From Ipomoea triloba (Eukaryota > Streptophyta > Magnoliopsida > Solanales > Convolvulaceae): a DNA stretch of 64,000 nucleotides. A program made the translations under genes and the position numbers. Shown piece after piece: positions 1 through 64,000 of the stretch. The stretch spans positions 27,017,699-27,081,698 of the forward strand of contig NC_044916.1 in the NCBI RefSeq assembly GCF_003576645.1, read 5' to 3'. The notes under the pieces are model-generated. The model did no database searches and had not been told where the DNA came from. It saw nothing but the letters and a program-made list of their open reading frames with translations. Positions within the stretch are counted from its first letter, which is position 1. Each line of letters begins with the position of its first letter.

Positions 1-62
1 TTTTTTTTTAACAAAGGAAAATTAAAACATAAATAACTAGGATAGAAATTACTAAGTGAAGT

Positions 63-1031
63 TTAAAACATTTCATCTTCCCACGGAACACGAGATGAAT
101 TGGCAAAGGAAGTAGAGTGAGCAAGATTTATCAATTGTTGATATCTTTTCTTTTTAGAAGAAGATTCCCCCAGTGTTTGAGTTTCTAAGCCTAACTCATT
201 GTTGGGGTTTGCTAACATCTGCTCACTTTCGTGTTCTAGCTCAATCACCTTCTCCCCTTGGTCAAAATCTTTCTTAAACTTGCTCAACAGTCGATCCATG
301 TACTGTAATTTCCTATGTGGCCATTGATTGATTCCCAACTCGGTGCATATTTTCTTCAGCTTGTCTTTTCCTATGTGTAATTCCCTTGCCGCCTGGACAA
401 CTGGTAAGTGGAAGAATTTTGAAATCATTTCAATGCTCCAAGATTTTTCAGAGGTGCTCTTCTTATCCACAATGGTTATGACTGGGTTGGATGCTTCTTC
501 TATAATTTCCTCAGTTGCAACCTCATTGATTTCTTTTACTTCTGGTACCTCATCCTTGAAATTCCAGATAGAATCAAATTCTTGGCCAAAGCTGCGAATG
601 TGTTCATCGCTCGAGGATCTTGAAGCTTCACCTACTGGAGCCAAAGTGCATTCCTCATACTGATAATCCCAGAGGGAGTTCTCAGTAATGGAATGGTTAT
701 ACTGGTAAGGAGGAGGAGTAGAAATTTCCAGGTTATCCTCCAACCTTAAGAATTTTTTCTGCGGCCATTCGGAAATCCCTAACTCCCTGCACCTAAACTT
801 TTTCGAAAATGTCCTTTTCTCCTCTTTTTCTTTCCTCTGAACTGCTACCTCCCTTGAATGTTCAATTTCAGCAACAGCCTCAACTCTAACAGTTGGTTGA
901 TTGAGTTCATGAAACTCATTCTCAAAATCACAGAGAGGAGTTAGATTCATCTCATCCCAAATTGAGGTATCATCAAAATCAGAACAATAAATGAATTGAG
1001 AATGAAAAGAGGATGAAGCATGATTCGTCAT
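63..1031 (-). CDS. RWP-RK domain (RKD-like) transcription factor ORF carried in the env position of a Gypsy element
   Basis: A 322-codon intronless ORF. The first ATG is at 1031; the same frame opens a few codons earlier at a TTG, after a TGA at 1065-1067. Residues about 194-250 form a complete RWP-RK DNA-binding domain with a conserved helix (FFHLPVVQAARELHIG), KKICTELGI and the signature QWPHRK. Residues about 75-100 contain a second, partial copy (CRELGISEWPQKKF), an internal duplication of the domain's C-terminal half. A basic KKKR stretch near the C-terminus may be a nuclear signal, and the N-terminus is acidic. RWP-RK/RKD proteins act in the nucleus in germ-cell and nitrogen control; RKD genes normally have introns, so a single exon suggests a processed copy. 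It lies 350 bp downstream of pol, same strand, with no LTR between. It could alternatively be a host retrocopy beside a truncated element. Confidence 0.72.
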   Translation of the reverse strand: MTNHASSSFHSQFIYCSDFDDTSIWDEMNLTPLCDFENEFHELNQPTVRVEAVAEIEHSREVAVQRKEKEEKRTFSKKFRCRELGISEWPQKKFLRLEDNLEISTPPPYQYNHSITENSLWDYQYEECTLAPVGEASRSSSDEHIRSFGQEFDSIWNFKDEVPEVKEINEVATEEIIEEASNPVITIVDKKSTSEKSWSIEMISKFFHLPVVQAARELHIGKDKLKKICTELGINQWPHRKLQYMDRLLSKFKKDFDQGEKVIELEHESEQMLANPNNELGLETQTLGESSSKKKRYQQLINLAHSTSFANSSRVPWEDEMF

Positions 1032-1178
1032 TTGATTAGAAAGATTAAATAGCAAGGAATCACATCAATGAAGAAGAATGAGAAAGTAAGCAGAGGTTGG
1101 GGAAAAACAACAAGCTAAGTCAAGAATCCTTATCAGAAGAAAGAAAAGACAATTTTAAAGGATAAAGAACAGGACATA

Positions 1179-1274
1179 CTAACCTGAGAGCTGAACACCA
1201 ATCTCGATTTCCGGGGCTTGCTGAGCACTAACGAATGGCTTTTGTAAAAAGAGCGATAGTACAATGTCGGCCAT
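1179..1274 (-). other. short ORF ending at a possible splice donor, upstream of the RWP-RK ORF
   Basis: A 31-codon ORF starting MADIVLSLFLQKP lies between gag-pol and the RWP-RK ORF. It runs into CTCTCAG|GTTAGTATG, a good splice-donor match at 1184/1183. No AG acceptor between the in-frame TGA at 1065 and the RWP-RK ATG would join it in frame, so it may be a leader exon or an upstream ORF. Function unknown. Confidence 0.25.
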
Positions 1275-1384
1275 TATTGAAACTAGGAAAATTAAATCAA
1301 CAAATTAAAAATCACATCAAATAAAATCTTGGGTTGCCTCCCAAGAAGCGCTCGTTTAAGGTCATGAGCTCGACCCCTGATTCT

Positions 1385-4300
1385 TTATTCATATATGGGC
1401 TGGAAGAGGTCCCAAACTGCCTTGGCCTCATTCCTCTCTGCTTCCTGCTCCCTGAATGCCTCATTAAACAGTTTCAATCTTTGCCCATTAACCACAAATG
1501 TTTTTCCCTCCTTGTTGGAAATTGCAACTGCTCCTGAGGGAAAATGCTCTTCCACTTGAAATGGTCCTGACCACCTTGATTTTAATTTACCTGGGAACAA
1601 CTTGAGTCTTGAGTTGTAGAGTAGAACTTGGTCTCCAGGTTCAAAGTATCTCCTCAAAATCCTTTTATCATGAAAATACTTGGTCCTNTCCATCCGGAAT
1701 TCTTCAAGCTCATTCAAACACATCAACCTCTTTTCTCTTGCCAAATCCTCATTCAGATTCAATCTTGCCACTGCCCAATATGCCTTGTGTTCATACTCAA
1801 CCGGCAAATGACATGATTTTCCAAAGACAAGTTTGAACGGTGAGACACCAATAGGGGTCTTGTAGGCAGTTCTCAGAGCCCATAGTGCTTCATCTAGCTT
1901 TAAAGACCAATCTTTTCTTGTTGGACTCACTACCTTTTCAAGGATTGACTTGATCTCCCTATTTGCCAACTCGACTTGTCCGCAAGTTTGAGAATGGTAT
2001 GGCGTAGAAAGTCGGTGATGAATGCCATACTTGAGAAGAATCCTTTCCAAGAGTTTGTTACAAAAATGCTTGCCATTGTCAGTGATGAAGGCTCTTGGCA
2101 TTCCAAACCTGGAAAAAATGTTCTTCTTAACAAATTTCAACACTGTCTTTGAATCATTCCTTGGGGTTGCAACAGCTTCCACCCATTTAGACACATAATC
2201 CACAGCTACTAGGATATACTCATTCCCAAATGACTTTGGAAATGGACCCATGAAGTCCATTCCCCATACATCAAAGAGTTCCACTTCGAGTATACCTTTC
2301 TGAGGCATTTCATGTTTCCTATTGATAGTGCCAGTCCTTTGACAATTGTTGCACTTGCTCACAAATTCCCTTGCAGTAGCAAACAAGGTAGGCCAAAATA
2401 GTCCAGATTGTAGGACTTTTAGAGCTGTGCGATCGGCACTCATGTGTCCACCATAAGGAGAGGAATGGCAATGGTTCAAGACACTAATGAATTCCTCTTC
2501 TGGTATGCATCTTCTTATAATTCCATCTGCACATCTTTTGAACAACAGTGGCTCATCCCAAAAGTAATCTTTCACATCATGCAAAAACCTTTTCCTTTTG
2601 TTGAAATTAAAATCCTTAGGGATGTAGCCACTTACCAGGTAATTCACAATGTCTGCGAACCATGGCACATACCGTTTTCCTAATCCAGTCAAGATGTACA
2701 ATGTTTCTCCCTTGAAGGAATCATCTATGGGCAATTCATCATCCTTTTGACCTTCAAGTCTGGACAGGTGATCGGCCACAACATTCTCGGATCCCTTCTT
2801 ATCTCTAATCTCCAGATCAAATTCTTGAAGTAGGAGCACCCATCGGATCAGCCTCGGCTTTGCATCTTTCTTTTGGAATAAATACTTCAAAGCAGCATGG
2901 TCGGTGTGAACTATCACCTTGCTCCCAAGCAAATAGGACCGAAATTTCTCCATAGCAAACACCACCGCAAGAAGCTCCTTCTCAGTTGTTGCATAGTTGA
3001 CTTGAGCATCATCAAGTGTGTGGCTTACGTAATGGATCACATAGTAGCACCTGTCCTTCTTTTGGCATAGCACCGCCCCAACTGCATAGTCACTCGCATC
3101 ACACATCAATTCGAACGGTAGATTCCAATCAGGAGGTTGAATGATTGGAGCATGACATAGAGCTTCCTTCAATCTGTTAAAAGCAATAAGACAAGATTCA
3201 TCAAAATTAAACGCCACCTCTTTCGCAAGCAAGTGCGTGAGGGGTTTTGCAATTTTAGAGAAATCTTTGATGAATCTTCTGTAAAACCCAGCGTGACCAA
3301 GAAAACTCCTTACTCCTTTTACCGAGCTTGGGGGTGGCAGTTTTGAAATGACTTCAATCTTTGCCGGGTCTACTTCAATTCCCCTTGCTGAAATTTTGTG
3401 GCCAAGAACTATGCCTTCAGTTGCCATAAAATGACATTTCTCCCAATTCAGAACTAAATTGACTTCTTGGCACCTGCACAGAACTTTATCAAGATTTATC
3501 AAACAATCATCAAACGACTTACCATAAACTGAGAAATCGTCCATGAATACTTCCATGATTTCTTCCACCATTTCAGAAAAGATTGCCATCATGCACCTTT
3601 GAAAAGTAGCTGGTGCATTACACAAACCAAATGACATCTTTTTGAAAGCAAAGGTGCCATATTGACATGTGAATGTTGTCATTTCTTGATCATCTGGGTG
3701 AATAGAAATCTGAAAATATCCTGAAAAACCATCTAGAAAACAGAAGTATTCATTCTTGGACATTCTCTCAAGCAATTGATCAATAAATGGAAGGGGGTAA
3801 TGATCTTTCCTAGTAGACTTATTCAATTTTCTGTAATCAATGCACATTCTATGACCAGTAACAAGTCTAGTAGGAATCAACTCATTATTGTCATTTTCAA
3901 TGACCGTTATACCGCCCTTTTTCGGAACAACATGTATGGGACTCACCCACTTGCTGTCCGAAATAGGGTATATAATGTCGGCCTCAAGCAATTTCAAAAT
4001 TTCCTTCTTAACTACATCCTTCAAATTGGGATTTAATCTCCTAAGGGGTTCAACAGTAGGTTTGGCATTCTCTTCTAAATAAATTCTATGCATGCAGTAC
4101 TTAGGATCAATGCCAATTAAATCACCAATAGTATAACCAATTACCCTCCTATGTTTTCTAAGCACATTAAGCAGCTTATCAATTTCATCACTATGCAAAG
4201 AAGAATTAACAATTACAGGATAAGTGGAGTTAGAGCCCAGAAAAACATACCTTAGACTAGGAGGTAAAGGTTTTAGTTCTACCTTTGGTGCATGTTCCTC

Positions 4301-7204
4301 TCCTAGCGGGTCAAGAGCAGCAAAAATTCTTTCTCCAGCCTCACCTTGATCAAAAATCCCTTGCTCGCATGTGTCCATCTCCTTTTGGGTGCAGATTCCA
4401 AATTTCTCAAGAAGTTCTTCAACAATCGAATACTCCTTGTCAATCTTCAAGACTTCACTAGGGTTTACCTCACAAATTTCCACCATATTGCATTCATCAA
4501 TGTAAGTTGGTTGGTGTTTGGCCATTTTGAATATATCAAATTCAATCTTGTGATCGGCCACTTCCATAACAAGCTTCCCCCTTTTTACATCAATGATCGC
4601 CCCAGCTGTGGCTAGAAATGGTCTACCAAGGATTATGGGTACCTTGGCATCTTCCTCAATGTCAAGAATCACAAAATCTCCCGGGATGTAGTATTGATCG
4701 ATCATTACTGGGATGTCTTCTAATACTCCCACTGGGCGCTTTATTGAGCGATCCGCCATTTGAAGTGTCATGGTAGTGGGTTTCGGCTCTCCAAGGTTAA
4801 GCCTCTTGCAAAGGGAGTAAGGCATGAGGCTCACACTAGCTCCGAGATCACATAGAGCACGACCCACAACAAATCCTCCAACGATACATGGAATAGCAAA
4901 ACTTCCAGGATCCTTCAACTTCGGTGGTAGATTCTTTTGTATTGCAGCGCATGCCAATGCTCCCTCACTAAGATCTATCACTGCACTCTTCTCCAGCTTC
5001 TTTTTATTACTCAAAATATCCTTCAAGAATTTCTTGTATGATGGTATTTGAGTAACAGCATCCACAAAAGGCATAGATATCTCCAACTTGTCAAGCATCA
5101 TTTTGAATTTGTTCTCCCTCTCGGTTTCTTTGGACTTCCACAACCTTTGTGGAAATGGCAATAAATTGCAAGGAATCACCGAATCATCAATTTGCTTACC
5201 CTTGTTCTTTTTACCTTGGCTAGGATCCTCCTTTGTCTGCACTTGTCCTTCGGGATCTCCTTTTTGTGGTAGAAGTTCTTTTTCTTTCCCTTCATTTTCA
5301 AGAGCAATGTTATCGTCTGGAAAGGGTGGATCAGTCAAAGACTTCCCGCTTCTAGTTACAACAGCATTGACTTGATTCCTAGGATTTTCAGTGCTTGCTG
5401 GAAGTTTACCATTAAATGAAGGTTGGGTAGAAGCTTGGGCACCTCCTCCTTGTTGTTGAGCTCGAAGACCTTCAACTTCGGTTTGCAATTTACTCATTTG
5501 TGTCATAATCATGTTCATGAAGGTTTTCATATCCGGATCTTGAGATGATTGTGAATACCCTTGCTGATTCTGAGTATTTGCTTGGCTCGTACCATGTCCT
5601 TGATTTCCTCTCCATTGCTGGTTGCCTTGATATCCACCTCTAAAGCCTTGGTTGCCTTGAAAACCAGGAGGTGGATTTCTCCCTTGAAAACCTTGATTGC
5701 TCCAAGAAGGATTGACTTGATTCCTCCATTGCGCTTGGCCTTGAGGTCTTTGGTATCCAATCATGTCAACTTGCTCTACAGTTGAATAAGAGTTGTGGCT
5801 GCCAGGTTCCAATAGTTGACAACTTTGAGAAGCATGAGCACCGCCACAAATAGCGCAACTGAGCACCATAGCCATAGTTGAAGATGGTGGTGGGCTTGGA
5901 GTTGTTGGTTGTACCATCGAGTAGGCTTGTGGTGTGGGTGGCATCTGGGATGAGGAAATGACTGACTGAGCATTCGCCTTCTTATTCAACACCATTTCTT
6001 TCAACATGTGTTGGATCGAATCCAGTTGGGCTTGCATGGCAACCTTCTCATCCACTTCAAACATACCTACTGCTTTCTCTTTCCTTGGTTGCTCGACTCT
6101 TTCATTGTACCAATACGCAGTGTTGGCTGTGATTCTTTCTATCAGCTGCTCTCCATGATCGGGTGTCATATCAAGAAACACTCCCCCCATAGAAGAAGTA
6201 TCCAGCACTGTCTTGTAGTTGTCCAGCAATCCTTCGTAAAAAGATGAAATGAAATCCCCAGGAGATAGGAGATTCCTAGGACACTGCCTCCTGAGATCCT
6301 TGAACCTCTTCCATGCCTCGTACAGATTTTCACTTCCGAATTGCTGGAAATTCTGGATTTGCTTCTTCAATTTTGCAGCCTTGGAGGGTGGATAGTATTC
6401 TTGCATGAAAGATTTGTACAGTTGGTCCCATGTGTTGAAATGATTTGGCCCGAAGGAATTGAGCCAACTCAGAGCTTGATCCCTCAACGAAAATGGGAAC
6501 AATCGCAGCTTGATTGCATCCATAGACACCCCATTCATCTTGATAGTTTGGCATATTCTGTCGAAATGGGTGATATGCGCCTTAGGATCTTCCAACTTTG
6601 AACCTCCAAATTGATTTGCTTGCACCAAGTTGATCATGGAAGTCTTGAGTTCAAAGTTATTGGCCTCGATTCCGGGATAGGCAATGCAATCTTCTTCTTC
6701 AAATTGGGGAGCCAGATGAGTAGCCATGGGTTGAAAATTTTGTGCTCTTTGGTAGAAGTAGGGTTGGGCTCTTTGAGGGAAATTCTGGTATGGGTCAAAC
6801 ATAGGGTTTGTGAAGAAATTTGGGTTCAAAAGATGAGGAAAATTTTGCATCCCGGCCCCTTGTAGTTGCGGTGGAAATTGAAAACCTAATCCTCCTCCTA
6901 AATAAGGATTTAGATTCGGATTTTCCATGGAGGTAGAGATTGGTATTCGTACCGGTGCCACTGGATCTTGAGAGGTATTGGGTTGAGCCTCCGTGTGTGC
7001 TCCTTGACTCGGGCTTGCTCGGGAACTACTTCCTCCGGGAGACATTTGGCCTGGGTTGCTAGATTCACCGGTCTCCATGTTTATCTCCACTGGTTCAAAC
7101 TCTTTCAACTGATTGGATGAGCCTTTCTTCAACTTCCTTAACTCTCTAGAGAGTTCTTGGTTTAAAGGACAAAGGTTTTGACCACCTTGTGATCTAGTTT
7201 GCAT
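1385..7204 (-). CDS. Gypsy (Athila-like) gag-pol polyprotein
   Basis: A single 1939-aa ORF from an MQTRSQG start, typical of Gypsy gag-pol; one residue is unknown because of an N at 1688. Domains in order: retrotransposon gag about 170-390; zinc-knuckle-like [13 protein letters not shown] near 455; aspartic protease near 785 with [11 protein letters not shown] (DLGA, as in many Athila-type elements); reverse transcriptase with DYRKLNK and the catalytic FMDD near 1221; RNase H with [12 protein letters not shown] near 1370 and [10 protein letters not shown]; integrase HHCC zinc finger ([10 protein letters not shown] to CNNCQRTG) near 1580-1630; integrase DDE core with [10 protein letters not shown] near 1651 and ITDNGKHF near 1708; and a C-terminal domain. 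All catalytic motifs are present and no stop interrupts, so it may be functional. It makes the particle, copies the element's RNA and integrates the cDNA. Confidence 0.95.
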
Positions 7205-7343
7205 AAATCAAAAGGTATCCAAATTCAAACAAACTTAAGAAAACACTTAAACAGTAAAAACAAAACTTGATCTCCTTCAAAATTCATTCATTTTAATGCT
7301 AAGATTAGATAATTAATTATACAATACAACCAGATATGCCAAT

Positions 7344-7360
7344 CCCCGGCAACGGCGCCA
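7344..7360 (-). other. Primer-binding site of the Gypsy element (tRNA-Asp type)
   Basis: On the plus strand the site reads CCCCGGCAACGGCGCCA, identical to the 3' end of plant tRNA-Asp including CCA. It lies 6 bp inside the LTR boundary at 7367. This primer type is characteristic of Athila-group elements. Confidence 0.85.
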
Positions 7361-7367
7361 AAAAGTT

Positions 7368-7451
7368 GATGTAAAAAGTGGTGTAGTGAATTTGTGGGTT
7401 AATTATATTGATGTAAAAAGTGGTGTAGTGAATTTGTGGGTTAATTATATC
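7368..7451. repeat. Tandem duplication, 42-bp unit x2, in the Gypsy LTR
   Basis: GATGTAAAAAGTGGTGTAGT begins at 7368 and again at 7410, with near-identical following sequence. Confidence 0.9.
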
Positions 7452-7474
7452 GTTCTCAAGGGATTGGGTTTTGT

Positions 7475-7600
7475 GGCATGTACTTGTATAGCAATTAAAT
7501 TCTTAGGCATTAAGATGGCATGTACTTGTATAGCAATTAAATTCTTAGGCATTAAGATGACATGTACTTGTATAGCAATTAAATTCTTAGGCATTAAGAT
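7475..7600. repeat. Tandem repeat, 42-bp unit x3, in the Gypsy LTR
   Basis: The unit containing CATGTACTTGTATAGCAATT starts at 7475, 7517 and 7559 (exact 42-bp spacing) with a single base change (GGCATG to GACATG) in the third copy. Confidence 0.92.
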
Positions 7601-9458
7601 GAATAAATTTAACAAGAATCCAAGCAATCATATATGAGTTGATATGTAACAAGCTATGACAGGTTCATCAAGAATTAAAAGCAATATTACAATTGGTATA
7701 AACTCTGATAATTAAAGATAGGACTCGAATTAAGGAGAATTATCTTATAGATGCAATAACAAGATTTGGGGAAAACAATTAATTTAAGAGTTCAATGAAT
7801 TGCACAAAAGAATCTTTAATCTAAATTTCATTTTCATGAACTAAAGATAAAGATTAGAACAAGGATTTGCTCCACTTTCGTGACATATCAATTCCTAGTT
7901 CTTAGAGGACATAAGCAATTTAAAACCACAATGTTCTTTACTTTCGTAAATTAAATTGGGTGCATGCAAAGAGTAGCTTGATTTCAACATATAACTTCCA
8001 TTATAAAGTGAAATCATCCAAAGGCAAGTTAACAAATGTTACGTACCATTTACTAACAAGATTTCAATTAAATCTATGCATACTTCAATAAACTCTTGAA
8101 TTAAAGCCTTCCCCTTTATGAAATATTCATGAACTTAGCATCAATAAAGATAATCCTACCCTAATTCAAGTCCTTAATGCAACTACTCACAATTCATAAT
8201 GGAATACAACAAACTAACAATATTTAAATTCATAAGCATGGTAAATAAATTGTAAAGAGATAAAGGGAACAAGAAAACTTATGGATTGAAGACCAAACTC
8301 TTGGAGTTTCCTCCTACACTCTTGCTTGAAGAAAAACACAACACTAAAACTAAGATATGAAAGCTAGAATGAGAGGAGATAGAAGGAATTGGTGAGGAAT
8401 GGTGTGTTGAAGTTTGAGAGTTACAAGGCTTTATATAGGCATCAAAAGGGAGCAAAGATGGACAATTACATATGCAATGACCTCACATTCCATCTGAATT
8501 TGGAAATGGGGAATTACATATGCCATGACCTCACATATCATAATGAGAAAGAAGATGGAAAATTTCGCAAGCAATGACATCACTGCACGCAGCTTCATCT
8601 TCCGGGCTGTTTTTCTCCATTCTCCGTTCAGAATTATGAATTTTGTATTTCTGGTAAAGTTGTAGCCCTTGAAGTCTTCTTTCCAACGGTGCAAAGATCA
8701 CTCAATTTGGATATTCCTATGCTGAGATATGGTAAAAATACCGAACAGTGGACAACTTGTGCAGAAATTTCAGATTTTAGACACTTGTTCCACTTTTGCT
8801 TTGGTTTATCCATATGATCAATCACCATTCAAAATATCACTCTTTGATTCCATTATTGCCTGATCTTTAATGATGAAAATGGACCAAATCTTCTTTGCTT
8901 TTGTCCTCCACTTTAATTCATCATCATCCATCTTCTCATTTTTGTTCTGGTCCCTTCATGATCCTCCTTGTCTTCATGATTTCCCTGATATCTCCTACTA
9001 GCAATTAAACACATTAGGATGGCTTATTAAAGATGAAAATTACAAATTAAACTTAGGATTTCTCTAAATCATCCCATTAAATGCAATACGGCCTAATTTT
9101 CTTTACTTTATTCCAAATAAGATGATAGTTGCAAACATTAATCAAAGTAAAGAAAATCAAGGCTATAATGATCACAATTTATACAATCTAGTGGACAAAT
9201 AAGGTTAAATATGGGGATTAAATATGATCAAATATGCACTTATCATAAGTCAGACGTTGAAAATATATATACTAACCCAGCTATATATCGATGGAGTAGT
9301 GGTTATATTATTTCTTATCTACTCAATAGCTTCCTCGAAGTTACATTTGTCATTGCTTGTCATTATTTCTTCAGCTTTAAATTTTCTTTGTTTTGCTCTC
9401 AAATCTTACCCACTCTCATCTAATTCAAAATTAATTTTTCGGTGAGAGATAGAAATTG

Positions 9459-9775
9459 GCCTGTTTGGTAAATAATTAGTCTATGAGCTAATTTTTGCTT
9501 ATTTGACTATTATTAGTTGTTTGATTTGATTAAAAAATCAATATAAGTGTTTGGTTAATAAGTTTTTTATAACTCTAAAATACTAAATTTCAAAAGGCTA
9601 CCCAAAGCAGCCTTTTCAATTAGCCTTTTGAGAAAATAAATTATACCAAACAGCTATTCGACTAACAGCTAATTTACCAAACACTTTTCTACAATCAACT
9701 AATATTATCAATTAATTATACATTCGAACCCAATCAGCTAACAAAATCAGCTAACAACCATTTAACAAACATGGT
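9459..9775. mobile_element. hAT-like MITE
   Basis: Imperfect terminal inverted repeats: GGCCTGTTTGGTAAA on the left and TTTAACAAACATGGTC on the right, a pattern common in plant hAT-derived MITEs. About 320 bp, AT-rich, no ORF. A second copy of the same family is split by the solo LTR at 23518-24993. The target duplication was not resolved. Confidence 0.6.
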
Positions 9776-9799
9776 CATTGCAGTTAGATCCGCATTTCC

Positions 9800-9925
9800 C
9801 ACACACACACACACGCACACACACACACATATATATATATATATAAAGGGTCACACTTGTGTGAGACCGTCTCATGGGTCTCAATCTGTGAGACGGGTCG
9901 GGTCAACATAATATGGGTCATATTT
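9800..9925. repeat. CA/TA microsatellite and a partial GAGACCGTCTCA-type MITE end
   Basis: A (CA)n/(TA)n run (9800-9845) is followed by CACTTGTGTGAGACCGTCTC and a GAGACGGGTCGGGTC block. These are the terminal motifs of the MITE family also found at 10091-12235 and 59529-59961. A matching right end was not identified here. Confidence 0.5.
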
Positions 9926-10090
9926 AATTTATGGGTTTGAATTATTAGTTGGTCTGTTTCGGCGCTATATTTTCAACAATTGGATACGGGCTTTTTAAAG
10001 CCCATTTTATTCGGTTAAGCAACTTTTAAAGCACCTAATTCCCGTTGCGCCAAGATTACTTTATCTCAAATGTCAAAATCTTTAAAATTA

Positions 10091-12235
10091 GGAAAAAACT
10101 TGTGTGAGACCGTCTCACGGATCTCAATCCGTGAGACGGGTCGGATCTTTTATTAAAGGGGTCAACATGTGCATCTCACGCCCTCCCCTCATCATTTCTC
10201 TACCCTCAACGTTTCTCTCTCTATTTCGGCCACAAGATCAATCTGCCATTTCCGATCCTTCGCTCCCATCTCCTCCGCTCAAGCTCTTTGTCTCCCCCCG
10301 GCCATCTCCGATCCTTCGCTCAAGCTCTCCACCTCCTCCCATCTCCTCCACCTCCATTTTTGCTGTAGTCTCTAACTCCGGCCAGTATTGCAACTCGGCA
10401 AATGAGAATTTCTCTCATCTCAGTTAAGTTTGAGCAGAAATTGCAATGTATCTTTTTTGTGCCATAGTACATGTTTGGAAGCTTGTGAATAATTAATTAT
10501 TGTGATGATTTGAGTAATTCCTGTTCCAACTTTTTTTTTTTGAGTAATTCATGTTCCAACTTTAATTACATTTTACATTGAGGAATGCTGAAAATTTGAA
10601 ACTGAACCTCTATGTTCACTTCTTCCTTCCCAAAAACTCCATATTGAATTGAATTTAACCCACCTATTTACTCAAAAACTCCATATTGAATTGAATTTAA
10701 CCCACCTATTTACTCAATGATTGCATATTGAATTGAATTTAACCCACCTATTTACTCAATGATTGCACATAATCTTACATATTCTTAACATGACTCCAAG
10801 TTTTAGTCTTACAGGGAAAAGCAATACTTTGAACAAAGAAAACGAAAACAACAACATCATCAAACAGATGAGCAAATAACACATATAGTCAGCAAAGTAA
10901 GAATAATATGTCACTGAATGTTCTCAGTATTAGATTTGTGCTAAAAAGTATTGTGTTTGATGATTAGGGTATTGATTATTCATTTGTGCTATGAAGTACT
11001 ACTACATTTAGGGTAACAAGTACTAGATTTAATACTTAAAGTATTATGTTTAAGTCTTAAAGTTATGATTATTCATTTGTACTATAAAGTATTAGATTTG
11101 TGCAATAAAATATTGTTTTTGATGATTAGAGTATTGATTATTCAATTCATTTGTGTTATGAAGTATTACATTTAGGGTATAAAGTATTAGATTTAATGCT
11201 TAAAGTATTGTGTTTAAGTCTTAAAGTTATGATTATTCATTTGTGGTATGAAGGGTTTTGTGCATAAGAGAGAGGGGAGAAAAAGCTTAAAAAGAGAGAA
11301 GGTGTAAAGTTTGATTACAAGAAGAAAAATGAGTGTGATCATTTGAGAGTGGTAAAATGAGTGTGAAGAAAAAATGAGAAGAATGAGAAGTGATAAAAGC
11401 AGAGGGGATATGAGAGAATGAGAGCTGTGAGTATTAATGATTTTGTTTTCTTTGATGTAGGTTAGTGTGGCAGTAGCTCTGGCAAAGGTAAAGCCAAACA
11501 GTGAGGCTCTGAATGTGGTGCTGAGTTGGGAGCTTTTGGTTTTGGTATGTTGCAGCAAACTAAAATTAAATGACAGATGAATTTTAGTTTTCTTTGTTCA
11601 AAGTATTGTTTTTCCCTGTAAGACTAAAACTTGGAGTCATGTTAAGAATATGTAAGATTATGTGCAATCATTGAGTAAATAGGTGGGTTAAATTCAATTC
11701 AATATGGAGTTTTGGGAAGGAAGAAGTGAACACAGAGGTTCAGTTTCAAATTTTCAGCATTCCTCAATGTAAAATGTAATTAAAGTTGGAACATGAATTA
11801 CTCAAAAAAAAAAAGTTGGAACAGGAATTACTCAAATCATCACAATAATTAATTATTCACAAGCTTCCAAACATGTACTATGGCACAAAAAAGATACATT
11901 GCAATTTCTGCTCAAACTTAACTGAGATGAGAGAAATTCTCATTTGCCGAGTTGCAATACTGGCCGGAGTTAGAGACTACAGCAAAAATGGAGGTGGAGA
12001 GCTTGAGCGAAGGATCGGAGATGGCCGGGAGGAGACAAAGAGCTTGAGCGGAGGAGATGGGAGCGAAGGATCGGAAATGGCAGATTGATCTTGTGGCCGA
12101 AATAGAGAGAGAAACGTTGAGGGTAGAGAAATGATGAGGAGAGGGCGTGAGATGCACATGTTGACCCATTTAATAAAAGATCCGACCCGTCTCACGGATT
12201 GAGATCCGTGAGACGGTCTCACACAAGTTTTTTCC
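10091..12235. mobile_element. Foldback-type DNA transposon with very long terminal inverted repeats
   Basis: The left arm (10091 to about 10845) and right arm (about 11586 to 12235) are inverted copies of each other, beginning GGAAAAAACTTGTGTGAGAC and ending with its complement. Each arm starts with a local palindrome around GAGACCGTCTCAC. The left arm is longer because one 42-bp block is triplicated (from 10641). The roughly 740-bp centre (10846-11585) is AT-rich with internal repeats around AGTATTAGATTTGTG and has no recognisable transposase. The arms contain C/T-rich, gene-like sequence (10180-10380), possibly captured. No convincing target duplication was found. It could be a non-autonomous Mutator-like or foldback element. 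Confidence 0.8.
10641..10766. repeat. 42-bp tandem repeat x3 in the left arm of the foldback element
   Basis: ATATTGAATTGAATTTAACC recurs at 10641, 10683 and 10725 (42-bp spacing). The right arm has the block once, near 11680-11710, so the expansion occurred after the arms formed. Confidence 0.9.
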
Positions 12236-13284
12236 ATATTTAAATACTACTCATAATCTTTTTTTTTTTTAATATAGTCAAGATTTTCACGGGACAGCTA
12301 GTCTGGAAATTTAAGTAAAATAAATAATATGTTGGAAAAATTAAATTTTTGGTCTTTCATTATATCCAAGTACGTACACATTTGGTTGTCTGGAAAATAA
12401 ATTCCATGGAAATGAAATTCTTAATATTTGAGAAAATGTGTTTTATATTTTTTTTTGAAAGACGTGGGTTTTTTTTTTTTTTTTTTGAAAAGAAAGACGT
12501 GTTTCATACTTTGTTTGGATGAAGAAAATAAGTTATTGTAGGCCATAGCATTTGGGAACAAAAGTTCAACCGGAAAAGCACCGATTCACACCTTTATATG
12601 GACTTTATTAATTACACTAATTTTTTGACGCTGGTGTGAATGAGATAATGTCTAATGATTATTTTTTAAATAAATACTTTAAAGTATATTAATACAATAT
12701 TATATAGGAGATGTTCATGCATACGCAATTGAGTGTTGAATTTGTTTATTTAAATCGGTAATTCAAAATATATGAATGCAAGATAATATAGGAGTGATTC
12801 ATTATAATTGTCCCTAAAATTAATGTTTGTAACTTTGTAGTAATAACATGCTGGTCTAAATATTTAGTTTAAAAACAATAGTCGAAATAAAAAATTACTT
12901 TTTGTATGAATTTCTCTAAGTCTTATTAATTCTCTTTTGGGTAGCATAGCCATTGTCTTCATCTTTAGTACATGTTTTCTTCTTTTTATTGGTAGTGTGT
13001 CATGTGTAATTGAGTTATAGGTGATAGCATAGAGGACAACGTCATACAATGAGATTATGGTGTAGGAAGCTGTGGATTTGCCTTGTTGTGTATATGACTG
13101 AAATCTTAGTTGTACTATGAACTCTTGATTTTGTAAGCGTCTGTTGATATTTGGCAGTGATAGTCTTTTTCCAACAAGTTTCACGTATACGTTGTGAGAT
13201 GTGTGTCGTAAATTATCATGTGAAAATATTGAACAAAGTATTCATATTTATTATATTTGTATAAAATAATTGGTAAATAAGTAA
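12236..13284. other. AT-rich intergenic stretch, nothing recognised
   Basis: Poly-T tracts (12258-12270, 12468-12486) and AT-rich sequence. Open frames here show no domain or composition suggesting coding. Confidence 0.6.
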
Positions 13285-13310
13285 ATATATATATATATAT
13301 ATATATATAN

Positions 13311-13382
<72 letters not shown>
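13285..13382. repeat. (TA)n microsatellite
   Basis: About 98 bp of alternating TA with one N at 13310. The N is probably a contig join or ambiguous call, so the true array length is unknown. Confidence 0.95.
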
Positions 13383-13383
<1 letters not shown>

Positions 13384-14998
13384 CATATTTTGTATTATAA
13401 CATTGATATTTAATTATAAGATGGTTTTTCAAAAAATAAAAAATAAATTATAAGATAGTGTAAAAAGAAGACGATGGACAATATAGTGAATATAATGAAT
13501 TAATGAATTTAAATGTAAGAAATCTTTGAATTATAGAAAATAAAGACAATATAACTAATGAAATTTATTTCTTTTTTAATTTTTTTATAATGAATAATTT
13601 TTTTGTTATAAATCTAATTCTAAATTTTTGATACACATCTAATTCTAAATTAATTAAATGCATATTTATTATTATTATTTGTAGCTACTAATTTATTTAA
13701 TTTAATAAAAGCAATAAAATGGGATACATACTTTTCATCCACAACAATGAAGTCATTGATTTTTTATTTCCATTCGTTGTTGAGACAAATTATTTTAGAA
13801 GTTTGTCAATGACAATTGTTACAATTGTTGTTAATAGAGGATGATAATAAATAACTCAAAATATATGGTACAATAGATATTTTATAATAATATAGTAAAA
13901 ATTAACTTACAATTTTGTTTAGAAGTTTTCATGAATTAATAAAATTCTGAGAATGATATGTAAACTTGTTCAATTAGAGCCAGTGAGTCATTAACATTGT
14001 CAATTCTTTGGAAAATGGCCTTACCGTTTTAGAGTCCAGGTGTAATTGTATTTATGATTAACAACTTTGTTGTTAGGTCGTGCAGGTCTGACAATGATGT
14101 AAAAATAATTTTGTCCGACAAAAAAATTGTACAATATTTGTAATTAAAGTAATGTACAATTGTACCATTATAGAAATACATACAAAAAATATTAATACCA
14201 TAATGACATAAATTATTCGAATAACGCAAAAACATAATTGAAATATTGAGTCTTGTTTTAAATAATCAAAAGACGATTAATTAAAGGGATAAGGGTCAAA
14301 TAGGCCCTCAAATTATACCCAAAACAGCAATTAGACCCTCAATCTATAAAAACCTCCAATTGAACCCTACAACTTGTTTTTTTTTTTTTTTTTTGGAAAC
14401 CTACAACTTGTTAAATAGTGCAATTGGTCCATTTTACCTGTAATCTTCAGGTTAATGCTGACATAAGCAACCATGTGTACTAAAAAAATAAAAAACGTAC
14501 ATATGGTGACATGTACTACAATTAAAATATATTTAATGTATATTATTATTATTATATCTAAAGCTAAAAAGTAAAATAAATAAATAAAACCCTAAACTAA
14601 TCTCTCACCCAAATTCCACTCCAATCAGAACCCATTCTGATTATACCTAGATTCCATTCCGACTCCATTTGAGACTCCATTTGCGACTTCAACACTACAC
14701 CATTAACCACTCCTAAAGCTTTGTTAGTAGACATCATTGAATAATCCAAAAGCTCTATTGGTACGGACCCTACGACTCCACAAAACTTTGTTCGTAGACT
14801 CCATTGACGACGACGGGAGAAGAGGGTGATAGAAGAGGTGTTCACAAATATAATCGCATTGGTTTAGGTAATAGATCAGAGGTACACTTTGTAGTAGAAA
14901 ATGCTTTGTATAGTTGATAGTATTTATATATTACATAAAATTGATTTGAAAATGAATTTCCCTACTTTATAAACCACATGGATTTCACTACTTATAGT
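13383..14998. other. AT-rich intergenic DNA with a GGGTCAAATAGG-type MITE fragment
   Basis: No supported gene. At about 14285-14470, GGGATAAGGGTCAAATAGGC followed by wording of the ACAGCAATTAGACCC kind resembles one end of a MITE family whose relatives occur near 33460-33610 (inverted) and 47165-47330. A poly-T run at 14379-14396 interrupts it. No matching far end was found. Confidence 0.4.
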
Positions 14999-15325
14999 TA
15001 GGGGTGTGCATTCGGTTAACCGAACGGTTAACCGAACCGAACTACCAAAACCGAATTAACCGAACTTCCCAAACCCTTTAACCGTTTACCGAACCGAAGT
15101 TTCTATTTTCGAATTAACCGAACCGAAATTTTTTTCGGTTAATCGGTCGGTTAACCGATTAACCGAAATTTTAAATCAAATTTTAAAATTCTTTAAATGC
15201 AAAGTAATCATCCAAACTCAAACATCATGATTCCTGTATAATCGCTGGTGGAGTGGTTGGTGGCGGATGCGTGGGCGAGTGGCGGTGGCTGTCAGCGAGA
15301 GCAGAGATAGACAGTGAGGGGCGGT

Positions 15326-16290
15326 GGGCCAACCGGCCGATGGCGGCTGCGTGGGCGAGTGGCGGTGGCTGTCAGCGAGAGCAGAGATGGTAGTGGCTGG
15401 TGGCTGGTGGCGGTGGCTGGTGGCCGATGGCGGACTGGCGGTGGCTGATGGCAGTGGCTGGTGGCTGGTGGCGGTGGCTGGTGGCAGTGGCTGGTGGCAG
15501 TGGCTGGTGGCGGTGGGCCAACCGGCCGATGGCGGCTGCGTGGGCGAGTGGCGGTGGCTGTCAGCGAGAGCAGAGATGGCAGTGGCTGGTGGCTGGTGGC
15601 GGTGGCTGGTGGCCGATGGCGGACTGGCGGTGGCTGATGGCAGTGGCTGGTGGCTGGTGGCGGTGGCTGGTGGCAGTGGCTGGTGGCAGTGGCTGGTGGC
15701 GGTGGGCCAACCGGCCGATGGCGGCTGCGTGGGCGAGTGGCGGTGGCTGTCAGCGAGAGCAGAGATGGCAGTGGCTGGTGGCTGGTGGCGGTGGCTGGTG
15801 GCCGATGGCGGACTGGCGGTGGCTGATGGCAGTGGCTGGTGGCTGGTGGCGGTGGCTGGTGGCAGTGGCTGGTGGCAGTGGCTGGTGGCGGTGGGCCAAC
15901 CGGCCGATGGCGGCTGCGTGGGCGAGTGGCGGTGGCTGTCAGCGAGAGCAGAGATGGCAGTGGCTGGTGGCTGGTGGCGGTGGCTGGTGGCCGATGGCGG
16001 ACTGGCGGTGGCTGATGGCAGTGGCTGGTGGCTGGTGGCGGTGGCTGGTGGCAGTGGCTGGTGGCAGTGGCTGGTGGCGGTGGGCCAACCGGCCGATGGC
16101 GGCTGCGTGGGCGAGTGGCGGTGGCTGTCAGCGAGAGCAGAGATGGCAGTGGCTGGTGGCTGGTGGCGGTGGCTGGTGGCCGATGGCGGACTGGCGGTGG
16201 CTGATGGCAGTGGCTGGTGGCTGGTGGCGGTGGCTGGTGGCAGTGGCTGGTGGCGGTGGCTGGTGGCGGTGGCTGGTGGCGGCTGATTGG
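15326..16290. repeat. 189-bp GC-rich minisatellite, about five units
   Basis: The landmark AACCGGCCGATGGCGG occurs at 15331, 15520, 15709, 15898 and 16087, exactly 189 bp apart; the last unit is truncated into GGCGGTGGCTGGT sub-repeats. Because 189 is a multiple of three, long frames stay open on both strands (a 393-codon minus frame at 15218-16399 and two plus frames). Their translations are low-complexity (HRHQPPAT or GWWRWLV) and are not accepted as genes. Confidence 0.93.
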
Positions 16291-16447
16291 CGGTGGCTGC
16301 CGGCTGGGCGGCGCTGCGAGAGACGGAGAGAGTCAGAGAAACAGAGAGGCAGAGAGCTTTGGCTTGGACTCTTGGAGGCTGGGGCTTGGGTTTGCTCACT
16401 TGCTGAACTGAAATTAGGGTTAGGGTATTAGGGATTAGATATTATAA

Positions 16448-16449
<2 letters not shown>

Positions 16450-16503
<54 letters not shown>
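16450..16503. repeat. (TA)n microsatellite inside the hAT element
   Basis: About 54 bp of pure alternating TA. Confidence 0.95.
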
Positions 16504-16509
<6 letters not shown>

Positions 16510-16701
16510 TTTTCGGTTAACCATTCGGTTAATTCGGTTAACCGGCTGTTTCGAACCGAATTAACCGTTAACCGAAATTATAGGAATCCTTTAACCGTTC
16601 ACCGAACCGAAAAATTTCGGTTCGGTTACGGTTAACCGAATTTCATCGGGTCGGTCGGTTAACCGCGGTTAACCGACCATTTGAACACCCCTACTTATAG
16701 T

Positions 16702-17736
16702 CCATCTTGATGGAACTATATAAACCTAGGATAAGCAACTCTGCAACTGCAATGAACATCTTAAACCCTAGTCCCTCCACAAATTTAAAAGGAAGTTTAT
16801 CTATAATTATCATTTCTACTAAGGCCTTCCTAATAGATTCTTGATTAAAAACTTATGTTCTTAACTCTCCCACGGTAGATTGAGATGCATCAGAGGTAGT
16901 AACAACTTAAAATGTGAGAAGGAGTAGCCTTATATCTCTAGAGATTTTTCAAACAGCTTAATTATTAGCATGTGGATGGTTCAATTCCTTAAGTATGAAG
17001 AAGTACCATGTTTTTTTTTATTCACATTGATATATCTTGGCACAATATATACACTTCTCATTTATAGTAACAACATTACTATAAGAAATTCTTTCAAAAC
17101 GATCCCAAACTCTGGATCTGGCATCAACCTGCAGCTTCCTTTTCTTCGCAGGAACTACAATAGGAGGTCTCACATTTTGTTGAGTCCACCACTATAGGTT
17201 TATCAATTAAAGAATTGAAAGGTTGACTAGCTAACAGTTTGGACTTCCACCACCATAGGTTTATCAATTAAAGAATTGAAAGGTTGACTAGCTAACAAGC
17301 ATACTGATCTAAACAAATGGAATACTATTAGTACACATGGTAGGATACATATTAAAGAAGCTCAAACAGTCATGCATTTATACAGAATGTTGTATATGAG
17401 CAGCGCAATAAACATACAAAGAAATCCAAAATTGGACACTTAATAGTTCATAATTAGGGGCTCCATTTTTTTTTTTAATACACTCTATTACAATGCAGTA
17501 TCTGTTCATAACTACTTTCTCGAACCCACCACCTCCCGTATAAAGGGAAGGGTTTAATGCCACTGGACCACAAGGTCCTTGACATTAGGGGCTCCACTTA
17601 AGAGTCATACATCCATAAACATATAATGATATGTTTTTTGAAAACACATACAATGATATTATGATACAAAGAAATCTAGATTCAGGCACTTATACAATTC
17701 ATCATTTATCTGGATTTCAAAATTAGGGCTTCCACC
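16702..17736. other. Intergenic DNA with a 61-bp tandem duplication
   Basis: ATAGGTTTATCAATTAAAGA recurs at 17194 and 17255, giving a duplicated block of about 61 bp (17190-17297). No gene is supported in this stretch. Confidence 0.6.
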
Positions 17737-18600
17737 ACTACTACAAAAGATAGCTACGACATTTTTTTTTTAAATACATACAAGGCAGTTTTTGAAGTAT
17801 CGTGTAACTGACTAACGTGGTAAATAAATACTTTCTATGGCAGTTCTTATTTTACCTATATAATCAATGTATAATCATAAACATACACGATGTATACATG
17901 ATTTCAAAATAAAATAAAATTATACTTTATACGGAGGTTCCAAGTGAAACCGCCGTCTAAAGTGCACTTTGTAGTATATAACCTCCGTATATATTCTAAA
18001 ATTTAAAAAAATATATAGTATATAGTTAGGCGTATATAACCACCATATATACTATAAATATTTTTTTTTAAAAAAAACATAAAGTAATATACTCTAAATA
18101 TTAAAAACAAAAACTATATAGTATATACGGTGGTTATTCATATACCTGCCGTATATATATTATAAAATTTAAAATAATTAAAAAATATACCGTATATACT
18201 CTAAATATTAAAAAAATAAAAAAAAATTATATATATTATATACAGCGGTCATATGTATAACCGACATATATTCTAAATATATTTAAATTAATTAAAAACA
18301 AATATCATATATACGATGGTTATTGTATAACCATTGTATATACACTAAATATTTTTTAAAAAACTATATAGTTTATACGGCGATTATAAGTATAACCGCC
18401 TTATATACTATAAAAATAAAAGAAATAAAAATAATAGTATATACAACGATTGTGTAATTGCCCAGTATACTTCAATTTTAAAAAAATTAATTAAGGTATA
18501 TACTATGATCATTTAAAAAATTGTCCTCTATTAAGTGACGTAAAAAAATTAATTAAGATATATATCACTTTTATTTAAAAAATTGCCGTCTATTAAATGA
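17737..18600. mobile_element. CACTA-type transposon end and subterminal repeat region
   Basis: CACTACTACAAAAGA at 17737 is the canonical terminus of plant CACTA (En/Spm) elements. It is followed by many short, diverged repeats in both orientations around TATACGGCGGTTAT and TATAACCGCC, as in CACTA subterminal regions. The opposite terminus (TTTTGTAGTAGTG) was not found, so this is a truncated or decayed non-autonomous copy and its right limit is approximate. Confidence 0.6.
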
Positions 18601-20577
18601 CGAAGTATAACAAAGATAAAACTAGAGAATTAGAGATTAGAGATAACTAAGCATCTGTGAGAAATTGAGAGAAGAACTCAAAGAAGAGAATAGAGATGTC
18701 TAGAAGATTAAACATATGCCACTCTGTAAATTAAATGAGGCTTCCACATCTGTAAATCCTAAACGTATATGTCTGTTGCAGCGCCGTTTTTACGAGGCTT
18801 TGGGGCCTTTCCATCATCGTCGACGTGGGAGTCTCCACAGGCAAAGATAATCAAAGAAATTATTATTATGACAGACTCACAGACATAACAACAGCGGAAA
18901 ACATCACCATAAAACCAAAACTACTGCCTACGGCGGCATCGATCATCCGCCACAACATATAGTATCTCTTGCCATCTCTAATCTAATTAGAATGTAATAA
19001 TGTTCTGATTTTCAGTGTAATTAATTGAGAAAATAGCTAGGCTTAACTTTTATTTCATGTTTAATTTATAGTTAAGGCTATCTTTAGTATTTTTAAATAA
19101 ATTTTTAATAAATATATTAATTATACGAGAAATGTTAAAGAGTTATGAGAGATCACATTGCTAGTGAAAAAAAGTTTGATAGGGAGCCTTGTTTATATTA
19201 ATTATTTTAAGTTGGAATTTGTAAATAGAAGTTCAAATTAGTTGAATGATGTATAAGTAATACGTTTATATTTATTAGTAAAAATAGGCTAGTTTATTAA
19301 AATTAAAAGTCTAAAATGTTAATTTGAAAATATCAAATAAAAAGATTTAGTTGAGCATGCCCAATAAACTTGACAACTTGAAGTTTTAGCATTAGGGTCA
19401 AGAATTTTGAACCTAACTAAAAAAAATTGGTAAGTCCAAACAAATAAGTTTGACAGCTGGTCATAGAAGTGTAGGACTATTTCAAAATCGAAGGAATTGG
19501 CCCGATTGACACCCCTACTAGATAGATTGAAGAGATTAAAAGGACTAATTGAAAATGACAAGAAAGAACCAGAGAAGTTGAGAAATGAAAAAGCATGTTG
19601 CTTAGCTGCAAGATTAATTTAGGTGGGACTTAGGAGAGAGGCCCCTAAACAATGTTAGTTTCATCTTGTACATATGCTAGGGGTAGCTCGCTAGCTCTAT
19701 GCATTGTTTTGACGAATCGGACTTACCACAGACCCACTTGTTCAGACTGTCTGGCAAATCTTTAAAATTCAAAACCTTTCACATTTTTGTCGGATAATCA
19801 GATGGATTCCGATTTGAAAGAAAAAATGAAAAATAATATATTTTAAATGAAATTCGAGAATGTTCATAGTTTTACATGTCAATTTAATATGTTACGGAGT
19901 ATAACTTAAAAGGCAAGCAAATTACAAAAATAAAATCACAAAATGGAATTTACAATTTATAGTATACACTTTGTCACTTTACAAAAATACAAAGATTTCC
20001 AAGAGTACATATCCAACTTTCATATATTCCAATAATCCAAAGGTAATAATTCAAATCATAAGTCCAACTATACTCTTCTTCCTGATAAAATTCCACAAGT
20101 TAAATAAATTAATAAAGTTATAAGACAATTAAAAGTGTAAAATAATAAAATTAAAAAAGTTAAACAAATAAATAAAGGGCTCAAAATGTTTTTTATTTTT
20201 CATGAAAGTCTAGAAAGAATCTTGGACACATGGGAAAAACCCCTAAGACTATCTTTTACATCTAACAGAATCAAATGAAAAGATGAAACACCTAAAGTAG
20301 AGACGTAGAGTTTAAATTTGATATAGTCTGAGAATATTTGAGCCAAGATAAGGCTTCCCGATGGCTATTGCCTCAGCCACCTTGAGTGAGAAAACGTCAT
20401 TCCAATTTCCAAGGTGTGCATCTTCCGGCTTTTAAACAGGAAGCTCTATCGATGACTTGTGCAGAGAAATACAATGTTGGCAAATCTGGACATATTATCC
20501 CAACACTCCTTCGCAACTTTACAGTTCACCAGTGTAAGACGTCCTAGTATATCAGCATACTATATACTATCACAAAA
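18601..20577. other. Intergenic DNA, nothing firmly identified
   Basis: Mostly AT-rich. A mixed-composition patch at 20290-20577 lies directly downstream of the coiled-coil ORF and may be its 3' untranslated region. No domain was recognised. Confidence 0.4.
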
Positions 20578-21012
20578 TTAAGATCGAGAAAGCCGTCCAA
20601 GTATATTAGCTATGTTACCCATAGCTCCCTTTTGAAGGATCAACGATACTTCCAAAGAAATAACCTCTCGAATACCATCGTCCAGTTGGGTCTCTAGATC
20701 CATCCTTTCAGCAACAGAGGCATCTACCTGTTGAGAGGTCGCCTCTAATCGTTGACTAACAGAATGTAATTCTTGCTGTGCAGCCGCTAAGTCGGTAGAT
20801 GTCTTTTTGCTCTTTTCAAACACCGAGTCATATTTATCATAAATTGTTTTAAGACCCTCCCTTAGCATCATGTCTTCATCCGTGAGCTTCTGGTTTTCCT
20901 CACTGAGCCTCTGGTTTTCCTCCCTGAGGCTCTGGTTTTCGTCCCTGAGGCTCTGGTTTTCGTCCCTGAGGCTCTGGTTTTCTTCCCTGAGGCCGCTGCC
21001 AAAGAAGTCCAT
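20578..21012 (-). CDS. Small coiled-coil protein, unknown function (probably the last exon of a gene)
   Basis: A 144-codon frame from ATG at 21012 to TAA at 20578. The N-terminal third consists of perfect heptads (LREENQS, LRDENQS, LREENQR, LSEENQK), encoded by a 21-bp tandem repeat (20885-20995). The rest is also helical with LEATSQQVDASVAERMDLETQL. This predicts a parallel coiled coil; no family is recognised. Just upstream on the minus strand a pyrimidine-rich tract ends in TTTGCAG (about 21022-21030), a strong splice acceptor, so an upstream exon probably exists. A donor-like CCG|GTAAAT lies near 22780. The LTR element at 21081-22738 would then sit inside this intron. Host gene or repeat-derived fragment cannot be decided from sequence alone. 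Confidence 0.45.
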   Translation of the reverse strand: MDFFGSGLREENQSLRDENQSLRDENQSLREENQRLSEENQKLTDEDMMLREGLKTIYDKYDSVFEKSKKTSTDLAAAQQELHSVSQRLEATSQQVDASVAERMDLETQLDDGIREVISLEVSLILQKGAMGNIANILGRLSRS

Positions 21013-21080
21013 AACTCCCTGCAAAGAAAAAAAGGAAAAGGACAGTTAGTATATTTAAACCAATTTTATGGCTGAAGATA

Positions 21081-21242
21081 TATCAGAATATACACAGGCA
21101 CACAGCAGTAAGCAGAGAAGAATGAAATATTGTTGTATTGTTGTAGTGAAGACTACAGAATGAAGAATCAAGTTTTCTGGTCTGTGTACATTGCTATATA
21201 TAAAGAAGGAAAAGTATAGAATGACGCATGTATCCTCCAACA
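21081..21242 (-). repeat. 3' LTR of the gene-capturing element
   Basis: 162 bp, near-identical to 22577-22738; TATATATAAAG near 21197 may serve as a TATA box on this or the other strand. Confidence 0.9.
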
Positions 21243-21348
21243 CCCCCCGTAAGCTGAGCATGCAAGTCTTTGTATGCTCAGCTTAGCATGAAAGTAAGAG
21301 AGACAAGCATAATGAGATTCCTGCTCAATCAACAATGAACTCATCTAC

Positions 21349-22566
21349 TCAACCATGGCCCTGGTATGCAGAGTACATTCTCAGGTCCACTTTCCTCAGA
21401 TAAAGAGCACCAGCTGCTATTCTGCGAATAGTTTCATCCTCAGAACTTCTAAGAAGAATCAGTAATGAAGACAGGCCACCAGCTTCAACTATTTTCTCCT
21501 GATTTGCTTCTTCTGCTGCTAGGTTGGCAATTACTTTTACAGCATGAATCTGCACACAAGCATCTTCAGACTCGAGTAGTGACAAAATCTTGTGTAGTCC
21601 AACTTGTCCATGGAGATAGGTGATTGCCCCTCTCTCCCCATTATTGCTATCTTTATATGGCAGATGTCTAAGTGGAGACAGAGAATCTAGAACAGAAAGC
21701 AAACTGCCATTTCCATCTCTATCAGGACTGTTTCTAATTTGACCAGCGTGCAAAGTCAGATGAGACAATTGGCTTTTCAAGATGTTCACTTCTTCTTCCA
21801 ACCTCTTTTTCTGACGAGTCTCTTCTTCCAGCACTTTTTGGAGGTTTACAATGTCAGAATTTCCACCTTTTAGTTCTGGTTCTGAAAACTTCATAATCTG
21901 ATCTTTGAGCTTGTTGGTTTCCTCTTCTGCTGCTTTTCTTATTTTAATTTCATTATGTAGCAACTTCTTCAGCTCAGTCACTTCCTCAGTACAAAACCCC
22001 TTTTGGCCCTCTCCTAAATATGTTCCACCAGCTGCAACAACCTTGACACCTTCATCAATTAGGCCTTGTGCAAGAACAACAGATGTTGTTGTCCCTACAA
22101 AGGTTCCACCTCCAAGATCAAACACTAATATTGTTTCATTGTTTTTCTTTTCAAAGGCAGACATATTAACAGGAGCAGGCAGTGGGCCTGTAGCAATCTG
22201 GGCAGCTAAACCAGACTTAGAAAATCTCTTGTACCTATTCACAGCAGTAGGATTCATCATCTTAATCAGATCAGTTCCAACAGCAATCTTAACAGCTTTC
22301 CTCACATTGAAGTTGAGCATATGAGAAACAATCAATCTGTACTCTGTACTTCCTATATTCTGGATTTTAGACTTCCTGTGGCTTTTGATTTCTGATTTAT
22401 TAACTTCAGAACCCAATTTAGACTTCAGAAAGAATGAGAGACAAAAGGAGACTAATCTTAGTTCAAAATCCAACTCAACAACACTCGGCTTATTTCTTGT
22501 CCCAACACTTCGTGAATCCAGAGACATAAGAGATTTGGCATAAAACCTAAATAATCTCCAAAACAT
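21349..22566 (-). pseudogene. Chimeric ORF: chloroplast HSP70 + chloroplast Cpn60 + armadillo-repeat kinesin fragments
   Basis: One 405-codon open frame (first codon TTG-like; internal Met codons are available) fuses pieces of unrelated genes. After a roughly 140-aa N-terminus of unknown origin comes FEKKNNETILVFDLGGGTF, the ATPase signature of chloroplast-type HSP70. It breaks directly into GTTTSVVLAQGLIDEGVKV, the signature of chloroplast chaperonin 60. From about residue 195 a coiled coil and armadillo repeats follow, with VCVQIHAVKVIANLAAEE-like wording (here ACVQIHAVKVIANLAAEEAN) and IVEAGGLSSLLILLRSSEDE, as in ARK-type kinesins. No introns interrupt the kinesin part, so spliced mRNAs were the source. 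No motor or complete chaperone domain is present, so it is unlikely to have any parental function. The frame may nevertheless be translated from the LTR promoter. Confidence 0.78.
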
Positions 22567-22576
22567 AACCTGATAA

Positions 22577-22738
22577 CATCAGAATATACACAGGCACACA
22601 GCAGTAAGCAGAGAAGAATGAAATATTGTTGTATTGTTGTAGTGAAGACTACAGAATGAAGAATCAAGTTTTCTGGTCTGTGTACATTGCTATATATAAA
22701 GAAGGAAAAGTATAGAATGACGCATGTATCCTCCAACA
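22577..22738 (-). repeat. 5' LTR of the gene-capturing element
   Basis: 162 bp direct repeat of 21081-21242, followed on the minus strand by the primer-site-like TGTTATCAGG. Confidence 0.9.
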
Positions 22739-22796
22739 AGATAGCAAGGCCAAAGCTGGGTTAATAGAGATAAAATTTACCGGAACCGGAAAGATG

Positions 22797-23000
22797 TCTG
22801 ACCAGAGCGGCGGCTGAATGAGACCTATGGTGGGCGGCGGCGTACGGTGGCGGCTCTGGTTCGCGCTGGGGGGTGACGGAGGGAGATTTGGGGGCCGGAA
22901 ATAAGTCTGTCGGGAGCAGCGGCTGAACGAGAACTATGGTTGGCGGCGGCGTACGGTGGCGGCTCTGGTTCGCGCTGGGGGTGACGGAGGGAGATTTTGG
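22797..23000. repeat. Tandem duplication of a GC-rich block (109-bp period)
   Basis: CGTACGGTGGCGGCTCTGGT occurs at 22841 and 22950 within similar surroundings (GCAGCGGCTGAA, GTGACGGAGGGAGATTT). It may represent the 5' exon or untranslated region of the coiled-coil gene on the minus strand. The short minus frame across it ends in a stop and is not called. Confidence 0.6.
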
Positions 23001-23430
23001 GGGATGGGGGGTTCTTGATTGTTGGGGGGTTTTAGAGGGTTGGCTGGGGGTTTTAGAGGGTTGGTTAGGGCAATCCCGCCAAAATTGGTTATTTGGGTTT
23101 TCTTGATTTTTTTGCAGAGGATATATTCCAATGAAGCTTATAGCTTACATATCTATCCAGGGTAAGAGTTTGCAGGGAGAGATCTAACTTCAGCCGGTAA
23201 CCGGAGTAACAGGTCGATTTTGGTTTAGGGATTCAATTATATTTTTTTTAGTTTGATGACCAAATTACATTTTGGCGAAACTTTGTCATCATATTACTTT
23301 GTAGATAACGAAGGTAGCAACGACGTTGGTCGTGCTGCAACTCTATAGAATGTTAAATGCCATGTCAATTCCTCAATGTCTATCCGAAATTACCATTTAA
23401 GTGTGTGTCCCCTCTATGGTAATAACAATA

Positions 23431-25106
23431 AGGACTTGGTTAAAAAAATCAATATAATTAAGTGTTTGGTTAATAAGCTTTTTGTAACTCCAAAATACTA
23501 AAATTCAAATAGCTATCTGATGAGTGTAGTTTTCGTGGTGGATGGAAAGGAATAGGTGTTAAAACGGAAAGATTTCCGAGTATCGTTCTCTAAGGATGAC
23601 AAGGAGGGAATTCAAGCGGTAAGGGGATTAAGTACAAGAGTGTTTAGTGTTTAAAAGCTAACCCAAACATAGTAAGAAAGGTGCATGAGAGATCATGAAA
23701 ATAAGGAACAAAACGTTGGGAACAAGCAATTGGAAAGGAGGATTTGGACCTTGCAACTCATATAGGTATCCTTGATTTCCTAAGATACTAGGCTAGCAAC
23801 ACTTAGATAATGAAAATGAGGCAAGACAACTATGCCAACGCCACTCTCGTGGTCATTGGCCTATCATCTAGTCCACAGTCCCATTCTCATGGCAACTAGG
23901 CTAGGTGATGAGGCAAATTATCGAACACATGGTGTGCTATTTGCCTTCCAATCCCCCTTTTCTCAAAGGTGGAAAGGAAACGTGCTAGGCTAGGCTAAGG
24001 AGTATCCCTACTCTCGTAGGTGAGACTCCTTCTCCAAACACCTCTCATATAGGTTGATCACCCTACACAAGAGTCAAAGTGGATCACCACTCACACAACC
24101 AAATTCATAATCAAGCAATTGCAAAACCTAATTAATCAATTCAAAGCTCAAGAATATCCATACAACATTGCTCAATCCAAATCCACAAAGATCTATCTAA
24201 TCATACTTGGAATTGAAATAGCAAAAGGTAAAAGTAATAACAAGAAATTAAAAGGAAGACTTAGCTAGGAATTGAACTTTGAATTTGAACTTGAACTTAA
24301 AATTGAACTTTAATCTTGAACTTGAATGTAGATCACAATCTTGCACCAATGGAATTCTTCTCTAATTCTAATCTAAACTAAGAATTGCAATGTGGAGTGA
24401 ATTGGAATGTGGAGTGAATTGGGGGAGATCTCTCTGGGCTAATCCTAGAGAGAGAAAAATTCTAAACTGATCTAAAACTGAAGTGTGAAGGATCCCTTGC
24501 AAAATTAGCTCAATTCCCCTTTTAAACATTACAGAAACTGCCCATTTTCGCGATGGACGCCCTGGTGGACGCGCGTCCACTGCGATAAATGCGTCCAGAC
24601 TTCAACTTCTGCAAGCGTTCTGATGGACGCCCGGGTGGACGCGCGCGTCCACGGCCCTCTGCTGCATAGACTTCAAACTTCAGAGAGCAGAAAATTGGAC
24701 GCATGGGCCGACGCATGGGTGGACGCACAGGTGGGCACGCGTCCACCGCAGTCTTGGCCTATTTTTTTGCTCCAACTTTAGTTCATTCTTCACTTATCCG
24801 AAATGTTGTCATTTCCTGCCCTTTTTGCACATCTTTTTACCTACAAAATGATTAACCAAGTGTGGAACGGGGTCCAATGGCAATATGAAGCAATCTAATG
24901 CAATTTAATACTAAAACATTCATAAAAGTTTTAACTTGTATACTAAACGATCCATGAATAACCTTATAAAAGTAGTATATTTTGCACTTATCACTATCAA
25001 CTAACAGTTAATTTACCAAACACCTTTCTACAATCAGCTAATGTTATCAACTAATCATACATTCTAACCCAATCAGCTAATTAACAGCGATTTACTAAGC
25101 AGGGCC
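23431..25106. mobile_element. hAT-like MITE interrupted by a solo LTR
   Basis: The two outer parts (23431-23517 and 24999-25106) match the MITE at 9459-9775: shared AAGTGTTTGGTTAATAAG on the left and TTTACCAAACACCTTTCTAC and CAATCAGCTAA on the right, ending AGCAGGGCC. The left terminus looks shortened. The interruption is exactly the LTR described next. Confidence 0.7.
23518..24993 (-). mobile_element. Solo LTR of an Athila-like Gypsy element
   Basis: TGATGAGTGTAG at 23518 and TTTTGCACTTATCA ending at 24993 form TG...CA LTR termini. CTATC flanks both sides (23513-23517 and 24994-24998), a perfect 5-bp target duplication. On the minus strand it starts TGATAAGTGCA, as does the LTR at 7367-9245, so the same broad family is likely. 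No internal region or second LTR exists, indicating loss by LTR-LTR recombination. A GC-rich patch rich in GGACGC lies at 24550-24745. Confidence 0.88.
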
Positions 25107-28100
25107 TTAGTTTTCATTTATTATTGAAGTGGTAGATTTAGTCTTGTAAGTTCAAAATATCCCCTTTATATATGGGTCATCTACTCATCAGGGCATGGGA
25201 TATGGTGAGAGGGAGTGTTACTTTCGAGATTTAATGGTAATACTTATCAAGAGTAGACTTTGAAAATTAAAAATACAAAGTCTCCTAATGGGGTTAGCAA
25301 ATATGAAGGTTGATTAATCAAACGGGCAAACTTGGAGACCACGTACGTTTCTTCGTCTACTGCCCCACATTATACTCTTCAACCGTTTCACACGGATTTG
25401 ACTTATTACTTTGGCCCCCAACGACTCAAAGTCTCCCATGCATACTTTTCAACACACCTACGCCTACATGTCAAAGATTTCCCACCTTTCAATTCACTAT
25501 AAATTTGTGATTTTACACCATCAAAAAGATTCTCGACTTATTATATAGTATATCCGAAGGGCCGGGCAGTAAAAGGTAGAGAAGATAATGGAGTTTTTCT
25601 ATTTATTCTTAAACAAGAAAACAATTAGTGGTCTTATTATATGTGTGTGAGACCATCATCTCATATGTCCCAGATTTTAAATATGTAATATTGTTTTAGT
25701 AAAAATATAATATTTTTTTATGAGTCAACAACTATTACATTTTTCACTAAAATATATTACGGAGTAATTGTTTCTTAAAATGTATTATTGAAAATATAAT
25801 ATATATTTTTCAGTTAAAATGTAATATTTATTGACTCGTAAGATTATTATATTGTTACTAAAAAGTATAACATATTTGAGATCAGTCTAACGTTAATTAC
25901 ATCGTCTTGTACAAGTTTTTGAGTTTGCAATAATATTTATTTATCATGTAGTTTTGATCACATCGTGAGGCTTTGGGCATTACATGATGTACAATACTCC
26001 GATTGAGGTGATTCAAGATACGTTATAAGAAAGGTAATTCAAGAAGCTACAACTTTCTAGAATAAACAAAGGTAAGATTTTGATGTTAAATTGCTCAAAA
26101 TTTGTGTGGATACAAACCAGAAAATATGCCAAGTGTCCTACTATATGTCTCCCACAAGACAATTATAAGTTTATGGTTTTATTATATATAAGTAACTGGC
26201 TTATTTGGAGCAAGTGTAAGGGTGTTTTCTCCTTCTTTTTAATAATAAAGAAAATCTACAATTACTACTAAGAGCGATTTCTTCTAGTGCAAGTAATATG
26301 TATCTTATATGACCGACAGAGATAAGCATTTCACTTGGATGCCTGTGTGCTCGGTAGATTTAAGTAATTGAGTTAATAATTCATTGGTATTTTTGTGTTA
26401 CTATAGTCTTATTGCTATATTGTTATGATTGTTATATTCAATTCACTAGTACTAACGAAAAAAAACGAAATGATTGTTATATTCTATTCCCTAGTACTAA
26501 CGAACAGAAGACACGGATTGTAGTTCTCACTTTGTTCACCAAAGTAATACAAAATGAAAATTAGTTTAATGCATCAATATTCGAGTACAAAACTTATTTT
26601 TTAAATGGATAAAAAATGTTGATTCTTGTTCATTCAATTATTTTGATATTTCCATTGATTTAATTTTGTTTTCAAGAAATAAAAACTGCAAATAGATAAA
26701 TAAATAAACACATACGTGTAAATATAAGCTCAACATGCTTATTTAGGTCTCATTTTAATCATGATTTTTTTAATCATAATATCCTACAGAAATTGATAGG
26801 TTTCATTTTTATAGTTATTGTACATAAAAATACTAACCATTTATTTCAATTTTTAAGCAATTATTATTTTTAAAGCGATTATTAATTGCATTGATTGAAT
26901 GTATAGCTAACTTGATTGAACTCATCGAGGTCCTCCCCCTCTCCAGTTGAGCTCCCGTCCTGGGATTGGACTTGACCCAACCTACGCCCACATCTCACTG
27001 CATTATGCTTACTCCTCAAGGGGTCACCCACTCATTACTGTTGTAAGTTAAGCAAGCTTAACCACATAATTCTTTGACTATCTGGTAGTACTATCTTACT
27101 TAAAATCAATTGGTGATAAGTAGGTAGACATTAACCATTTAACAACACCCCCTCCATAATAAGTCACAATACCACGTCTCGAATCGAGCCCGACCGACGC
27201 CCAACAAAAAAGTAATAAGAAAACCTCAATAGACTTATAGACTAAGGTAGAGTTTGACAAGAATCAAGCCGCGACCTTAAAAAATCATACATTATCCATT
27301 TAGTCACATTTTTAAATGTCATTTGCCCCAATGTAGTTTTTTATTTCTTTCAAACACAATGTACTATATGTATGTAATTAACCATATAATTAATCAACTT
27401 ACACTCGACTCACTCCAATCAAAATCGTCCAAAAATTCCAATCTATTTAGATATAGTAAGAACAAATTTCATAATAATAAAGAGATACATTTGTAATTGT
27501 CAATCTTACTAATATAATTGAGAGGTAAATATGTAAAATTAAGAAGTGGGAATAGTATATTAATTAGTATGACATTGACATATATATTCCTTTCAATTCT
27601 TGGTCTATGATGATGTAAACTGAAATTAATTAATGGAAAATGAAATTTATTACAAGATTATAATATCGAAGAAAGAAAGATTATAATATAATTTTTAAGA
27701 CAATAAGAGGTCAAGGACTCAAGGTGCTATTATCAGAGCCTTCAATGTTCCGAGTCAATTTATGTCTAAGAGACTAACACTATAAGAAATTAAAACACTA
27801 AAACATTTCATTAATTTAATTATGAATTTGTCATGCATAAATTTGATCTTTCTTGGTATGTAAAAGAACTTTTATCCAAACTATAATTAAAATAATTTAT
27901 TGATGCACTAATGATTAATTAGTAATTCTAATTACTTAAAAATAATACGGAGTAATTTCTATAGCATTTCTCATGAATATACTCCATTATATATAATGAA
28001 CTAGTGTAATCGCGGGCAGTACTCTAATATGTTTATAATTAACTTATTATGATTAAATTAATTTATCATGAATATTATATTATGATTAAATTAAATAAAA

Positions 28101-29800
28101 AATAATGAAAGTAAATATGCATATCTTTTTCTTCTTTCCTCCCAAATATATAAGGAGGAATTTTTTTAAATAAAGAGCTGAGATAGTATTAAGTGTAATA
28201 TTTTTATAGCTTATTTCATTGTTAAAAAAAAAATAACTGGCAATGATTGTTTGAAGCATTTATGTTGATAAGTTTGAATAATCATCACCATGTGGATGAA
28301 AGATGCAAAATTTAGGGAAATATACTTTGTAAATTATAGTGAATGAAATGTTATAGATATTGTAGCGACTTAATAAATTTATAATAATAACTTAATAAAT
28401 ATGTAATTGTGACTTAATGTAATTGTAAGTTAATTAAAAAATTGAAAAAAAAAAAAGTATTGGTTTAGGTGTCATTCTAGAAGTGTGGCAGATCCTTGCA
28501 AGTTGTTCTTCAGCAGATCTATCAGCTTGGCTCATCAGTTGTGCAAGCCAATGGAAATCTTTTAATTAAGTGTTATGTCTTCCGATAGTGTTTTTTTTTT
28601 TCTTTTTCATGTAACAATGATTGGAATCCACAAAACTATCTAAGTTAGTGTATAGTACAATAGATGATTTTAGGGTAGTATATCTTATGTCTATCGGCAA
28701 AAGTACAAACGGCATAAGTTTAGTACAAGAAATAAATAATGTCTTTTGAGAGAAAGAACTATTGGGTACATTTTTCAAGACTATTGACTTCAAGATATGT
28801 TTAGAATAAATGCAAAGCTACTTTTTGGGACAAAACAATAGTTTTAGATTCAGTAAAAATGTATTTGCTAATATCCAAAGGTTAATGGTGTGCAATGTAA
28901 AATGGGAGATAATAGCTTTTTGGGCAGCTACCATCTCTGAGAGCGCTAACATATAGCTTTAAAGTGAAATTTGGCGCTCCAAATTTATAAATAGAGCCCC
29001 TCCAAGAGTTTAGAAATTCTTTTTTTTTTTTTTAAAGATTGAGAGACTTAATGAGTACACAAGCCATTCAAAGCTTTCTAAGTATCTTAAATGTCATAGA
29101 ATCATCTATATTTTGTCAAACGGTATGTTTAGACAAAAATTCCCTCTTTGTGTTTAAGATTGGAAAATATTTATTCATGGTGACTTGGTGGACAATCCTT
29201 GGAGTTGGAAGATTAAGTAATGAAAAATGCACAACTTTGTTAAAAGAAAAAAAAAAGATCGTTGCAAAGACGGTCAAGGAGATAGCGGGTAACCTAGCTA
29301 GTTGACTATGTTTGCAATTAGTGTAATAAAGCATGCATTTCACTTGTATCAATATCCTACTAATACATAAAATCCTTTTATGAATAAAGAAGAAAAATTG
29401 AGTAAGGTTATAAACCTATCGTCTCAATTTCTCTACCCTTATTCTCATTACATACTTTCTTATCTAACTAAATCACACGCATACACTTTCATGCGCTTTA
29501 CAAAAGACTAAATAAGTCAAAACAAAATTCTATGAAATTTAATACTTTAGTTTCAAACACTTTAATAATTGTACTTAAAAAATGTTTTTTAAAAGTCTAC
29601 TCAATTAATTCCGTTTTTTTAGACTTTTACTTGTTCAGGACCAACATTTATAAATTTTATAAATTTTAAACGACTTATTTGTTCAAGAGGCTAAACGTTG
29701 ATAAGAATTCAATTCATAAATGTCTTTGTTTTGTGGAAGTAATATCCGTGGTGGGTTAGCAGCCTGTGGACTGGCTAGCTTCTAAGAAAATTCCTGTGTA
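25107..29800. other. AT-rich intergenic region without a supported gene
   Basis: Small open frames (for example 26080-26271 and 29039-29305) have no recognisable domain. A decayed relative of the GAGACCGTCTCA MITE may lie at about 25645-25915 (TGTGTGAGACCATCATCTCA). A moderately GC patch at 26930-27030 was not identified. Confidence 0.5.
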
Positions 29801-29842
29801 TTTACGCGTCCCTGCCCAGGAACATTTCCCTATATATATATA
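29801..29842 (+). promoter_or_regulatory. Core promoter of HMA gene A
   Basis: TTTACGCGTCC (29801) is the diverged form of the TTTGCGCGTCC motif shared with copies B-D. A TATATATATA box begins at 29831, 130 bp before the ATG. The leader is C/T-rich (TTTCTCTCTCTAAATTC). Confidence 0.6.
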
Positions 29843-29960
29843 CACCTCCTAATTAAAAATGAGACTCAAACAGAGTAGTAGCTCCATAAACACCCCCTCT
29901 TTCTCTCTCTAAATTCTCTATTCTTCGTGGTTTTATCTCTCTACCCTGCCTGCAGAAAGA

Positions 29961-30737
29961 ATGGGGAAGGTATGATCTCTCTCATATTCTCTTATTTCAT
30001 CTTAATATATACTAGTAGATCAGAACGAAGTAGACTTAGAACTCTGCTCTCCATCTGTCAAGATTGGTTTAATTTGTTGACCTTTTTTTGGTTTGTTTAA
30101 TTTGCAGCAAAAGGTAGTGATCGGTATCTCTATGAAGGACCAGAAGGCTCGTACCAAGGCCTTCAAGATTGCCGTCAGCGTGCCAGGTACCCACCCCGCC
30201 TGGCGGCCAATAATATTATATTCTTTTGTTAGGATTAAGTCCTTACCACTAACGCCAAAAGTTGTAGCTAATAGTCAAACATTAACTTTATTTTCTTATA
30301 GACAGCCATCACATTATTTAGAGTGTTGGACTTGTCCCGACCTCTACCTAACAATTTTCAGCCTTTACCGGTTTCTGCCCAATATCTTTAAATTTAACTT
30401 GAAATTTCGATGTAATGGAAAGTTTTTGTGGTTTCCTGCAGGGGTTGAATCGGCATCTATCCAACTGGATAAGGGGCAGTTAGAGGTGGTGGGCGACTTC
30501 GACTCGGTGGTTCTGGCGAACCAATTGAGGAAGAGCTTGGGGCAAGCGGAGCTAGTGAGTGTGACTTCCGCCGAGAAAAAGGAAGAGAAAAAGGAAGAGA
30601 AGAAGGAGGAGAAGAAGAAAGACGAGGTCCAACCACCAACAATTGTCACAGTCTTTCAGGATCCTTCTCACTTTCCTTACCCCCCTCACTACGTTTACCC
30701 AACTCATGATTACCAATCCGTGTGCTCTATTATGTAA
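29961..30737 (+). CDS. HMA-domain isoprenylated protein, copy A (three exons)
   Basis: Exons 29961-29969 (MGK), 30108-30186 and 30442-30737, all with GT-AG borders and phases 0 and 1. The predicted protein is about 127 aa. Residues 1-65 form a heavy-metal-associated (HMA, beta-alpha-beta-beta-alpha-beta) fold: KVVIGISMKDQKARTKAFKI, then GQLEVVGDFDSVVLANQLRK. The CxxC metal site is absent, its loop reading MKDQKA. A Lys/Glu-rich linker (KKEEKKEEKK) and a Tyr/Pro-rich tail follow, ending CSIM, a CaaX farnesylation or geranylgeranylation box that would anchor it to membranes. It belongs to the HIPP/small-HMA group, several of whose members are pathogen-effector targets; the function here is inferred only. 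It is the most diverged of the four copies (SVPGVESASIQLDKGQ). Confidence 0.9.
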
Positions 30738-31811
30738 ACTCTCACCATCCATTTTATGTCGGATTAGAATAATCAGATCAGATGATGAAATCCATCATTA
30801 GTCGCATCAAAACAAGCTTGCATATTTCATGCATACTTTCAAATTGCGATTTTCCTGATCGATCTCAAAAAACAAAACCAAAAAAAAAAAAGTGTGTATA
30901 AAAAGAGTTACGTTGTTTGGACTTTGGAACAACTTTTGGGTTTTAGTATCATAGTATGATTAAATGATTATATGTGTCGAGGTTTGGTTTTCAATTGAGT
31001 GATTAGAAAGCTGGGATTGCCTTCTTTCTCTCTCCTCTTTGGATGTAAATTAAAAGTCAAGTCAATACATGGGGCAGTTGATGATGTTATGGGTTTGTTT
31101 ATCATTTCTCATTTTCTTGGATTTGGAGATTTTGGACAACAATCTAACTATCTTTTTTGTTGTCATATAAATTTTACTCCCAGTCGTTATCATTGATCTT
31201 ATGGTATCTAGTTCGCTTGGATTAATTTTTATTTTTTATTTTTTTTTATAACACAGCACAAACTAAATCATGCGACTTAAACCACCAGACCTTAAAAAAA
31301 AAAAAACCAGAATATTTATTTTAAAAAAAAATACAAGGAATATATATTCTTACTTCACAATTTAACACTCTTGAATTGCTAGTTGCTACTAAGTTTCTTC
31401 TATGAACCACTAAGTTGTTTAAGCTGTTTACTTATTCATTCACATAATAACCTTCAATTAATATGATGAGGCAAGTTTGATAAGCCAAATCTGAAAGAGC
31501 TTAAGTTTAGTCTGTTTTTGGATTTTGTTTCATAACTTGTGTGGCGTATCTAAGTGGAACTCAATAAATCTTTGGTAAACAAGATATGTGTGCTGATAAG
31601 GTGTACATATGGACAATATACTTCAATTCTTTGTTTTGAAAATGACTAGTTGACATCTCAATTTACTTTAATTCATAATTTCATTTAATATTTTTTAAAA
31701 AAATTATTAAATCATATAGCTAATTTTTGGGTTCGTTTCCCAGGCCCAAAAATAAAAACAAAGGACCAATTTGGGAAGGTAACATGCTGTCAAATATCAA
31801 TCATTATTAAT

Positions 31812-32108
31812 TCTATGAACCATAGTCCACACAAATGTGTGAACTATAAATAAAAATTACTCCGTATATTATTTGTGTACATAAAGTACATTATTTGAAT
31901 ACTGAAAGTATATTATTTTGTACACTATCAAATAATGTACATTCGGTATACAAATAATGCATTTTAGTATATTAAAAATGTACCTTGTATTCAGAGAAAG
32001 TACATTATCTGAATATTGAAAGTGCATTATTTTGTATAATGTATATTTAGTACACAAATAATGTATTTTTAGTATATTAAAAATGTACTTTTTTATGGTC
32101 CGCATAAA
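31812..32108. mobile_element. MITE-like inverted repeat, GTCCACACA family (decayed)
   Basis: Starts with CATAGTCCACACAAATGTGT and ends near TTTATGGTCCGCATAAAAAT; the interior repeats GTACATTATTT-type words. A better-preserved relative is at 45061-45304. Confidence 0.45.
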
Positions 32109-32559
32109 AATTTGTCGTTAAACATCAATTGTTATACTTAGTGGGTCATAATCTAAAACGACATTCAAATTATGTACTTGTAGTTAATATATTGTATACC
32201 TTCTATTATTAAATTATGTACCTTTAGTGAAAACCTTTTGAACATATCAATAATTGTTATACCTAGTGGGCCATAATCTAAGAAAAATAATCACTTTTAA
32301 AATAATTAAGGCTAATATGTATACATGAATAATTTAGGATAAAAGTGCTATAAGTATATAATTTAGGAAAAAAAGTTTCATTATATTTTTTTTAATATAT
32401 TAACTGCATATTATGTGCATGCAGTTAACATATTATGTGTCTATAATTTACATATTATGTGTATATATTTAGCTTATTATATGCCTTTAATTTATTTACA
32501 AACACACCTAACTACGGGCACATAATAAGTTAGTTACATACTCATAATACATAATAGAC

Positions 32560-32720
32560 CACGGGAGTTCGATCCCCCCTTGTACGGAGAAACCAATATG
32601 GCCAGCACTTTGTCCCTTGATTGGGCCGACCCGGTGCGAGCGGGAATTAGTCTGAGTATGGTATGGACTTAAAGGTGCCTCCTGTTAGAAGGGCCTGCTC
32701 AGGAAACCTCGTGAACATTC
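32560..32720. repeat. SINE-like fragment (tentative)
   Basis: GGGAGTTCGATCCCCCC resembles a polymerase III B box. It is followed by GTGCGAGCGGGAATTAGTC, wording seen in plant tRNA-derived SINEs. No clear A box, poly-A/T tail or target duplication was found. Confidence 0.3.
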
Positions 32721-33034
32721 CAAAATACATAATAGACCACAGTCCATAGTATAATTTTCCCCTGGTCATCAAACTTATCAAATTGAGCTGATTTTTTTAT
32801 TGTTTTTTTCTTTTTTACTCTAATCTTAAAATATTGTGCTATCGAACATTTTGGTTGATCTCAATTAAAAAATTTTACATTTTAAAATAAGCTTTCTTCA
32901 CACACATTTTAAAATAAACTTAATAAAAAATAAAATTATCATTAGTAAGAAATTATCATTGCCAACCAATTGTTATTAAAAAAAAAAAACATTGCCAACC
33001 AATTGAATCTTTCTATCTCCTAGTATAATGTGTA

Positions 33035-33265
33035 AACGTTATGACTTGGTCTGGTCAAGCAAATTTAATGATAATTGTACTATACGATAGAGGACCCATC
33101 TTTCTAGAGAAAGCTAAGTGAGAAATAAACTTAAATATACTTCTCTTTGTCTTTTATTATTAAGTCTACATGCTTTTATAATGCGTGTTTAATTATTTTG
33201 CAACATTCATGAGATTATGATTATAAAAATGCTACTGTAACATATTGAAAAGATTTTATAATGAT
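33035..33265. repeat. HMA-cluster upstream module, copy 1
   Basis: Shares GACTTGGTCTGGTCAAGCAA, GCTAAGTGAGAAATAAA, AATGCGTGTTTAATTA and AACATATTGAAAA in the same order with 46875-47165 and 58430-58650. This indicates that the HMA duplication unit included far-upstream DNA. Confidence 0.7.
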
Positions 33266-34167
33266 AAAAAAAGTATTGTGTCTATGAAAATAGTCACTTC
33301 TTCTCCGTCAGAGATGAAGAAGTCTTTGTCTCCATGGTCGGAGACGATCCCTTCGTCTCCGGCCATGGTAACAAAGAGACCTTCACCTCCCGGATGAAGG
33401 GAGTTTTTTTAAATAATTATTTTAAAAATTATTTTTAAATTCAGTAATCGTCACGTCAGCATATTTTTAGGTAAACAAGTTATTTTATGTTGAATTGTAT
33501 GAGTTTGCATTGTGCAGGAACGTAATGACATTTCTTTTTTTTTTTTTTAGTTTGGTGGCCCAATTATAATTCCATATGCAATTGAATGACCTATTTGACC
33601 CTTATTCCAATATTAAATTTATGAGTGTGTTATGTTAATCCATTCACGCAGTCTAGAGAGTACTGTACTAATTTGGTTATTATTTGTACAAACAAGTAAA
33701 AACAAAACACTGAGTTAACATGCAATACTCTATTTGCATGCAAATTATATTGAAGTATTACTATTTCTTGTTTTGGTTGACCAGAGAAATTCGCAACTAC
33801 TATATGATATTGTACAATGAGTAATTTTAAATTGTGACCCTATAAAGGAAACACAAAGAAATAAATTAGCCTAAGTTACTGAACCTGTATGTGCCAAGGT
33901 AAAACAGCTAATACACTGCTGTCATTGGATCGGAGATCAAATCTTATTTTGTATTTTAGTAGAGTGAGTGAATGTGAATAGAATCCAACCAATAATCTTA
34001 AGGTTGTTAGGTCGTCGTTAAATTAATAAACAATAGTCTGTCCGGCAAGAAAAGAAAGAGAGGTAATATAATGAATTAATAAGCATTCATTGCATCATAT
34101 TTATTAATATAATATATCTAAGCTGGACTACAAAGCCAGTTGACTGGGCTACTGTATGTGTGTTTGC

Positions 34168-34561
34168 TGTAACGTTTTCCTGTTATTATTATCATAATTA
34201 TTATAACATTAGGATTAGTTATAATAATATTAAGTAATTGATATGTGGTGCAACACTAATAACCTAATAGCTGGACTCCCATTATGATTAGGAGTCTGGT
34301 TAGGGCTTAGGAGACCTATTGGAATACAACCACAATGATGGCCAGTGGTTATATATAGGGTCACAAGTCCTCTCACAGCTCACACTACATTCCTCATACA
34401 CCATCTAGAGAGAGCTGAGCCCAGTGAGAGACAACAACGCTTACGAGAAACTCTGCTGCAGTCCGGATCATTCAACCTTTGTTGATTAAGAGCTATGGCT
34501 GGAGGTTAGTACGATCCTGTTATCACATATTATGGTTACATGTGATATAATTATTCTAACA
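34168..34561 (+). repeat. 5' LTR of the Copia element
   Basis: 394 bp. It contains TATATATAGGGTCACAAG (TATA-like, from about 34350) and, near its end, ATGGCTGGAG followed by GTTAGT, a start codon immediately before a splice-donor consensus. Confidence 0.92.
34495..34504 (+). CDS. Proposed first coding exon of Copia gag, inside the LTR
   Basis: ATGGCTGGAG ends at the donor GTTAGTACG (34505). The best acceptor before gag is at 36461: a T-rich tract ending ATTCTTCACAG. Joining the two gives a frame with no stop that runs exactly into the gag frame (13 further codons before the Met at 36503). The proposed intron is 34505-36461. Splicing is inferred from sequence only. Confidence 0.55.
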
Positions 34562-36461
34562 GTTGGTATCAGATTCCTGTATAATCTCTGCCTGGTTCTA
34601 TTAATTGCATATACGTGATATTTGAATATGTTGTATACATTATACAATTGAGATACATATTTAAATTTTTTTGCAATTAATTTTGGGCTGCTGGAATTTT
34701 TTTTAATATTCCGCATGAAGAATTTGATAAAACAAAGTCAAATTAAAACAAAATCAATTGGATTTTAGTTTTTTGGCTGCTGCTACGCCGTTTTATTTTT
34801 CCGTCGAACTATTCACCGGATTCGGTGTTTACCGGCGACTTGGAACGACGGAGAAAGATGATCGGTGGAAGCTGAACGGCGGTGGCTGGTTCGGGTTGCA
34901 ACGGCGACGGAAGGCGGCGGACGACAGTTTTGGCGTCGGAGTTGCGATGGATGGCGGCGGCAGTGGCGGTGCTGGGCTTCCCGGCGTCGCTGCTGTCCTC
35001 TCTTTCCTCAGGCAACGCCGGCGTCCAGTCCTTGTCGTTTTTCGTGGCTGCTGGTTCCGTTTCTCGCTGCTGGCTTCCCGTCGACCATGGCTGCTGAACG
35101 TTGAAGCTTGAAGAAGATGATGAATGGTTGTTTTTGGGCTGACTTTGCAATGGGCTTAAAAAAAAAATTTTAATTCTGGGCTTGTTTGGTTGGGCTCTCT
35201 AAAGTTTTTTATACCTTCATCATATTTGGACTTCTTCACTTAAATTATCCAATTGAATTTTGCATAAAGTCAATATTAAAATTATTATTCAATTTGAACA
35301 AATTATTAAGTTTTCAATTTGTTCGAATTTTAATTTTAATATTGAATTTTGAGTTAAATTGTATTAAGTGTTACAATTTAATATTTGGTTATGGAGTATG
35401 AGTTAAGTGATGTGCATAATGTGAGCATGCTATACATGTCTTTACTACAATAATTATTTTGACTGTTATAATTATGCCTCTAGAAAAGCATGTTCATTAA
35501 GACTAAATTTAGAGCCTTTTAGGTCTGAATTGTATGCTTATTATGCATGTTTTAGTGCCTTTTAGGTGAATTTAGTGCCTATTAAGAATAGATTATGCAT
35601 ATTATTACTCTTTCAGTCAATACTCCATTCGCGATTCTTGTTAAAGGATCTTAAAGCACATAACGTACATAAAACTCTTCATAGTTTTACCCTATTTAAA
35701 GCCTTATCCTTAAGTGATTCTACATTCTTATAGATCAACCAAACGATTTTACTTTAAATATGAGAACACATGATTTAGGGAAGTTTCTTGGGGAGGAATA
35801 CTAGTTCTCTGGCCCTAACCGCTAAAATGCCTTCAGTCATATTGCTACTAGTCCCCTTGCGACGCTACTCTGTCTAAGGAGTTGGTTTTTAATGGAGCCT
35901 TAGCACCAACCAACTTTCCTGGGAGTATACCTAAAGATTGTCTATCATGTTTTAGTTTAATTTGTTTGATTAGGCTTTAAATACCCTTGCTATTGTGATT
36001 ATGTTTAGTTTTGGTCGATTAAAGATTAGCCACAGCATCTTTAATTTACTGAAATTACACAATAAGTATTAATCACATAAAGTTTATGCAAGAATCTTGT
36101 GATTAATTCTGCGTAATATGGCAAAATTTAGCCCACAGGCAATTTTGTTATATTTGTAGGGATAATTAGGATGAAACACTAAACTATGATCATAATTTGC
36201 CCACAGGGATTATGTATCGGCATATAGTTTGGTAGGTTTGTCATTAAGGGTGGAAAAACCAAACCCAAATCGTACCCGTTTGTTTCCACCATTCAGTTTG
36301 ATAGATTCATTTTGCGTAAAAATTTAGCCCACAGGCAATTTTTATGGCATACGAGTTTATCTTTTACATAATTTACATTGGTAATATTATGTACTACAGT
36401 TACTCTCTCTCTATTATGTGCCTCGAAAATTCCTAACCAAGCTTTTTTTTATTCTTCACAG
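34562..36461 (+). other. Long Copia leader / proposed intron
   Basis: About 1.9 kb between the primer site and gag. It contains a GC-rich patch (34790-35110) with short open frames on both strands rich in Gly/Arg and no domain; the rest is AT-rich. Such a long leader is unusual for Copia elements but makes sense if it is removed by splicing. Confidence 0.55.
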
Positions 36462-37898
36462 CAACTCTACCCATTACTCAAACAATAACAATTGATATCC
36501 CTATGCTAGACGATGATAACCACAAAGAGTGGAAAGAGGCTATTCTCCTACATTTAGGTTTGTTAGGAGTGGATTACGCTGTTCTCAATGATGAGCCACC
36601 CGCGGTTACTGCGGTAAGCACTACCGCACAAAAAGAACTGTGGGAGCGATGGGAGAGATCCAATCGCATGGGCGTGTACCTCATCAAGTCAAAACTTCCT
36701 AAGGGAATACGGGGTACCGTTGAAGACATTGAGAAAGCTAAGCCTTTGCTTAAAGCCATAGATGATCAATTCGTTGATTCTAAGAAATCTTTGGCTAGCA
36801 CACTCATAATGAAGTTTATCAATCTGCGTCTGTCCATTGTTAAGGGAACACGCAAACACATCATGCAAGTTAGAGAAATTGCGACTCAATTGAAGAAATT
36901 GGAGATCATTTTACCAGATTCTTTTGTGGTGCATTTTGCACTCAATACCCTTCCTCAGGAGTATAGCCCATTTAAGATTTCCTACAATACACATAAAGTG
37001 AACTGGTCTATCAATGAATTGATAACCATGTGTACTCAAGAGGAAACAAGGCTTCTGACTGAGATTGGGGAAAGTGCTTTTATGGCCACAACAAGGTCCA
37101 AGGGAAAATCTGGAAAGACCAAGGGTTCCACCAAAGCAGCTAAGGGCAAATTAACTCCAAAAGCTGACATAAAGAAGATACAAAAGTGTTTCTTCTGTAA
37201 AAAGAAGGGGCACATGAAGAAAGATTGTATCAAATATAAGAAGTGGAAATCCCAGCAAGGTACTGTTCCCTCTTCTTTTGTATGTTTCGAATCTAATATG
37301 TCAGAAGTTAATACTTATTCTTGGTGGGTTGACTCTGGTGCAACAATCCACATTGCAAACTCTTTGCAGGACATGACAAACCTGAGAAAGTCGACGGGAA
37401 CTGAGTGTAGCATCTTCTCTGGAAACAAGATTGCGTCACCAGTGGAAGCTGTCGGAGTTTGCAATTTACTTTTGGATAGTGGTTTTGTTTTGACGTTAGA
37501 AAAGACACTTTATGTTCCTAGCTTCTCAAGGAACTTAATTTCAGTTTCTAGACTTGTACCCTTTGGATTCAGTTTTGAATTTAATACCAATAATTTCAAG
37601 TTATTTCGGAATTCTACTTGTGTTGGTACTGGTACATTGTCTGATTGTCTCTTTCGTCTTAACCTAAAGAATGATTCAGTTTACAATTCTTTACACGTTC
37701 AAAATGGCACCAAACGGTGCAGTATTAACGATAATTCCTCAATGTTGTGGCATCGGAGATTAGGTCATATCTCCCTAGAGCGCATTAAAAGGTTGGTAAA
37801 GGTTGGAGTACTTTCTACTCTAGACTACACTGACTTTGAGACTTGCATTGACTGCATCAAGGGTAAGCAGACAAACAAGTCAAAGAAAGGTGCCAATA
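36462..37898 (+). CDS. Copia gag-pol, part before the assembly gap
   Basis: Open from the proposed acceptor at 36461; first internal Met at 36503. Positions counted from that Met: a UBN2-type gag core (HKEWKEAILLHLG) about 1-210; CCHC zinc knuckle CFFCKKKGHMKKDC near 228; aspartic protease with WWVDSGATIHI near 273; GAG-pre-integrase domain with MLWHRRLGHISLERI near 415 and CIDCIKGKQ. The sequence is then lost in Ns at 37899. The gap size is an estimate, so the apparent frame change across it means nothing. Together with the next part it encodes the particle protein, protease and integrase. Confidence 0.9.
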
Positions 37899-38601
37899 NN
37901 NNNNNNNNNNNNNNNNNNNNNNNNNNNNNNNNNNNNNNNNNNNNNNNNNNNNNNNNNNNNNNNNNNNNNNNNNNNNNNNNNNNNNNNNNNNNNNNNNNNN
38001 NNNNNNNNNNNNNNNNNNNNNNNNNNNNNNNNNNNNNNNNNNNNNNNNNNNNNNNNNNNNNNNNNNNNNNNNNNNNNNNNNNNNNNNNNNNNNNNNNNNN
38101 NNNNNNNNNNNNNNNNNNNNNNNNNNNNNNNNNNNNNNNNNNNNNNNNNNNNNNNNNNNNNNNNNNNNNNNNNNNNNNNNNNNNNNNNNNNNNNNNNNNN
38201 NNNNNNNNNNNNNNNNNNNNNNNNNNNNNNNNNNNNNNNNNNNNNNNNNNNNNNNNNNNNNNNNNNNNNNNNNNNNNNNNNNNNNNNNNNNNNNNNNNNN
38301 NNNNNNNNNNNNNNNNNNNNNNNNNNNNNNNNNNNNNNNNNNNNNNNNNNNNNNNNNNNNNNNNNNNNNNNNNNNNNNNNNNNNNNNNNNNNNNNNNNNN
38401 NNNNNNNNNNNNNNNNNNNNNNNNNNNNNNNNNNNNNNNNNNNNNNNNNNNNNNNNNNNNNNNNNNNNNNNNNNNNNNNNNNNNNNNNNNNNNNNNNNNN
38501 NNNNNNNNNNNNNNNNNNNNNNNNNNNNNNNNNNNNNNNNNNNNNNNNNNNNNNNNNNNNNNNNNNNNNNNNNNNNNNNNNNNNNNNNNNNNNNNNNNNN
38601 N
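37899..38601. other. Assembly gap (703 Ns)
   Basis: Unknown sequence inside the Copia element; it should contain the integrase DDE core. Confidence 0.99.
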
Positions 38602-40695
38602 TCTAAGGGTTATAGGTTTTATTGTCCATCTCATACTACTAGGATAGTGGAATCAAGAAATGCTAAGTTTCTTGAAGATGACTTAATCAGTGGGAGTGAT
38701 CGATTTAAGGACTTAGTCCCTTCATTTGATCATACGGACTCTCAGCCTTCTACGTCATCTAGTGGTGTTGTACTTATCCGCAGTGCTCATCCAGTTCTGC
38801 CTGCAAATATACCGCCCACTATTGAGATTCCACAAGCTGTTGAGGCTCAGCCTTTGGAAGAACCAGTTCAGGACTTACAGCAACCCCCTGAACCGGTTTT
38901 TGAACCAATGGTTGAACCAAATCAGGATTTACAGCAAGATCCTGAACCGATGCAGACTGAGCCAATTCAAGAACTGCTCCCAGTTCCTGAAGAGGTTGTT
39001 GCCCCACAGCCTGTGCAAGGTGGTGGAGAACCAACTTTAAGACGGTCTACACGGATAAGGCGATCAGCACTTCCTAGCTATTATGAAACGTATCTACAAG
39101 AATCTGACATAGGAGCCGAAAATGATCCTGAAACATTTTCTCAAGCAACAAATTGTGCACAGTCTGACTTATGGCTTGAAGCCATGAAGGATGAGATAAA
39201 TTCCATGAAGAGCAATGGGGTTTGGGATCTTATTGAGTTGCCTAATGGGGCCAAGGCCATTGGCTGTAAATGGGTTTTTAAAACTAAAAGAAACTCATTA
39301 GGCAACATTGAGAGATACAAGGCCAGACTTGTTGCAAAGGGATTTACACAAAAGGAAGGAATCGATTACAAGGAGACATTTTCTCCTGTATCAAAGAAAG
39401 ATTCATTTCGAGTCATACTGGCTTTAGTTGCGCATTTTAATCTTGAGTTGCAACAAATGGATGTGAAAACTGCTTTCCTTAACGGTGATCTAGAAGAGGA
39501 GGTTTATATGAAACAACCTGAAGGTTTCTCTTCTAGGGGTGGTGAGAATTTAGTCTGTAAGCTTAAGAAATCCATATACGGTTTAAAACAAGCTTCCCGT
39601 CAATGGTATATCAAATTCGATGGAGTAATTTCTTCATTTGGTTTTGTTGAAAATCCCTTGGATCCTTGTATATACCAAAAGGTGAGTGGGAGTCGAATAT
39701 GTTTCCTTGTTTTATATGTGGATGACATCTTACTTGCCACCAATGATAAGGGGATGCTTCGTGATGTGAAACAATTTCTCTCTAAAAACTTTGACATAAA
39801 GGATATGGGTGATGCCTCTTATGTTATTGGCATTAAAATTCATAGAGATAGGTCCCGGGGCATACTGGGTTTATCTCAAGAAACCTATATAAGCAAAGTA
39901 TTAGAAAGATTTCAGATGAAAAATTGTTCACCAAGCGTTGCTCCCATTGCAAAGGGGGACAAATTTAGTTTGGATCAATGTCCGAAAAATGACTTGGAGA
40001 AAGAATCCATGGAGAACATCCCTTATGCTGCAGCGGTTGGGTGTCTTGGATATATTCAAGTCTGTACAAGGCCGGACATTGCTTTCGCGGTTGGAATGCT
40101 CGGACGTTACCTACACAATCCGGGATTAGACCACTGGAGAGCTGTGAAGAAGGTTCTAAGGTATCTAAAAGGAACCAAAGACTACAAGCTTGGGTTTAGG
40201 CAGACGGACAATCTAGATGTTGTCGGCTACTCTGATGCTGACTTCGCTGGCTGTGTTGATTCTCGAAAATCAACTTCTGGGTGCGTCTTTATTATGGCCG
40301 GTGGGGCTATCTCATGGAGAAGTGTCAAACAGTCCTTAATAGCTACTTCTACATGCGAAGCCGAGTTCGTTTCCTGTTTCGAGGCTACTTCTCAGGGTGT
40401 TTGGCTAAAGAATTTTATCTCAGGGCTTAGAGTTATGGACTCTATATCAAAGCCATTGAAAGTCTACTGTGACAACTCAGCTGCAATCTTCCTGGCTAAG
40501 AACAACAAAAGTGGGAGTCGAAGTAAGCACATCGACATCAAATTCTTAGCCATTAGGGAGCGTGTCAAGAATAAAGTTGTAATCATTGAACACATTAGGA
40601 CTGAGCTGATGTTGGCAGATCCCTTGACTAAAGGCATGCCTCCATTTAAATTCAAGGATCTGGTTCAGAAAATGGGACTTTCATTTATTTTGTAA
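38602..40695 (+). CDS. Copia pol, part after the assembly gap (reverse transcriptase and RNase H)
   Basis: The frame is open from the first base after the gap (SKGYRFYCPSH) to TAA at 40693-40695. A Pro/Glu-rich spacer (about 38750-39030) precedes the reverse transcriptase: WVFKTKRN, ARLVAKGFTQ, DVKTAFLNGDLEEEVYM and the catalytic YVDDILLA (near 39714). RNase H follows, with SDADFAGCVDSRKSTSG, CEAEF and a SKHIDIKF end typical of Copia. The C-terminus is MADPLTKG-like (LADPLTKGMP). All visible catalytic motifs are intact. Confidence 0.93.
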   Translation, partial: SKGYRFYCPSHTTRIVESRNAKFLEDDLISGSDRFKDLVPSFDHTDSQPSTSSSGVVLIRSAHPVLPANIPPTIEIPQAVEAQPLEEPVQDLQQPPEPVFEPMVEPNQDLQQDPEPMQTEPIQELLPVPEEVVAPQPVQGGGEPTLRRSTRIRRSALPSYYETYLQESDIGAENDPETFSQATNCAQSDLWLEAMKDEINSMKSNGVWDLIELPNGAKAIGCKWVFKTKRNSLGNIERYKARLVAKGFTQKEGIDYKETFSPVSKKDSFRVILALVAHFNLELQQMDVKTAFLNGDLEEEVYMKQPEGFSSRGGENLVCKLKKSIYGLKQASRQWYIKFDGVISSFGFVENPLDPCIYQKVSGSRICFLVLYVDDILLATNDKGMLRDVKQFLSKNFDIKDMGDASYVIGIKIHRDRSRGILGLSQETYISKVLERFQMKNCSPSVAPIAKGDKFSLDQCPKNDLEKESMENIPYAAAVGCLGYIQVCTRPDIAFAVGMLGRYLHNPGLDHWRAVKKVLRYLKGTKDYKLGFRQTDNLDVVGYSDADFAGCVDSRKSTSGCVFIMAGGAISWRSVKQSLIATSTCEAEFVSCFEATSQGVWLKNFISGLRVMDSISKPLKVYCDNSAAIFLAKNNKSGSRSKHIDIKFLAIRERVKNKVVIIEHIRTELMLADPLTKGMPPFKFKDLVQKMGLSFIL

Positions 40696-40975
40696 TTTGT
40701 ATATACATTCAGTTCAATAAAATTCTTTTGCATTCAGACATTTTCTCAATTAAGAGTGTGTACACCTGCATTTGCTTTATATTACTGAGAAAATGTACTA
40801 AAGTTGGACTTGAAATAAACATAGGGTTTGTTTCATTAAGTTTTGTTTCCTAATTAAGTGCTTAAGGGCAGTTTGCATTTGATCATAATGGATACTACTT
40901 GTATTAATGAGGACATATCACTATGGTCGGTGTTTTTCTGTTCTGGGGCAGGAGGGTTTGCACCAAGTGGGAGAA

Positions 40976-41369
40976 TGTAACGTTTTCCTGTTATTATTAT
41001 CATAATTATTATAACATTAGGATTAGTTATAATAATATTAAGTAATTGATATGTGGTGCAACACTAATAACCTAATAGCTGGACTCCCATTATGATTAGG
41101 AGTCTGGTTAGGGTTTAGGAGACCTATTGGAATACAACCACAATGATGGCCAGTGGTTATATATAGGGTCACAAGTCCTCTCACAGCTCACACTACATTC
41201 CTCATACACCATCTAGAGAGAGCTGAGCCCAGTGAGAGACAACAACGCTTACGAGAAACTCTGCTGCAGTCCGGATCATTCAACCTTTGTTGATTAAGAG
41301 CTATGGCTGGAGGTTAGTACGATCCTGTTATCACATATTATGGTTACATGTGATATAATTATTCTAACA
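40976..41369 (+). repeat. 3' LTR of the Copia element
   Basis: 394 bp, nearly identical to 34168-34561. It lies 174 bp upstream of the ATG of HMA gene B, so its promoter reads toward that gene. Confidence 0.93.
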
Positions 41370-41407
41370 TTTGCGCGTCCCAAAACGAGTAGCTTTTCCT
41401 ATAAATA
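41370..41407 (+). promoter_or_regulatory. Remaining core promoter of HMA gene B, cut by the Copia element
   Basis: TTTGCGCGTCC (41370-41380) directly abuts the 3' LTR; its first five bases are the target duplication. TATAAATA follows at 41400, 143 bp before the ATG. Upstream promoter sequence that matches copies C and D is now 7.2 kb away, at 33960-34167. Confidence 0.75.
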
Positions 41408-41542
41408 AAGCTGCGATTTTATAGTTATACTCAACTAGTCAACTCGATCATAAACATAGTACTGCAATTACACCAGCTTCTCTCTCTAAATTCCCTATTC
41501 TTCACCACTCTCTCTAGCTAGCTACCTTCCTGCAGCAAGAAA

Positions 41543-42182
41543 ATGGCGAAGGTATGTATATATATATGGTCTCAGCTTTAATGTTGAGTAGTATAATATA
41601 ATTGAACTACGCTGGAATTATTATTACTTTTACTTCTTAGCTTGCTAGCAAGCTAGCTACTTGTAAAGAATTATTTTATTATTACACTAGAAAGAATGGT
41701 CTGATGAAGTTTGTATGCTTTAATTTGTTAATTTGCAGCAAAAGGTAGTGATTGGCATCTCTATGAAGGATCAGAAGGCTCGTAGCAAGGCCTTCAAGAT
41801 TGCTGTCAGCCTCTCAGGTAACCGCCCACCCATCATTACTCAATTTCCTGGCCAATATTCATTAAATTCAATCTGAACTAATATAATGGGAAGTTTTGGT
41901 TGTGTTGCAGGAGTTGATTCCGCATGTATTCAGGCGGAGAAGGGGCAGTTAGAGGTGGTGGGCGACGTGGACGCGGTGGCTCTGGCCAACCAGCTGAGGA
42001 AGGGGTTGGGGCAGGCGGAGCTTCTAAGCGTCGCCTCCGCTGAGAAAAAGGACGAGACCTCAAAGCCACAAAGCGTGACGTTCACTTATGATCCTAATAA
42101 TTCATATCATCAAGCAATTCCTTACCCTTACTACGCTTACCCAGTAGTTCAAGATGAATCCGGCCGGTGCTCTGTCATGTAA
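41543..42182 (+). CDS. HMA-domain isoprenylated protein, copy B (three exons)
   Basis: Exons 41543-41551 (MAK), 41739-41817 and 41911-42182 with GT-AG borders; about 119 aa. HMA fold with ISMKDQKARSKAFKIAVSLS and GQLEVVGDVDAVALANQLRK. The CxxC metal pair is absent. The Lys/Glu linker is short (AEKKDETSKPQ), the tail is Tyr/Pro-rich, and the C-terminus is CSVM, a CaaX prenylation box. It differs from A, C and D by MAK instead of MGK and by the shortest charged linker. Its promoter carries the Copia insertion, so expression may be changed or taken over by the LTR. The coding region itself is intact. Confidence 0.9.
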
Positions 42183-42949
42183 ACTGGCCGGCGCCGCCAA
42201 TGAATTGAAGTGAGATGAGATGATGAAATCCATCATCTGTGGCATCAAATTAAAACGTGTGTGCTAGCATAGCTGCGCTGTCATGTGTGCATAAGAACAA
42301 AACAAAGGTGTTTGTCTAGCTGCGCTAGATGGAATTTAGTGATTAAAAACTTGGGGGTTGGCTTAGTTATTAGCTTGTAGTGTAGGTTTATTAATTCTCT
42401 TCATTTCTTTCTCATCTTTGGATGTTATTTAAACTCAAAGTCGAGCAATACAATGCATATATAGTTGATGTTCAAATAATTAAAGAGTGTTATGAAACAA
42501 AAGGAAAATGGTGGATGTCCAAGGTATGATTCGAAACTTGGACCTCTTGCCTAAAGCTCAAGACTCAATCCACTATGCTGCTGGTGTTATTGATGGTAGA
42601 TGGGAGAACATTTAATACCTAAATGTTTCCTGGAAGTCTTGAGCAACGGATCAATCAGAATAACAACAAAATTAGGTGAAGCCTAGAGGAATCGAACACA
42701 GGAACCCGGGAGAGGATAAGCTTCGTAGGCATCAGACTTATCCAACTAGCCTAGCACAATTATGTGCAATTACTGTACATATTTAATATTTATTTATTCA
42801 TTTCCGGGTAATATAAATACCCCATCACTCCCCTGTAAATCATCTATCCCAGAATCATAAATGAATACTTCTTCCTCCTTCTCCATCTCTAGATTCTTCA
42901 TTTAGTTTCTTCTGAATATCATAGTTAATATTCATATTTTATAACAAAG

Positions 42950-42980
<31 letters not shown>
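42183..42980. other. Intergenic, mainly AT-rich, with a poly-T tract
   Basis: Contains the 3' untranslated region of copy B and a mixed repeat-like patch (42505-42740) of unknown type; a T run (42953-42980) abuts the next element. Confidence 0.5.
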
Positions 42981-43265
42981 GCAAAATGTGCACATTCTTA
43001 ATTTTGCATTTCGACTTATAATAATTGCACTAAATATGATCCTTCGACCCAAAAAATTCACCCAATTCAATCCTCCGTTAGGTATTTCATTTACTAAGTG
43101 TTAAAATAGAGAGCATTTTGGTTTGCTCACCTAATTCGTGCCTAATACACTCAGCAATAGTTTATGGACCATTTTGAGAAAAAAAATTATTTTATTTATA
43201 TTATTTTTGTTTTTAGACTATCAAATTCGAATTTCTTTAGATTTTCTCTCAACTAATTTTTTTTT

Positions 43266-43656
43266 AAGGAAAAAGGGTCAAATACACTCTCAAACTTTTG
43301 CTAAGAAGTCAATTAGGCCCATAACTTTTGAAAGTTGCAATTAAATTCACAAACATTTTATTTTGGAGAAATTAAACCAACTGACCTGTTGGTGACTTAT
43401 GATTGCACCGGGTCGCCTTCTCCGGCGGTGACCGTTCGCCGGTGACTGATTTTGACCTAAATGCCTAAGGTTCGCCGGAGTTTGGCCGGAGGTTCACCAG
43501 AAACCTAATTGACCTGCAATCACAAGTTACCAACAGGTCAGTGGGTTTAATTGCTCCAAAATAAAATTTTTGTGGATCTAATTGCAACTTTCAAAAATTC
43601 AAGGGCCTAATTGACTTCTTAGCAAAAGTTTGAGGGTGTATTTGACCCTTTTCCTT
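43266..43656. mobile_element. Palindromic Mutator-like MITE with 9-bp T target duplication
   Basis: Starts AAGGAAAAAGGGTCAAATAC and ends with its near-complement (GTATTTGACCCTTTTCCTT). Arms are about 120-130 bp around a GC-rich centre (CCGGCGGTGACCGTTCGCC). It is flanked by exactly nine Ts on each side (43257-43265 and 43657-43665), the size typical for Mutator-like insertions. Confidence 0.75.
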
Positions 43657-44223
43657 TTTTTTTTTCTTTTTTTTTTTTAAATTTTCATTTTTGTTTTTAG
43701 ACTCTATCAAATTAGAATTTTGGTAGATTTTTCTTACAAATATAAATAGTTAAATCCCACACTCCAAAACCAAAATTTTCAACTTTCTACTTCTTCTCTC
43801 GATCTAAACTTACAAACTTTTCATCTATCCTATCAAGCTTTACAATATGTTTTGTAACTTTCATTATTTTCAATAATAAAAATAATATTTATTTTGATAG
43901 ATAGTGATTGATTGCCTATTGAACTTTTAGTATGATTTTTTAGATGTATATGAACATGAAAAGATAAAAATAAAAAGTATATGAGTATTCATGAAAGTTA
44001 CGATATGTATTGTATGTAAAAATTTAATAGAGATAGAAGAAAAGATTGTATGATGTTTAGACAGAGGAAAAAAGTCCGTAGAGAAAGTTAAAAAAATTTG
44101 GTGTTGGAGTATGAGATTTTAACTATTTATATTTGTGAGAACAGATTTACATAAATTCTAATTTGATATTGTCTAAAAATAACAATGATAATAAACAAAA
44201 TAAAAACTAATTTTTCTCTCAAA

Positions 44224-44553
44224 TGTGGTTGCGCCTTCCTGTGCGATCAGTGTGATATATACCACTATGTACACAAATATACACCACTTGATGTTAGAAA
44301 ACATAGAACAATAAAAATACACAAAAACACCAAAAAACACACAACACACTCAAAATAATGCACCATAACTCCCACGCCCCTAATTGTACATTTCCGAACA
44401 CTATGTAGTTTATATTTGCATACATAGTGGTGTGTTTTTTGGTGATGCGTACTTAATGATGCATATTTGTGTTGTGCATTTTCTAACATTGAGTGGTGTA
44501 TATTTGTATATATAGTGGTGCGGCCGCACTGACCGCACGGGCGCGACCGCACC
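44224..44553. mobile_element. Palindromic MITE (GGTGCGGTCGCGCC family)
   Basis: Left end TGTGGTTGCGCC and right end GGCGCGACCGCACC are diverged inverted copies, continuing into CACAAATATACACCACTTGA on the left and its complement on the right. About 330 bp, nested in 42981-44883. Confidence 0.65.
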
Positions 44554-45060
44554 TGAATATATGTATGTATGTATGTATTTGAGAAAAATAATCTATGGAA
44601 ATTCAAATTTGATAGAGTCTAAAAATAAAAAATAAAAAAATAAACGAAAATGAAAATAAATAAAATAGTTTTTCCCCAAAATGGTCCATCGACTATTGCT
44701 GAGTGTATTAGGTACAAAATAGGTGAGCTGAGCAAAATGCCCTCCATTTTAACATTGAGTGAACAGAATACCTAACAACTTACTGAATTGGGTATGTTTT
44801 TAAAAGTCGAGAGACCACATTTGATGTAATTGAGAGTCCGAAATGCAAAATTAAGAAAGAGCAATAATTGAGAGACCATTTTGAAAAAAAAAAAAAAAAC
44901 TTATAATTAAACTATCAAACTATTTCTCTCCCTCTCCTTTAATTTTTAGCATAGTATGTATGTATCGTGACTGGCATCCTATATATTTTTCAATCGCTGT
45001 TTATGGCCATAGGCCCATAGGCCATATGGGCCTGCGCCGTGTGGGACCAATCATTATTGC

Positions 45061-45304
45061 ATGGACTATGGTTCACACAGTTGTGTGGATCAAAAATAAA
45101 AAATACATTATTTTTGTGCTGAAGGTACATTATTTTTATACTGTAAGTACATAATTTTAGGGTACATTATTTTTGTACTGAAGGTACATTATTTGATATA
45201 TACGGTCAAATAATGTACCTACAGTACAAAAATAATGTACATTCAGTATAAAAATAATTTATTTTTTATTTTTAGTCCACACAGTTGTGTGGACCATGGT
45301 CCAT
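45061..45304. mobile_element. MITE, GTCCACACA family
   Basis: Inverted repeats ATGGACTATGGTTCACACAG (left) and TGTGTGGACCATGGTCCAT (right). The interior is made of GTACATTATTTTTGTACTG-type words in both orientations. The flanking words ATTGC / GCAAT and a repeated GCCGTGTGGGACCA on both sides suggest insertion within an older copy of a related element. Confidence 0.65.
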
Positions 45305-46874
45305 GCAATAATTTGCCGTGTGGGACCATTCGTTATACCGTGGATCAGTGTCACAAAATAACGTTGTTTTAATAAGTGGGGGAAACAACTTATGTAAATG
45401 TCTGTAACTGATACTACAGTTCATCTCAAATGATACTACAGTTGTGTTGAACTGATACTGCAGTTGTGTTGAGGCCGTTTCATCCGTCTGGAACTGTAAT
45501 TTCGTTGAACTGATACTGCAGTTGTATTGAAAAGGAACTGCAGTTGCGCGGATCGGAGGTAGTTTCATTCGTCTGTTTTCATAAATCAAACGACGTCGTT
45601 TTGTCACTTGGACCACAATGCTTGGTGGACCGCGGTCCACAATAAAATTTGCAATGTGGGACTCAAACTTCAAGTAAATTATATCATGAGTTTTCAAACT
45701 TATGGTCCCACAAAGTTTATGATACAAATAATATTGATCCACAACTTTTAAAACTTACATAATTGGTCTATGATTATCATTCTTAGCGCAAAATGGTTCT
45801 TCGGTAAAATCTTTGTTAATTTTTTATCAAAAATAAGTATTTTCTTATAGCAGGGTATAATGGTCTTTTTCTTTACAATATATTTTTTTTTTGTAATTTT
45901 GGTACCACGAATATTTTGGCACTAACAATGTTGATATACAACTTTCAAAACTTTCATAATTATCCATAAGTATCAATTTTCTTAGTGCAAATGGTCATTC
46001 TAGTGAAATCTCCAGTCAGTGGGTTGAAATTCTTAACACAAATACAATTTGTAAATGGGTTGACACGATAGACATGTTTTATTAATAGATTTTGGGTCTT
46101 GTTGATACGATATAACATGAAACCCGTTTAAACTCGTTAAACCTATTCATAACTATACAAAAATTCAAATCATAACATTCAATTAACATATTAATTATGT
46201 TCCAATAATTTTTTTTTGAAAACCAGTGCCAGTAATTAAATAAATTAAAGACACATAATTTGTTACATGTAGACACATAATATGTTAACTACATGTGCCT
46301 AATATATTAACCGCAGACACATAATATGTTAATTTTATATTACGTAATTTTATTTTATTAGTATAAAAATTATGCAAACTTATACATATAGCAAACATAT
46401 ACGAACGCTTACAGATCACGAACATAACACGAGTAGTTTACCAAAAGCTCTGTTCACTAACATCCCTAATCCCAGTCACGAGCATGGATTTGAGGAACAA
46501 GTTTATGAGGTTCAAAATATAGTTCAAAGAAGTGGAGAAATCGGAGTTATTTAAAAAAAGTTTACAATACAATAAAAATCAAATTTATTGAAAAAATATT
46601 CTTAAATATTCAAGTGATGAGTATGCTCACGAAGTTAATTTTATTGAACCAAAAACGAATAAATAAATCTTAAAATGTCATAAAGAAATTATAACAGCTA
46701 TGAAAATTTATATCATCAACATGGTTTTATTAAAAATTAAACAACAGTGCTTTCCAAAAAAAATTTAAAAAAAAAAAAAACAAAACAACAGTAATATTTT
46801 ATTGCAGACTACAGATTCCTAATACAACATTTTATTACACAACAAACAGCGTAGTAAGGATTTGAATAAACAGA
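45305..46874. other. Intergenic DNA with MITE-like debris
   Basis: At 45343-45655 repeats of ACTGCAGTTGTGTTGA and a GGACCGCGGTCCAC palindrome suggest a further decayed element. From 46030 there are remnants of an element rich in GGGTTGACACGA words, also seen at 48390-48620 and 53930-54170. No gene. Confidence 0.45.
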
Positions 46875-47165
46875 ATGGTTTGACTTGGTCTAGTCAAGCA
46901 AATAATTGTTGTACCAGGAAGGACCAATCTTTTCTTTTTCTTTTTTTTTTGGAAAATGAAGGACCAACCTTTCAAGAAAAAGCAAAGTGAGAAATAAAGT
47001 TAAATCAACTTTTTCTTTACCTTTTGTTATTATTATTATATAATAATATAATATAATAAGGTCTAATTGCATTCACACTTCACAATGCGCGTTTGATTAA
47101 TTTGCAAGGTTGAGGTTATGATAATAACTAAAGATCGTATAACATATTGAAAATATTTTACAATA
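46875..47165. repeat. HMA-cluster upstream module, copy 2
   Basis: Matches 33035-33265 and 58430-58650 (GACTTGGTCTAGTCAAGCAA; AAGTGAGAAATAAAGTTA; AATGCGCGTTTGATTA; AGGTTGAGGTTATGAT). Confidence 0.75.
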
Positions 47166-47368
47166 GGAATATGGGTCAAAGGTCAAATAGGTAATCCAAC
47201 TACACTCACTAAATTTTAAAAATTATACTCCGTAATTAGGTTCCTAAACAACGCAAATTCATGTAATTGCACCAAAAATGATTTGTTTACTTGTTGATAT
47301 ACTGACGTGTCGGTTAACGAATTTAAGAATACTTTTTAAACTTTTATTTTAATAATTTTAAAATAAAT

Positions 47369-47413
47369 TATATATATATATATATATATATNCTTTTATT
47401 TTAATAATTTTAA

Positions 47414-47466
<53 letters not shown>

Positions 47467-48230
47467 ATCGCGTTCTGGTGCGTACTGGCTGCCCAGGAGA
47501 GAACTGCGGACAATCACAGCGCGCCACGTGTCTAGAATGTAGTTGCATATAACGTTATAACTAGGTGCACGTAATGTTATAACTAGGTGCACATAGGTGC
47601 TCCCAGGTGCATAAATGCTAACAAGGTAAATTATTTGCATCTATAAGTGAAAATAGGTGCACACGTGCAAGTAAATTGTACAATGAGCATCAATACTAAG
47701 TGCACCTAATGTTATAACTAGGTGCACCTAATGTTATAACTATGTGCGCATAGATTGTACCCAGGTGCATGAATGTTAACAAAGTAAATTACTTGCACAA
47801 GTGCAAGTAAAATGAATTGCAGATGCAAGCAAAATGTATTACAGGTGCAAATGAATTGTACACTGAGCATCAATACTAAGTGCACCTAATGTTATAACTA
47901 GGTGCACCTAAGTTGCACCAGGTGCATAAATATTAACAATGTAAATTACTTGCATTTGTAAGTGAAAAATATTTGTGAAAATAGATGCATGAATATTAAC
48001 AAGTTAAAATACTTGCACTTGTAAGTGAAAATATATGCGAAAATATGTGCACTTGTAAGTGAAACTAGATGCACTTATAAGTGAAACTAGGTGCACTTCT
48101 AAGTGAAACTAGGTGCACCAAAGTTTCAGTTATTTACAAAAATGCCACCGAGTCTTTTTTTTAAAACTGCATCTGATTCGTTGATCTGGACACGTGGACG
48201 GCTGTGAAGCGTTCTCATTTCTTACCTGGN

Positions 48231-48312
<82 letters not shown>
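47369..48312. mobile_element. Micron-like element embedded in (TA)n
   Basis: The 766-bp block 47464-48229 is bordered on both sides by long (TA)n runs (47421-47463 and 48231-48312), the arrangement of elements that insert into TA microsatellites, such as rice Microns. The interior is an imperfect array of AGGTGCACCTAATGTTATAA-type units with GTGCAAGTAAATTG variants. No ORF. Ns at 47392 and 48230 mean the borders are uncertain. Confidence 0.5.
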
Positions 48313-48315
<3 letters not shown>

Positions 48316-48857
48316 TATACTATACTAATAAGAGCTAAAGAGAGTTAGACCTAAAATAGGTAGAAAAAATGGCGGTCAAATTATTTAATCAAATAGATGG
48401 TTAACGGGTCGACACGATAAGACTAAACACAGACAAGACATATTAAGGCTAACAAGTTTCAATTTTAAACACGAACATGAACACAATTTGTTAACAGGTT
48501 AAACGGGTTGACAAGATAAATACGTTTTGTTAAGAGGTTTCAAGTCGTGCCGACACGATATGATACGAAACCCGTTTATACCTGCTAAACCTATTAATCT
48601 ATTAAAAAACTAAAATTTAAAGTTAAGTTATATAAAAATAATAATAAAACCTACAATTCAATCCATCAAACAAACTAAAAAAAATATTCAATTTATAACA
48701 TTTATTAAATGATAAAATAACATCCAAAAATTATAATAAACAAATCCATATAGCTTTTAGAATAAAATTGATCAACACAATAAAAATTCACATTTCATAT
48801 TGCTGGACATCAATAGTTGGTGTAGGATATTGGTCTAATGTAGTAACTTCATCCTTA
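48313..48857. other. AT-rich repeat of the GGGTTGACACGA type, interrupted by the LTR element at 48863
   Basis: Contains TTAACGGGTCGACACGATAA and ACAGGTTAAACGGGTTGACA; similar wording resumes at 53930-54170 beyond the insertion. Confidence 0.5.
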
Positions 48858-48862
48858 ATCAT

Positions 48863-49358
48863 TGACAGAGTAATCAGGCTAGCAGCACCCGACCCGGAAC
48901 CACTGGCAGGACCCAGAGGCAAGGCAACGGACGTTCAACCAACCGTTCAACACTTCACTCCTCAGCATCAATGCTCAACGGCTCCTCAGCTCCTCAGCAT
49001 GACCAACGGTTCAACTCCTCAGCATTGATGCCCAACGTTCAGCTCCTCAGTATTGATGACCAACGTTCAGCTCCTCAGCATTGATGACCCATTACTGAGC
49101 TGAAGGGAATAAAAGGACTCACAACGCAAAGTAGAGGGACGACACTTCTTACCAGACAAAACAACACTCAACTCATCTTGTACACACTTCTTACCAGACA
49201 AAACAACACTCAACTCATCTTGTACACTGAGCACTGCACTCAATACTGTACTCAAGTACTCTTGTACACTGAGCACTGCACTCAATACTGTACTCAAGTA
49301 CTCAAACACTGTATCAACATTACATTCAAATAATATACCGGTAACATTATTACCGTCA
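48863..49358 (+). repeat. 5' LTR of the non-autonomous element (496 bp)
   Basis: 84 bp longer than the other LTR because of two 42-bp tandem duplications: ACTTCTTACCAGACAAAACA at 49144 and 49186, and TGTACACTGAGCACTGCACT at 49221 and 49263. Confidence 0.88.
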
Positions 49359-50647
49359 TTGGTGCTTTCATTGAGAGCCGAGATCAGATCTCAGGCTAAA
49401 TTCACAAAATCACAAACCACTCAGTTCATCTCATCACTGTTGATGGTGCAATCCGGATCCAGCCCCGCTCTGATGGTTCTAATTGAGTGAACAATGGTCA
49501 TCCTGGATCCAGCAGCTCCCATGGTTCTTATCGAGTGAACAATGGTCATCCCGGATCCAGCAGCTCTCATGGTTCTCATCGAGTGAACAATGGTCACCCC
49601 TCGGGTGATCTTCGTGGGCAACTCAATGGTCACCCCTCGGGTGATCTTCGTAAACAGCTCAATAGTAACCAAGTGGGAGATCGCCGTAATGGTGATCTCC
49701 GTAGCCAACTCAACAACAACCACGGGCACTTCCTCCTCAAGTGCATCTGCCTCCTTCACTTGTGCGTTCACCTCTTGTAAGCAGTGGCGTTACCCAGTGA
49801 ACGCTGCTCCCATCCAAGTAGTGGACTTACAAGCAGTGGCGTTATCCAGTGAACGCGGCTCCCTGCCAAGCCGTGAACTTCCTCACACAGCGTCACCTCA
49901 TCAAGTGATGTCACCTCCTCAAGTGGCGTCACCTCCACGAGCAGTGTCACCACCTCGAACAACGTCAACACCTCAAGTGGTGTCACCTCCACGAGCAGTG
50001 TCACCACCTCGAACAACGTCAACACCTCGAGCAGCGTCACCTGCACGACGGCGTCACCTCCTCAAGTGGCGTGGCTCCTCAAGCAGCGTCACCTCATCTA
50101 GTGCATCCGCCCTTTTCAAGTGGCGTTGCTCCTCAAGCAGCGTCACCTCATCAAGTGGCGCTGCTCCTCAAGTAGCGTCACCTCATCAAGCAGGTGTCAC
50201 CTCATCAAATGACGTTGCTCGTCACCTCATCAAGCGGGTGTCACCTCATCAAGTGGCGATGCTCCTCAAGCAGTGTCACCTCATCAAGCGGGTGTCACCT
50301 CATCAAGCTGGTGTCACCTCATCAAGTGGCGCTGCTCCTCAAGCAGCGTCACCTCATCAAGCGGGTGTCACCTCATCAAGCTGGTGTCACCTCATCAAGT
50401 GGCGCTGTTCCTCACGCAGCGTCACCTCATCAAGTGGTGTCACCTCCTCAAGTGGCGTCACCTCCACGAGCAGTGTCACCACCTCGAGCAGCATCACCAC
50501 CTCGAACAGCGTCACCACCTCGAGCAGCGTCACCTGCTCGAGCGGCGTCACCACCTCGAGCAGACTCACCACCTCGAGCAGCATCACCTCTTCGAGCGGT
50601 GAGTGGTGTCACCTCCTCGAGCAACTTCACCTCCTCAAGTGGTGAGT
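49359..50647 (+). repeat. Internal region, first copy: array of CACCTC/CAAGTGGCG repeats
   Basis: Tandem short units of 11-33 bp such as GCGTCACCTCATCAAGTGG. Many overlapping frames are open simply because stop codons are absent from the repeat; none shows a protein domain. Confidence 0.75.
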
Positions 50648-50648
50648 N

Positions 50649-52228
50649 CGGAACCACTGGCAGGACCCAGAGGCAAGGCAACGGACGTTCAACCAACCGT
50701 TCAACACTTCACTCCTCAGCATCAATGCTCAACGGCTCCTCAGCTCCTCAGCATGACCAACGGTTCAACTCCTCAGCATTGATGCCCAACGTTCAGCTCC
50801 TCAGTATTGATGACCAACGTTCAGCTCCTCAGCATTGATGACCCATTACTGAGCTGAAGGGAATAAAAGGACTCACAACGCAAAGTAGAGGGACGACACT
50901 TCTTACCAGACAAAACAACACTCAACTCATCTTGTACACTGAGCACTGCACTCAATACTGTACTCAAGTACTCAAACACTGTATCAACATTACATTCAAA
51001 TAATATACCGGTAACATTATTACCGTCATTGGTGCTTTCATTGAGAGCCGAGATCAGATCTCAGGCTAAATTCACAAAATCACAAACCACTCAGTTCATC
51101 TCATCACTGTTGATGGTGCAATCCGGATCCAGCCCCGCTCTGATGGTTCTAATTGAGTGAACAATGGTCATCCTGGATCCAGCAGCTCCCATGGTTCTTA
51201 TCGAGTGAACAATGGTCATCCCGGATCCAGCAGCTCTCATGGTTCTCATCGAGTGAACAATGGTCACCCCTCGGGTGATCTTCGTGGGCAACTCAATGGT
51301 CACCCCTCGGGTGATCTTCGTAAACAGCTCAATAGTAACCAAGTGGGAGATCGCCGTAATGGTGATCTCCGTAGCCAACTCAACAACAACCACGGGCACT
51401 TCCTCCTCAAGTGCATCTGCCTCCTTCACTTGTGCGTTCACCTCTTGTAAGCAGTGGCGTTACCCAGTGAACGCTGCTCCCATCCAAGTAGTGGACTTAC
51501 AAGCAGTGGCGTTATCCAGTGAACGCGGCTCCCTGCCAAGCCGTGAACTTCCTCACACAGCGTCACCTCATCAAGTGATGTCACCTCCTCAAGTGGCGTC
51601 ACCTCCACGAGCAGTGTCACCACCTCGAACAACGTCAACACCTCAAGTGGTGTCACCTCCACGAGCAGTGTCACCACCTCGAACAACGTCAACACCTCGA
51701 GCAGCGTCACCTGCACGACGGCGTCACCTCCTCAAGTGGCGTGGCTCCTCAAGTAGCGTCACCTCATCAAGCAGGTGTCACCTCATCAAATGACGTTGCT
51801 CGTCACCTCATCAAGCGGGTGTCACCTCATCAAGTGGCGATGCTCCTCAAGCAGTGTCACCTCATCAAGCGGGTGTCACCTCATCAAGCTGGTGTCACCT
51901 CATCAAGTGGCGCTGCTCCTCAAGCAGCGTCACCTCATCAAGCGGGTGTCACCTCATCAAGCTGGTGTCACCTCATCAAGTGGCGCTGTTCCTCACGCAG
52001 CGTCACCTCATCAAGTGGTGTCACCTCCTCAAGTGGCGTCACCTCCACGAGCAGTGTCACCACCTCGAGCAGCATCACCACCTCGAACAGCGTCACCACC
52101 TCGAGCAGCGTCACCTGCTCGAGCGGCGTCACCACCTCGAGCAGACTCACCACCTCGAGCAGCATCACCTCTTCGAGCGGTGAGTGGTGTCACCTCCTCG
52201 AGCAACTTCACCTCCTCAAGTGGTGAGT
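50649..52228 (+). repeat. Second LTR-plus-internal copy, beginning after a single N
   Basis: 50649-51028 repeats the LTR from CGGAACCACTGGCAGG onward without the 42-bp duplications. 51029-52228 repeats 49359-50640 except for an internal deletion of about 100 bp (near 51750). The copy starts at the N at 50648. It may be a true tandem element or two haplotypes placed end to end by the assembler. Confidence 0.75.
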
Positions 52229-52254
52229 GGCGTCACCTCCCCGAGCAGCGACAC

Positions 52255-53345
52255 CAATAAATATGCTGAGGTCATCACCTCGGCCAATTTGGGTCGAGGT
52301 CGTCATCTAAGCCAATTTTTGCCGAGGTCCTCACCTCGGCTAATTTTGGCCGAGGTCATCACCTCGGCCATGGTCGAGGCCCTGTGCCTCGGCCACTGTG
52401 ACCGAGGTTCCGCACCTCGGCCACAATGATAACAAATAAAATAACTCTATTCCCTTATGGCCGGCACGAGATCCGATCTCGCTAGCTACCTGACGGGAGA
52501 GTGTTTTCTTGGGTCAAGCCAGATACCTCGAACAGCGTCACCACCTCGAGCAGCGTCACGTGCTCGAGCGGCGTCACCTGCTCGAGCAGAGTCACCACCT
52601 CGAGCAGCATCACCTCTTCGAGCGGTGAGTGGTGTCACCTCCTCGAGCAACTTCACCTCCTCAAGCGGCGCTGCTCCTCAAGCAGCGTCACCTCCTCAAG
52701 CGGTGAGTGACGTCACCTCCCCGAGCAGCGTCACCAATAAATATGCCGAGGTCATCACCTCGGCCAATTTGGGTCGAGGTCGTCACCTCGGCCAATTTTT
52801 GCCGAGGTCATCACCTCGGTCATGGTCGAGGCCCCGTGCCTTGGCCACTGTGACCGAGGTTCCGCACCTCGGCCACAATGATAACAAATAAAATAACTCT
52901 ATTCCCTTATGACCGGCACGAGATTCGATCTCGCTAGCTACCTGACGGGAGAGTGTTTTCTTGGGTCAAGCCAGATGCTTGATTTCAAAAACACCACACT
53001 CTAGTCCCTTAGGGCTGGCACGAGATCCGATCTCGCTATCTACCTGACGGGAGAGCTGGCCTTTGACCGAGCCTACGGATGGTCGAAGTGAACTCACGCA
53101 AGAGCCCTGAGCAAAAAAAAAAAAAAAAAAAAAACGTGTGACCTCGGCCTCCAATGTCGCGTGACCTCAGCGAGGCCGAGGTCACCATATGCGACCTCGG
53201 CCAGGCCTAGGTCACTATGCGCGACCTCGGCCAGCGCCGAGGTCATGCACAGTGACCTCGGCCAGGCTTGAGGAGCAGGGCCACTTGATGAGGACGTGTG
53301 ACCTCGGCCTGGCCAAGGTCACACCTCGGCACGGCGGCCTTGCCT
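52255..53345. repeat. Array of GACCTCGGCC / GGCCGAGGTC palindromic words
   Basis: The words recur in both orientations (52260-52430, 52745-52885, 53135-53335), with a duplicated block from CCGGCACGAGATCCGATCTC (52458, 52913 variant, 53008). A poly-A run (53112-53133) sits between arrays. Confidence 0.75.
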
Positions 53346-53453
53346 CGTGCTGAGGATGCAACAAAAAAAATACAAACAAAAACAATTTTTACACTGGTCA
53401 TTACTCCCAAACCACCTCAACCACTCTCGTTGGCTAGGGAGTGGGGGGACTGG

Positions 53454-53865
53454 TGACAGAGTAATCAGGCTAGCAGCACCCGACCCGGAACCACTGGCAG
53501 GACCCAGAGGCAAGGCAACGGACGTTCAACCAACCGTTCAACACTTCACTCCTCAGCATCAATGCTCAACGGCTCCTCAGCTCCTCAGCTTGACCAACAG
53601 TTCAACTCCTCAGCATTGATGCCCAACGTTCAGCTCCTCAGTATTGATGACCAACGTTCAACTCCTCAGCATTGATGACCCATTACTGAGCTGAAGGGAA
53701 TAAAAGGACTCACAACGCAAAGTAGAGGGACAACACTTCTTACCAGACAAAACAACACTCAACTCATCTTGTACACTGAGCACTGCACTCAATACTGTAC
53801 TCAAGTACTCAAACACTGTATCAACATTACATTCAAATAATATACCGGTAACATTATTACCGTCA
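53454..53865 (+). repeat. 3' LTR of the non-autonomous element (412 bp)
   Basis: Matches 48863-49358 minus the two 42-bp duplications; ends CCGTCA before the ATCAT target duplication. Confidence 0.9.
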
Positions 53866-54177
53866 ATCATGTTTGTGATATCTTTTGTAATCTCATTCAC
53901 GACAATGGTTATTACCTAAATGACAATGGTTCTTAGCGGGTTGTAAACAGGTTTGTGTAAACAGATTAATGTAAGCGGGTTAACATGATAATTTTAACGG
54001 ATTAAATGTGTTCTTAATAGGTTTAACGGGTTAATATGTTAAGACATTAAACATAACGAGTTATTAACGGGTCAATCCGTTAACCATCCGAGACACATTA
54101 AGCTAAACACTAACTTATTATTTTCGTGTCCAATTTCGTGTCGTGTTAACGAGTTGTGTTCATAATTACCAGGTTTA

Positions 54178-54777
54178 GTTATTATAGTTCCGACTTCCAA
54201 CGAACAAACAGGTTACCACTAACTACTGACTTTCAACTTTTAACTAGTAACTTTTTATTAACAAATATCAAAATAAAATAATGCAATACTTAATGCAATG
54301 AAATGTGAATAGAATCCATGTACTTAATAATTTTTAGGTTTAATTATTGTAAACCTTTTTCTTAATTTAATACTAATACCGAGAAATGTGAACAGAGAAT
54401 CCAAGTAATTAATAATTTTTGGGTTATTAAAGATTAGTAGCCCAAGTGTTCTTAAAAAAAACAAACAAACAAACAAAATGATTAGTAGCCATTTTCAAAA
54501 AAAAAAAAAATGATTAGTAGCCAGTTGACTGGCTTACTATTCTTCTTCAAGAGTTGGACTTTTCTACGGAGTAAGTACGAACATTCCTCTGTATTTGCGC
54601 GTAGCATTGCCCTATAAATACAGCTGCCAATTTAAAGTGAGACTCATTAAACATCCTTTTTTTTTTTTTTGAAAACATTCATTAAACATCCTTAAACGAA
54701 CACTTCCAGATCTTTCAATTCTCTCTCTAATTCCTTATCCGATCTTTTCCACTTTATCTCTCTACCCTGCAAAAAGA
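54178..54777. repeat. Duplicated proximal upstream DNA of HMA copy C
   Basis: Shares TATCAAAATAAAATAATGCA, GAATAGAATCCATGTAC and AGTAGCCAGTTGACTGGC with the region upstream of copy D (58815-60000). Shorter matches to 33960-34150 precede copy B. It includes the leader of gene C. Confidence 0.75.
54594..54620 (+). promoter_or_regulatory. Core promoter of HMA gene C
   Basis: TTTGCGCGT (54594) and TATAAATA (54613), 165 bp before the ATG, in the order seen in copies B and D. Confidence 0.7.
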
Positions 54778-55360
54778 ATGGGGAAGGTACACACACATAT
54801 ATATATATGCTCTCATCTTTCATGTTAATTAGAAGTACGTACTATTAATTATTGATGAGTTAATGGCTTGATGACCTTTTTATGTTTTGTTGATTTGCAG
54901 CAAAAGGTAGTGATTGGCATCTCTATGAAGGACCAGAAAGCTCGTAGCAAGGCCTTCAAGATCGCTGTCAGCCTCTCAGGTACCCACTACCCACCCATCA
55001 TTACTCAATTTCCTGGCCAATATTCATTAAATTCAATCTGAATTTATGGGAAGTTTTGGTTGTGTTTCAGGAGTTGATTCCGCATCTATTCAGGCGGAGA
55101 AGGGGCAGTTAGAGGTGGTGGGTGACGTGGACGCGGTGGCTCTGGCCAACCAGCTGAGGAAGAGTTTGGGGCAGGCGGAGCTTCTAAGTGTCGGCTCCGC
55201 TGAGAAAAAGGAGGATAAAAAGGAAGAGAAAAAAGATGAGACCCCAAAACCACAAACTGTGACAATCACTTATGATCCTTCTTCGTATCGTTATGCAGCT
55301 CCTTACCAATACCATGCTTACCCAGTTCAAGACCAACAACCAGAGTGCTCTATTATGTAA
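54778..55360 (+). CDS. HMA-domain isoprenylated protein, copy C (three exons)
   Basis: Exons 54778-54786 (MGK), 54901-54979 and 55071-55360 with GT-AG borders and the same phases as the other copies; about 125 aa. HMA fold with ISMKDQKARSKAFKIAVSLS and GQLEVVGDVDAVALANQLRK, lacking CxxC. The linker KKEDKKEEKKDE is longer than in B and D. The tail is PYQYHAYPVQDQQPE followed by the CaaX box CSIM. The protein would be cytosolic and membrane-anchored after prenylation. It is very close to copy D, including intron sequence, pointing to a recent duplication. No defect is visible. Confidence 0.92.
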
Positions 55361-56249
55361 ACTTGAATCAATCAATCAATCCAAGTCAAATCTATGAAAT
55401 CCATCACTCTCATCAAAATGGGTGTGCATATATATATAAGGTGTTTGGAACAATTTTTGGCCTTGCAATAGGATTATGTTGAGGGTTGGTCTACAATTTA
55501 GTGATTAGAAAGTTGGGGATTAATGGCTATTGCGTATTTGGCTTAGTTAGCAGGAGGAGTTGTCTGCATCCCTATCTGCAAATTCAAATCATTAATTTCA
55601 TATTCTAATTCATTATTTGCATCGTGTAAAGCAATTTTTTGCAAATTTATGCCATTAATTTGGTCCACAAATTATATGTATAAGCATGAAGTGGCGATTT
55701 TAGACTTTCCCACCACATATTTCATGACCTTTTAATGATAAAAAGCTTGAAAACATGGTGATAGGTCCACTACCCTTTTTCAATGGTATGCACAGAAGGA
55801 TATAGTTTCAAGATCAGTGCTCAGTTAACTCTACTTTTGCCTCTCAAAATATTCTGAAGCTACCCTATCATGCCCTTCTTTGTATAAAGAATCTAATAGG
55901 ATCTCAAATAATGTGTTTGTTGAATCCAAGGAGTGAATAAAATCAAGAGCAAAGGGATATGGCAGGATTGTATTCATTTTTCGGAAAGTCTATCTTAGGC
56001 CTGCATATATTTCTCATCACAATTAAAGCATTATATTCTTTCCTATTTCGTTGTAGATTCCTAACATGATAACTTATAGACCTACTCGGGTTATTGAATT
56101 TGGGCTTCGGATTTCATCAGTTTTAATGACTTGTTTAACAAATTGGACTTTTTGTGAAATTGGAGGAGTTATAGGTTTAGTTTCTTTCTATTGGGTGGAA
56201 AACGGATGATAAGAAGGGGAGAACGGTAAATTTGTTTGTTTTTTTTTTT
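55361..56249. other. 3' flank of HMA C and intergenic DNA
   Basis: Nothing recognised beyond the untranslated region; ends in a T tract used as target by the next element. Confidence 0.5.
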
Positions 56250-56890
56250 GGCTAAAGTGTCATCTAGCACCATGAACTATATCTAATTATTCATGCCACA
56301 CCCTGAACTTTCATATCGTATATATCGAGCCGCAAACAAAAATAAAAAATTCACCTAGAACTTTTAGTAGGTTTCCAGGTCTTCCTGCTGACATGGCGCA
56401 AGTTTTCAAGTGATATGGCATTTATTTTAACCATGTAAGCATTTACATATTAAAAATATTTAAAAAAAACACAAAAAATACAAACAAAAAAAATTAGCAT
56501 TTCTATAAATTTGGAAAATTGCAAAAAATACTAAACAAAAAATTAGCCAAAAAAATATAAATTCTGAAAAAAAAAATTGAAACATTGGAATTGCAAAACT
56601 GAAAAGTATACATTATGAAAATAAAGAGAATAAAATTCTGGTTATTTTAATATAATAATTTTGTTTTTTTTTTATTATTAAATTTTAAATATGTAAACGC
56701 TTACATGGACACCATATGGTAAGGAGAAATGCCACATCAGACGCCATGTCAGCAAGAAGACCTGGAAACCTGCTAAAAGTTCTAGGTGAACTTTTTATTT
56801 TGGTTTGCGGCTCGATATATACGATATGAAAGTTCAGGGTGCAGCATGAATAATTGGATATAGTTCATGGTGCTAGATGAAACTTTAGCC
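56250..56890. mobile_element. Mutator-like non-autonomous element (641 bp)
   Basis: Terminal inverted repeats of about 190 bp start GGCTAAAGTGTCATCTAGCA and end GCTAGATGAAACTTTAGCC. It is flanked by TTTTTTTTT on both sides (56241-56249 and 56891-56899), compatible with a 9-bp target duplication in a T tract. The centre is AT-rich without an ORF. Confidence 0.75.
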
Positions 56891-57106
56891 TTTTTTTTTC
56901 TATGCTCGAACTCGGCAGAACATGTGAGATGATGTAAATCACAGTAATTTAATGTTGGATATGTTTGATTTTGTAACAGAGATCAATTGTCAATTTATCT
57001 TTCACGTACTTGGTCACCTATGAATGTGCTAGTGCAGATCAAATCTTGCCCACCGGCCACAAATTATTTTATTATTTTATTTTAATATTTTAATTAAATA
57101 TTAATT

Positions 57107-58136
57107 GAGCAAAATTGTCATTTTGGTCCACTGACTATAGGGGTCCTATTAATTGCAGTCCACGACTTTCAAAACTGTTAATTGCATACCATGACTATTC
57201 AATTTCTATCAATTTTGGTCACTCCGGCCAAATTACCGGCCAACTTCGCTGGAAAATCCTAAACCCTAAAATAATGAGGGATATTTTAGTAATTTCACAT
57301 GTCTGTTCTTCATCTCCGGCGTTCTTGCACTTTTCCGGCAATGCCTTCGGGATGAACAGAGCAGCAGACGGTGGTGTTCCCCCTGCAGCGTAGCGTCAGC
57401 ATCCCCTGTAGCAAAGTAGAGCATGTAGATGTGTTTTCTCCGAGCAACTTCGACCGGCGGCAGCTCTGGTTCCTCTTCAGCGGAACAATGGCGACCTTGG
57501 CTCTCCTCTAGCGACGAACAACAGTGGCCTCCTCTCCGACGATCAACCTCCTTCCTCATCTCTGTTTTTCCCGGCGGCGACTGTAAGCAGCGGTGGAACG
57601 AAGAACCAGCAGTGTTGTCCGGCGATCCTTCCCTTCTCCGTCCGGCGTGAGCAGCAAGTTTTCGGTGGTAGCGGCGGCGCAATGCAGCAAGACCATGGCA
57701 GTGGCAGGCTGGATCCTTCTTCGACCTTCTTCTCCTTCTAGCAGCGGCGGGAAAATGGTGGTCCGCCGGAAAAGAAGAGATGTTTTTATTTGCTTCAAGA
57801 GATGTTTTTAATCTTTGATTTCTTGCTAAGTTTGATGTTTTTATTTGCTTCAAGTTTCATCTTCTTGAAATTGCATCCAAAAGGCAAGAAGCGGCAGATG
57901 GTCCGCTGGAGAAGAAGAGATTCGCCGGAGAAGAAGAAAACAGACATGAAATGACTAAAATACCCCTCATTATTTTAGGGTATAGAATTTTCCCATGAAG
58001 TTGGCTGGTAATTTGGCTGGAGTGACCAAAATTGATAAAAATCGAATAGTCATAGTATGCAATTAACAGTTTTGAAAGTCGTGGACTACAATTACCAGGA
58101 CACTTATAGTCAGTGGACCAAAATGACAATTTGCTC
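57107..58136. mobile_element. Mutator-like non-autonomous element (1030 bp) with perfect 9-bp target duplication
   Basis: Terminal inverted repeats of about 200-240 bp start GAGCAAAATTGTCATTTTGG. ATATTAATT flanks both ends (57098-57106 and 58137-58145), a 9-bp duplication diagnostic of Mutator-like elements. The interior (57300-57900) is GC-rich, with CGGCGGCAGCTCTGG and GCCGGAGAAGAAGA words and a 195-codon minus frame rich in Arg. It may be captured gene sequence (Pack-MULE), but no domain could be named. Confidence 0.9.
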
Positions 58137-59524
58137 ATATTAATTAATAATAGAAAAAAAGTATTTGTAATTGGTAATATGAATTTGGTTGACAATTTTA
58201 TAATATAATTGTACTCTTTTTTTTGGGAAAGATAATATAATTGTACTAATTACATGTTTACAATTATCTAATTCATCGTACTACAAATAACAAAATAATA
58301 AATAAATAATAAATCTTAAAAAATACGTTCTTGCTACCATGCATTTCACCTCACTACTAATAACCAATTAAAATAAATTTTTTGTTATTAATTGATATTT
58401 AATTTAAAAAAATCGAAGTAATAAAACAATTCTAGGCCGGTGAACCAATCTTTCTAGGAAAAGCTAAGTGAGAAATAAAGTTACATAAACTTTTCTTTGC
58501 CTTTTGTTATTATTATAATATATAATAATATAATAATAAGGTCTAATTGCATTCACAATGCGCGTTTGATTACTTTGCAAGGTTGAGGTTATGATTATAT
58601 AATAAGCTCGTATAACATATTAAAATTTTTTTACAATAATGAAAATAATATTATGTTTATTTAGAAGGGATTATTAGATTTTTTAAAACGGGCTGAATTA
58701 CTTTGCCATGTTTAGTCCTAAACTTTTAAATTGACTACTTGTAATCTTTTGACTTTCAAATTATTACCATCCGTGATCTAAGTAATCACTCATTATTCTT
58801 CAATTTTCAAAATTCACTTGCAATAGCTAGTTATTATGGTTGTGACGAGCAAACGGGCGTCCTGCAACTACTAACTTTCAACATCTAACTACTAACTTTT
58901 TATTAAGGAGTATCAAAATAAAATAATGCAATACTTAATGCAATGAAATGTGAATAGAATCCATGTACATAATAATTTTTAGGTTTAATTATTGTAAAAC
59001 TGTTTTCATATTATAATACCGTGAAATATGAACAGAGAATCCAAGTAATTAATAATTTTTGGGTTGTTAAGATTAGTAGCCAGAGTGTTCTAAATAAAAA
59101 AAGTAAAATGTAAAAATAGGCTATTGAACTATTTGGAAAATAATAAGTAAATCACTAAAAAAAAAAGAGTAATTAGTAGTTTTAGCAAGTTAACAATCGG
59201 TTTGCGCGAATTGAGATATCATGTGTATTTATATATATATATTTTTTATTTTTAGCAGGTTAACAACTGATTTTTTTATGCTAGTCAGTATATAGTCTGA
59301 CTATGATTTCAATCTAATAAACAATTTGGTAAAGCTAGTAGGATAATAATTTTAAAAAATACAAATACACATGACATTCCAAACAAGACAAAAATACTAA
59401 TTGCTCTTTCTTTTTTTTTTTTTTTCAAGTTCATAAATAAATTTAAAGTTCATTTGAGTTTGAATTGATATTCTTCGAGCAGTTTAATGGTCTATTTCTA
59501 CCTTTTATATATATAAATGATGGA
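58137..59524. repeat. HMA-cluster upstream module copy 3 (58430-58650) and proximal duplicate (58815-59100)
   Basis: 58430-58650 matches 33035-33265 and 46875-47165. 58815-59100 matches the upstream DNA of copy C (AATAAAATAATGCAATACTT; AGAATCCAAGTAATTAATAA). No gene in the remainder. Confidence 0.7.
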
Positions 59525-59528
59525 AAAA

Positions 59529-59961
59529 ACTTGTGTGAGACCGTCTCACCATGAGACGGGTCGGGTCAAGATGCAAATGTAACACTTATGTGCACAAATG
59601 TCATACTTATATTCTCAAATGTAATACTAATCAGGAATAAAATTTTTGTTACTTATTAGGGTAAATGTAATACTTTTAAGGGAAAATACAATACTTTTAC
59701 ATTTCGATTTAAAAGTATTACATTTTTCCTCAAAAGTATTATATTTACCCTTATAAGTGAGAGGCATTTGTCAACATTACTTATTATGAAAAAATTTATT
59801 ACTTTTTCTCTTATAAGTAACAAAAATTGTATTTTTTATTAGTGTTATATTTGAGCATATAAGTGTGAGATTTGCACATATAAATATGACATTTGCATGG
59901 TGCTTTGACCCGACCCGACCCGTCTCACGAATAAGGATTCGTGAGACGGTCTCACACAAGT
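59529..59961. mobile_element. GAGACCGTCTCAC-family MITE upstream of HMA D
   Basis: Ends ACTTGTGTGAGACCGTCTCA and GAGACGGTCTCACACAAGT, followed inward by GACGGGTCGGGTCAA and its complement. The interior consists of GTAATACTTTT and AAAAGTATTAC words. It sits between the module and the conserved GTAGCCAATTGACTGG sequence, i.e. about 250 bp upstream of the ATG of copy D. Related ends occur at 9850 and 10091-12235. Confidence 0.75.
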
Positions 59962-60034
59962 GTGGTAGCCAATTGACTGGCTTACTATTCTTCTTCGAGA
60001 GTTGGAATTTTCAACGGAGAACAATTCCACTGTA

Positions 60035-60072
60035 TTTGCGCGTCCATCACTAGTACCATTTCCCTATAAATA
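60035..60072 (+). promoter_or_regulatory. Core promoter of HMA gene D
   Basis: TTTGCGCGTCC (60035) and TATAAATA (60065), 145 bp before the ATG. Confidence 0.72.
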
Positions 60073-60209
60073 CGACTGCCAATTTAGAGTGAGACACAAC
60101 CTAGCTACCAACTAAACCTTAAACGAACACATCCAAACACTTCCAGATCTTTCTCTCTCTAATTCCTTATCCGATCTTCTCCACTTTATCTCTCTACCCT
60201 GCAAAAAGA

Positions 60210-60792
60210 ATGGGGAAGGTATATATATATATATATGATTTCATCTTTCATGTTAACTAGAAGTATACACTATTAATTATTGATGAGTTAATGGTTTGAT
60301 GACCTTTTTCTGTTTTGTTCATTTGCAGCAAAAGGTAGTGATTGGCATCTCTATGAAGGACCAGAGAGCTCGTACTAAGGCCTTCAAGATTGCTGTCAGC
60401 CTCTCAGGTACATACCCACCCATCATTACTCAATTTCCTGGCCAATATTGATTGAATTCAATCTGAATTTTCGACCTAATTAATGGGAAGTTTAATTTGG
60501 TTGTGTTGCAGGAGTTGATTCCGCATGTATTCAGGCGGAGAAGGGGCAGTTAGAGGTGGTGGGCGACGTGGACGCGGTGGCTCTGGCCAACCAGCTGAGG
60601 AAGGGGTTGGGTCAGGCAGAGCTTCTAAGCGTCGGCTCCGCCGAGAAAAAGGATGAGAAGAAGGCGGAAACGCCAGCACCACAAACCATGATGACAATCA
60701 CTTATGATCCTTCTTCGTATCATTATGCAGCTCCTTACCAATACCATGCTTACCCAGTTCAAGATCAACAACCAGGGTGCTCTATTATGTAA
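60210..60792 (+). CDS. HMA-domain isoprenylated protein, copy D (three exons)
   Basis: Exons 60210-60218 (MGK), 60329-60407 and 60512-60792 with GT-AG borders; about 122 aa. HMA fold with ISMKDQRARTKAFKIAVSLS and GQLEVVGDVDAVALANQLRK; the metal-site cysteines are absent. Linker AEKKDEKKAETPAPQ; Tyr/Pro-rich tail; CaaX box CSIM at the end. It pairs with copy C in its tail (PYQYHAYPVQDQQP) but shares VDSACIQAEK and LRKGLGQ with copy B, which suggests gene conversion or independent retention among the copies. No defect is visible. Confidence 0.92.
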
Positions 60793-63559
60793 ACATGAAT
60801 CAATAATTCAACCCAGATGAGATGATTAGTCTCATAAAAAATGGGTGCGGCGTAAAAAAAAAAAAGGTAGTGTTTGGAACAAATTTTGGGTTTAATTTCA
60901 GTATGATAATGAATGTAGAGGTTTGGGTTTCAATATAGTGATTAGGATTTAGGAAGTTGGGATTGGCTTGTAGGTGTTCTCTGCTTTTTCTTTCTTTCTC
61001 CTCTTTGGAAGTCAAAGGCAATGTACAGAAGGGCAGTTGATGTTATGGTTCAGCTACCAGAAAGTCAAGTTAAAAAATAAATAGACAGTGGTATGCTAGT
61101 GTTTTAGGATCATCTTTCACAGCCTTTTTTTTTTTTTTTAAATCATGCCTGTATCTAATGATAACTCAAGAAATCTGGGCAAACATGTGGCATATGTTTT
61201 AATCAAGTTAGAACCAGAGAGTTTCAATTTCACCCTCCATCTTGCCATTTATTTAATCATAACCGATTTCAAGCCCTTAAAATAATTTAAGGAGAAAATA
61301 GAATTAGAGTCGGATAAATAATAAACATAGAAAATAAAGCAGGATCGCCCAGAAATTGTTGAGGCAGTTAAGTTTATGTGGCACAAACTTAGATCAAGAT
61401 CATTTTACTATGCATGTTTAAATACATTAACACAGTGACCTATACAACAAGATCATCTACTGAACTTTCTGAAGTTGTTCAGAAGTACCTCAAGAAATTG
61501 ATAGCTACAAGTCCCTCATTTAACAAATTCGTTCAATTATATAGAGCATAACATCAGATACAATCAACTGGATTTAACAAAACACATCAAAACACATCTT
61601 TAATTGACCTATTCCACCCCTAGTCCCTACACCCTTCCTCCCAAACCCAAAAACAACACAGGGTGTACACCCAAAAAAACAAAACCTTTAAAGGCAGATA
61701 AGAAACCGCAACATTTACATGCCTACTCCAATCCTTCCCAGCTTGCTTTATGTGAATAAACTCGAGCCAACTCTTTTGTTCTTAGGGATGCATAATTGAA
61801 GACAAGATTATGCTAGTTAGCAGGCTGACAATGACTCAAACCAGACATATAAAATGGGACAGATAGAGTATATTGCATTTCTTACCATAAAGGATAACAT
61901 ATTTACAAAAATAATATAATAGAAAAAATAAAAAGAAATGTCATGAATCCCTTTTGTGTACACTTAGGAATGAATTTTACAATTATCCTATAACTTAAAG
62001 AATAAAAAGTGCAATTTTCCCTTTAAAAAACATATTTAGAACTAAAAGTAACACTTCAAAAACGTTAAAAATGCAAATAAAAATACATCAAAAAGTAATT
62101 TGAAATATAAACTCTGGAGACACAAATCAAAACTAAAAATATATAGAAAAAACACCAAAAAACCATAATGAGCAGTAAAAAAAATACGTAACCAAAACAA
62201 AAATAAAAAGACTTAAAACACAAAAGAATACTTCTAAGAAAATAAAGAAAGATCATAAAAAATGAGGTGTATAATGTTGGAAAAAATGGCATAAATGGCA
62301 TTTTAAGTGGCCATTTTGTGGTATAAATATATATAGGATCCATATCCGATTTGGGTCGGGTCAAAGTGGATTCGGATTCTTCGTAGTGAAATGAAGAGAT
62401 CGATATATTATACTATACGCTCAAAATGGATAATGGGTGAATGAGAAATTGGTTCTCAAAGTAGACTTATTTGAGATAGAATTTGTGTGGAAAAAGCTTT
62501 GTGAAAGCCTTTTGTCCCACTTGGTTTGGGAAGAAAATTTGACCCACTATATATACAAGGGTCTTTTTATGACTAAGTAACTTGTATAACATAGATGTCT
62601 AAATCCTGCCATTATTTCTTATTAATGGACTGTTAGTGGGAAGTAAATTCGTGCTTATTTCTTATTAATGGACTGTTAGTGGGAAGTAAATTCGTGCTTA
62701 GTCGGTTATTTCTTATTAGTGGGAAGTAAATTCGTGCTTAGTCGGTTATTTCTTATTAGTGGGAAGTAAATTCGTGCTTATTTCTTATTAATGGACTGTT
62801 AGTGGGAAGTAAATTCGTGCTTAGTGAGTGGAGGTTACATATGAAGAATGAATGCCATTATTCAATGCTATTTATCCCTTCCTCTACTATAAATTACCAG
62901 GTTGCGCTACAACTACCCCAAAGTCAGTTCATCTCCGTCCCTTAAATTCCTAGAATTATTTATTTATTTGGTTTTGTGGATTTTCTATTTCGTTCATTTT
63001 CTTGGGTTTCGAGAATTATTTCCTACATATAAAACTCAAGAAAATAATGAAAACGGAAAAAAAAAACTAAAAGTTATAAAAATAACATTGAACATCGTCT
63101 AAAAATATAAAAAGAACATATGCATAAATTGTAAAAAGGTCAATAATAAGTATTACACATTTTCAAAAACAAAAAAGAACACTTCAAAAAGGCAAAAAAA
63201 AAAAAAAAGCAAATAAACACACCTCAAAAAATAATTTAAAAAATATCAGAACAAATTGTAAAATAAACTTTGAAAACACGCATCAAAACTAAAAATATAT
63301 AGAAAGAACACACAAAAAAAAAACATAATAAGCCGTAAAAAAAATATGTAACTAAGGAAGTAAAAAAACGTTAAAAACAAGTTTTTTTTTTTAAAAAAAA
63401 AACATAAAATGAGGCATAAAAGGGGAAGGAAAAAAAACAAAAATAGAAAAACAAAAAAAAAACACTAAACTAAAAATTATTTAAAAAAAAAACACTGAAA
63501 ATCGTCTAAAAACATAAAAACACTTATAGAAGCGCTAAAATGGTATATAGAGTTTATTA
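60793..63559. other. AT-rich region without a supported gene; contains repeats
   Basis: Contains the 3' flank of copy D and two similar A-rich stretches (about 62040-62250 and 63060-63400) sharing CATCAAAACTAAAAATATAT and a following AGTAAAAAAAATA-type word, likely parts of one repeat family. A tandem array lies at 62600-62825. Open frames here are low-complexity. Confidence 0.5.
62600..62825. repeat. Tandem repeat, 40-43 bp unit, about five copies
   Basis: GTGGGAAGTAAATTCGTGCT recurs with GGG at 62638, 62681, 62721, 62761 and 62804. Two unit types alternate: 43 bp with TTAATGGACTGTTAG and 40 bp with TTAGTCGG. Confidence 0.92.
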
Positions 63560-64000
63560 TCGAAATGGTCCCTCGACTATTGCAAAATTACCAATTTCGT
63601 CCTTGACAATATTTCGTGCCCAATTAAGTCCCTTGACTTTGAAAATTTTAACCAATTTGATCCTCCGTTTATTATGCCGCTAAACATCCGTTAAAATCGG
63701 GACCAAATTGGTAATTTTGCTGTAGTCATGTGACCAAATTGGTAATTTTACTATAGCCAAGGGACCATTTCAGTGAAAAATTATTTAACAATTTGGTCCC
63801 TTGAGTATATCAAAATCACCAATTTGGTCCCTTGACTATAGCAAAATTACCAATTTGGTTCCGATTTAACGGATATTTAACGGCAAAATAAACGAAGGAC
63901 CAAATTGGTTAAAATTTTCAAAGTCGAGGGACTTAATTGGGCACAAAAAATTGTTGAGGACCAAATTGGTAATTTCGCAATAGTCGAAGGACCATTTCGG
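63560..64000. mobile_element. Palindromic MITE, reaching the window edge
   Basis: Left end CGAAATGGTCCCTCGACTAT and right end ATAGTCGAAGGACCATTTCG are inverted copies. The pairing continues through GTGCCCAATTAAGTCCCTTG and its complement, and the core holds further inverted ACCAATTTGGTCCC words. About 440 bp, no ORF. The right flank is outside the window, so the target duplication cannot be tested. Confidence 0.8.

What the first reader, a model, noticed from the sequence alone, without database searches (positions are those of the whole stretch)
63..1385. RWP-RK (RKD-like) transcription factor ORF in the env position of an Athila-like Gypsy element
Seen: an uninterrupted frame with a complete RWP-RK domain (QWPHRK signature) plus a second half-domain lies 350 bp downstream of an intact gag-pol, on the same strand, with no LTR terminus between them. 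Known: Athila elements carry an env-like ORF there, and RKD proteins control egg-cell and embryo programmes. Inference: the element has captured a germline regulator that could be co-expressed with it, possibly helping it act in the germ line. I know of no described Gypsy family with this cargo.
Basis: partly seen in the sequence, partly recalled or inferred. Interest (0 to 1): 0.87.

Follow-up and report, generated by a model that had tools for sequence, protein, structure and literature searches.

The report
Retrotransposon carrying a plant embryo regulator
A morning-glory (Ipomoea) jumping element of the Athila type appears to have picked up an intron-free copy of a plant gene of the RKD kind, a family that controls egg-cell and embryo programmes, and near-identical copies of that gene now sit at several places in Ipomoea genomes; whether the element uses it is not known.

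Summary
On the minus strand an uninterrupted Athila-lineage gag-pol (7204-1385) is followed, after a 353-nt spacer without an LTR end, by an open 322-codon RWP-RK (RKD) ORF (1031-63; Pfam E 5e-22) with one complete RWP-RK domain and the C-terminal half of another. It is unlikely to be a lone host gene beside an element. Eight Ipomoea protein clusters (20 sequences, 79-98% identical) match it, the four I. triloba clusters on contigs of four different, chromosome-like lengths. Two I. batatas gene models are collinear with the window element across 5.2 kb. Its sister group is a family of multi-exon, two-domain Ipomoea RKDs. The ORF reads through inferred host intron positions, so I infer capture as cDNA, then amplification. 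Not shown: the 3' LTR (outside the window), pol beside the I. triloba copies, expression, function. Recent changes do not spare the DNA-binding domain (5 of 31); the LTR is not significantly enriched for the RKD motif. So: a captured germline-type regulator in the env/aORF position, a cargo I met in no paper searched, within the known class of gene-capturing, aORF-bearing Gypsy elements. Germline function is untested.

The parts
7367..9245 (-). 5' LTR, 1879 nt, TGATAAGTGCAT...CTTTTTACATCA (TGAT/ATCA termini); TATATAA box near 8438; 42-bp tandem repeats near its 3' end
   Evidence: the inner boundary is inferred from the TGAT/ATCA termini and the PBS that follows; no second LTR available to confirm
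7343..7360 (-). primer-binding-site region TGGCGCCGTTGCCGGGGA just after the LTR
   Evidence: naming it a Gypsy/Athila-type PBS is recalled
1385..7204 (-). gag-pol, one uninterrupted frame, 1939 aa (one ambiguous base at 1688)
1032..1384 (-). pol-RKD spacer, 353 nt, no LTR terminus
1182..1274 (-). short upstream ORF in the same frame (MADIVLSLFLQKPFVSAQQAPEIEIGVQLSG); part of it is an exon of I. batatas model P0008 (78% over 18 aa)
   Evidence: no Pfam or PDB match
1115..1183 (-). candidate 69-nt intron: donor TCAG|GTTAGT at 1183, acceptor ACTTAG| before 1114. The spacer exon of P0008 ends at this donor; by eye, the RKD exon of P0002 starts at this acceptor
   Evidence: sequence; models; splicing itself not shown, and neither model uses both sites together
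63..1031 (-). RKD-like ORF, 322 aa, intronless
735..818 (-). remnant of RWP-RK domain 1 (residues 72-99; N-terminal half missing relative to Ipomoea host-like RKDs)
285..443 (-). complete RWP-RK domain 2 (residues 197-249, QWPHRK); confidently modelled helical region
1..9 (-). run of 9 A (minus strand) at the window edge, 53 nt after the stop; possible trace of a poly(A) tail of the captured mRNA, or chance
   Evidence: not testable inside the window

Best explanation
An Athila-lineage Ty3/Gypsy element in Ipomoea captured an mRNA copy of a two-domain RKD transcription-factor gene of its host downstream of pol (the sense aORF or env position), and the element then multiplied with it. Shown: the ORF, its place behind an uninterrupted gag-pol, collinear I. 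batatas models, dispersed near-identical ORFs in I. triloba, and no introns at inferred host intron positions. Inferred: that the ORF lies inside the LTRs; template switching onto a spliced RKD mRNA during reverse transcription as the route; expression from the 5' LTR, perhaps by a spliced subgenomic mRNA; a nuclear DNA-binding product. Speculative (about 0.2-0.3): the product binds RKD sites in host or LTR promoters and shifts cells or the element towards egg/embryo-type transcription. The confidence given is for capture and amplification, not for function.
For: RWP-RK domain E 5.4e-22. 8 of the 15 homologues found among 887 candidates are Ipomoea proteins with 79-98% local identity, standing for 20 sequences; the four I. 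triloba clusters lie on contigs of 38.09, 23.65, 33.45 and 27.17 Mb. P0002 and P0008 (I. batatas) map collinearly on the window element: 5295-5188, 4471-4280 or 4253, for P0008 also the spacer 1238-1185, then RKD 1106-66 or 890-381. Tree: 7 of these 8 proteins plus the window form one clade (98/99), sister to 9 Ipomoea host-like RKDs (98/97); these 17 rows are apart from 6 other plant RKDs (100/100, long branches flagged). Host-like models that skip exons (P0020, P0024, P0025) reveal junctions near EE|V, LLK|LEDE, ELN|V and |YLSK; the element ORF reads through the places that correspond. Gag-pol uninterrupted.
Against: The 3' LTR is not seen, so 'inside the element' is inferred. Pol next to the I. 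triloba copies was not seen. The two I. batatas models could be alleles or homeologues of one locus. None of the 120 gag-pol relatives listed (of 4126 hits; proteins of about 1066-3393 aa, scored on residues 1480-1939) carries PF02042 and none exceeds 70% identity, so no close, annotated, long gag-pol of this family was seen. Private residue changes do not avoid the DNA-binding domain (5 of 31, 17.6% expected, p = 1.0). LTR RKD-motif sites are not significant: 6 with at most 3 mismatches, shuffled mean 3.6, reached by 27 of 200 shuffles. The first residue of the RWPxRK signature is Q here. None of the sampled host genes is the direct parent: the element clade is sister to them, not nested.
Confidence: 0.87

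Rival explanations
1. Passive passenger (compatible with capture, a rival only about use): the RKD ORF does nothing for the element; it rides along and decays after each insertion, reading frames surviving only because the copies are young.
For: Private changes spread evenly over domain and non-domain (5 of 31 in the domain, p = 1.0); no significant motif enrichment in the LTR; three models (P0005-P0007) skip parts of the N-terminal half, which may hide broken frames; domain 1 is already half missing in the six sequences that cover it (window, P0001-P0004, P0008).
Against: The frame is open over its whole length in the window copy and in P0001 and P0002, and up to the last residue in P0003, which stands for 11 sequences, across two species at 91-98% identity; over the longer term domain 2 changed less than the rest (19 of 53 against 158 of 264 differences to host-like P0021), though part of that time precedes capture.
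Confidence: 0.55
2. Ordinary host RKD gene (or processed pseudogene) beside which an Athila element happened to insert or lost its 3' end; the proximity is chance.
For: No 3' LTR visible; a host-like RKD family exists in Ipomoea, apparently with tandem neighbours (fused models P0025, P0026); the I. batatas models might be the orthologous locus.
Against: Collinear pol-RKD order in two I. batatas models, one including the spacer; near-identical ORFs on four I. triloba contigs; no introns where host-like genes have them; no LTR end between pol and the ORF.
Confidence: 0.08
3. Another, non-autonomous or nested element (for example a retrocopy or DNA transposon carrying the RKD gene) inserted downstream of pol and now travels with the Athila element, rather than capture by template switching.
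For: Only 353 nt of spacer and 62 nt of downstream sequence are visible; a run of A at the very edge would fit a retrocopy tail.
Against: None of the 25 inverted-repeat pairs listed (40 nt or longer) flanks the ORF (shorter ones would be missed). It differs from the best explanation only in the route of entry.
Confidence: 0.15

Closest known systems
Plant LTR retrotransposons with sense additional ORFs between pol and the 3' LTR (aORF-3S), e.g. Athila env-like (review PMC7264820, parts 1 and 2 of 3 of the text read)
   Same: Same position and strand, Athila lineage; spliced expression is reported there for Bagy2 and is possible here
   Different: The sense ORFs described there are env-like; additional ORFs in plant Gypsy elements most often lack known domains (PMC9289625); here a recognisable host transcription factor
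Orchid Gypsy elements with an AlkB m6A demethylase ORF (PMC9289625: abstract and introduction, section 12 and passages seen)
   Same: Narrowly distributed acquisition of a host-type gene as an extra ORF of a Gypsy element, in many element sequences of one genus
   Different: Enzyme with activity shown in vitro; different cargo. That screen of 121 angiosperm genomes reports 15 unusual domains, among them a B3 DNA-binding domain in Aegilops; its main text mentions neither RWP-RK nor Ipomoea; supplements not seen
Bs1 of maize (as described in PMC7264820, and in passages of PMC13317346)
   Same: LTR element carrying transduced host gene sequence
   Different: Segments of three other host genes, none a full-length ORF; here one nearly whole regulator behind an uninterrupted gag-pol
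Host-like RKD proteins of Ipomoea (P0009, P0016-P0022, P0024)
   Same: Sister clade; similar N-terminus (MANH.../MTNH...), two-domain layout, similar C-terminal block
   Different: The element version lacks introns, half of domain 1 and two short stretches, and has QWPHRK instead of RWPYRK

Membership tests
Ty3/Gypsy Athila lineage | gag-protease-RT-RNaseH-integrase order in one polyprotein | tested here: met
   order from Pfam coordinates; the protease match is weak (E 0.003, below cut-off)
Ty3/Gypsy Athila lineage | closest relatives are Athila-type, including a protein bearing PF03078 (ATHILA ORF-1; name recalled) | tested here: inconclusive
   P0031 (Arabidopsis suecica) carries PF03078 at 55% identity; other near relatives are unclassified gag-pols, best identity Cuscuta; no tree of pol against reference lineages was built
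Ty3/Gypsy Athila lineage | two LTRs flanking the element | tested here: inconclusive
   5' LTR found; 3' LTR outside the window
Ty3/Gypsy Athila lineage | env-like ORF after pol | tested here: inconclusive
   the ORF there is RKD; anything more than 62 nt further is outside the window
RKD subfamily of RWP-RK transcription factors | complete RWP-RK domain | tested here: met
   modelled with block means of pLDDT 89-94 in residues 201-250
RKD subfamily of RWP-RK transcription factors | RWPxRK signature | tested here: inconclusive
   QWPHRK: first residue changed, rest kept
RKD subfamily of RWP-RK transcription factors | groups with RKD proteins by tree | tested here: met
   sister to Ipomoea RKD1-like, 98/97; only RKD-type hits were in the tree, NLPs were not
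RKD subfamily of RWP-RK transcription factors | sequence-specific DNA binding, egg/embryo expression | not testable with these tools
   no RNA or binding data
Transduplicated (captured) host gene | introns of the parent absent | tested here: met
   inferred from protein models of related genes, not from parent DNA
Transduplicated (captured) host gene | same junctions in several dispersed copies | tested here: inconclusive
   pol, spacer and RKD in P0008, pol and RKD in P0002; for the I. triloba copies flanks not seen

The most novel reading that the evidence does not exclude
The element carries a working RKD-type factor, made from a spliced subgenomic RNA, that switches on egg-cell or embryo transcription (its own LTR included), so that the element transposes in cells that reach the next generation: a retrotransposon that encodes its own germline access factor, as a retrovirus encodes a transactivator.
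Probability: 0.17. Interest if true: 0.93.

Novelty: new variant of a known kind. Interest (0 to 1): 0.66.

Why it matters
An RKD factor can by itself start an embryo programme (OsRKD3 induces somatic embryos: PMC10114336, title, start of abstract and passages seen; egg-like programmes from other RKDs are recalled). An element that spreads copies of such a regulator would be a direct test case for whether plant LTR retrotransposons use captured regulators to reach the germ line, and a source of misleading 'RKD2-like' gene annotations in sweet potato and its relatives. Even as a passive passenger it is a datable capture with a host family still present for comparison.

Tried and rejected
LTR scan with the RKD-like motif RWCBTTTCRTYTTCY taken from PMC10114336: no significant enrichment at 2, 3 or 4 mismatches (73, 27 and 26 of 200 shuffles reach the count). 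Spacer ORF as a piece of a CC-NLR resistance gene (a resemblance from recall): no Pfam match up to E 10, no PDB match; left as a lead. Tail of P0003 after EDEM as a read-through into the LTR: no convincing match in the window. A second element copy in the window: none, only repeats within the LTR and a 77-bp match of the flank. Viral contigs: 31 stretches matched a pattern, none confirmed. Solved structures: no RWP-RK relative by sequence up to E 1; Foldseek gave no match with E <= 0.001, its weak matches include helix-turn-helix regulators. Host gene beside an element by chance: judged unlikely, see rivals.

Rows dropped: the tree used the window and 22 of the 26 RKD-type proteins fetched (P0008, P0023, P0025 and P0026, fused or partial models, left out; P0002 cut to its RKD part). 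The alignment used the window and 18 of 26. The structure alignment A2 used the window and 21 of 26 (also without P0002). The private-change count used the window and 7 of the 8 element-clade proteins (no P0008) and ignored the last residue position of P0003. Alignment A1 used 9 of 15 proteins.

Literature: the statement that I met no report of an RWP-RK-carrying retrotransposon rests on searches (open-licence PMC only), mostly on their listings. Passages were read in PMC11728184, PMC5234144, PMC9289625, PMC10114336, PMC13317346, PMC10011142 (71: pearl millet RWP-RK expansion; the passages shown do not link it to capture) and PMC7387646 (72: RWP-RK only in a reference title on a MITE at CitRKD1). 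Other listed papers were not opened; supplements were not seen.
Full report
Observation. The minus strand of the left 9.2 kb reads, in order: a 5' LTR (9245-7367, TGAT...ATCA), a primer-binding-site region (7360-7343), one gag-pol frame of 1939 codons (7204-1385), a 353-nt spacer and an RWP-RK ORF from ATG 1031 to a stop at 63-65. Pfam finds RWP-RK at E 5.4e-22 in the ORF, and gag, RT, RNase H, integrase and a weak protease match (E 0.003, below its cut-off) in gag-pol. The LTR start sequence does not recur between 1 and 7204. The 3' LTR is beyond the window edge; 62 nt follow the ORF.

Organism and copies. A protein search (15 hits from 887 candidates) gave eight Ipomoea clusters with 79-98% local identity, 20 member sequences in all; the next hit is an I. 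batatas 'RKD1-like' at 34%, then RWP-RK proteins of Kalanchoe, Gossypium, Capsella, Camelina and Colocasia. The four I. triloba clusters lie on contigs of four different lengths of chromosome size, so the ORF is dispersed. I infer that the window is from Ipomoea or a very close relative; I did not fix the species.

The other copies look element-borne, as far as can be seen. Two I. batatas gene models, P0002 and P0008, are chimeras whose pieces map collinearly onto the window element: an alternative-frame piece within gag-pol (5295-5188), a pol piece (4471-4280 or 4253), in P0008 a spacer piece ending at the candidate splice donor (1238-1185), then the RKD ORF (1106-66 or 890-381). The pol pieces are 89 and 95% and the RKD pieces 92% identical to the window. 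The two models differ in sequence but could be alleles or homeologues of one locus in hexaploid sweet potato. For the I. triloba copies I could not see flanks. Of 120 listed gag-pol relatives (4126 hits, scored on residues 1480-1939, only long proteins eligible) none carries PF02042 and the best identity is 70% (Cuscuta europaea), so no closely similar long gag-pol protein was seen.

Origin. A search with the RKD1-like protein (14 hits from 1117 candidates) uncovered an Ipomoea family with two complete RWP-RK domains, with fused models that suggest tandem neighbours. A tree of 23 rows puts seven element-type proteins and the window in one clade (98/99), sister to nine host-like rows (98/97); these 17 are separate from six other plant rows (100/100; long branches were flagged). 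So the parent was probably a two-domain Ipomoea-type RKD, but none of the sampled host genes is the direct parent. Models that skip exons reveal host junctions (near EE|V, LLK|LEDE, ELN|V, |YLSK); the element ORF reads through the places that correspond, which points to a spliced mRNA as source. Compared with host-like proteins it lacks about 31 residues of domain 1 and two short stretches; the domain-1 deletion is shared by the six sequences that cover the region (window, P0001-P0004, P0008; P0005-P0007 skip it).

How it may work. Shown: an open ORF with a DNA-binding domain that models confidently (block means of pLDDT 89-94 in residues 201-250; residues 1-194 are below 50). Inferred: transcription from the 5' LTR and perhaps a spliced message: the spacer holds a donor (TCAG|GTTAGT at 1183) at which the P0008 spacer exon ends and an acceptor (before 1114) at which, by eye, the P0002 RKD exon starts; these are gene models, not transcripts, and neither uses both sites. 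Splicing is reported for Bagy2 (PMC7264820). Unknown: whether the product is made. Tests that could have favoured use did not: private changes fall in the domain as often as elsewhere (5 of 31), and LTR sites resembling the published RKD motif are within chance (27 of 200 shuffles reach the count at 3 mismatches). In the longer view domain 2 is the more conserved part (19 of 53 against 158 of 264 differences to P0021), but this includes time before capture. Between the I. triloba and I. batatas types the domain differs at 3 of 53 and the rest at 19 of 267 sites (P0001 against P0002), not discriminating.

Known context. Sense ORFs after pol are known from Athila and others (PMC7264820). A screen of 121 angiosperm genomes found 15 unusual domains in Gypsy elements, among them a B3 DNA-binding domain in Aegilops, and an orchid AlkB ORF active in vitro (PMC9289625); its main text mentions neither RWP-RK nor Ipomoea. 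Bs1 is the classic captured-gene case. Ten literature searches listed no RWP-RK-carrying retrotransposon that I recognised; they cover open-licence papers only and most listed papers were not opened. One root transcriptome paper reports RWP-RK (RKD) proteins expressed in sweet potato but not in I. trifida (PMC5234144, passages); whether those are element copies is unknown.

Verdict. Most likely a real capture of a germline-type regulator by an Athila-lineage element, amplified in Ipomoea: a new variant of a known kind. The germline-help idea stays open and is directly testable.

Noticed in passing
window 10082-12244: Long, almost perfect inverted repeat (arms of 290, 255 and 125 nt, 98-100% complementary, with a repetitive centre) just upstream of the element; its end sequence ACTTGTGTGAGACCGTCTCA recurs at 9855: a foldback or MITE-like element.
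   Followed up: no
window 15320-16000 (scan ended at 16000): GC-rich 189-bp tandem repeat whose units are 99% alike, open in several frames.
   Followed up: no
window 36503-40695: Copia-type gag-pol on the + strand (by reading the ORFs; no Pfam scan) with a 703-N gap at 37899-38601.
   Followed up: no
window 49590-50645 and 51260-51793: Two ORFs with the same first 160 or so residues about 1.7 kb apart: a local duplication.
   Followed up: no
window 1182-1274 (-): Spacer ORF MADIVLSLFLQKPF..., partly kept in I. batatas P0008; by recall it resembles the first residues of CC-NLR resistance proteins, so it may be a second captured fragment; no database support.
   Followed up: partly
protein P0023 (I. 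batatas): A host-like RKD model fused to a replication factor A C-terminal-like region (E 0.0005, below cut-off), perhaps a neighbouring transposon or gene.
   Followed up: no
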